Part shown: positions 1-36,817 of the stretch, one piece after another
Position numbering within the stretch: the first letter of the stretch is position 1
Layout of the letters: each line of letters opens with the position of its first letter
Source of the DNA: a virus
Virus record (IMG/VR): IMGVR_UViG_3300009103_000085
Span: 1 to 36,817 of that record
DNA: 36,817 nt
Strand: one strand, 5' to 3'
Program-made: the position numbers and the translations under genes
Notes under the pieces: generated by a model
Database searches by the model: none
What the model saw: only the letters and a program-made list of their open reading frames with translations
Told to the model about the DNA's origin: nothing

Positions 1-1212
1 ATCTAGATTACAGTTTGGAAAACTCTCTAATACCTCTATCTTTTGATCAGTGTCGCTAAATTTTCTTACTAATAAATCAAAACTTCCAAACTTGTTTTTG
101 CTATCTTGGGATGCTACTAAATTAGCAATCGATATTTTAATCTTATTATTAGAATAAGCCCCATCGTCTAAAGCTTCTACATGAAACAGTTCATACTCTT
201 TTTCACCAAAAGGCTGAGATATAATAGAGGTAGTTTTAGCAGTTTGATATCGAGTATCAAATCTACCAAAAAGCGCTTGGAATTTTACCGTAGAAAGTGA
301 GTTGGATGAAGCCCTATACGAACCAGACGCAAAGCCAATACTTCCAGTAACAGTGGCTAATTCATTTTCTACAGCGTAATCTGCATATAATAAAACCTCT
401 TCCTTTTGAAACTTTTTAGGATCTGTATTTAGAATTTTGGAGATATAATTTTTAGAGCTAGGATTTAAGGAAGCGCTTAATACTTTTAGATTATTTACTC
501 CATACAGCTTCCCAAGAGCATTTCCATAGTTTGCAGACGTAGAGGAAAGTATTAAAGTGAATTCCCCTGAGGAGTCTGGGGTAAAAACGTCTGTTCTTAG
601 GTGGAGCTGTTTGGCTGACGCGACTGTAAGGCTGCCTGGCGTGGCCCCAAATAACATCGTTCCAGTAGCTGTCATTATCATTCCCCGTACTAGGGGAACT
701 AAGTTACTAGGATTAACAGAAGCTGCAACGTTAAAAGAATCATTATCCGTAAACACGGGAAAGCCTGCGGTTTCGTTCGTAGTAACTTGGTGGGTTGCTA
801 CCAGAAACCTCACGCATCCCCTAGCTCTCTTAACGCTGTCTGTTCCCTGGGTTTGGTCAAATGTTCCGCTAAGTTTAAATCCTGCATTTTTTACTATTCC
901 GTACACTTCTGTATTAGTAAAATCTGAAGTTGTGGAATTTGCGCCGGCGCCGAGAACTCTTGTGAATGTCAAAGCATTTCTATTTTGCAAAAACTGTTGA
1001 ACAGCATAAGGAGCAAAATAATCAGAATTTAAATTTCCAAATTTTTCTACAAAGTCCGCAAAATTTCCCACCGTAATTGGAACAAACGCGGGACCTTTAT
1101 CTGCAGTTCCTATAAGGCCGGCTGGTGTTCCCGTGATTGCATCTGGCGGAGATTCTGATAAGTCGATTTCGCTTTGAAAGAAACCGGGGGAACGATATAT
1201 TTGTTCAGCCAT
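1..1212 (-). CDS. Contractile tail sheath protein, gp18-like (3' end cut by window edge)
   Basis: This would be the sheath subunit that polymerises around the tail tube and contracts during infection. The reading frame opens at an ATG and stays open for 404 codons to base 1 with no stop, so the C-terminus is missing. The start is supported by AGGAG about 9 bases upstream. The N-terminus has the pattern of phage sheath proteins: SPGFFQSEIDLS at residues 8-19, then GLIGTADKGPAFVPITVG, then a DFVEKFG segment. Further on there is a PYAVQQFLQN helix and an LTFTRVLGAG strand, also usual in this family. It follows the neck and tail-completion genes, as expected for a sheath gene. The tube gene is expected just beyond the left edge. 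The family call is from recognised sequence pattern, not a database search. Confidence 0.88.
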   Translation of the reverse strand, partial: MAEQIYRSPGFFQSEIDLSESPPDAITGTPAGLIGTADKGPAFVPITVGNFADFVEKFGNLNSDYFAPYAVQQFLQNRNALTFTRVLGAGANSTTSDFTNTEVYGIVKNAGFKLSGTFDQTQGTDSVKRARGCVRFLVATHQVTTNETAGFPVFTDNDSFNVAASVNPSNLVPLVRGMIMTATGTMLFGATPGSLTVASAKQLHLRTDVFTPDSSGEFTLILSSTSANYGNALGKLYGVNNLKVLSASLNPSSKNYISKILNTDPKKFQKEEVLLYADYAVENELATVTGSIGFASGSYRASSNSLSTVKFQALFGRFDTRYQTAKTTSIISQPFGEKEYELFHVEALDDGAYSNNKIKISIANLVASQDSKNKFGSFDLLVRKFSDTDQKIEVLESFPNCNLD

Positions 1213-1293
1213 GAGATATTTCTCCTAATAAAAAGTATCTTGTAAAAAAGTCTAATTCATTTATTAAATATTACTTAAAAATGCAAAAAAAAG

Positions 1294-2634
1294 TTATTCT
1301 ACAATATCTTCTAAATCAGTCCCAGTTTCACCCCTAATAACAGTTTCGCCTTTCCTAGTATTGCGAGATGATACGCGTAAAACTACGGTTTTCTTTCTTC
1401 CAGTAATTTCGTCATAAACTGTTTTAGTAATAATTTCGTTGTGTGATTTAGAATTGTATCCACCCACCCCAGTGGTTTTGGCTTCAGAGGCAGAAGTATT
1501 TTTGGGATTTGTGGAATTTGATGAAGCTCGATAAGCGCCTGGATCTGATTCGCCCGTCGTCACAAGAGATTCTGACGCTACATCATCACTGCCAATGGCT
1601 TGACCAGGAAAAAAATCATCTTCTGTTTCCAGATCTTCTAATATTCTAGAATTTACATCTCCGGAGATGGGTCCACCAATATTCATGGGTCTTGCATTTG
1701 AATCTTCTACAACGAACGTTATCTGAGGGGCTGAAACAAATGACTTTATTCCGGAAGGTACCCCCGGGGCTTTGGGCTCTATTAAATAAGCAACAACACT
1801 CATGTTAAATGAATATCTTATTATACGCTCTTCGGTAGAAAAATCTTGAATGTTTCCTTGCTCTGTTAATTCGCTGTCCACATATCCTACAAACCAGTAA
1901 CCCTTTTCGGTCTCTAGCCTAAATGATCGTTGGTGCATATTTTGATACGAAGACATCAGCGTAGATATCAAGCCATTCATTTGCGACGTATATTGAGTCC
2001 AAAATGCAATTTCATATTCAGCTTGAAAATACTTAGTAGGAGGAATTTCTATAGTTTCTATAATATTATTATTCAGCTTAGGTAAAAGAACTTTTCCCTT
2101 TTCTTCTAACTGGGAATCTATTCCAAAAGTTTCCCTCCTGGTTCCATCAGCGCCTGCAGGGCTGCCAGATTTAGTAACTTTTCTTGGTATTTCATCCGAA
2201 ATTGTAAAAATATTTTCAAATCCAAGTTTGTTTATCAATCTTTGATACCTAGGGTCTTCTTTGCTTAATCTTCGTTTAATCGTAAATGGTAAATTTTGCA
2301 TGGGACCATGGCCGATGGACGGAGCTTGGCTGATTCCAGATCTCAATATGGAAATTAATGGAATAATAACAGTATTATTTTCGTCCCTAAGCGGTTCATT
2401 TCTTCTTAAGATTGCAAATCGTTCCCCAGTTGCGAAAATTGTAGGAACCCTCACCGTTTCGTTCTCCATCATATAATACAGGGGTAATTCTTCATTAAAT
2501 AATTTGAAGACTGCTTTATCGACATCTTCTATAGTGCAGGGTGGTAAACTAAAGTCAGTAGTTTGTGTAGTGTTTTCATACCCCTGGGGAGTATCAAATT
2601 CAGTATTTTTTTCTTTAGTAAATCGCGTTGACAT
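1294..2634 (-). CDS. Probable tail terminator / sheath-completion protein, gp15-like, with long C-terminal extension
   Basis: The 446-residue product probably caps the top of the tail and joins it to the neck, as T4 gp15 does. Support is positional and by pattern. An early segment VRVPTIFATGERF resembles the gp15 N-terminal strand, followed by a PLISILRSGI strand. A middle segment AEYEIAFWTQYTSQMNGL and a later IIRYSFNMSVVAYLIEP strand follow the gp15 order of elements. It lies between the gp14-like gene and the sheath gene, the position of gene 15 in T4. T4 gp15 is about 272 residues. Here roughly the last 150 residues, after KAPGVPSG, are extra, polar and Ser/Thr/Glu-rich, and look disordered. 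A clear AAAGGA ribosome site precedes the ATG. The fold assignment is an inference from weak similarity. Confidence 0.55.
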   Translation of the reverse strand: MSTRFTKEKNTEFDTPQGYENTTQTTDFSLPPCTIEDVDKAVFKLFNEELPLYYMMENETVRVPTIFATGERFAILRRNEPLRDENNTVIIPLISILRSGISQAPSIGHGPMQNLPFTIKRRLSKEDPRYQRLINKLGFENIFTISDEIPRKVTKSGSPAGADGTRRETFGIDSQLEEKGKVLLPKLNNNIIETIEIPPTKYFQAEYEIAFWTQYTSQMNGLISTLMSSYQNMHQRSFRLETEKGYWFVGYVDSELTEQGNIQDFSTEERIIRYSFNMSVVAYLIEPKAPGVPSGIKSFVSAPQITFVVEDSNARPMNIGGPISGDVNSRILEDLETEDDFFPGQAIGSDDVASESLVTTGESDPGAYRASSNSTNPKNTSASEAKTTGVGGYNSKSHNEIITKTVYDEITGRKKTVVLRVSSRNTRKGETVIRGETGTDLEDIVE

Positions 2635-2648
2635 AGTTTCCTTTATTT

Positions 2649-3317
2649 TTACTCATCATAAAAAGCCGAATCACCCTTAGCAGGCAATCCTTTAGGAGTA
2701 ACTTTCTTAGGGCCAGTTAGGGGCTTTTCTAATTTTCCACTTTCTATTAACGCTCTTTCATCATTAGTTTTTCCTAATTGATTTTCTGGATAACCTCGCT
2801 GCTGGACAAATAATTTCTCTATAGCATCTGGGTCGCTTAGTGATTCGTCAGTTGGGCCTATCGGCACAAAATTTATTTGACCTTGTCTAGCCTGTACTCC
2901 CGTTAATGTAATTCCAGCGTAATGTTCTATTTCGCCAAAAATGCTTTTATCGTATACCAACGAAATTATTTCAAAAAAATTAGTTCCATAACTGTAGTAA
3001 TCCCCTACAGATACAGTCTCTGCTAAACCCTTGTCTATTATGTCTCTCCACTGTATATACACTAACTGCCTATATTTTTCATCTACTCCAAATTTATCAG
3101 TAATATACTGCCCTGCCTCCCAATCAACCAAGACATCAATTTTAATAGGTGGATCGAAAACTTTGTTTGGAGCTTCCTCATATACGGGATCTACGTTGGA
3201 TAAATCATCTCTTACACGATAGTAATAAATATTTTGCCCTATTACATCTTTTATTACTTCTTTGGTAATATCAGAAATAAAGTTTATTTCCCGGTGTGTA
3301 ATAAAAAGTCTTGCCAT
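2649..3317 (-). CDS. Neck protein, gp14-like
   Basis: The 222-residue product is probably a neck (head-closure) protein that binds the portal side of the filled head. The N-terminus LFITHREINFISDITKEV runs into DVIGQNIYYYRV, a pattern I associate with gp14-type neck proteins of marine T4-like phages. It continues with EEAPNKVFDPPIKIDVLV, GDYYSYGTNFFEI and a FGEIEHYAGI strand. The C-terminal 60 residues are polar and end in a Lys/Pro-rich tail. Only 3 bases separate it from the gp13-like gene upstream and 14 from the gp15-like gene downstream, so the three neck and tail-completion genes form one unit in the order 13-14-15. T4 gp14 is about 256 residues, which is comparable. Function is inferred from this order and the recalled family pattern. 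Confidence 0.6.
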   Translation of the reverse strand: MARLFITHREINFISDITKEVIKDVIGQNIYYYRVRDDLSNVDPVYEEAPNKVFDPPIKIDVLVDWEAGQYITDKFGVDEKYRQLVYIQWRDIIDKGLAETVSVGDYYSYGTNFFEIISLVYDKSIFGEIEHYAGITLTGVQARQGQINFVPIGPTDESLSDPDAIEKLFVQQRGYPENQLGKTNDERALIESGKLEKPLTGPKKVTPKGLPAKGDSAFYDE

Positions 3318-3320
3318 TTT

Positions 3321-4517
3321 TTAACCTGTAAAAATGGCTAAGCCATTTGGCATCGGTATTTGTCTAAGTAGCCTTTGAAGGGCTTCTGCTTCATCGGCAG
3401 CTGAGGTGATCATTGCTGTATAGGTCAATTTGTCTAATTGTTCTGTTAGTTGGGTTTTAAGTGATTCTTTTTCAGTAGTAGCTTGTGAAATTAAATCTGC
3501 TCCATTTAATGTTAATTCTGATCCTGGGATAGGCACGCTTTGAAATTTAGATCTTACTAACCCCAATAGTTCCTTGCATAAAGAGGCAGCGTATTGCCTC
3601 ACCCACTGCCTTCCCATGGAATTGATTCCAGAGTATGTTAAATACCCATAAGGTACATTAGAAACGTTGTTAACCCCCTGCAGCGTATCGTCCTTATAAG
3701 ATGGGTTAAAGGGATCTGGAGATAAAAGAACTCTTACCCAAAGCTTTTTAGGACTAGTGGAAGTGGGAGTTGGATAAATTCTTAATTTAGTACCAATGAT
3801 TTGGTATGAATAATTAGATCGCCTCACACGGTTCGATAAATCCATTTGTCCCGCCCTTAAAACATCTTCAAATACGGGAAGAACATAAAAAACAGTTTCT
3901 GGGGTAAAAGATTCAAAAGCAAATTCATTAGAAAGGTAATTAATTGCCGACGTTGTATCAAAGAACCTGTAGGCAGCCTGTGGGTTTTCATGATAAACTT
4001 CCGTAATTCTCATTTTAGTTCTTGTACCGGCTGGTTGAGTATCGTACAGAGTTGTTCCACTTGCATTCTTTAAATCAGTATACAGATCATAATCTTGAAC
4101 ATTGGTCTTCAGCTGGATCGAGCCGCTAACTTGATCATAAGAACCACCAACAGACGCTTCCATAGAAAATACTTCAGATTTTTGTAAAGGAAAATAAAAG
4201 TTTTCTCTTTGTAGAAATCTTTCTTTCCCATGGGGGCCTACGTTAAAACTACCGGATGTGAAAGAGCCAGTTGTAAATCCCAGCATGTTCATTAACGTAT
4301 TTTCAGATTGATGCATGTTTATGATATAGCTATATTCCATGAAAGCTTCTTCAAAACAAGACCAAATCTGCTTTTTAGTCAATTCAACTGAAAGAATATC
4401 ATCTCCCAGCCTTCTTTTGACGAATGTGACCATTTGATCCGCCTCTGTTGAAAAGGCGGAATCAGAATTAAAAAATCCAAAAGGGGTGGGATTTTCAGTA
4501 GAAGAAAAGGTTGCCAT
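3321..4517 (-). CDS. Neck protein, gp13-like
   Basis: The 398-residue product is probably the first head-completion protein to attach to the portal after packaging. The N-terminal part has NPTPFGFFNSDSAFSTEAD and then a helical segment VKRRLGDDILSVELTKKQIW followed by FEEAFMEYSYIIN, typical of gp13-type neck proteins in marine T4-like phages. A later stretch (YSYQIIGTKLRIYPTP and KKLWVRVLLSPDPFNPS) and a conserved-looking helix MGRQWVRQYAASLCKELLG support the same family. T4 gp13 is about 309 residues, so this is longer. It is preceded by the longest non-coding gap of the window (about 194 bases) and has only a weak ribosome site (TTGGAAAATTAA before ATG). It may therefore have its own promoter, though I see no clear one. 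Confidence 0.65.
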   Translation of the reverse strand: MATFSSTENPTPFGFFNSDSAFSTEADQMVTFVKRRLGDDILSVELTKKQIWSCFEEAFMEYSYIINMHQSENTLMNMLGFTTGSFTSGSFNVGPHGKERFLQRENFYFPLQKSEVFSMEASVGGSYDQVSGSIQLKTNVQDYDLYTDLKNASGTTLYDTQPAGTRTKMRITEVYHENPQAAYRFFDTTSAINYLSNEFAFESFTPETVFYVLPVFEDVLRAGQMDLSNRVRRSNYSYQIIGTKLRIYPTPTSTSPKKLWVRVLLSPDPFNPSYKDDTLQGVNNVSNVPYGYLTYSGINSMGRQWVRQYAASLCKELLGLVRSKFQSVPIPGSELTLNGADLISQATTEKESLKTQLTEQLDKLTYTAMITSAADEAEALQRLLRQIPMPNGLAIFTG

Positions 4518-4711
4518 TTAATTTTCCAATTTTAATCTTTCATAATAACTATTTTGGAAAAATTTAATTTGACTGTTATCTATTTTAATTAACAGAATTC
4601 TTATCTTTCACTATGGCAGTCAAACCATAAGGCCAATATTACTAAATTTAAATTTTAAGTTATCTAAATTTGTTTTGGCACATTGTGGAATAGGGTCAAA
4701 CAATATATAGC

Positions 4712-4942
4712 TTATTCAGAGGTAGTTGTCTTCTTAGCTGCCTTAGAAAATTTTAAGCGAGATGCCAAACTAGAGCCTAGACCTGCGGCTTTTTCAGATT
4801 TTTTTACTGTTTCAGTAGCCGCTGCTGTTTTGGTAGCGGCCTTAGGCTTAGCCTTAGATGCAGCTTTTGGTGTCGATTTAGAAACTGCAGCTTTTGTTGC
4901 ATGCTCCTCTGTTCTCCTTACTCTCATTCTTCTTCTACTCAT
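4712..4942 (-). CDS. Small highly basic Ala/Lys/Pro-rich protein, histone-H1-like
   Basis: The 76-residue product starts MSRRRMRVRRTEEHATKAA and continues with repeats of the kind KAASKAKPKAATK, ending in SRLKFSKAAKKTTTSE. The composition (Lys, Ala, Thr, Pro, few hydrophobics, an Arg-rich N-terminus) is like the tail of histone H1 or bacterial Hc1-type proteins, so non-specific nucleic-acid binding is likely. The frame is open further upstream to an ATG at 4993. I chose 4942 because GGAG sits 7 bases before that ATG and the upstream 17 residues look unrelated. The gene lies alone between the capsid terminator and the neck genes, which suggests late expression and perhaps a packaged DNA-condensing protein. 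I do not recognise a named family, and the role is an inference from composition and place. Confidence 0.65.
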   Translation of the reverse strand: MSRRRMRVRRTEEHATKAAVSKSTPKAASKAKPKAATKTAAATETVKKSEKAAGLGSSLASRLKFSKAAKKTTTSE

Positions 4943-4949
4943 GACTAAT

Positions 4950-4953
4950 CTCC
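4950..4953 (-). promoter_or_regulatory. Ribosome binding site that decides the start of the basic protein
   Basis: GGAG on the minus strand lies 7 bases upstream of the ATG at 4942. No similar site precedes the in-frame ATG at 4993, so the shorter product is preferred. Confidence 0.6.
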
Positions 4954-5021
4954 AACATAGTTGAGGTATAAATAAATATAGAGTCTTATGCATAAAAAAT
5001 TGCTTTTGAACGTATTTTTTT

Positions 5022-5058
5022 AAAAAATAAAAAAAAATGGCTGCCCTAAGGCAGCCAT
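5022..5058 (-). terminator. Rho-independent terminator after the major capsid gene
   Basis: On the minus strand a perfect 9-bp stem (ATGGCTGCC / GGCAGCCAT) with a 4-base TTAG loop is followed at once by TTTTTTTTATTTTTT. The stem pairs 5037-5045 with 5050-5058 and the T-run is 5022-5036. It starts about 35 bases past the capsid stop codon. This is the clearest terminator in the window and probably separates the capsid transcript from the neck and tail genes. Confidence 0.88.
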
Positions 5059-5060
5059 TA

Positions 5061-5074
5061 TGCGTAATTACGCA
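5061..5074. repeat. Perfect 14-bp palindrome between capsid stop and terminator
   Basis: The sequence TGCGTAATTACGCA reads the same on both strands. In RNA it could form a 5-bp stem with an AAUU loop, standing just ahead of the terminator hairpin. It could protect the capsid message from 3' decay, or be a protein binding site. Neither is shown by the sequence. Confidence 0.6.
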
Positions 5075-5092
5075 GGAAAGTTACAAATTAAC

Positions 5093-7018
5093 TTAAATAA
5101 TATTCATATTCAAGACAGTAACAGTTCCATAAAAATCAGCACGAACTAACTTTTTACCGTATCTCGTCATCACACCTTTTCTTGGGGTAAAATCTTCAGG
5201 AGCGAAGATTGTTGGTGTCACGATAAGGGGAACATAAGGAGCGTAGACATATCCAGTCTCTAGATAGCTTCCGCCTTTATATCCAACTAGCACCTTATTT
5301 CTTGGGAAATAAGGATCCTTGTACACGGTGAATCGATTGCTAAGTTGACCAGCGCGCTCTGCGCCTAGAGTAAACGGGCTAGACACCTGTCCTTCGTTAC
5401 TTAAACCAAGGTCCGGCTTATAGAAAACAGAAGATTCCAAGATAGTTGCAACATCTGGGCCTACAACAACAAAGTTAGCAGAGCCACGCAACGTCTTTCG
5501 GTGAATAGTGTTACCAGCATCGATAATGGTTTCCACAAGCGTTTCATACCATTCCCGTACCGTTCCTGTGAATGCAGGACCAGGAGCAAGTGTTGAACTA
5601 GCCAGAACTTCAGTGCCATTTTCTTTATTGACAAACTTTCCTGGAGCTCTTGACCAATACAAGTTAGCGCCTGATGCTCCTTGGAGAAGGTCATTCAGAA
5701 TTTCTCGATCAATTTCTAGAGCAACTTGCTCAGAAAGTATTTGAGTTAATTCCACTTCAGCATCTAGAGAATGATATGCATTCATGTCTTGAGCCAATTC
5801 TGGAGACCAGCGAGCACGGAGCTTTCTGGTTTCTGCCACAACTGGAACAGATTCGATCTTGATATCAATCTCAGGAATTTCTGGAGACGGGGTACTTGCA
5901 AAGTTCGACTCGAAAGTCGGAATAACAAGAGTTTGACCGTCTGAAGAAGTAAAATTAGCATCCTGAACATACTGACATTCTAATGTTGCTGCGGTAGCTG
6001 CTGTCTGAGTACCAGAAACAATGAAAAGTACACCAATATCTGACGAATCTAAGCCAGATGGGGGACTAGTCACGCTAGTGATCGTAGAAATAGGCGTAAT
6101 TCCAGTAACGCTTGCTCCAGTTGCTCCTGCGGGAGTAACTTTTACCAGTTGATTCAAACGACGAACATTGATAAGGCCGATGCCTTGTCCTTGCAGATCA
6201 CTACTAACCGGTCCATACGGAGTTGTATCGCCGCCAGCAAACAAACCGATCTCTTTAATAGCCGTAAAATCCACTGGCTGATTTGCAGAAGCTGATAGGG
6301 ATGAAGCCTTAACTACTATAGCAGTATAAGAATTAGCTTTGGCACCAGCGCCGTTGGCATCTTCAATCAAGGTCGTAAGAGCAGGATCAAACTGGATTAA
6401 TTTTCCATCAGAACCGGTTGCCATTAAGACCGATGTAGCAGACATAGTACTACCATCTCGGAATGCACCCGAAGTGATTAGAGTAACAGCTCCAGCAGTT
6501 TGCCAAACTCTGGAATAGCCAGCGCCGGCGAGGTCATACATACCACCAGTTTGGGTTGCTCCATCTTGAACTGATTTACCAGCGGGGTTGCCATAAATCG
6601 AAGAGCCAGTATTGTATACCGCCTCGTCCGTGTTAGCTTGCCCCTGTACTGTACCGTAGGTATAGTCTAGGTAAAAGAGTAGGCCAGATGGAAGACTCAT
6701 AGGTTGGATTGATACGATCTCATTAGCCACGAGTCCACCAAAGACTCTACGGACAATAGGGAAAGCAATATTGGTAAATCCTTGCATGTCTCCGCTGGCC
6801 GCACCAGAAGCGTTACCAGTGCCTAGAGAGCTTTGCTCTCGCAGCAGTTGGGCCGCCTGATTTTCTAAGAGTACAGCCATATTTTCTCGATGAACACCAT
6901 CCATTCCTCGCAAGAGACCAGTACGTGACCATTTCTCTACAAGTCGTTGGCTTTGTTGACCAAGATGTCTTTGGCGAATACCCTCAGTTAGTTGATTTAG
7001 AGTAAATTTCTTAGACAT
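5093..7018 (-). CDS. Major capsid protein, gp23-like
   Basis: The 641-residue product is the main shell subunit of the head. The conserved gp23 segments are visible: FPIVRRVFGGLVANEIV followed by SIQPMSLPSG at about residues 87-110, and at about 383-440 IDIKIESVPVVAETRKLRAR with ELAQDMNAYHSLDAEVEL and EIDREIL. T4 gp23 is 521 residues. The extra length is mostly between about 125 and 375, a Gly/Ala/Ser/Thr-rich, probably beta-rich insertion. The N-terminal 60 residues (basic and Gln-rich) look like the piece removed by the gp21-type protease. LLE (50-52) and LRE (59-61) fit the usual L/I-x-E cleavage rule. AAAGGAAATAAAA precedes the ATG. The gene follows the scaffold gene by 51 bases and ends in a strong terminator, consistent with very high expression. 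Confidence 0.92.
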   Translation of the reverse strand: MSKKFTLNQLTEGIRQRHLGQQSQRLVEKWSRTGLLRGMDGVHRENMAVLLENQAAQLLREQSSLGTGNASGAASGDMQGFTNIAFPIVRRVFGGLVANEIVSIQPMSLPSGLLFYLDYTYGTVQGQANTDEAVYNTGSSIYGNPAGKSVQDGATQTGGMYDLAGAGYSRVWQTAGAVTLITSGAFRDGSTMSATSVLMATGSDGKLIQFDPALTTLIEDANGAGAKANSYTAIVVKASSLSASANQPVDFTAIKEIGLFAGGDTTPYGPVSSDLQGQGIGLINVRRLNQLVKVTPAGATGASVTGITPISTITSVTSPPSGLDSSDIGVLFIVSGTQTAATAATLECQYVQDANFTSSDGQTLVIPTFESNFASTPSPEIPEIDIKIESVPVVAETRKLRARWSPELAQDMNAYHSLDAEVELTQILSEQVALEIDREILNDLLQGASGANLYWSRAPGKFVNKENGTEVLASSTLAPGPAFTGTVREWYETLVETIIDAGNTIHRKTLRGSANFVVVGPDVATILESSVFYKPDLGLSNEGQVSSPFTLGAERAGQLSNRFTVYKDPYFPRNKVLVGYKGGSYLETGYVYAPYVPLIVTPTIFAPEDFTPRKGVMTRYGKKLVRADFYGTVTVLNMNII

Positions 7019-7069
7019 TTTTATTTCCTTTAATATAGTCTAATATATTTTCTAAGGGTTGTTGTTATT

Positions 7070-8611
7070 TTAGCCACGCTTAATGCCGGCTAAAAGGGCC
7101 CAACGATCCGCCACTCCGTCACTCTCATTCAGGGGCTGGCCTGAAGGTCGTGTCGATTTCGAAGACGATCCGAGCACTTTTCTCTCTTTCGACTCTTTAA
7201 TGGGTTCTTCTTTTTGAAGTCCATTTGAGAGACTTTTATAAAGAAGCTTAGCTTCTCTCAATGTTTCTGCACCGTCAAGTGCTTCAACGATAGTACGCTG
7301 TTGCTTTCTAGTTAATTCTTTGTTTTGCATTAATTTATTTGCATAAAGCAATTTAGCATTAAACAAGTTCATATCCGAAAGCTGTTCTTGCAACTTAGTA
7401 ACAGCCCTAGTTGCATGACGCAACTTTTCTTTAAGAGCTCGATTATTCCGGCTCTCTTCTGGTTCATCTAATTCATTCCCAGTGTCTTCTACAACTACGG
7501 TAGGTGACGCTGGTTCCGGGGTTTCTTCTTTGTCTAAAGTAGAAGTAATTTGAGATTTTTTCTCTATTTCTGACGCTAGCGCTTCGAGAAGTTCATTCTC
7601 ATCAATCTCTATAATCTCGTCATCTGATTCATTAAGTTCGTGCGGAACTCCGTCCATTTCTTCTTGAATCAGTCGATTGATTTCATCGCGAAAGTCTACT
7701 TCACTCATATTTCTATACCCGGAAGTAATTTCTGTTTCTTCAGAAAGTTCAATATCAACTCCCTCGAGTTCTAATACGACTTCCTCTTCCCCAACTTCAA
7801 CTGGGACACCTTGATCCAAGACGTCTCCTATGGCTTCTAGCTCTGCTGCTTCTTCAGCAGCTTCATCTGCCACAGTTTCCAAGGCGGCCTTAGCATCCTC
7901 GATGGCTTCTTGTGCGTCATCCAAAGCTTCCATAGCGTCTGCGGCTGGGTCTTCGATGGGGGCAATGTCGACGGTTTCTTCTTCTTCAGAGACCTCGACC
8001 TCGACACCCTCGACATCATCAGCTGTTTCTTCAAATAGCTTTTGGAAAACGCTGTTTTTTAATCGATGTGACATTTCTTTTAACTCCTTTAACATGCGTT
8101 CGATTTTATCGTGAGGATGATCATCACCAGCCTCCTTTAACAGCAAACTTTTTTCTCTTAATTCGATTGCTTGCTGTAATAAAGAATTAAATTCTTTAAA
8201 AACTGTTAACTGATCAACATCTTCCTGGGATTGCTCTGGATTATTGATCATGTTAGAAAATTGCTTATACTTAGTTTCTATTACCGCATATTCATCTTCA
8301 AAATTATTCACGGCATCGGGAGAGCTATGCTGGATTAACTCTGCCAAAGATTCTGCGAGTTCTAAGTCTTGTGAAGAGGCTTCTGTATTTTCGGAAACTT
8401 CGTTTGGTTCTTCTTGGGTTGTAACATCAGCTTCCAATGGAGTATTTTCTGTATTGAATACTTGTTTATTGTCTCCAAAAAATTCTGCTTCTACTAAAGA
8501 TTGCAATTGTGGTGTAATCGCATCGATAATTTTATTCCTAGCGGATTCTTCTGCCATTTTTTTTAGCTGTTCTGCATCTAATATGGCTTGTTCATACATC
8601 GAAGTAGTCAT
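7070..8611 (-). CDS. Prohead core scaffolding protein, gp22-like
   Basis: The 513-residue product is probably the internal scaffold around which the capsid assembles and which the prohead protease later digests. It is strongly acidic, with long Glu/Asp/Ala-rich helical stretches in the middle (about residues 205-290, for example EDAKAALETVADEAAEEAAE), and lacks recognisable enzymatic motifs. The N-terminus MTTSMYEQAILDAEQLKK and the C-terminal QRTIVEALDGAETLREAKLL helix are of the type I know from scaffold genes next to the capsid gene in marine T4-like phages. It lies directly upstream of the capsid gene, the position of gene 22 in T4. T4 gp22 is about 269 residues, so this is nearly twice as long. 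The ribosome site (GAGTG) is weak. Confidence 0.75.
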   Translation of the reverse strand: MTTSMYEQAILDAEQLKKMAEESARNKIIDAITPQLQSLVEAEFFGDNKQVFNTENTPLEADVTTQEEPNEVSENTEASSQDLELAESLAELIQHSSPDAVNNFEDEYAVIETKYKQFSNMINNPEQSQEDVDQLTVFKEFNSLLQQAIELREKSLLLKEAGDDHPHDKIERMLKELKEMSHRLKNSVFQKLFEETADDVEGVEVEVSEEEETVDIAPIEDPAADAMEALDDAQEAIEDAKAALETVADEAAEEAAELEAIGDVLDQGVPVEVGEEEVVLELEGVDIELSEETEITSGYRNMSEVDFRDEINRLIQEEMDGVPHELNESDDEIIEIDENELLEALASEIEKKSQITSTLDKEETPEPASPTVVVEDTGNELDEPEESRNNRALKEKLRHATRAVTKLQEQLSDMNLFNAKLLYANKLMQNKELTRKQQRTIVEALDGAETLREAKLLYKSLSNGLQKEEPIKESKERKVLGSSSKSTRPSGQPLNESDGVADRWALLAGIKRG

Positions 8612-8660
8612 GTTTTCACTCTAATATCAAAAAATAAATATCGTTAAAATTTTAAAAAAA

Positions 8661-9260
8661 CTAATAAAATTCCATATTTTTGTTGTCTTTTTGCAATAAT
8701 TTCCTTATATACATTCTCAAAGTCTCGTCATATGGTAATTCGTCTGACAAAAAATCAAAAAAATCATCCACCTTTTTCTTTCCCCGTCTGATCCCAGAAG
8801 ACCACCCTTTTTTACTACCAGTGGGCCTGGTCTTGGTTCTAAAGTGAGAAAAAGATGAACCTATGGTTCCTGGCCAAGTTACCAATTCTGGATTGGGCTG
8901 CTTAGTAAAATAAGGCGATTTGTTTATTTTAGAAGTTTTTAAATTTTCACCAAGTTTTGTTGCAGCTCCTACAAAATAAAAAGGATTGCTTCCCTTTTTG
9001 GATAAAGAATCATTCTTATAAACTTTTTTTAAAATTAAAGAATTTATTTTCTTCTTTAAACCCTCTGTCTCTTCTGAGTTTTTAGCCATTCGAATTTGTT
9101 GCAACTCTTCTTGTTCAGCAGACGTAAGCTGATACGGGTATGAACTACGAAATTTAATATTTTTAGAAAATCTTTTTTTAGTTTTTCCATACCCTAGATC
9201 GATTCTAGAATCCATTTGTGGAAAATCTATATGACTAGAAAACTGGCTGTTATCTTTCAT
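8661..9260 (-). CDS. Unknown basic protein of the head region, 199 residues
   Basis: I do not recognise this gene. The product is rich in Lys and Ser, with an early charged helix (LTSAEQEELQQIRMAKNSEE), a middle region with scattered aromatic residues (SPYFTKQPNPELVTWPGTIG), a basic linker (GIRRGKKKVDDFF) and a C-terminal segment DFLSDELPYDETLRMYIRKL that looks like the best-ordered part. No signal peptide or membrane segment is visible. Its ATG directly follows the stop of the preceding gene (TAAATG), so translation is probably coupled. It sits between the protease and scaffold genes, where T4-like phages carry small prohead-core proteins, so a role in prohead assembly is possible but rests on position only. 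Confidence 0.6.
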   Translation of the reverse strand: MKDNSQFSSHIDFPQMDSRIDLGYGKTKKRFSKNIKFRSSYPYQLTSAEQEELQQIRMAKNSEETEGLKKKINSLILKKVYKNDSLSKKGSNPFYFVGAATKLGENLKTSKINKSPYFTKQPNPELVTWPGTIGSSFSHFRTKTRPTGSKKGWSSGIRRGKKKVDDFFDFLSDELPYDETLRMYIRKLLQKDNKNMEFY

Positions 9261-9740
9261 TTATTTTTGGTTAGCGCTCGTGCCTAGCCCAAAAGAACCC
9301 AGCTTACGATTTTTGTATTGTTTAGACGTAGTAGATGGACTTTCGGATGCACCTAAACCACTTCCATAATTATCTGAATTGGGTTGTGTGCCAAAGCCTG
9401 TGGGAGGCTTTGGTTGATCTGTTGGATTTTGGCTACCTGGTCCAGGGGAGGTGGGATTTGGAACAAAGGGCGAAGCTGGGAGACCCCCTCCGCCGGTTTT
9501 GACCTTTTTTAGATTGGGTGCTCCCTCGAAGTCGCGGGAAAATTCTGGGATTCCTAAACCGTCTAAAACCTTTCCATTCATTACTAGTTTTTCGAACTCT
9601 TTTTTAACTTTTGCCGGCGTTAGATCACCGTTATGAATTGGGGAAGAAGGATAAGATTCCTGCATGTCAGTAGTACTACTAGATCCCAAAGATTTGTTTG
9701 TTACTTGAGTATCTACAGTTTTTTGAGATTGAGAAGGCAT
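9261..9740 (-). CDS. Unknown low-complexity Pro/Gly/Ser-rich protein, 159 residues
   Basis: I do not recognise this gene. The product is polar and almost certainly largely disordered. Its N-terminal half is Ser/Thr/Gln-rich, a short helix-prone piece follows (LTPAKVKKEFEKLVMNGKVL), and its second half is Pro/Gly/Asn/Ser-rich, ending in a small basic tail with LGSFGLGTSANQK. GGAG stands 6 bases before the ATG, which supports the start. The next gene begins immediately after its stop. As a disordered protein encoded between protease and scaffold it could be a prohead-core or linker protein. That is inferred from place only. Its Gly/Phe-containing end resembles in style the ends of the 296- and 889-residue proteins in the tail region. 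Confidence 0.6.
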   Translation of the reverse strand: MPSQSQKTVDTQVTNKSLGSSSTTDMQESYPSSPIHNGDLTPAKVKKEFEKLVMNGKVLDGLGIPEFSRDFEGAPNLKKVKTGGGGLPASPFVPNPTSPGPGSQNPTDQPKPPTGFGTQPNSDNYGSGLGASESPSTTSKQYKNRKLGSFGLGTSANQK

Positions 9741-9781
9741 TATAACTCCATATTAATTGGGTGCATTCAATATATAGATAT

Positions 9782-9797
9782 AATTCTAATTAGAATT
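9782..9797. repeat. 16-bp perfect AT-rich palindrome over the end of the 140-residue gene
   Basis: AATTCTAATTAGAATT reads the same on both strands and includes the TAG stop of the gene ending at 9786. No T-run follows on the minus strand, so it is not a typical terminator. It may be chance in AT-rich DNA. Confidence 0.35.
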
Positions 9798-10208
9798 TTG
9801 CTTCTCGCTAAATGCTAATGCCGACCAATTTTTAGAAGCTTCGCCAAAAACATCCACTGGCACGTTCGTCTTGGGCGGGATTGCCCTATTAGATTCTGGT
9901 GATCTCTGTTCCTGCAGGGTTGTCTGGGCTGTATCAGAAAGAATCCACTGCATGACTGGATCTTTTGACATTGCAGAGACTGTATTTTTGACCTTTCGAT
10001 CAAAATTTTTATTTTCTACTAGAGAAGAATTAGGATTTTCTTTATTTTTAGCATCATCGTAGATTTTTTTTGCATTAGTTTTAGCATTATTTTTAGCTTC
10101 ATTCAAAGAAGATACAAGGTTGCTTTCGCTAATTCCTTCTACAAGAATTTCTACCAAGCATTCTTTAATTAAGCTTTTTAACATTGTTCTATTTAATTTA
10201 GGTTTCAT
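9786..10208 (-). CDS. Unknown 140-residue protein following the prohead protease
   Basis: I do not recognise this gene. The N-terminus is a basic, amphipathic helix (NRTMLKSLIKECLVEILVEG) of a kind often seen at the start of small head-region proteins in marine T4-like phages. The rest is Asn/Lys/Glu-rich and polar, with a C-terminal DVFGEASKNWSALAFSE segment. There is no signal peptide or clear domain. Its ATG lies one base past the protease stop (TAAAATG), so it is probably co-translated with the protease. By location it could be a minor prohead-core protein or a target of the protease. ILVE and EILVEG contain possible L/I-x-E type cleavage sites. This is an inference. Confidence 0.6.
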   Translation of the reverse strand: MKPKLNRTMLKSLIKECLVEILVEGISESNLVSSLNEAKNNAKTNAKKIYDDAKNKENPNSSLVENKNFDRKVKNTVSAMSKDPVMQWILSDTAQTTLQEQRSPESNRAIPPKTNVPVDVFGEASKNWSALAFSEKQNSN

Positions 10209-10209
10209 T

Positions 10210-10812
10210 TTACCACTCTAAAATTTCATTATATATCCTAAAAAGTCGATCTGTCTTAGTAAACACTTTTTTCAAATCTTTTAGATTAACTTCTCTTCCT
10301 TCGTTCATCATAAATGCGCCCGGTGTGGAAGGCTCTGAAACGAAGTCCCAACAAATAAGTTGGAAATCGTCTTGAACTACTTGCATGCTTCCATCTTGTT
10401 CAGTGGAACCTACACCCCTAGACGAAATTCCCAAGGTAACACCAGACTCTACTAAGCTTTGCAATATTTTCCCCGCTGGAGTATTTAATAGCTCTACAAC
10501 CCCATAACAAGTGCTTCCGTCCATATATGCTTTTCGAACGATGTGAGAAACATTTTTTAATTCTACTACGCTGGAATCTGGATGGTCACATTCCCCTAGG
10601 GCCCTATTCTCTTGGATGAATTTTTGATAATTTTGTACTTCCCTTCTCAGAATTGATAAAGGGTAAATACGCCCATTTTGATTTAGCGTATCAGCTTTTT
10701 GCAAAATTCCTTTTAATACTATTTTTCCGTTATTTGCAAGTTTGGATTCGTTGATTTGATCAACCGAATATTCGAATGGACTCCAACTGGTAATTAATTT
10801 AGAACTATTCAT
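10210..10812 (-). CDS. Prohead maturation protease, gp21-like
   Basis: The 200-residue product is the serine protease that digests the scaffold and trims the capsid protein in the prohead. The expected fold elements are present: TLNQNGRIYP (42-51), GECDHPDSS with His77 as the likely catalytic histidine, LKNVSHIV, and GISSRGVGS with Ser130/Ser131 as the likely nucleophile, followed by LICWDFVSEPSTPGAFM. This order (NGRxYP, DHP, ISSRG, DFVSxPSxPGA) is characteristic of the gp21 family. T4 gp21 is about 212 residues, so this looks complete. It overlaps the preceding 276-residue gene by 8 bases and lies between portal and scaffold/capsid genes, as gene 21 does in T4. Confidence 0.92.
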   Translation of the reverse strand: MNSSKLITSWSPFEYSVDQINESKLANNGKIVLKGILQKADTLNQNGRIYPLSILRREVQNYQKFIQENRALGECDHPDSSVVELKNVSHIVRKAYMDGSTCYGVVELLNTPAGKILQSLVESGVTLGISSRGVGSTEQDGSMQVVQDDFQLICWDFVSEPSTPGAFMMNEGREVNLKDLKKVFTKTDRLFRIYNEILEW

Positions 10813-11635
10813 CTTCTTCCTCTAATTCGTCTATTAACTTCAACATAATCATTTGTTGAGATTTAGCATTTTTATTTCCTAGCTCAATACTTTGTATTTT
10901 TTTATAAACTGATTTGTATTTGGATTTTAAAATTTCGTTTTTATTAGTATCGTTAAATTCTTTTAAAAGATGAAGAGCCTTGCGCCGTGTGGATGATATC
11001 TCAGCGTTTATTTCTTCTTCCGATGCAGCTAAAATAAAAGATAAAAATGATTTCTGCGTGTTGGATAAAGCGCCTGAATATTTTTTTTCAAATGTCTCTT
11101 TAAAAATAGAAGTAGTAATAAAGTTAACTTTTTTATTTTTTATCAAATTATTTTCTAAACTTTCCGGAGCCTGCATAAACATTTTTAGCCTTTCTTCGTA
11201 TACAGCTACGTCCTCTATGGGGAGAGTGCCCGGGTGTCTCCACTCGTTAAAAAGGCTCTGTACAGTTGCATATCCTCTATATTTTTCTATCCTTGTCGAA
11301 AACAATACGTCTTTTCCAAAAACCCTATTGGCTTCATTAACTAACGTGTCTTTTTCTTTTTTTAAATTATTTACACTAATTTTCTTAATGCTTTCCTTAG
11401 CTAAGGAAAGAATTCTTTCCGAAACTGCTTCGCTCAAGTCTGCAGTTTTTAAGAGTGCACGAAAAAGTTTAAACTCCTTAGAAATTTCAGTATTGTTTTT
11501 ATAATACTTTTTTAGAAATGCTAAATATAAATCTGCTTTATTTTTATTATTTTCCATTAAAGCTTCAGCACTTTTAACTAATACTTGTTCAAATATAAGG
11601 CCGACATTTCTTTTTTTATTGTGACCTTTCGACAT
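10805..11635 (-). CDS. Unknown head-region protein between portal and protease, 276 residues
   Basis: I do not recognise a named family. The product is highly charged and mainly helical: KKRNVGLIFEQVLVKSAEAL near the start, many Lys/Glu-rich helices, a middle motif LFNEWRHPGTLPIEDVAVYE, and an acidic end (LIDELEEEDE). No catalytic motif, signal peptide or membrane segment is visible. It is joined to the portal gene by a TAATG overlap and to the protease gene by an 8-base overlap, so the three are likely translated together. In T4 the same interval holds the small prohead-core genes 67 and 68. An equivalent core or assembly role is plausible from position, but I see no clear sequence match. 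Confidence 0.65.
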   Translation of the reverse strand: MSKGHNKKRNVGLIFEQVLVKSAEALMENNKNKADLYLAFLKKYYKNNTEISKEFKLFRALLKTADLSEAVSERILSLAKESIKKISVNNLKKEKDTLVNEANRVFGKDVLFSTRIEKYRGYATVQSLFNEWRHPGTLPIEDVAVYEERLKMFMQAPESLENNLIKNKKVNFITTSIFKETFEKKYSGALSNTQKSFLSFILAASEEEINAEISSTRRKALHLLKEFNDTNKNEILKSKYKSVYKKIQSIELGNKNAKSQQMIMLKLIDELEEEDE

Positions 11636-13578
11636 TATTCTTCCCCTTTTAATTCTGTTTCAGAATCTTGCGATTCATTTATAATTATACTTTTCGAAAA
11701 TTCATTCAATATATTTGAAATTTCATTGGTCATATTGGCTTGTTGTTTTATTTTTGTTTCAAAAAAATCTTCAAAGCTTTCCTTACCTTCTTTTGATAAA
11801 TTTCTAAATGACTGTTTATCAAATGGGTCATTAGATGTATCTTGAATTCTAGTAGATTTGCCTATTCCAGCTATGCTGGCAAAATTGGGCATAGATGTTT
11901 TAATAGGGCCTGTGGATTTTCTACTCTTTTGAATAGGTTCATTAAAAATATTCATAATTTTGCTCTGCGCTTTAATGGGGGCGTCTTCATCTGAAATAGA
12001 ATATTCGGTACTTCCATGGGAATTTTTATCAGTGGAAGTCAATAACCTAATTTCGCTGCTGGAGGGTTCGGAATTATTGTTATGATCATCAGAGGCAAAT
12101 AAATCTTCTTCCTCTTCTTCTTTTGGGGGTAACTCTTCTGACGCCAGTTGATCAGCCATCTCTTCTTCCGCCCCGGGGGAATCTAACGAAATTTCTTCTA
12201 TTTCCAAATCGCGGATTCGATCTTCCTCTCTTCCTTTTTCTATTCTTTCTATATCCAGCGCTGTTAATCCAACAACATTTTTTCTTACCCAATTTCTATC
12301 TACAATTCCTTCAGGAGCTTGGCCTGCTATTTCAAATCTAGAACGAATTAATTCTAATTTTTGTTGTTGTGCGATCGAACTTGGATTGGAGAGCTTTAGA
12401 TCAAAATCTAATAAATCCTCCCCTGAAAAGCCGTGAGCATAAAGGTGGATGATTGCCATTTTATTCAATTCAGAAATAATTGTTTTTTGAATTCTCTGAA
12501 TTGACCTAGAAAATCTAATGTCCTCTTGTGCCAGTGTAGCTTTAGAACCAATCTCTTCATCATAGCCCAAATAGGCACGTGGTATTTTTAAAGCTGCAAA
12601 TAATTTTTTCTGTATATATTCTACATCCTCTATGGCCGCAGCATTGGTTCCTCCAGCCAGAGTATCTATTTTAGTTCCTGATTCCCCTCCTCTGACTGGA
12701 AGAAAATAGTCTTCATCAACGCTAAGAGGATTATATCGTAAATCTACGCGACCAGTATTTTTGTCCACAACCTTATTTCTTTTTAAAGTATCTTGAACTT
12801 GAGCCATATAGGGAGCAACGTCCTCTGGCGATACGCCTCCTACATCAATATAGAATACCCTTCTCTCTGGTGCCCTTATTACCCTGTACACCAACATTGC
12901 ATCTTCGATAAGGATCAGTTGGCGCCAAATTCTTCTTGCAGATTCTAAAACACTGGATCCATATGGTAGAAATGCATCGCTTCCCAAAAGCCTAAAATGA
13001 ATAACTTGCCAGTTTTCTAATGTCTTATTTCCTTGAGTGATCCACCTAAACCTTACGGCCGCCATGTCCTCTGGATCGAAGCCCTCCTCTCTTTCCATTT
13101 CCGCTATTGGAATAGGGAAAGCATTAACAATCCCATACTGAGGATCTACGTCGATAAATAAGAAAAAGTCCCCATATTTACACAGGTTTCTGGTCCACAT
13201 AGTGAGGTTAAATTCTATATTTAAAACATCATAAAATAAGTTATCTAAAATTTCTTGTATTTTCCTGTTATCCGAATAAACATGGAGTGTTTCCCCCTTT
13301 TCATCAGTAGCAGTTGATTCTTCGGCGTAAATATCAAGTGCACTGGCTATCTCAGGTGTAGCTTCCATTTCGCTAAAATCGCTGTATCTAGACATTCGAT
13401 CAAACGTTCCATAAGCGCTAAGGGCAGCATTGTAGACACTGTTTGCGCCATGGCCAAAAGACTGTACTGATGTTCCAAGCGTTGTTGGCTTATAATTTTT
13501 TACTTTTCTTCTTACTGTAGGACCTGATCTAAACAGCTTGGAAAGTCTTACAAATAAATTTTCTTTGTTATCGGCCAT
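11635..13578 (-). CDS. Portal vertex protein, gp20-like
   Basis: The 647-residue product forms the dodecameric ring through which DNA enters the head. The gp20 pattern is clear: SRYSDFSEMEATPEIASALD followed by IYAEESTATDEKGETL at about 80-115, NLCKYGDFFLFIDVD, ENWQVIHFRLLG, LPYGSSVLESARRIWRQL with LIEDAMLVYRVIRAPERRVF, KIDTLAGGTNA, VEYIQKKLFAALKIPRAYLG, and SKATLAQEDIRFSRSIQRIQ. T4 gp20 is 524 residues. Here the C-terminal part after about residue 470 is a long acidic and Ser/Asn-rich extension, probably disordered and perhaps inside the head. Eleven bases separate it from the terminase gene upstream, and GGAAG precedes the ATG closely. Confidence in the family is high. Confidence 0.94.
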   Translation of the reverse strand: MADNKENLFVRLSKLFRSGPTVRRKVKNYKPTTLGTSVQSFGHGANSVYNAALSAYGTFDRMSRYSDFSEMEATPEIASALDIYAEESTATDEKGETLHVYSDNRKIQEILDNLFYDVLNIEFNLTMWTRNLCKYGDFFLFIDVDPQYGIVNAFPIPIAEMEREEGFDPEDMAAVRFRWITQGNKTLENWQVIHFRLLGSDAFLPYGSSVLESARRIWRQLILIEDAMLVYRVIRAPERRVFYIDVGGVSPEDVAPYMAQVQDTLKRNKVVDKNTGRVDLRYNPLSVDEDYFLPVRGGESGTKIDTLAGGTNAAAIEDVEYIQKKLFAALKIPRAYLGYDEEIGSKATLAQEDIRFSRSIQRIQKTIISELNKMAIIHLYAHGFSGEDLLDFDLKLSNPSSIAQQQKLELIRSRFEIAGQAPEGIVDRNWVRKNVVGLTALDIERIEKGREEDRIRDLEIEEISLDSPGAEEEMADQLASEELPPKEEEEEDLFASDDHNNNSEPSSSEIRLLTSTDKNSHGSTEYSISDEDAPIKAQSKIMNIFNEPIQKSRKSTGPIKTSMPNFASIAGIGKSTRIQDTSNDPFDKQSFRNLSKEGKESFEDFFETKIKQQANMTNEISNILNEFSKSIIINESQDSETELKGEE

Positions 13579-13589
13579 CTTCCATCCAT

Positions 13590-15185
13590 TTATTTAAGTA
13601 ACCAACTTAAATCAAATTTCTTTTGTTCTATTTCATCTTTTCCATTAACATCACCAGAAATTGGGACTGGTTGAAATGGGTTTAGTAATTCTTTTTTACT
13701 AAATGGGTTCTGCTCCACTGTTGGTGATTTGTTTACTGCAAATGCGGCTAACATAGCTGATTTTATCGCTTGATCTTGTTTAGTTAAACCGGGGTTTGTA
13801 TCATACAACCAAATACCAATAGCTAACGATATTACTAAGTCATCATTTTTGCCCTTTCTAGCTTGAGGCTTTTTACCTTTCCAAACGAATGTTTTTATTT
13901 CTTCATACAGCCTTGAAGAATAACTCTTTATTTGTTTATTTCTTATTACTTCTTCTAATTTAGCCAATATTTTAGGGCGAGTTTTAACGGTAGTTTGAAA
14001 TCCTATTTTAGATATGTTAGATTCCCCATACAGGTCGGCATAGCGGTCTTTCTCATGAGTAAAATAAAGATTACTATAATCTAATTCCTTGAGTTTCATA
14101 ATAGTTGCATATCCATATGTATTATTTTCTGGACATACTAGGGCATTTCCATATCTTCTAGCTGCTTCGACTATCAATAATGCGAATCTGTCTGGCGGGA
14201 GTTTTCCCTTGTACTCACAAACTATTTCGCTATCTTGCGTATCTATAACGTGAAAAGTACTAAAATCCGCAGCATCCCCCCTAGAAACATCAGCACTTAA
14301 AATATATTTTCTATTATCTAAACCATATTTCCATACCCAAACGCCGGCTTTCGGACCCCATTTTTCCATTGGTTCTTTAATGTTCTGACGTAGATATTCG
14401 ATATCATTGGCCGATAAAAATGTATTTCCGCTAGCTGCAAAATCGCACATAAGTTCTTGGGCTATTTGCTGGGGCGTCATATTTTTGGCTTCTGCCTCAA
14501 ACCACGAGGCATCTCTTTCTGGATGGACATCCCATAATAGCTTAATAGGATTAAATTTATTAATTCCTTCTGCAGCGTCTGTGTATATTTTATGATACAT
14601 GTTTCCCACACCGTTGGGCGTCGATAAAACTATTGCTCTTCCCCCGGTGGAAAGAGTGGAATATAACCCCCTCCAGACTTCATCAAAATTTTTTACAAAT
14701 GCTGCTTCATCCACAATCAATAAAGATAATGCTTCTGATCTTCCAGCATCGTCGGATGTGGGAATAGCTTTAATTTGACTTCCATTACTAAAAAGAATAG
14801 TCTGTTTGTTGTTTTCCATGATGGTGGGAAGCATTAACCACTTAGGCAAATTTTTAATTATAACTTTTGTTTTTTTGATAAAATTCATTGCTACAGAAAG
14901 TTTAGTAGCAATGATTAAAATATTTTTATCTTTATAAAAAATAGCTAGCCATACTGCATATGCAGCAGATAACGTGGTAAGTCCTAATTGCCTAGATTTT
15001 AAAACCACGTTAAAACGATGATCTATAAAGTCTTTAGTACACTGATCTTGAAATGGAAAAGTTTTAAAATCAATTAAACCACGAGTGGGGTGCTGAATTT
15101 TGGCATAGTTGTTGAAAAAATAGACCGGTTTTTTTCCGCAAGCAACAATTTCATTTACTTGCCGTTGTTTATTAGTAATTCCCAT
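13590..15185 (-). CDS. Terminase large subunit, gp17-like packaging ATPase/nuclease
   Basis: The 531-residue product powers DNA packaging and cuts concatemers. The ATPase part has the variant Walker A SRQLGLTT at about 64-71, Walker B LLIVDEAA at about 155-162 with Asp159/Glu160, and the coupling motif VLSTPNG at about 186-192. The nuclease part has ILSADVSRGDAADFST at about 295-310 with Asp299 as a likely metal ligand, CPENNTYGYA at about 351-360, and KNDDLVISLAIGIW near the C-terminus with an Asp pair. These are the expected RNase-H-fold positions of gp17-type terminases. T4 gp17 is 610 residues and most phage large terminases are 450-600. The ATG follows directly on the stop of the gene upstream (TAAATG), so it is probably translationally coupled. 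Confidence 0.95.
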   Translation of the reverse strand: MGITNKQRQVNEIVACGKKPVYFFNNYAKIQHPTRGLIDFKTFPFQDQCTKDFIDHRFNVVLKSRQLGLTTLSAAYAVWLAIFYKDKNILIIATKLSVAMNFIKKTKVIIKNLPKWLMLPTIMENNKQTILFSNGSQIKAIPTSDDAGRSEALSLLIVDEAAFVKNFDEVWRGLYSTLSTGGRAIVLSTPNGVGNMYHKIYTDAAEGINKFNPIKLLWDVHPERDASWFEAEAKNMTPQQIAQELMCDFAASGNTFLSANDIEYLRQNIKEPMEKWGPKAGVWVWKYGLDNRKYILSADVSRGDAADFSTFHVIDTQDSEIVCEYKGKLPPDRFALLIVEAARRYGNALVCPENNTYGYATIMKLKELDYSNLYFTHEKDRYADLYGESNISKIGFQTTVKTRPKILAKLEEVIRNKQIKSYSSRLYEEIKTFVWKGKKPQARKGKNDDLVISLAIGIWLYDTNPGLTKQDQAIKSAMLAAFAVNKSPTVEQNPFSKKELLNPFQPVPISGDVNGKDEIEQKKFDLSWLLK

Positions 15186-15560
15186 TTAAGTTATTTGGTA
15201 AATTATTTCTCTAGAATAATAGGCTACTTTTCTTGGACTGTATGGATGAGCCGAAATTAATTCCACATTATCCGTATCTCCAGCATCTTTTAAAGAAAGC
15301 GAATCATTATTTTCGGAATTTTCCTTGTAAGCAGTTTTCATTTCTGTTACTTTTGCTTTAATGATTTCTTCAGACTCTTGAGACATAACTTTTATTTGAT
15401 TATACATAGAATCTTGATCTGCATACTGGAATACAGCCTTGTATAAAATACGTAAAGTATCGTCTTGAAAATGTCCCGAAAGTTTCTTATATCCATTGGA
15501 ACCACCATAAGTATAGTCTAAAACTTGATGAGCAGCTCTTATACCTTTTAAATCTAACAT
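15186..15560 (-). CDS. Small protein directly upstream of terminase; possible small terminase subunit
   Basis: The 124-residue product begins MLDLKGIRAAHQVLDYTYGG and has a charged, probably coiled or helical middle (QIKVMSQESEEIIKAKVTEM) and a C-terminal SPRKVAYYSREIIYQ segment. I chose the ATG at 15560 rather than the GTG at 15566 because a GAGG ribosome site lies 5 bases before the ATG and overlaps the GTG. Its stop abuts the large-terminase ATG. Small helical proteins in this place are often the small terminase subunit (gp16 in T4), which recognises DNA and stimulates the motor. I do not see a definite gp16 signature or a clear helix-turn-helix, so this is a positional guess. Confidence 0.55.
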   Translation of the reverse strand: MLDLKGIRAAHQVLDYTYGGSNGYKKLSGHFQDDTLRILYKAVFQYADQDSMYNQIKVMSQESEEIIKAKVTEMKTAYKENSENNDSLSLKDAGDTDNVELISAHPYSPRKVAYYSREIIYQIT

Positions 15561-15565
15561 GTGCA

Positions 15566-15569
15566 CCTC
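15566..15569 (-). promoter_or_regulatory. Ribosome binding site deciding the start of the terminase-adjacent gene
   Basis: GAGG on the minus strand stands 5 bases before the ATG at 15560 and overlaps an in-frame GTG at 15566. This favours the ATG as the true start. Confidence 0.55.
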
Positions 15570-15584
15570 GTAAAATTAAGTATG

Positions 15585-15896
15585 CTATTCTCTTCTAAAG
15601 AAAAAAGGAATATTTTCCCTTTTTTTTAATATTTTTTTAACTTCTGCCCTATTGGGGCGCCAACCGGCTCGCCATTGTTCATAATTTGGCTCTAAAAATG
15701 CCTTAACACATTCGCTACAAGCCTGGTTGGATTCATAGGATTCAAAATCCAATGAGCTTAAAAGTAAATTGCAAACTGAACACGATTCTGGATATTTTGC
15801 TCTTATTTTATTTTTTCTAATTAACACTATATTTTCAAACTCTGCTTCTTCTATCCCTTTGGACCTTGCGAGCCATTTAATTCTCTTTGTCGACAT
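15585..15896 (-). CDS. Small zinc-finger protein, 103 residues
   Basis: The product has two Cys pairs, C39-x2-C42 (ESCSVCN) and C60-x2-C63 (QACSECV), separated by 17 residues, which should bind one zinc ion in a small zinc-ribbon or treble-clef fold. The N-terminus is basic (MSTKRIKWLARSKG), and the C-terminus has EQWRAGWRPNRAEVKKILKK. This suggests nucleic-acid or protein contact. It starts 20 bases inside the 3' end of the Mre11-Rad50 gene, with GAGG upstream, so it belongs to the DNA-metabolism operon. It lacks the catalytic residues and length of endonuclease VII or HNH nucleases, so I make no enzymatic claim. Zinc binding is likely; the role is unknown. Confidence 0.65.
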   Translation of the reverse strand: MSTKRIKWLARSKGIEEAEFENIVLIRKNKIRAKYPESCSVCNLLLSSLDFESYESNQACSECVKAFLEPNYEQWRAGWRPNRAEVKKILKKRENIPFFFRRE

Positions 15897-18800
15897 GCGA
15901 ATCTTTTCCTCGTTTTGATATTTCTATAATATTATCTACTGAATCTTTAACTGCATCTACGTGAGAAATTACCAATATAGATTTAAACCATTTTTTTAAA
16001 TTCTGTAATAGGGCATTACATGCTTCTACATTGCTTGCATCCAAAGCCCCAAATCCTTCATCAATAATTAGTATATCTGACTTTGGAAGAGAACTTAAGT
16101 TCATTAATGCTACCCTGATTGCTAAAGAAGATAACATTTTCTCCATTCCTGATGCACATTCAATAATACGCTTTGAATCTCCATAGTTAATAAAAATATC
16201 CATCGCATTAGAATTAGAATCTGCAACTAATTCTACCGTAAAGCCAGTAGTTCCTTGCAATATTTCTGCTATTTCCAGGTTAATAAGTGGTAATTTTGAA
16301 GTTAAAATATCTAATGGAATTCCATTTTTAGAACTGGCTTTAACAAATATATCAATAATTTGCCACTCCTTGGATAGCTCTAAAAATCTTTTTTCATCTT
16401 TTTTTGTTTTTTCTAATTCTGATTTAATTCTTCCAATAATTTGGTTAGAAGATAGCCTGGTCGAATCGATGGTGGCAATTTCTTTTTCTAATTCTGCTCT
16501 TGCTGTTTTTAAAGTGTTAATATCCTCTGGGTCTTTGGAAGACGACTTATTATTCATATCTTCTAACTTCAGTTTTTCTAAATCTACTTTTTCTTTTTTT
16601 AATTCTAATTTTTCTCCAATGATTTTTATTAACCTAGTTTCTCCTTCGATATTTCTTTCTAAAAGCTTCAACTTCTCTTTAAGCATTTTAATTTTTTTAA
16701 TTTTTTCTTCTATTAAATCTACGTTGATTAGCTCGTAGGAATCGCTAAAATTTTCTATTAAAGAATTCATCTGTCCCATTTGTTCTTCTATGCCCTGAAT
16801 AAGTTCATAGGAACGGTGGGCCTTGGTGATAAATTTGCAATTTGGAAAAGTTGTACCACAAGGAACCTCTTTTAAAATAATGGAAGATTCAAAATATTCC
16901 TTCTTTTTCCTTTTTAGTTCTCCACATTCTCTTTTCAAGTCTTCAATTTTTTTATTTATCTTTGATGCATTTTGCAATTGCTGGCATAAAAAATTTTCAT
17001 TTTCAGAATTTAAAATATTTTCCAAAGAACAATATTGCTCCTTTCTTTCTAGCCATTTTTTTTGTAAATTTTTTCTTTCTAACACTAAAACGGATAGCTC
17101 CCCCTCTTCGGCGGTTACTTTACGCCGTTGATTATTAACATCGAATTCTGTAATAATTCCGTCCGGGACAGTAGCTAGAAAGGAGTCTATTTTTCTTAAA
17201 TCTCCTCTTTTTTCTTCCAAAATTCTAGAATTTTCTTCTAAGTCTTTTTTAATTTTTTTAATTTCTAAGTCTTTTTCTTGTTTTATAGTAGTCCAATCTC
17301 TCTGAGGGGCTTCAGAAAGTTTTCCTTTTAATTCTAATAAATCTTTTCTAGCTGCTAAATTCATTTGTTCAAAGACATCCAAATCTAAAAAGCTGGCTAA
17401 AATAGATTTTCTGCTAGTTGCCTTTTCTTTAATGAACGTATTCATCTCTCCCTGAGATGCGAATGAAGTCATTAAGAAATCTTCGCTTGTCCCTATAAGT
17501 TCTCTTACTAGTTTTTCTGTATTTCTTCTTTGTTCTAAAGATAAATCCCTTATGGTATTTCCGCTTTCATCCAATTCAAAAAGATTTAAATGAGTAGCCG
17601 CGGAGACTCTGCCGGTTCTTGCAACATTTTTTGTGGTTTGTCTTTCTAGTAGGTAGAATTTAGAATTTACAGAAAATGTAATTTGTGTACTGCAATAATT
17701 CTTTCTAGCATTGATAATGTGCAAATTTTTTAATGTGCCCCTATCTGATGTGTTGAATAGTCCATACATTAATGCCCCGGGAATAGAGGACTTACCGCTT
17801 CTATTTTTTCCAAAAATGCCCACTACGCCTTTCAGTGTATTAAAATTAATCTCATTATCCTCTCCGTAAGAAAATAAATTATTAAATTTTAAATTATTAA
17901 TTGACCACTTAGAATTTCTTCTTTTTTCTACTTCTGGTATTTTTGAAATTATTTTTTCTAAATAATCTAAAACTTTAGATTGGTCATTTTTAGTAACAAA
18001 ATTATTTTCTATCCACTTAGAAAAATAAGAATTTAAAACTTTTTTATCTCTAAAGTTAATATTTTTTTGAAAATCGCTTTCAATATAAGGTTTATTTTCG
18101 ATCTTTTTTAAATCGTGAACTAACTCATGAATGTTATACTGTTCTTTTAATGCACTTTTTAAATGCATCCAACTAACTTGATCTATGTGGTTGCTACTCC
18201 TAATTCTAACCCTAGCTCCCTCTGTAATAGCAGCTTTATCAATAGTTTCTTGAACGCTACCAAGCCAATGAGCAGTGATAAATGGGTGATCGTGCTCGAC
18301 GGAATAAAAATCAACTTCAAAATCTTCTCTATCATTTATCTGCCAATATAAAAATCCCTTTCCAGGAGTTTCCCCAAAGTCTTGTTGTATAAAAGAACCC
18401 GGGTAAGCAATTCGTTTGTTTCCATCAACAAATTGCATCTTATGAATATCACCTAAAAAAGCAAAATCATATTTATCAAAAAAACTGGTATCTATTTCGC
18501 TATCTAGCTCCCACTCTATGTCTGTTAAGGAGCCTAAAACAGGCCCGTGATAACACCCTATATTAACCGTACCCTGTGGTGGTTTTAGTTTTGGCCAGTT
18601 CTGTTCGTCAAAACAGGAAAAAACGCAAAATTTAAAACCTTCTATGCCAGAATCATACACGCCTGTATATTTGTGGAGATGAAGATTTTCTAATCCTAAT
18701 GCACGGACAATGGGCGAAATGGCATCCTGCCTTTGGGGGTTTAATATTAAACCATCATGATTTCCCAATATAACATGCACGTGAGAAGTAAGTTCACAAA

Positions 18801-19014
18801 GTTTTTTAAACCACCACGAAAGTATATCGATTAATTCAGGGGATATTCCCTGAGTTTTGCTATGAACAATATCACCACCGATGAAAATAACATCTGGTTT
18901 TAATTTTTTCACTTTTTTATAAAATCTTTCAAAAGAATTTCTATATTCTGTATGTCTGGTCAATCCCCTGAAGTGTATGTCAGATAAGTGAACACAGGTA
19001 AATTTATATTTCAT
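15877..19014 (-). CDS. Fused Mre11-Rad50 (SbcD-SbcC, gp47-gp46-like) recombination nuclease in a single chain
   Basis: The 1045-residue product joins two normally separate subunits of a DNA-end-processing nuclease. Residues 1-240 form a metallophosphoesterase with all motifs: SDIHF (Asp12, His14), GGD (48), GNHD (84-87), YHGP (His156) and GDIH (188-191). After a linker (about 250-365), an SMC-type ATPase begins: Walker A GKNRSGKSS at 402-410. Long charged coiled-coil segments flank a possible hook, C719-x6-C726. The C-terminal half has the signature CASGMEKM (about 953-960), Walker B ILIIDEGFGALD (about 981-992) and the H-loop SHVD (His1018). T4 encodes gp47 and gp46 as two genes. The ATG overlaps the primase stop (ATGA). 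It probably processes DNA ends for recombination-dependent replication and host DNA breakdown. Confidence 0.93.
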   Translation of the reverse strand: MKYKFTCVHLSDIHFRGLTRHTEYRNSFERFYKKVKKLKPDVIFIGGDIVHSKTQGISPELIDILSWWFKKLCELTSHVHVILGNHDGLILNPQRQDAISPIVRALGLENLHLHKYTGVYDSGIEGFKFCVFSCFDEQNWPKLKPPQGTVNIGCYHGPVLGSLTDIEWELDSEIDTSFFDKYDFAFLGDIHKMQFVDGNKRIAYPGSFIQQDFGETPGKGFLYWQINDREDFEVDFYSVEHDHPFITAHWLGSVQETIDKAAITEGARVRIRSSNHIDQVSWMHLKSALKEQYNIHELVHDLKKIENKPYIESDFQKNINFRDKKVLNSYFSKWIENNFVTKNDQSKVLDYLEKIISKIPEVEKRRNSKWSINNLKFNNLFSYGEDNEINFNTLKGVVGIFGKNRSGKSSIPGALMYGLFNTSDRGTLKNLHIINARKNYCSTQITFSVNSKFYLLERQTTKNVARTGRVSAATHLNLFELDESGNTIRDLSLEQRRNTEKLVRELIGTSEDFLMTSFASQGEMNTFIKEKATSRKSILASFLDLDVFEQMNLAARKDLLELKGKLSEAPQRDWTTIKQEKDLEIKKIKKDLEENSRILEEKRGDLRKIDSFLATVPDGIITEFDVNNQRRKVTAEEGELSVLVLERKNLQKKWLERKEQYCSLENILNSENENFLCQQLQNASKINKKIEDLKRECGELKRKKKEYFESSIILKEVPCGTTFPNCKFITKAHRSYELIQGIEEQMGQMNSLIENFSDSYELINVDLIEEKIKKIKMLKEKLKLLERNIEGETRLIKIIGEKLELKKEKVDLEKLKLEDMNNKSSSKDPEDINTLKTARAELEKEIATIDSTRLSSNQIIGRIKSELEKTKKDEKRFLELSKEWQIIDIFVKASSKNGIPLDILTSKLPLINLEIAEILQGTTGFTVELVADSNSNAMDIFINYGDSKRIIECASGMEKMLSSLAIRVALMNLSSLPKSDILIIDEGFGALDASNVEACNALLQNLKKWFKSILVISHVDAVKDSVDNIIEISKRGKDSHVDKEN

Positions 19015-19991
19015 CTAATCTTAGTTCCACTTTTTATTTTAGAAATCTTATTGGTGATAGTATAAAACGGGTTCCAAAGAAATGATTCTTTTTTATATTC
19101 TAAAAATTTAGTTTTAGTCATTTCTCCAACGTCTGCATATTGACCTAACGACATAATATATACTTTCAATCCAGCTTGAAACAATAATTGTGCTATTTTA
19201 TTTATCTTATCTGCCGCGTCGGCATCTAGGGCTAATATAACTTCTGTATTGTTTTTAACTAGTTGCTTATAAAGTTGGTGAGATTCTTTTAATTCAGAAC
19301 CCAACAAACAGGCAGCATTCACATCACATTTTATTAAATCGAAAGGCCCCTCTACTAATGTTATAGGCTTTGAAAAATCCAAATTAATTTCATTAAAAAT
19401 AATAGCTTTTTTTTCATTTTTTGAATTTAAATATTTCATTTTTTTATCTGGATCAATGGTTCTAGAAACCCAATAATTATATGATCCATCTTCAGCAATA
19501 GATGGAAAAACCACCCTTCGTTTCAAGCGACCACTAGTATAGGCCCCTAGTCGGAATCTCCATAAATCAGAATAAGATACCCCCCTTTTATTAAGATAAT
19601 TAAAAACTGCCTTAACATCTGGGTCATGGTGATGCAAATTATCTGCTAATAATACAAACCCCGGAGGTAGATCATCAACAAAACTGGGATTTGTAACGTT
19701 ACTATCGTTTTTCCTATAGGTGCTACCAAATAAGCGTACAGATTCTTCATAGTGGTGAGAAGAATGCTTTTTTACTAATTTGGTAAATCCCCTTCCTTTT
19801 AATCCGCACACCCAACAATGGTAAAGCTGTTCGTCTATTTTAAAAATAAGCTTAAGCTTTGCTCGACTATTTCTAGAAGGACAATTATCATTTACGCATC
19901 TGAAGCATATATTTACTTGATCTTTGGATATAATGCATTTTCCAAAACACTTTTGTAAAAATAGCGTTTTTTTTCTATCATCAACTTTCAT
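19011..19991 (-). CDS. DNA primase, DnaG/gp61-type with zinc finger and Toprim core
   Basis: The 326-residue product probably makes RNA primers for lagging-strand synthesis. The N-terminus has a zinc-binding region with C29-x2-C32, Cys37 and C59-x2-C62 (YHCWVCG). The Toprim fold is shown by LVEGPFD (Glu214 to Asp218) and LALDADAAD (Asp256 and Asp258), which should bind catalytic metals. The length is close to T4 gp61 (about 342) and much shorter than bacterial DnaG, with no room for a helicase-interaction domain. No helicase gene is in the window. The upstream gap is 16 bases and I see no Shine-Dalgarno-like site before the ATG, so translation may depend on coupling to the resolvase gene. The stop overlaps the next start as ATGA. 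Confidence 0.85.
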   Translation of the reverse strand: MKVDDRKKTLFLQKCFGKCIISKDQVNICFRCVNDNCPSRNSRAKLKLIFKIDEQLYHCWVCGLKGRGFTKLVKKHSSHHYEESVRLFGSTYRKNDSNVTNPSFVDDLPPGFVLLADNLHHHDPDVKAVFNYLNKRGVSYSDLWRFRLGAYTSGRLKRRVVFPSIAEDGSYNYWVSRTIDPDKKMKYLNSKNEKKAIIFNEINLDFSKPITLVEGPFDLIKCDVNAACLLGSELKESHQLYKQLVKNNTEVILALDADAADKINKIAQLLFQAGLKVYIMSLGQYADVGEMTKTKFLEYKKESFLWNPFYTITNKISKIKSGTKIR

Positions 19992-20007
19992 AAATAAGAA
20001 ATATAAT

Positions 20008-20562
20008 TTATTTTTTTAACCAAGCCAGTCCCACTACGCATGCATCCGAAATGTCATATACTCCATCTGCCCACACGGTGGTACCCTTTCGTGGACCCCT
20101 GGTTAACTTTTTTGTCTCCCAATTTATTTTACAACTTCGTTCTAACAAGTACAAATCTAAATATGATCGTACTTGCTCTTTAGTAGATATACCACAGTCT
20201 CTTTCTTTTTGTAATTTGATTCCAATCTTTTTTCTTGCTTTAATAACGTTCACACTAATCACTGGGCAGTTTAGCGAGGCACCTAGCGCATATGATAAAG
20301 CTCCATTAAATCTAGCTAATTTATTTATTGTTGATGCACTAGAAAACCCAGTCCGAAAAGATTGAAGATTTTCCTCTATTATAATAGTGTGAATATCTAA
20401 ATCTTTAACCAAATTTAAGCATATATTTTTTGCTTTTTCTACTTTCTCAACAAAGTTTTTGATTTTTCTTAAATCAATCGATTGGTATTTTATTACATGT
20501 TCAGCTGCATCAATGACAGCTGCACCAACTATGCTGGTGGATATATCTAAGGCTATTATCAT
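20008..20562 (-). CDS. RuvC-like Holliday-junction resolvase (RNase H fold)
   Basis: The 184-residue product probably resolves branched DNA made by recombination and replication, so that the terminase receives linear concatemers. The RNase-H-like acidic residues are in place: Asp6 in IIALDISTS, Glu63/Glu64 in TIIIEENLQS, and Asp170/Asp173 in VYDISDACVVGLAWL. The size matches RuvC (about 170-190). It is not like T4 endonuclease VII (gp49), which usually serves this role in T4. The start ATG shares one base with the stop of the 903-residue structural gene (TAATG), so resolvase translation is tied to that gene. Some RuvC-like phage proteins have other nuclease roles, so the exact substrate is an inference. 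Confidence 0.82.
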   Translation of the reverse strand: MIIALDISTSIVGAAVIDAAEHVIKYQSIDLRKIKNFVEKVEKAKNICLNLVKDLDIHTIIIEENLQSFRTGFSSASTINKLARFNGALSYALGASLNCPVISVNVIKARKKIGIKLQKERDCGISTKEQVRSYLDLYLLERSCKINWETKKLTRGPRKGTTVWADGVYDISDACVVGLAWLKK

Positions 20563-23273
20563 TAAAAATCTTTTTTCAATTTAAATAATAATTCGTCTCC
20601 AGGTCTTTTTACAATAGGTTGAGAAAGTTTTGCTCTGCCTACCACGTTTAGGTCATCGTCATGTAACAGTACATCCGTAATGTACACAAACGAAGTAGCA
20701 TTTTCATTCACATTATCAGTAGGCGCTAATTCCTTATACGTTAAATTAGAGCTACTATTTAAAAAATTCTTAGGTGCTGCTGCTAAATATTCAGCTGAAT
20801 TTACATCACTAGACCCCTTGAAAGAAGTTTCGAAACTGGCTGATCCAAATAGAGAAATATGGGGAGACTTAACAAAGGCTATCCCTTCATTGTAAAAAAG
20901 ATTTCCTACAGAATTCCATTTAGCCGAAGGAGTTACACAATTATCTCGATACAGTGTTCCAAACCCATTATCTCTCAAGATTATTTTCACTTTCCCTCCG
21001 GAGCCGTAATAAGAAGTATCAGTTATTTCAAACGTATTAGGATGAATAGCATTTCCATAAAATATACTGGGAATATCAAAAAAACAAACATGGTTAGAAG
21101 ATTCATCTCCAGAGGCTTGAAACACGTAAAGCTGGCCACCTCCGCCGTCTGAAGTGTCTCCTCCGCCGGATGAAGAGAATGCATGCTGAGTTTTAAGGGG
21201 AGAGTTTCTAAAAGAAACTCCATTGTTAAAATATACCAGTTGGGTTAGGTATGTTGCCCAAGAATCATTCTCTGAGGGGCCTCCATAAAAGTCCCAATCG
21301 TCCTCGTTGTAGTTAAATCGCTGTGGTTCAAATAAGTCGGTCTTTATTCTATTCTTCGCTGTTTCTTTCAGCCCCATTCGATCATCTAGCATGCTATTTA
21401 ATGAAATAAGGGTTAAATTCGTACTTCCGGTGTCGTCTACATAGCGAGATAACAACGAGCCAGTTGTAGGTGAAGCTTCAAATGGCCCAGAAAGTAATAG
21501 AGTAAAGTCGGGCCTGAATTTTCCATTATCACACGGCAAAATAGTTAAATCTTTGGTGACAAAACTCTTCTTTTGAAAAAGCCGCTCAGTTGCTGTTTGT
21601 CCCTCCGTCCCGGAAGCCCCTTCTGAACCTGTTAAATTAAACAGCCTAGGATATCGACTTTGAACATGTTCTTTTAAAAATGTAGGAAGGCATATATCTA
21701 GTCCTCCGTTACAAAATGACATTGTTACATTAAACGGAGCTTTCATAATGTGTTTGCCGCCGGCTAGTATTTTTGTATTTTTGTAAATACGCTGAACTGG
21801 CGACGTGGCTTCGAATAAACATGGCAAATAAAAACACAGCCCATTGGATTTTGCAGAGTCCATAGAGGATGAGCCGTATCCTTTTATACTTTCTGATACG
21901 ATTTGTTTTAAATCTCTAAATTGTTTAAATATTTTTATTTCGTGCATCTCGGCGTTTAGGCGATGATTAAAAGCGCTATTGGCTCCAGTTGGATCCCCTC
22001 CAAAAGAACTTAATTTTAAAAGACCTTCGTTGGTGGCTGTTTTCCTATTAAAAAACCTAGATGTTTGTGTAGCACCGGCATTGATGCCTTCAAAATAATT
22101 TCCTACCACCAAACAATCCGGATCGTTTCTTCCGCTACCGAAGCCAGCATAAACACTAGAGCCTGCTGGGATCGAAATTGATTGCCTTGAAAGTAAAAAT
22201 TCGCTATCCAGCTTACCATCAATAAAGAAGCTTCCTGTTCCGTTATTGATATCTGATCCGCCCCAGCGTATCGCAACATGGTGCCAATTGTTTTTTAAAA
22301 TAGAGTTATCAGAACTAGTAAATATTAATGCAGGAAGGCCATCTACATCAGATTGAGGGGTATCTATTGCGATATCGCTGGGTTTAATATCTGCACTAGA
22401 GCTTAGCTGTAGCAATAATCTAAAACCATTGGGTGTACCGCTTTTATTTAACGACGATCCAGAAACCAAGCTTATAGCATAAGTTGAAGAATAATGCAAA
22501 ATAGTACCAGCTTTAAATTCATCTCCTTCTTTGTCTGTAGTGTATCTAGGATTTATCCAAAACTCAAAAGAAAATTCAGAATCTGGTCGATAAGCCCCAG
22601 TTAGGGGTGAGTGATCTAGGGTATCGGCCGAGGGATCGGGGTAGATGATAGCGGAATTATTTAAAACTTGAGAAGCAGTAAAAAAATTGAGACAATTATA
22701 GTTCGTATAAGCATAATCACACTTATCGTATATTCCACGGTAATATGGGAAAAGCGTTTTTCTTATAGTATTTTTTTTAAATGTCCCCGTTGATGGAACT
22801 GAAACTGTGACTTGTGACCAACTGCCTGCAGATCCGGTGCGGTAATCTGGGATTGACTGGTTAGTGAATGCCGGAGTATCTCTTATGATCTTAATGTATT
22901 TCTTATCTGCTCCCACGTTTGCCAACCCATTACGGATTTTGCCTTTTTTCCCAGCCGCGTTTGGATTGGTTCCTAATAATTTGTTTAACTCTGGAACTGG
23001 GTTATTGTTTTCTCCATTGTAAACATTGCCAGATATAGATTGATGAATCTTATCGAGGTATACTAAGTATTCCTGGTAACTGTCGTTAGCATCAATCCCC
23101 TGTATGTTTGGACGATCCTTGGGCCGCATTCGCTTTCGATCACCAGCCTTAAAGGGGGTTAATTTAATCCTACCAGTATATTGTCCGCTAATTGGCTTAA
23201 CAAAAGACCGTGAAACGTGCGTAGTCAGGGTAGTCAGCGTAAAAAATGATTTGTCAAATCGAAGGATCGACAC
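20562..23273 (-). CDS. Large virion structural protein with LamG-like lectin domain (tail/fibre region)
   Basis: The 903-residue product starts at a GTG with AAGGAGG 4 bases upstream. At about residues 205-455 it has a LamG/concanavalin-type fold: FSFEFWINPR (235-243), NNWHHVAIRW (328-337), GSFFIDGKLD (347-356) and a closing AEMHEIKIF strand (441-449). Such domains often bind sugars. The C-terminal 120 residues carry a module with NLFYNEGIAFVKSPH, FLNSSSNLTYKE and FVYITDVLLHDDD, ending in VGRAKLSQPIVKR and LLFKLKKDF, which matches the end of the 394-residue neighbour in layout. I know this module from structural proteins of marine T4-like phages. No signal peptide is seen. A host-surface-contacting tail or baseplate role is likely but not proven. 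Confidence 0.78.
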   Translation of the reverse strand: MSILRFDKSFFTLTTLTTHVSRSFVKPISGQYTGRIKLTPFKAGDRKRMRPKDRPNIQGIDANDSYQEYLVYLDKIHQSISGNVYNGENNNPVPELNKLLGTNPNAAGKKGKIRNGLANVGADKKYIKIIRDTPAFTNQSIPDYRTGSAGSWSQVTVSVPSTGTFKKNTIRKTLFPYYRGIYDKCDYAYTNYNCLNFFTASQVLNNSAIIYPDPSADTLDHSPLTGAYRPDSEFSFEFWINPRYTTDKEGDEFKAGTILHYSSTYAISLVSGSSLNKSGTPNGFRLLLQLSSSADIKPSDIAIDTPQSDVDGLPALIFTSSDNSILKNNWHHVAIRWGGSDINNGTGSFFIDGKLDSEFLLSRQSISIPAGSSVYAGFGSGRNDPDCLVVGNYFEGINAGATQTSRFFNRKTATNEGLLKLSSFGGDPTGANSAFNHRLNAEMHEIKIFKQFRDLKQIVSESIKGYGSSSMDSAKSNGLCFYLPCLFEATSPVQRIYKNTKILAGGKHIMKAPFNVTMSFCNGGLDICLPTFLKEHVQSRYPRLFNLTGSEGASGTEGQTATERLFQKKSFVTKDLTILPCDNGKFRPDFTLLLSGPFEASPTTGSLLSRYVDDTGSTNLTLISLNSMLDDRMGLKETAKNRIKTDLFEPQRFNYNEDDWDFYGGPSENDSWATYLTQLVYFNNGVSFRNSPLKTQHAFSSSGGGDTSDGGGGQLYVFQASGDESSNHVCFFDIPSIFYGNAIHPNTFEITDTSYYGSGGKVKIILRDNGFGTLYRDNCVTPSAKWNSVGNLFYNEGIAFVKSPHISLFGSASFETSFKGSSDVNSAEYLAAAPKNFLNSSSNLTYKELAPTDNVNENATSFVYITDVLLHDDDLNVVGRAKLSQPIVKRPGDELLFKLKKDF

Positions 23274-23277
23274 AGAT

Positions 23278-23284
23278 CCTCCTT
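23278..23284 (-). promoter_or_regulatory. Strong ribosome site before a GTG start, overlapping a stop codon
   Basis: AAGGAGG lies 4 bases before the GTG at 23273. Its first two bases overlap the TAA stop (23283-23285) of the preceding gene, so the same bases end one gene and start the next. This supports the GTG as the true start. Confidence 0.75.
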
Positions 23285-24467
23285 AAAAATCTAGCCTTAC
23301 TCTAACTGTCAACTCTCTTTCGTCGTTCTTTTCAATGGGGCGTGATAGCTTGGCAACTGCCAGCAGGCGGCTGTTAGCATCATATAGTCCTACAGTGGTG
23401 ATAAAGCTAAAGGGTCGCTCCTCAGTATCTCCTTCAGTTACCACAACTATCTTCCCATCGGCATCGGTGTATGTAGGATTGGACGAATAATTAAATTCAT
23501 TCACTCCGGCATTACAAAAAATAAGAGTAGAATTAATTTGAGTAATATTTTGAAAAGTTGCAGCAGTCAAAGTACCGGAAGAAAAGCGAGTTTCGGCTAG
23601 ATGATCCACTATGTTATCTATGGATCCAGAAACTAAAAAATTGGGAGCAAAAGTCCCTGACATGACTGTCCTGCCTGGGCCAGCAACTCCATCGGTAGTG
23701 TTTGACATTGCAGCAATAACACCACTAACATTCTGGTTGGTATCTAATATTTTATCTAAATCAAAAACTGCAATTCCGGCATCATAAAACATTAAACCTA
23801 CATAGTTGGAAGTATTGGTAGAATCTACAATGTTTCCTACTTCTCCAGAAAAACTCTGTAATCTATTAGCTGCACTCCCAACATCTGTAAATATAACAGA
23901 GCCGGTGACTGTAGTTTCTCTTAAGTTTGGTTTGGTCAAATGTACAGATGCTGTTTGATAAAACCTCATTGCAAAAGTTTCTCTTTTAATTTTATCTCTT
24001 GCAAAAAGTCGACGAAAATTTATGAACATAGCATTGTCTATCTGGTCCGTGCTCGTAACACTCTTCCATTTAGCATAAAAACTTTCGCTACTTTTTCCCA
24101 GCAATAACTGCGAAAATTGAGAATAATTTTCTATTTTTTCTCTCATCATTAAACTTTGACTTGAAAAAAGAGTTTTTCCGCTAGCATCGACCCCGGTCGA
24201 GGCTGTAAGCACTAACCCCGACCCTGATCTGATCCCTACCGTCATATCAAAAATAGCATTGGCAGTTTGTAAACTATAAGCTTGGTCAAAAACAGTTTGA
24301 AATAAGGATGATGTAACTCCGGGACCTACGCCTCCAGTAATGAAAACTTGATATTTTTTTCTGGTAGCAGATCCAGAAATATCTTCTTGAATCATGTCTA
24401 CTAATTGATTAAGAAATGACCGATTAGTAGTCACACTCGATGCGGGTAAATCTTTAAATGTAGCCAT
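23283..24467 (-). CDS. Virion structural protein with C-terminal module shared with the LamG protein
   Basis: The 394-residue product starts MATFKDLPASSVTTNRSFLN. It has a middle segment FINFRRLFARDKIKRETFAM and a Ser/Thr-rich beta region. The C-terminal module reads YVGLMFYDAGIAVFDLD, then NEFNYSSNPTYTDADGK, then FSFITTVGLYDANSRLLAVA and KLSRPIEKN, ending in RVRLDF. This is a recognised type of structural protein in marine T4-like phages and parallels the end of the 903-residue product. AAGGAATTAAAGCTCA precedes the ATG. It lies 25 bases after the 239-residue structural gene and directly before the LamG gene. A tail or baseplate location is inferred. It is not a sheath protein, since the sheath N-terminal pattern is missing. 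Confidence 0.75.
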   Translation of the reverse strand: MATFKDLPASSVTTNRSFLNQLVDMIQEDISGSATRKKYQVFITGGVGPGVTSSLFQTVFDQAYSLQTANAIFDMTVGIRSGSGLVLTASTGVDASGKTLFSSQSLMMREKIENYSQFSQLLLGKSSESFYAKWKSVTSTDQIDNAMFINFRRLFARDKIKRETFAMRFYQTASVHLTKPNLRETTVTGSVIFTDVGSAANRLQSFSGEVGNIVDSTNTSNYVGLMFYDAGIAVFDLDKILDTNQNVSGVIAAMSNTTDGVAGPGRTVMSGTFAPNFLVSGSIDNIVDHLAETRFSSGTLTAATFQNITQINSTLIFCNAGVNEFNYSSNPTYTDADGKIVVVTEGDTEERPFSFITTVGLYDANSRLLAVAKLSRPIEKNDERELTVRVRLDF

Positions 24468-24492
24468 TGAGCTTTAATTCCTTCCGTATAAA

Positions 24493-25212
24493 TTAAGATG
24501 TTTTAGTAATAGTTACTGTTACCAAAGATTCTGCAGCTGATTGAACCCCTATAATTTTCAGAAATGTAGTAATTTGAGTTTTTGCTCCTACATCTCCAAA
24601 TGTTTGAAACTGCGAGTCTGTAATGGCGTTAGCAATTACATTAAGAGATAATATTGAACCCAGTTTATTGGGATCAGTACCAGTTTTTGCAACAGTATAT
24701 TGCGAAACGTTATTTGTGGTACTAAAAGATACTGGGAGAGATCCTAAATTCAAAAACCGGTTGTCTAATTGAACATAAAATGTTCTGTCTCGTAATTCTG
24801 ATGGTACTGTATTTTCGTTTAAAATGGTTTGCCTTATTTCCAGCTCAGCAGATTTTGTTTTTTCCAATGTTAAAACCGGGACTACTGATGATGTGACCAG
24901 AGAGCCTCCGGAGGAATTGAAAGTAATAGTGGGAAATTTTGTAAATCCTGCATTAGATAAAGAAACTAAACGATGTTTTAGGGCAATAGAAGAATTAGTG
25001 TTTGCTTCTAAAACAGGCGTATTTTTAATAATTTTTTCTTTTCCTACAGTTCTTCCAAATTTAGTTATAATCCCATAGTCTACTTCGTCATCTCCAAGCG
25101 CAAACTTAGTAATTGCAAACGAACCATCGTTTCTAGCTAATGCTATTCTTCCTAAGTCTGTTAAAACTGCATCTACAATAATATTATTTGTCGATTGATC
25201 TAAAAAACCCAT
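24493..25212 (-). CDS. Virion structural protein of the MGFLDxSTN type, 239 residues
   Basis: The N-terminus MGFLDQSTNNIIVDAVLTD continues with LGRIALARNDGSFAITKFAL and GDDEVDYGII, a pattern I know from small tail or structural proteins of marine T4-like phages. The rest is beta-rich with many Ser/Thr/Asn residues, consistent with a virion protein, and contains no enzyme motif. The start of the 267-residue product (35056-35859) has the same arrangement (GILD, an IIDFIITNEGK helix, then ISFSD), so the two may share an N-terminal attachment domain. An 84-base gap separates it from the unknown 559-residue gene upstream. GAAGG precedes the ATG. The exact place in the virion is not shown by the sequence. 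Confidence 0.72.
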   Translation of the reverse strand: MGFLDQSTNNIIVDAVLTDLGRIALARNDGSFAITKFALGDDEVDYGIITKFGRTVGKEKIIKNTPVLEANTNSSIALKHRLVSLSNAGFTKFPTITFNSSGGSLVTSSVVPVLTLEKTKSAELEIRQTILNENTVPSELRDRTFYVQLDNRFLNLGSLPVSFSTTNNVSQYTVAKTGTDPNKLGSILSLNVIANAITDSQFQTFGDVGAKTQITTFLKIIGVQSAAESLVTVTITKTS

Positions 25213-25296
25213 TTCTACCTTCTATGCTGATATAAGATTAATTATATTTGAAAACCAAAACCTGTAACTAATTAAAAAACAGATTTTTGTTTTTTC

Positions 25297-26976
25297 TTAC
25301 TTTTCATTGATTTTTATTTCTAAATCCTGTGTCTGCTGATTGTTTAAGTTAATAAATTGAATTCTGTATTTCTCCTCTTTACCAACTTTTAAAACCAGAG
25401 TATTGGACTCCTCAAACTCTTCAGTAGTAGTACTGTATTTAACGCTGTACAGTTCTTTAACATCTGGGTCTAAATAAATTGCTGCCTTTTTGGGACGAGA
25501 TATTTTTAATAAATTTTCAGCCAAAATACTGGAGATATAAAAATTTGGATAAGCTTTTGGAGCACCTTCTTGTGAAATTCTTTTAATCTCTATTCCATTA
25601 CTTAGTGCTTGATAATCTACTTGATACTGAGCTGAATAACCACTAGTTTTACCAAACACATCCACACTACATATGCAATAAATATTGGGCTCGAATTTAT
25701 TAAAATTTTCATCTATATAAAAAACTTCTAAATCTTCTTGGAGTACCGTGAGTCCATAGTCTATTATTTCTGTGTTAGCTGCGGTAGAATTTTTAAGCTT
25801 GTATTCTCGCAACAGTGCGTATGGCTCAGTAACACTACTTCTTTTGAATATTTGAAATTTATCAATTTGACTGGCCCCAACCGCAGGAAAAGACCAGTGG
25901 AAATATACATCATTAGAATTTCTTATATACTCAAATTGTAAATCGCTGGGTGGGAGTGGAGCCAGGTAGGAAGTATCTATCAGCCTGCTTTCGCCATTAG
26001 AAAGTAAAACAAATTCTCCTATTTCTAAATCTCCACCTTGGCCTATGACGTTTAAATATCGCGTTAATAAAACTGCATGGAGCGTATAAATATACTCATA
26101 TCCAGCATCGATCTCGGTATCAAAAATAATCACCTCTGTTCCAGGGGAGCTGGGTTGGGCCTTGAATATAGAAACTGGTGGATCTGTTTTTCCATTGGCA
26201 TAAATTTTTTCTTTTTTAATTTCATAACCAATTACAATAGATTCACCAAAAGCCTCTGGCGGCTGAGCAAACATGTTGGTTGCTTCTGCTAAAATTTCAT
26301 ACTCATTAGAAACTATTTGATTTGTAATAAAACTATTGACAGCAGAATTTTGAATTTCTTGTGCTTCGTCAGCCAAAAAACTAAATGGAGTATGAAAATT
26401 ATTTAAACTATCTGCGCTGCTATTGTGAATAATATTATTTAAAATTTTATTATTTACCAATGTTTGGCCACGTGTGGATGGAATAAAGGAAAAAATATCA
26501 TTGCTTACATCCATATCCAGTTTTTTAATTTCCGAAATTTGATTTAATTTTGAAGCCAAGCACTGAAGTGCAAAATCAGAATAATATCCCACAGTACCAC
26601 TGGGGCTTATTGTGGTTGTAACAATATTAAAGGAGTCAGTTGGCGATGCATTCAATAAATCATCGCCAAATGAAGAGCTCAAAAAATTGGCTACTTTTTT
26701 ATCAAAATATAAATCCTGCATAGAAATAAACGTTGCTTGCGAAGGATCTAGGGGGTTTTTTAATGGTTCATGAGAGTCAAGCAGATCTGCTAAGTCGATA
26801 GCACTATAAGTGGAAAAACTGATATTGCTGTTTCCAGAACCAAGATCGGGTGAATTTACACAAGAAAAAAAGGAAATTAATACCGTTCGATCCGATCGCA
26901 GATCTACATTAAATCCAACTGGCTGAGGCGCTGACACGAATTGTAGAATGGGGGATGGCTGAGAATTATTACTCAT
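25297..26976 (-). CDS. Unknown structural protein with two FN3-like segments, 559 residues
   Basis: I do not recognise the family. Two parts look like fibronectin-type-III beta sandwiches: about 240-330 (VIGYEIKKEKIYANGK, then IFDTEIDAGYEYIYTLHAVL) and about 342-455 (PPSDLQFEYIRNSNDVYFHW, SQIDKFQIFKRSS, then PNIYCICSVDVFGKTSGYSA). The N-terminal 230 residues are polar with some helices. The C-terminus (KAAIYLDPDVKELYSVKYS onward) may be another small beta domain. Its ATG overlaps the stop of the 782-residue gene as ATGA. FN3-like domains are common on phage surface proteins and may bind host or protein partners weakly. A tail or virion-surface role is inferred from the domains and the neighbours. 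Confidence 0.65.
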   Translation of the reverse strand: MSNNSQPSPILQFVSAPQPVGFNVDLRSDRTVLISFFSCVNSPDLGSGNSNISFSTYSAIDLADLLDSHEPLKNPLDPSQATFISMQDLYFDKKVANFLSSSFGDDLLNASPTDSFNIVTTTISPSGTVGYYSDFALQCLASKLNQISEIKKLDMDVSNDIFSFIPSTRGQTLVNNKILNNIIHNSSADSLNNFHTPFSFLADEAQEIQNSAVNSFITNQIVSNEYEILAEATNMFAQPPEAFGESIVIGYEIKKEKIYANGKTDPPVSIFKAQPSSPGTEVIIFDTEIDAGYEYIYTLHAVLLTRYLNVIGQGGDLEIGEFVLLSNGESRLIDTSYLAPLPPSDLQFEYIRNSNDVYFHWSFPAVGASQIDKFQIFKRSSVTEPYALLREYKLKNSTAANTEIIDYGLTVLQEDLEVFYIDENFNKFEPNIYCICSVDVFGKTSGYSAQYQVDYQALSNGIEIKRISQEGAPKAYPNFYISSILAENLLKISRPKKAAIYLDPDVKELYSVKYSTTTEEFEESNTLVLKVGKEEKYRIQFINLNNQQTQDLEIKINEK

Positions 26977-29321
26977 GATTCATTTTGTCCATCAATTTCA
27001 ACCCAAAATTCGTAAGTAGAAGAAAACGTATCGCTATTTTCTTCTTTTCTGACAATATAGAAATCTGAGCCGGCTTCTCTTAATACTCCTTCATCATTCA
27101 GGGTATCCTTTAGAACATTAGAAATACTGGAAGAAATTTTAAACTTGTCGGGATTAACTAAAAAACAAAATATATTTTCAAATATTTTTGGATCTAAAAT
27201 TTTGTTCATTGTAACTTCAGGTTTGAAAAGTACGCCAGAAAATTTTTGCTTTGCTACCGTTATATTAGAATCAGTAAGATCTGGATTATTCTCTAAAATG
27301 CTGGCATCATTTTTTATTTTTAGACTGTTTTTTTCTGATTCTAATGTTAAAAAAGAATTAAATTCTTCATAACTTAGGGGAAAATATGTTGATTGAATTG
27401 CTTCGTTTACTACAGTGGTCATTGAAATATCACTATTTCCAAAACCGAGATCTAATCTTTGCTCATTTAAAAATGTGTTAATTACTAATTCACTTTCATT
27501 TAAATCAATATTATGAAATAACATTATGTATGTTTTCAATAAGTCATCTATAACTATATTTTCTACTATCTCCTCCATCTCTGAATGGCTCATAATGTCC
27601 TTTACTGGAGACGTCTTGTATCCCTCTAGTAAATCAGCGTATTTATCATCTCCTTCGCCTCCACGAATCCCATGGTAGTTTTTAATATTCGATACTGGGG
27701 CTTTTAAAGATGAGCCAGGATCTACAGCATATCTTTGTAATGCCACTAAGCGCCTCCAAATAGTAGTCCACGATTCACTACCTACTTGCTGATAACCTTG
27801 GGGGGCTACTGTTAGCCTAGTATCTACTAAAAATTCTAATGGTTCAAATTGCAATGCAGGATACAGCAAATCTTTTTTAAAAATTTTAATTTTAATTATG
27901 GAATATGGCTCCACAAACTTGGCTTCTTTTAGTTCTTGAATTGACGTCTGTGACTCTTGGGTGATCTGTATATTGTCATTTATTTTTTCTAAAAAACCGG
28001 AAGGTAGTCCTATGGCCATTATGTGCTGATTTTTAAAGCTGAATGTTTCGTTAGCAGTCTCATTTTTTAATAAAGATGATTCAGAAAAAAGTTTTTTCAG
28101 AGCATATATTCGTTGCGAAGAGCAATAGCTAGATATCTTGACAGATGGATAATTTTCAATATTACGGTGTGGTAGTTGCCTGTCTTTCGCTAAAAGAATA
28201 TTTTTTAGCTGGGCGCTGTTTAAATATTTAAAAATATCTTTTTTATAATAAGTAGTATCAGTTGGAGTGACACCGGGTGTCTTTGCGGCGGAGGATCCAA
28301 TGGGGGAGACTTCGTTTAAAAAATCCGGTGCATTTTCAGTAGCCAATTCTGATACAGATTTTAATGCATCAGTATATCCTCCAGATATTGCTTTTACTTG
28401 GGCCAATATTTTAATTAAAATTTTATTCTCTTCTTCTAGGGCGATCTTGGCTTGCAGGGCTGGGTTGTCTGTTGGGAGCTGCATGGGGGGTTCAAGTGCG
28501 TCGGATATTTGTTCATGAGCAAAAACGACTGTAGATGGAATATAAAGCCTGCACTTAGATACTACTGCTAACATATATCCTTCATATTCTATTTCTAGAA
28601 ATGGATAATTATCATTTTCTAAAATAAAGGCTCTGAATGCCTTAAAGCATAACATAAAATAAGACTTGTAATCTAACCCAGAAGCCCTGGTTAAAGTCTG
28701 CCCATTGGAACCAACTTTTATATATGCGCCCTGGCCTCTAGTTAGTCGGTTCGCTCTTCCAAAGGCCATGTTACAAGTTTTTTGAACAAATCTAGATAAT
28801 GCAATAAACACATTCGAATCTGCTCCACCAAGAGCAAATACACTGCTCGTAGTACTTAGCGAAGGTCCAGAAAAAGAAGGGGGTAATGTTAGACATGCAG
28901 AAATAGCTGTTCCATCCAAAAGAGCAGATGTATAACCCACGGAGGCCTCTTGGTCTTGTGCGTTATAGGGCGGGTATTTTAATAAAGAAGAAGCCACTAG
29001 GGTTGGAAGCTGCGTTTCATCTAGCAATAATGCCTCAGACACGCTCGCAGGAACCCTGGAAGTACCTTCCTCTAACCAAGACATTCCAGTAGAATCTGGG
29101 GCTGATTCTACAGTAGAGGCATAATAGGCATTAAAAAAATGAAAACAATATTCTGCTAAGGCTGCCTCGAATACTGGGTTGTCAACTTTAAACAAGGCCA
29201 CGTGCAAACATGCTTGAAAACGTGCGTCTTTTGAAAAAGCCGCCTGATCAAAAGAGGTCATCAGGCTAGCATTATCGCTTTTGGGATTATCGACATTCCC
29301 CGTTGGCTGAAAAACTGTCAT
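26973..29321 (-). CDS. Unknown large protein of the tail region, 782 residues
   Basis: I do not recognise this gene. It opens MTVFQPTGNVDNPKSDNASL and has an early helical part (ARFQACLHVALFKVDNPVFE and EAALAEYCFHFFNAYYAST). A mixed domain around residues 215-265 includes LDYKSYFMLCFKAFRAFILE and FLEIEYEGYMLAVVSKCRLY. Later it has long polar helical parts, with LEFLVDTRLTVAPQGYQQVG and SWTTIWRRLVALQRYAVDPG near residues 485-530. No signal peptide, transmembrane segment or enzyme motif is evident. AGAGGAAATAA precedes the ATG. It is coupled by ATGA overlap to the FN3-containing protein, so the two may act together. It may be a baseplate or tail-associated protein, from location only. Confidence 0.6.
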   Translation of the reverse strand: MTVFQPTGNVDNPKSDNASLMTSFDQAAFSKDARFQACLHVALFKVDNPVFEAALAEYCFHFFNAYYASTVESAPDSTGMSWLEEGTSRVPASVSEALLLDETQLPTLVASSLLKYPPYNAQDQEASVGYTSALLDGTAISACLTLPPSFSGPSLSTTSSVFALGGADSNVFIALSRFVQKTCNMAFGRANRLTRGQGAYIKVGSNGQTLTRASGLDYKSYFMLCFKAFRAFILENDNYPFLEIEYEGYMLAVVSKCRLYIPSTVVFAHEQISDALEPPMQLPTDNPALQAKIALEEENKILIKILAQVKAISGGYTDALKSVSELATENAPDFLNEVSPIGSSAAKTPGVTPTDTTYYKKDIFKYLNSAQLKNILLAKDRQLPHRNIENYPSVKISSYCSSQRIYALKKLFSESSLLKNETANETFSFKNQHIMAIGLPSGFLEKINDNIQITQESQTSIQELKEAKFVEPYSIIKIKIFKKDLLYPALQFEPLEFLVDTRLTVAPQGYQQVGSESWTTIWRRLVALQRYAVDPGSSLKAPVSNIKNYHGIRGGEGDDKYADLLEGYKTSPVKDIMSHSEMEEIVENIVIDDLLKTYIMLFHNIDLNESELVINTFLNEQRLDLGFGNSDISMTTVVNEAIQSTYFPLSYEEFNSFLTLESEKNSLKIKNDASILENNPDLTDSNITVAKQKFSGVLFKPEVTMNKILDPKIFENIFCFLVNPDKFKISSSISNVLKDTLNDEGVLREAGSDFYIVRKEENSDTFSSTYEFWVEIDGQNES

Positions 29322-29357
29322 TTATTTCCTCTAATCTTCATTGCTAAATTTAACCCG

Positions 29358-31148
29358 TCATTCGTTTTGTTTATTGGCGAGGCCTTGTGTACCCGGGTCA
29401 TTTTTCCCTAGATCTTGTTGGGCTTGCTCGCCGCCCGGTTCAATCCCATATAAATCCGACCCAAATTGAAAGTCTTCGTCTGCTGCTGGGCTCTTTTCGG
29501 CCTTGCTTGGATCCACACCAAGGGCTCTTGCTGGGGTGGCATTAGTTGCTGTAGATAAAACAGCTGAAAGGGGGTGTATACTCTCCAATAAAGCTTGATA
29601 AATATTGCAGGGTTCTGTAGACTCTATCTGTAATTCCAGGTTTTCGTTTATTGCAGTTAGTTGAATGACTAATTGGCCTAGGTCATCGACGCTTTCCGTG
29701 AGCTCTCTTTCCATGGCCGATATTCTAAAGTTAGCATCTCTTACTCCATTTGTGCCGGCTGGACCCCTACTGTTCTCTGGGGTAATTGGAAAATTAATAG
29801 AATCTGGATTGCTTCTGGCAACGAAAAGTTCTTCTTGCCCAAACAAAGATTTAACAAAATAATCTTCAGCAGATAAAAGCCTTGTAGAGCTTCCTATCCC
29901 AATAGAGACTGCTTCAAACGGGGCAACCTTATATTTTCCCTTGGCTCCAGGAATTAATGGAAAATTATCGACATCAAAAGTAAGAGAAACATAGTTTTCA
30001 GGTGTTGATTTGGAAGTTGAAGATTGAGGAATGTTTCCTGCACTTGAAACTCCCTCTAGCTCGAAAACATTCGTTATCTTGTGGGGCGCAAAATATTTTA
30101 ATAAATTTCTCTGAATCACGCCTTCATCAGCAATGTCGGTCTTCTCTCTAAACCTAGTGAGAATGGAAGTAGTTGGAACACCAGAGTCGAAAGAAGCAAT
30201 GCCAGACGAAGCTGACAATTCCCTACTGATACACATAATAGTATTAACTAATCCAGGGTTGCATTTTATCATAGTTATAGCTGCATCGTTGGATTGAATA
30301 TCCTTTAGGGTATCTTCGTTTGGGCTTGGTCCAAAGATGCCATAAACTCTTGTCATAATACCAGAAACTAGTCCTGTCAGGCCAGAGCCTTCTTGCAAAA
30401 AATTCTCTGCTAACAAATCAGTTAAGTAATTTCCAGTATCGATAACGGGGTATGGCATAATATCAAAAGAAGATTGATCAGCCTCTCGTTCATTTTGGTG
30501 CTTTATCACTATATTTTTCAATGAATAATGAATAGCTATAAAAGAAAGATCTATTAATAATTGAGTATAAATTTTAGAAGCAGAAAAGTTATTTATATTA
30601 TCATCAGCAAACCCTAGGGCTTCCAAAGTAGTGTTAATATTTTGAAGCTCTTCAGAACTAGGGATTACGGTAGTAGCTGTATTGGAAGCTTCGGATGTTC
30701 TAATTTTCTTGCTTTCTATCTGTGCCCGTTGTCCAAAAAGATCCCAGTTTTTATTAAAAACTATCTTTTCTACAGATTCGTTTAATATATTTTGAATAGT
30801 AGCTAATTCTTGATATTTTTTGATCAATATAGAGTTTGCATTCGATGAAAGCTGCACATCCCCACCACTATAGTTTGGCCCAAAAAGAAGCGAAAGTTTA
30901 TCCACTTGTTGAACCAGAGCCTGCTTTAGCTGTTCTTCTCCCACCGGGGCTTCAGAATTTTTTAACTCATTTTCAAATTCTAATAACGAATTTACCCCTA
31001 TAGTTCTTAGCGTACTATTTAAATCTATTAGTAACTTACCAGCTTCCAAATTTTTTTCTGATTTGTTTTGTGATAGAGGAGATTCAAAAGCAATTAAATT
31101 AGTTAATAATAAAATTTGTGCTCTTTCTATAGTAAATGGTATTTTCAT
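29358..31148 (-). CDS. Unknown protein of the tail region, 596 residues
   Basis: I do not recognise this gene. The N-terminal 160 residues are helical and charged (FTIERAQILLLTNLIAFESP, LLEFENELKNSEAPVGEEQL). A central part has LTDLLAENFLQEGSGLTGLV and SGIMTRVYGIFGPSPNEDTL. A later piece is beta-like (YVSLTFDVDNFPLIPGAKGK and YKVAPFEAVSIGIGSSTRLL). The last 60 residues are polar, Gly/Asp/Gln-rich and likely disordered. The hydrophobic stretches are too short and broken for a convincing membrane segment. The ATG lies 2 bases past the stop of the small Lys-rich gene, and 36 bases separate it from the 782-residue gene. Its position in the fibre/tail block suggests a virion or tail-assembly part. 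Confidence 0.6.
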   Translation of the reverse strand: MKIPFTIERAQILLLTNLIAFESPLSQNKSEKNLEAGKLLIDLNSTLRTIGVNSLLEFENELKNSEAPVGEEQLKQALVQQVDKLSLLFGPNYSGGDVQLSSNANSILIKKYQELATIQNILNESVEKIVFNKNWDLFGQRAQIESKKIRTSEASNTATTVIPSSEELQNINTTLEALGFADDNINNFSASKIYTQLLIDLSFIAIHYSLKNIVIKHQNEREADQSSFDIMPYPVIDTGNYLTDLLAENFLQEGSGLTGLVSGIMTRVYGIFGPSPNEDTLKDIQSNDAAITMIKCNPGLVNTIMCISRELSASSGIASFDSGVPTTSILTRFREKTDIADEGVIQRNLLKYFAPHKITNVFELEGVSSAGNIPQSSTSKSTPENYVSLTFDVDNFPLIPGAKGKYKVAPFEAVSIGIGSSTRLLSAEDYFVKSLFGQEELFVARSNPDSINFPITPENSRGPAGTNGVRDANFRISAMERELTESVDDLGQLVIQLTAINENLELQIESTEPCNIYQALLESIHPLSAVLSTATNATPARALGVDPSKAEKSPAADEDFQFGSDLYGIEPGGEQAQQDLGKNDPGTQGLANKQNE

Positions 31149-31150
31149 GA

Positions 31151-31432
31151 TTATATGATAATTTTAGTGGGCTGTTTGACTTTAGCTGCATTTCTGTTTT
31201 TAGGTCTTGCTGCTTGTTGGCTAGATTGTTTATCCTGTTTTGTAGTCCTGGATTTTCTAGCATTAAGAGATACGGAATTCCTTACTGCGGAAGAAAGCTT
31301 TTCTTTTTTCTTCTTTTTAGCAGCAGAATTTCTTTTTTTTCCATTTCCATTAACTGAACTTGTCTTTTCATCTTCTAATGGTTGAGCGGTAGAAGACAGA
31401 CGGATATTTATTGCTTTTAATTTAGATGCCAT
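31151..31432 (-). CDS. Small Lys/Ser-rich basic protein, 93 residues
   Basis: I do not recognise this gene. The product is very basic and polar, with a run of lysines (SAAKKKKKEKLSSAVRNSVS) and a C-terminal ARPKNRNAAKVKQPTKIII. It is probably disordered and should bind nucleic acid or acidic proteins non-specifically. No clear ribosome site precedes the ATG; the upstream bases are only A/T. It is followed after 2 bases by the 596-residue gene, so the two are likely coupled. It resembles in composition, but not in alignable sequence, the H1-like protein at 4712-4942. Coding is supported by its place in an otherwise continuous gene row and by close spacing to its downstream neighbour. Confidence 0.5.
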   Translation of the reverse strand: MASKLKAINIRLSSTAQPLEDEKTSSVNGNGKKRNSAAKKKKKEKLSSAVRNSVSLNARKSRTTKQDKQSSQQAARPKNRNAAKVKQPTKIII

Positions 31433-31478
31433 AAAAAATAAATATTAAAAATAAAAAATAACCGTGTAAAATAACATA

Positions 31479-32369
31479 TTATTTTCCGAATCCACCGAAT
31501 GAGTTAAACGTACCGCCTAATATTTGGGCGCCTCCGTGACCAGCCCCTCCAGCGGGACTCTGGCCCGTTTGCGGGGGATTGGTAGGGGCTGGCATTGCTT
31601 TTGGAGCCGACGATGCACCACCTTGGGATACGGGAGATATTACGCTGGCAGACTTTTGGCCTGAGCTGGTTTTCGGGGTTGGAGTTTTTACTGCTGGCGC
31701 TGCAAGATATTGAGAGTTAACTGCCTGCACTGCATCGCCGGCGGCGGCTAATTTGGACATGGCTTTTGAGAATCCGGTGGATGTTGCATCTAGACTTACT
31801 ACTGGGGCACTTATCTTTAGGGCCGGGGCTTTCCCATTGCTAGTATCCTTAGAGATACTGCCGCCGGCTGGGGTTAACGCCGGTTTTGTCTCTACAATAT
31901 CTTCAAATAAATACAGTGGCTCTGAAGATTGATTGATAACGCTGGTTTGGTTCTGAAATGTAGTGTAATTATTGGAATAAAGAAATGCACCCAAAGAATA
32001 TGTGATTTTTCCTACTTGGTAGCTTAGTACCTCGTCTATGAATCTGTAAGACTGTATTTCGCTTAATTTTGCTACTGTTCCTATGGGGGCTGAAATTCCA
32101 TAATAAGAAGCAATGACTATAAAATGATCTACTTCTGATTTGTGATCAAGGCAATTCCAAGTAATTACATTTTCTCCATAAGAATTTTTATAAACACTCA
32201 AATTGTTGATTGATAATTCACTTACTTTATACTTGTCAATAAAAGTCTGCGTAAAGGTCATTGCGAGCTCGCTAGATGGAACATTTACTAGTATGTCACT
32301 GCTTGCTGGGACCTCGCTGATACCTTCTGTTGGAGGCATGAAGCTGCCGCCTCCTGGTGATTTGGCCAT
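31479..32369 (-). CDS. FN3-like domain protein with Gly/Ala/Pro-rich tail, 296 residues
   Basis: After a short Gly/Pro-rich start (MAKSPGGGSFMPPTEGISEV), residues about 50-145 look like an FN3-type sandwich: VYKNSYGENVITWNCLDHKS, VDHFIVIASYYGISAPIGTV, SYRFIDEVLSYQ and KITYSLGAFLYSNNYTT. I have seen this kind of FN3 pattern in large marine phages. From about residue 165 to the end the chain is low complexity, rich in Ala, Ser, Pro, Lys and Gly, and ends GGTFNSFGGFGK. AAGGAAATAAATT precedes the ATG. It lies 17 bases after the 889-residue gene, whose end is similarly Gly/Phe-rich. The two may be partners on the virion surface. The specific role is unknown. Confidence 0.65.
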   Translation of the reverse strand: MAKSPGGGSFMPPTEGISEVPASSDILVNVPSSELAMTFTQTFIDKYKVSELSINNLSVYKNSYGENVITWNCLDHKSEVDHFIVIASYYGISAPIGTVAKLSEIQSYRFIDEVLSYQVGKITYSLGAFLYSNNYTTFQNQTSVINQSSEPLYLFEDIVETKPALTPAGGSISKDTSNGKAPALKISAPVVSLDATSTGFSKAMSKLAAAGDAVQAVNSQYLAAPAVKTPTPKTSSGQKSASVISPVSQGGASSAPKAMPAPTNPPQTGQSPAGGAGHGGAQILGGTFNSFGGFGK

Positions 32370-32386
32370 AATTTATTTCCTTATCC

Positions 32387-35056
32387 TTAAAAGTTTGTTC
32401 CGAATGTGTTGCCGCTGCCACCAGGTTTTCCACCGCCCGAGGGGCTGGGTGTTTGCTGGGCTGCAAACTCTGATTGCAGTTTAGAAGCGGCCTGCATGTA
32501 CTGGCCAGCGTCCACCAGGTTTGCTATTATTTCAACACTAAGGCTCCCGGAATTTGCGATGAGATCCCTAACGTCCTGTTCGCTGATACCATACGCGTTT
32601 TGAATTTGGTTGCCATAGTTATCAAACAGTTTATCAATAGCATCATCGTTTGCCGGTGGGGAAGGGTTTCCTGTGCCACCTGCGGGGTATGATGGACTAC
32701 CGGCTGGTACACCGCGGACGCTAGCGGTAGGCCCACCGACGCCGGAACCGCCACTGACACCGCTGCCGCCTTGTTTGTTAGAGCCGGCGCCTCCGCCGCT
32801 GCCGCCGCCTTTGCCGCTGCCGGCGCCACCAACGCTTCCGGCGGTACTGCCGCCTGCGGTGTTCATGCCAGTTGACGCCCCACCGGTGCCCTTTGTTGCA
32901 ATTGGAATAGAGGTGGAAATAGTAGTAGAATATACTCCTGCAGCTGACACCTTGGCAGAGGACACATCCTCCGTAAATACAGCTTGCTTAACCGACTTCT
33001 TCATAGACCCCTGAAGGCCCCAAGAGTTAAAATTAAGTGTCACATCGCTAACTTGAAATACGTATCCAGCCGGAAAATTTGTAACTTCTATATTTAATTC
33101 AACGACTAAACTCTCATTTCCGCCTGAATCTGTATCATTATAAATTTTAGGATTATTATTTCCTGGGAATGTTATCTGCATCGGTTTGGTAGAATCATAA
33201 GTGAAAGTGGAGTCAGTGCCGGATCCGGCTTGTTTATTGGTTTTATTACCGCTTTGGTTGGCTGGATCTTTAACTTTCTCTGCCCCGGTATCCTCGAGGT
33301 TTAGGTCTTCTACGTCGATCTCGAGTGTGCCCTCGGCAAGGGTCGAGGCATTGGCCACTATCTCGTGCACCTCTTCACCGAGTAATTGTGTAGTACCTCC
33401 TGCCATGGTGCCTTTGACTTTTATCTTATACTTTCCAGTTTGTAGTCCAGTTGTTATCCATTTTTTATCAGTTTTTTTCTCCTCTATGGCATCCGAAGGG
33501 AGGTTGAGCTTGGTAGCCATGTTTTTTATAACAACTATTAAATCTGTACATCCATTAACCGCGTTATCGTTGAAATTTGCATCTTTATCCACTTTTATTT
33601 CTAATTTATAGCTCTCGTTATTTGATTGATAAAATGAAGTTGGGTTTATAATAATATCAAAATTTGAACTAAGCTTGTCGGGACCGTTCTCTTCTGCTTC
33701 CACAAGATCTTCGATTTCTGCATCTTCGAAATCCGGCATCGGTTCGGGCGGGGGTGATGGTGGGGCTGGCGTTGGTGGAAGTTGGGAAGGAGTTCTATAT
33801 AAAACTTTTTCAGTAAAGATGCCGCTTGGAGTTCCATCGTAATCCAGCGTAATAGCCCTTATTTTAACTATGGTATCACTGTTTGAAATTGGAATTTCTG
33901 CATTTGCTGTCTGTCCCTTGGTGGCATTTAATATAGCCACACTCTGATATCGCGGCTGGGCATCTGTATACTGTTGTATTAAACACGCTCGACTGTTAAA
34001 ATCCTTTTGAATAATTTCTACAGCCAAGTTGTCATCCTGGGTAAGACTCATTTTTAATACCGGCTTTCTTCTAGACAGACGGGCATCCTTGATAATATCT
34101 TTAGACTTTAAGGAAAAATCAAATACTTCTGCTATGCCCCCATGCTTATTTATTAGCTCCATACGCATAAAATAATTTTCTTTTTTGCTTTCCGATATTG
34201 GAAGCTTGCAGCTAACAGGAAACATTTTTCTGGTAAGTGGTTTGGAAAAAAGATTAAATTTACCCTGTAGGTTTTTCCTTTGGTATAATAACAAATACAG
34301 TTTTTTCATATTGTAACCGGTTAATTTCTGAGTTCCATCCTTTAGGCCTGTTGTGTGTTTCCAGCTAGACCAATCTATTTCATTTTTTCTCCTAGTTATA
34401 AAGTCGGGAGATTTTATCCATGTATGAAGATCTTTAAACCTATGAAGAATAGGGAAAGGATAATCTCCCACTGTGGAATTGCTAGTATTCCAGTTAAGCA
34501 TATTAAAAACAACAGTAAAAAAAGCATTTGTATTAGGCAAACCAGCAGTAATGCCGTTATCAAAAGCATATTGAATTACCATATTATCTCCAGGGTCGTC
34601 ATCGATAGGAACAATGGTTTTATTTTTTTGACTATTAGTAGAATCTAAAAACAAAAGCTCTTGTCTTGGGAGCAATGGGAGCAAATCGCGGCTATCTATA
34701 TTGCTTCCAGGTTGTGCTATTGAGCTCACATCGTTGGGAAGCAGAGAATACAGATCAAAAGTTGATTCTGAAATTTTGCTTAATTCAAAGTCTAAATTAT
34801 TTGACCTAATGTCGGTAGCAAAATCATGGATTCTGTTTTTTAAATCACTAATATTATCAATATTGTCTAAAAAATTATTAACTTTTTTCTGTTTTTTAGA
34901 AAGAGATATTCTTATTTTTTCTATATTAGAAGGAAGTAGCTTAATATAATCAATATAAAAATTTATTACAACATGACTCCTATCGGGAGTGGCGATGTGG
35001 TAAAAATTTTTAGGAATTTTTATTATTCCAGTTTTTCTCTGCTGTGTTTTTATCAT
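32387..35056 (-). CDS. Large unknown tail-region protein with Pro- and Gly-rich linkers, 889 residues
   Basis: I do not recognise the family. The N-terminal 430 residues are folded in appearance, with segments such as NTNAFFTVVFNMLNWNTSNS, RRKNEIDWSSWKHTTG, MKKLYLLLYQRKNLQG and VFDFSLKSKDIIKDARLSRR. A Pro-rich hinge (PPTPAPPSPPPEPMPDFEDA) at about 430-450 is followed by an acidic stretch, then beta-like parts (KKWITTGLQTGKYKIKVKG; VVELNIEVTNFPAGYVFQVS). Residues 723-802 are Gly/Ser-rich, followed by a helical piece (SEQDVRDLIANSGSLSVEII) and a last Gly/Phe tail (GSGNTFGTNF). The ATG shares one base with the stop of the 267-residue gene. The shape, several domains on flexible linkers, would suit an extended fibre or baseplate-associated protein. 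This is an inference. Confidence 0.65.
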   Translation of the reverse strand: MIKTQQRKTGIIKIPKNFYHIATPDRSHVVINFYIDYIKLLPSNIEKIRISLSKKQKKVNNFLDNIDNISDLKNRIHDFATDIRSNNLDFELSKISESTFDLYSLLPNDVSSIAQPGSNIDSRDLLPLLPRQELLFLDSTNSQKNKTIVPIDDDPGDNMVIQYAFDNGITAGLPNTNAFFTVVFNMLNWNTSNSTVGDYPFPILHRFKDLHTWIKSPDFITRRKNEIDWSSWKHTTGLKDGTQKLTGYNMKKLYLLLYQRKNLQGKFNLFSKPLTRKMFPVSCKLPISESKKENYFMRMELINKHGGIAEVFDFSLKSKDIIKDARLSRRKPVLKMSLTQDDNLAVEIIQKDFNSRACLIQQYTDAQPRYQSVAILNATKGQTANAEIPISNSDTIVKIRAITLDYDGTPSGIFTEKVLYRTPSQLPPTPAPPSPPPEPMPDFEDAEIEDLVEAEENGPDKLSSNFDIIINPTSFYQSNNESYKLEIKVDKDANFNDNAVNGCTDLIVVIKNMATKLNLPSDAIEEKKTDKKWITTGLQTGKYKIKVKGTMAGGTTQLLGEEVHEIVANASTLAEGTLEIDVEDLNLEDTGAEKVKDPANQSGNKTNKQAGSGTDSTFTYDSTKPMQITFPGNNNPKIYNDTDSGGNESLVVELNIEVTNFPAGYVFQVSDVTLNFNSWGLQGSMKKSVKQAVFTEDVSSAKVSAAGVYSTTISTSIPIATKGTGGASTGMNTAGGSTAGSVGGAGSGKGGGSGGGAGSNKQGGSGVSGGSGVGGPTASVRGVPAGSPSYPAGGTGNPSPPANDDAIDKLFDNYGNQIQNAYGISEQDVRDLIANSGSLSVEIIANLVDAGQYMQAASKLQSEFAAQQTPSPSGGGKPGGSGNTFGTNF
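32651..32890 (-). repeat. Gly/Ser-rich, GC-rich low-complexity coding segment
   Basis: These bases encode residues 723-802 of the 889-residue protein, with many GG, GS and GA steps. The DNA is markedly richer in G and C than the rest of the window, with repeats of GCC/CCG triplets on the plus strand. It is a flexible linker at protein level and a possible site of slippage or recombination. Confidence 0.7.
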
Positions 35057-35859
35057 TATTCAAATACCAAAGTGAAAATATTGGCAAAAACCATATTTTC
35101 GTCAAGCGTTTCTACCATTTTTCCTATAAAAAATACTCTATACCCTGCTGAGTCTTTAATATCATTTGGAAAAATTCCATAATCAATAATTTTTAAATTA
35201 TCCCCCTTTCCTAAAGAATCTTCTTCAAAAACCTGGCATATGAAGCTATCTGTTGGCATGGAGGAAATTCTTATATCTCTTTTTTTCTTTTTCTTTAATT
35301 GGTTGAATATTTCGTCTATAGCAAATTCACCTTCACAAAACTGTTGATAATCTGCCATTGGCGATTTTGTAAGTGAGTTAATTGGGGGAAGATATTTATA
35401 ATTTAAAATATGTTGGAATTTTCTATTTTCAAAAATAAAATCTAAATATTCAGTAATTCCTTCTTTAAATTTTAAATCTTTCATATTTAAATCAAACTCT
35501 ATCTTTGTTTCAGAAAGTTTGAAAGATTCTAAAGATCTAGATTTGGGAATAGTGGAAATTAATCGTAAATTAGAAAATTTTTCGAAACTATTAAGTAAAT
35601 TAGCCGATACGTTACTGGAAGAATGGATAAAAATATCGTCTGCTTTGGTGGAATTTGCTTCAATCATTAATCGACCAGAAGCATCGGCAGCATAATTTCG
35701 CATACTACCCGTAGTGTATAACTGTTTATAGAATGTGGAATTATCGGAAAATGAAATATAAGAAACGTTCAAGCCACCATCGGTAGCCAAATTACTCTTG
35801 CCTTCATTGGTAATAATAAAATCTATTATTCTAGTTTTTGCGTCTAATATTCCAGCCAT
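35056..35859 (-). CDS. Structural protein with MGFLD-type N-terminus, 267 residues
   Basis: The start MAGILDAKTRIIDFIITNEG with KSNLATDGGLNVSYISFSD has the same layout as the start of the 239-residue product at 24493-25212 and of other small structural proteins in marine T4-like phages. The middle is a mix of helix and strand (IFIHSSSNVSANLLNSFEKF). A Lys run occurs at LKKKKKRDIRISS. The C-terminal part (GYRVFFIGKMVETLDENMVF) ends in beta-like ANIFTLVFE. No enzyme motif or membrane segment is visible. It lies 28 bases after the fibre gene and overlaps the 889-residue gene by one base (TAATG). A distal-tail or fibre-attachment role is inferred from the shared start and the neighbours. Confidence 0.65.
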   Translation of the reverse strand: MAGILDAKTRIIDFIITNEGKSNLATDGGLNVSYISFSDNSTFYKQLYTTGSMRNYAADASGRLMIEANSTKADDIFIHSSSNVSANLLNSFEKFSNLRLISTIPKSRSLESFKLSETKIEFDLNMKDLKFKEGITEYLDFIFENRKFQHILNYKYLPPINSLTKSPMADYQQFCEGEFAIDEIFNQLKKKKKRDIRISSMPTDSFICQVFEEDSLGKGDNLKIIDYGIFPNDIKDSAGYRVFFIGKMVETLDENMVFANIFTLVFE

Positions 35860-35887
35860 ATCTAATAACTATCCACTTTAAAAAAAA

Positions 35888-36817
35888 CTAAGAGGCGGCT
35901 TCCCAATAAAGATCGGGGTTAAAATAAACAAAATAATCAGTAGAACTGCTATCATACTGTAGGCAATAGCCCAGCGCTCTTATAATGTCGCCGCTTCCGC
36001 TGGGCTTATTAAAACTGTACTTTCCGCTGCTAGACTCGTCTATATACAATATACTACCCTGATCTGTGGCAGGGGTGGAATCTGCATTGGTAATTAATGA
36101 GTTAGGTATTCTCATAAACCCCTTTGTCAAAACCAATCCCTCATCGCTGCCTCCATCAGTCGATAGAGCCATTCCTAAAAGCCTCTTTGAGTTAGCAGTA
36201 TTTCCAGCATTAATATTTGTCCATTGAGTGCCATTGAAGGCAACCAGTTCTCCTACGACATTGACGTTGGTCTTAAAATTAGAAACCCGCATTTTGTCGC
36301 CGCCTGCTTCTCCAACGGCCAACTGACTAAACGGTCCGATAGTAGAAAAATCATATTCAACATCAAAAACCATTTTGGAATTTGGGACGCCTATCGATAC
36401 CTTCGGCATATTTGCTACAGTGGAATAGCTTCCAGAAACCCTGAGGGGGTTATATACTTGTACATCCCCGCTGGAACTCACTATCATCCTTTCTGAAAGG
36501 CCGCTGGTATCTGTTTCTGACGTTGCAAAGACTATGTTGGCAGGTACGACACCGCTAGAAACATTCCCAGCTACTTTAGACTTAATGTTAGCCGTCTGTT
36601 GATAACTTGAGCCATCATAAGGCCGGGTAAGAATACCTGCAATGGTATCTCCATTGGCTGCTGCTGTGGGTGAGGCTGCAGTTCCTCTAGACTTATAGAA
36701 ATCTATGTTAGGAGCATCTGCTGTATCATTATGCTGATAGAATGAAATGACAGCGCTGCCTCCACCGTCACCCACTATTTCTATTTCGTCTGATGGGCTT
36801 GAGGTTCCAATTCCTAG
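35888..36817 (-). CDS. Tail fibre protein, C-terminal part (5' end cut by window edge)
   Basis: The frame is open from base 36817, giving 309 residues without a start. The first visible residues LGIGTSSPSDEIEIVGDGG match the GIGTxxPxxxL stalk repeat of phage fibres. More stalk-type sequence follows (TSGLSERMIVSSSGDVQVYN; PKVSIGVPNSKM). The C-terminal 120 residues have a compact pattern with LVAFNGTQWTNINAG, RLLGMALSTDGG, EGLVLTKGFMRIP and GDIIRALGYCLQYDSS, ending in FVYFNPDLYWEA. This is a tip or trimerisation domain I know from marine phage fibres. There is no S74 chaperone dyad. A GTG at 36775 could serve as start, but the uninterrupted fibre-type frame upstream argues against it. It probably contacts the host or caps a trimeric fibre. 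Confidence 0.82.
   Translation of the reverse strand, partial: LGIGTSSPSDEIEIVGDGGGSAVISFYQHNDTADAPNIDFYKSRGTAASPTAAANGDTIAGILTRPYDGSSYQQTANIKSKVAGNVSSGVVPANIVFATSETDTSGLSERMIVSSSGDVQVYNPLRVSGSYSTVANMPKVSIGVPNSKMVFDVEYDFSTIGPFSQLAVGEAGGDKMRVSNFKTNVNVVGELVAFNGTQWTNINAGNTANSKRLLGMALSTDGGSDEGLVLTKGFMRIPNSLITNADSTPATDQGSILYIDESSSGKYSFNKPSGSGDIIRALGYCLQYDSSSTDYFVYFNPDLYWEAAS

Follow-up and report, generated by a model that had tools for sequence, protein, structure and literature searches.

The window analysed here, a 36.8-kb viral fragment, carries a fused gene which, with a probability of roughly 0.8, encodes a single-chain Mre11-Rad50 (SbcDC) acting as a DNA-end processor of a phage with T4-type head genes. 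Mre11 is a DNA-end-trimming nuclease and Rad50 is its ATP-driven partner. The gene is a single uninterrupted open reading frame (ORF) of 1045 codons at positions 15,877–19,014 on the minus strand, with an Mre11/SbcD half at residues 1–365 followed by a Rad50/SbcC half at residues 369–1045, the arrangement of R555-type fusions. Pfam search of the protein detected Metallophos at residues 7–167 (E = 1.6 × 10−11) and AAA_23 at residues 375–594 (E = 2.1 × 10−10), and PHROGs returned SbcD-like phrog_100 over residues 6–365 (E = 1 × 10−22) and SbcC-like phrog_77 over residues 256–1044 (E = 2 × 10−52). The ORF and both sets of matches bear out the initial annotation, which had recognised Mre11 and Rad50 in one 1045-codon frame and left the strand unstated. 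An AlphaFold2 model of the monomer was built from a 24-sequence alignment (mean pLDDT 84, pTM 0.48). According to these computations, one chain runs from a nuclease core through a capping domain, a helix-loop-helix that binds Rad50 and a linker of about 12 residues to a Rad50 ATPase, complete with its coiled coils and cysteine hook.

Searching IMG/VR yielded at least 595 relatives of the fused gene, and clustering at 90% identity left 140 full-length non-redundant ones. An uninterrupted single ORF was present in 125 of these 140 relatives, which come from independent assemblies; the two domains are thus joined in one chain across independent genomes, as the initial annotation had proposed to check. 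One ORF spanned the Mre11/Rad50 junction in 222 of the 236 loci examined, many of them on truncated contigs, and breaks at the junction were restricted to T4 gp46 itself and to contig L224, where the gene is disrupted by five frame breaks. The fused gene is also carried by an isolated phage, Microcystis phage Mel-JY01, where it is annotated only as 'AAA domain containing protein', and a 1202-aa version belonging to the CX2C branch was found in a 735-kb uncultured phage. Joining of two adjacent genes through a stop lost in assembly or sequencing is therefore extremely improbable and gained no support: relatives with a break do exist, but it lies inside the nuclease domain, in some lineages only, rather than as a stop and start between the two domains. 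An artefactual or frameshift fusion was rejected on the basis of this survey. No separate Mre11 and Rad50 genes close to the fused family were found; separate phage homologues matched only at E values of ~10−5 to 10−9, over one ATPase or nuclease lobe. Matches in GTDB were mostly contigs of marine MAGs, and these bacterial matches are probably binned phage DNA.

The Mre11 nuclease (metallophosphoesterase) core occupies residues 5–241 (18,292–19,002, minus strand, as are all parts of the gene given below), as indicated by the Pfam match, invariant motif residues and structure. Residues 4–302 of the model aligned with the nuclease and capping domains of S. aureus SbcD (7dog_A) with a Z-score of 24.4. 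The full metallophosphoesterase motif set claimed previously stands for D12, H14, D48, N85, H86, H156 and H191 (motifs I–V), kept in 137–140 of 140 relatives, but not for the eighth metal ligand, which is Asp189 in 140/140 relatives where P. furiosus Mre11 has His206. Since D189 replaces a conserved metal-ligand His, nuclease activity could be altered. This residue belongs to the stretch 189–207 (DIHKMQFVDGNKRIAYPGS; 18,394–18,450), which holds motif V and the hairpin position at which some relatives are split, with the hairpin modelled in relative L026.

The stretch following the nuclease core had been described as a linker at about residues 250–365 replacing the usual capping/Rad50-binding interface; profile, model and structural alignment indicate that it contains this very interface. 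The model shows a strand-helix-strand-helix-strand arrangement at residues 245–302, matching the capping domain (18,109–18,282) and included in the 7dog_A alignment, then a low-confidence, disordered segment at 303–320 and two helices at 324–338 and 342–356. These helices form the predicted Rad50-binding helix-loop-helix (residues 324–356; 17,947–18,045). A family sequence profile over residues 174–358 matched E. coli SbcD 214–397. When residues 1–378 of L026 were modelled separately, the best match was Mre11 from the Mre11-Rad50 crystal 3tho_B (Z = 25.5, 313 residues, over 1–368), E. coli SbcD in the SbcCD complex (6s6v_A) gave a Z-score of 24.6 over 1–369, and alignments with ordinary phosphoesterases ended near residue 245 with Z of ~18 or less. 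By sequence profile and modelling, residues 245–365 are thus an ordinary Mre11 capping domain plus a Rad50-binding helix-loop-helix, and the added linker comprises only about 12 residues (357–368; 17,911–17,946), which lack secondary structure in the model and connect the final Mre11 helix to the Rad50 half, whose first strand starts at residue 369. A linker of 9–12 residues was estimated from the T. maritima complex, in agreement with this length (PMC3175470).

A novel linker that replaces the interface and restrains the heads is consequently very unlikely; disorder at 303–320 and the lower conservation of 245–365 relative to the catalytic core speak for it, but 245–302 and 324–356 are accounted for by capping domain and helix-loop-helix in both profile and structure. 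The native linker length suggests that the fusion places little restriction on head rearrangement. Because the Mre11 C-terminus and the Rad50 N-terminus are already close in the unfused complex, the fusion probably fixes stoichiometry without a new restraint.

The Rad50 half contains an N-terminal ATPase lobe at residues 369–564 (17,323–17,910; Walker A 402–410), supported by Pfam AAA_23 and Rad50 structures, and a C-terminal lobe at residues 899–1045 (15,880–16,320; signature 955–959, Walker B 982–986), supported by Pfam, structure alignment and conservation. Model residues 368–1045 aligned with Rad50 structures with Z-scores up to 30.4. The previous claim of a complete SMC-type ATPase motif set was upheld: Walker A (K408/S409), Q-loop (Q521), signature (S955-G956-M-E958), Walker B (D985/E986), D-loop (D992) and H-loop (H1018) were all found, and these sites are invariant or nearly so among the 140 relatives. 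Long helices at 574–716 and 730–894 form an antiparallel coiled coil in the model, with a predicted CX6C zinc hook at its apex (residues 717–729; 16,828–16,866). Its cysteines C719 and C726 are kept in 122/140 and 140/140 relatives, respectively. The window protein has this apex cysteine pair and lacks the strict CX2C spacing, which more distant relatives and branches keep, aligned at C726. The hook is described in the literature as CXXC (PMC5093744), and no description of a CX6C variant was found in the papers searched, which cover the literature in part. The CX6C pair is predicted to bind zinc. By its modelled fold and motifs, the window protein is a Rad50-type ATPase with a variant hook.

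The gene lies in a cassette with the order RuvC-like resolvase, primase, fused gene, two small ORFs, terminase large subunit, portal, prohead protease (200 aa) and capsid. All five of the following neighbours are on the minus strand. A RuvC-like Holliday junction resolvase (20,008–20,562; phrog_159, E = 2 × 10−8) is accompanied by a DnaG-type primase (19,011–19,991; Pfam and PHROG), which starts the conserved cassette and overlaps the fused gene by 4 bp. Downstream are the terminase large subunit (13,590–15,185; Pfam Terminase_6N, conserved in relatives), a T4-type portal protein, Gp20 (11,635–13,578; Portal_T4, E = 4 × 10−77), and a T4-type major capsid protein, Gp23 (5093–7018; Pfam Gp23, E = 4.5 × 10−76). 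Of the 113 relatives whose flanking sequence was long enough, 111 have the primase directly upstream of the fused gene; terminase and portal genes are common after it.

Several other features of these genomes were recorded. A 903-aa ORF at 20,562–23,273 of the window, in which Pfam recognised a concanavalin/laminin-G-like domain (Laminin_G_3), lies between the replication genes and large uncharacterised ORFs and is a conserved neighbour in relatives. The very large ORFs at 25,297–35,056 (559, 782, 596 and 889 aa) have no Pfam match, the first three also lacking a PHROG match; they may be tail or baseplate genes that have diverged beyond the reach of the libraries. In Microcystis phage Mel-JY01 (L071), a gene for a SegE-like GIY-YIG endonuclease (6223–6732) lies just upstream of the primase and fused gene. 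The portal gene of relative L035 contains an in-frame insert of ~1.1 kb (8603–9720) compared with L003, which reads like an HNH-containing intein. A separate second gp46/gp47 pair may exist elsewhere in the genome, beyond the 36.8-kb fragment.

The combination of RuvC-like resolvase, primase, SbcDC, terminase and portal in one cassette points to a role in replication, recombination and preparation for packaging. In T4, gp46/gp47 are assigned the provision of ends for recombination-dependent replication and the removal of hairpins and branches before packaging. Judging from its cassette, the fused enzyme would likewise prepare DNA ends for recombination-dependent replication and clear hairpins and branches before packaging. 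As in the rest of the family, two fused chains would dimerise via their nuclease domains and ATP-sandwiched heads, with a further contribution from the hook if its cysteines bind zinc, and ATP hydrolysis would give the nuclease access to DNA ends or hairpins. The working form is most likely a homodimer of the fused chain, which would correspond to the M2R2 machine that SbcC2D2 builds from four chains, and the fusion would mainly ensure 1:1 stoichiometry and co-inheritance. An ATPase-nuclease that has diverged to serve a different purpose, for example defence, counter-defence or the cleavage of RNA, is an unlikely alternative. The changed metal ligand D189, the altered CX6C hook spacing and the signature SGMEK instead of SGGE would fit such a divergence, but the remaining catalytic residues are all kept, the fold matches SbcD and Rad50, and the gene adjoins primase, RuvC and terminase genes rather than a defence island.

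The most interesting lead is provided by the split relatives. In 15 of the 140 non-redundant members two genes replace one, and the break always falls inside the nuclease, between motif V (GDIHK) and the YPGS strand; none of the 15 is broken at the Mre11/Rad50 junction. The corresponding position in fused relatives is a loop or beta-hairpin, formed by strands 189–195 and 201–207 in the L026 model. At least 8 changes between the fused and split states were counted on a 97-row tree, 6 of them forced by well-supported branches; branch support on this quickly searched tree was limited to SH-aLRT, and gene conversion near homing sites could have distorted its topology.

At four loci (L035, 1259–5420; L070, 3935–8157; L170, 2276–6445; L181, 4989–9158), a homing-endonuclease-like gene of about 300 codons separates the halves. 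The L170 product weakly matches Vsr (E = 4 × 10−4), and that of L070 a TnsA-type nuclease domain (E = 6 × 10−6). Both are matches to nucleases of the PD-(D/E)XK type, in line with homing endonucleases; the L035 product had no Pfam match. L035 is collinear with its fused neighbour L003 (76% DNA identity), 1062 bp in L035 taking the place of 41 bp in L003. Other relatives keep the split without an endonuclease, among them L164, L165, L167, L023, L028, L042 and L065; an 882-bp insertion distinguishes L170 from L167, which is nonetheless split. Two further causes of the break were rejected. For a group I/II intron, no Rfam match was obtained in L035, L070, L170, L164, L165 or the window, and many splits are 4-bp gene overlaps with no room for an intron. 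As regards a split intein, the tails of the first ORFs and heads of the second are only ~13–30 residues long, and inspection revealed no obvious intein N-terminal Cys or C-terminal HN motif.

The upstream products end in acidic tails with a mean net charge of −5.9 and the downstream products start with basic strands averaging +5.0, compared with +0.3 for the loop in fused relatives. These oppositely charged pieces may come together in an extended hairpin and so restore the active site. We lean slightly towards a history in which the covalent link between Mre11 (capping domain/helix-loop-helix) and Rad50 was kept while homing endonucleases repeatedly broke the nuclease active site at the tip of one beta-hairpin, the two chains reassembling via complementary acidic and basic strand extensions and the split outliving the endonuclease, together with a new CX6C hook replacing CX2C in most members, including that of the window. 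A comparable case is nrdA of phage Aeh1, split by the homing endonuclease gene mobE and still functional (PMC2988022). In both cases the gene of a conserved enzyme is interrupted at a critical site by that of a homing endonuclease, and its fragments are retained; the present case differs in that Mre11-Rad50 is broken, at the same site in several lineages, and the splits outlast the endonuclease. No description of this recurrent split was found in the papers searched, a partial coverage of the literature.

The fusion as such is not new, and the window gene is a newly seen case of a kind known since 2011. In that year Yoshida et al. reported chains joining Mre11 to Rad50 from Mimivirus (R555), a Bacillus phage, and both bacteria and eukaryotes, deduced that phage versions are abundant in marine metagenomes, and argued that the order Mre11-then-Rad50 fits the known Mre11-Rad50 geometry (PMC3175470). 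R555-type fusions share with the window protein this order in one chain, the retained capping domain and helix-loop-helix, a short extra linker and Asp in place of His206, which R555 also has (PMC3175470); they are likewise abundant in aquatic viral fractions, with primase genes on the same scaffolds. According to its published description, R555 differs in its length of 1351 aa, longer coiled coils and the eukaryotic host of its virus, in contrast to 1045 aa and a phage with Gp20/Gp23 head genes here. The gp47-gp46 domain order of the T4 Mre11/Rad50 pair is reproduced in the fused chain; however, T4 uses two genes, as previously remarked, its gp47 has GHFH (His kept) rather than GDIH, and gp46 carries a CX2C hook, CPTC. 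SbcD-SbcC (Mre11-Rad50) of E. coli and T. maritima have the same domains and motifs by profile and structure, but are two polypeptides with His at the 206 position and, in E. coli, longer coiled coils. SbcC/SbcD are nearly universal in jumbo phages, with fusion unmentioned in the parts of that source consulted (PMC7824862). Our literature search, which covered few subscription papers, found no later work specifically on phage SbcDC fusions.

The 2011 inference of R555-like fusions in aquatic phages thus gains a firm genomic home, the RuvC-primase-SbcDC-terminase-portal cassette of phages with T4-type head genes. The fusion is widespread in uncultured aquatic phages and is present in an isolated phage too. 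Because nature has set its stoichiometry and linkage, a single-chain Mre11-Rad50 of ~1050 residues whose coiled coils are short makes an attractive target for structural work. With the hook variant and the naturally split relatives, one could test directly to what extent the interface and active site of Mre11-Rad50 depend on covalent continuity.
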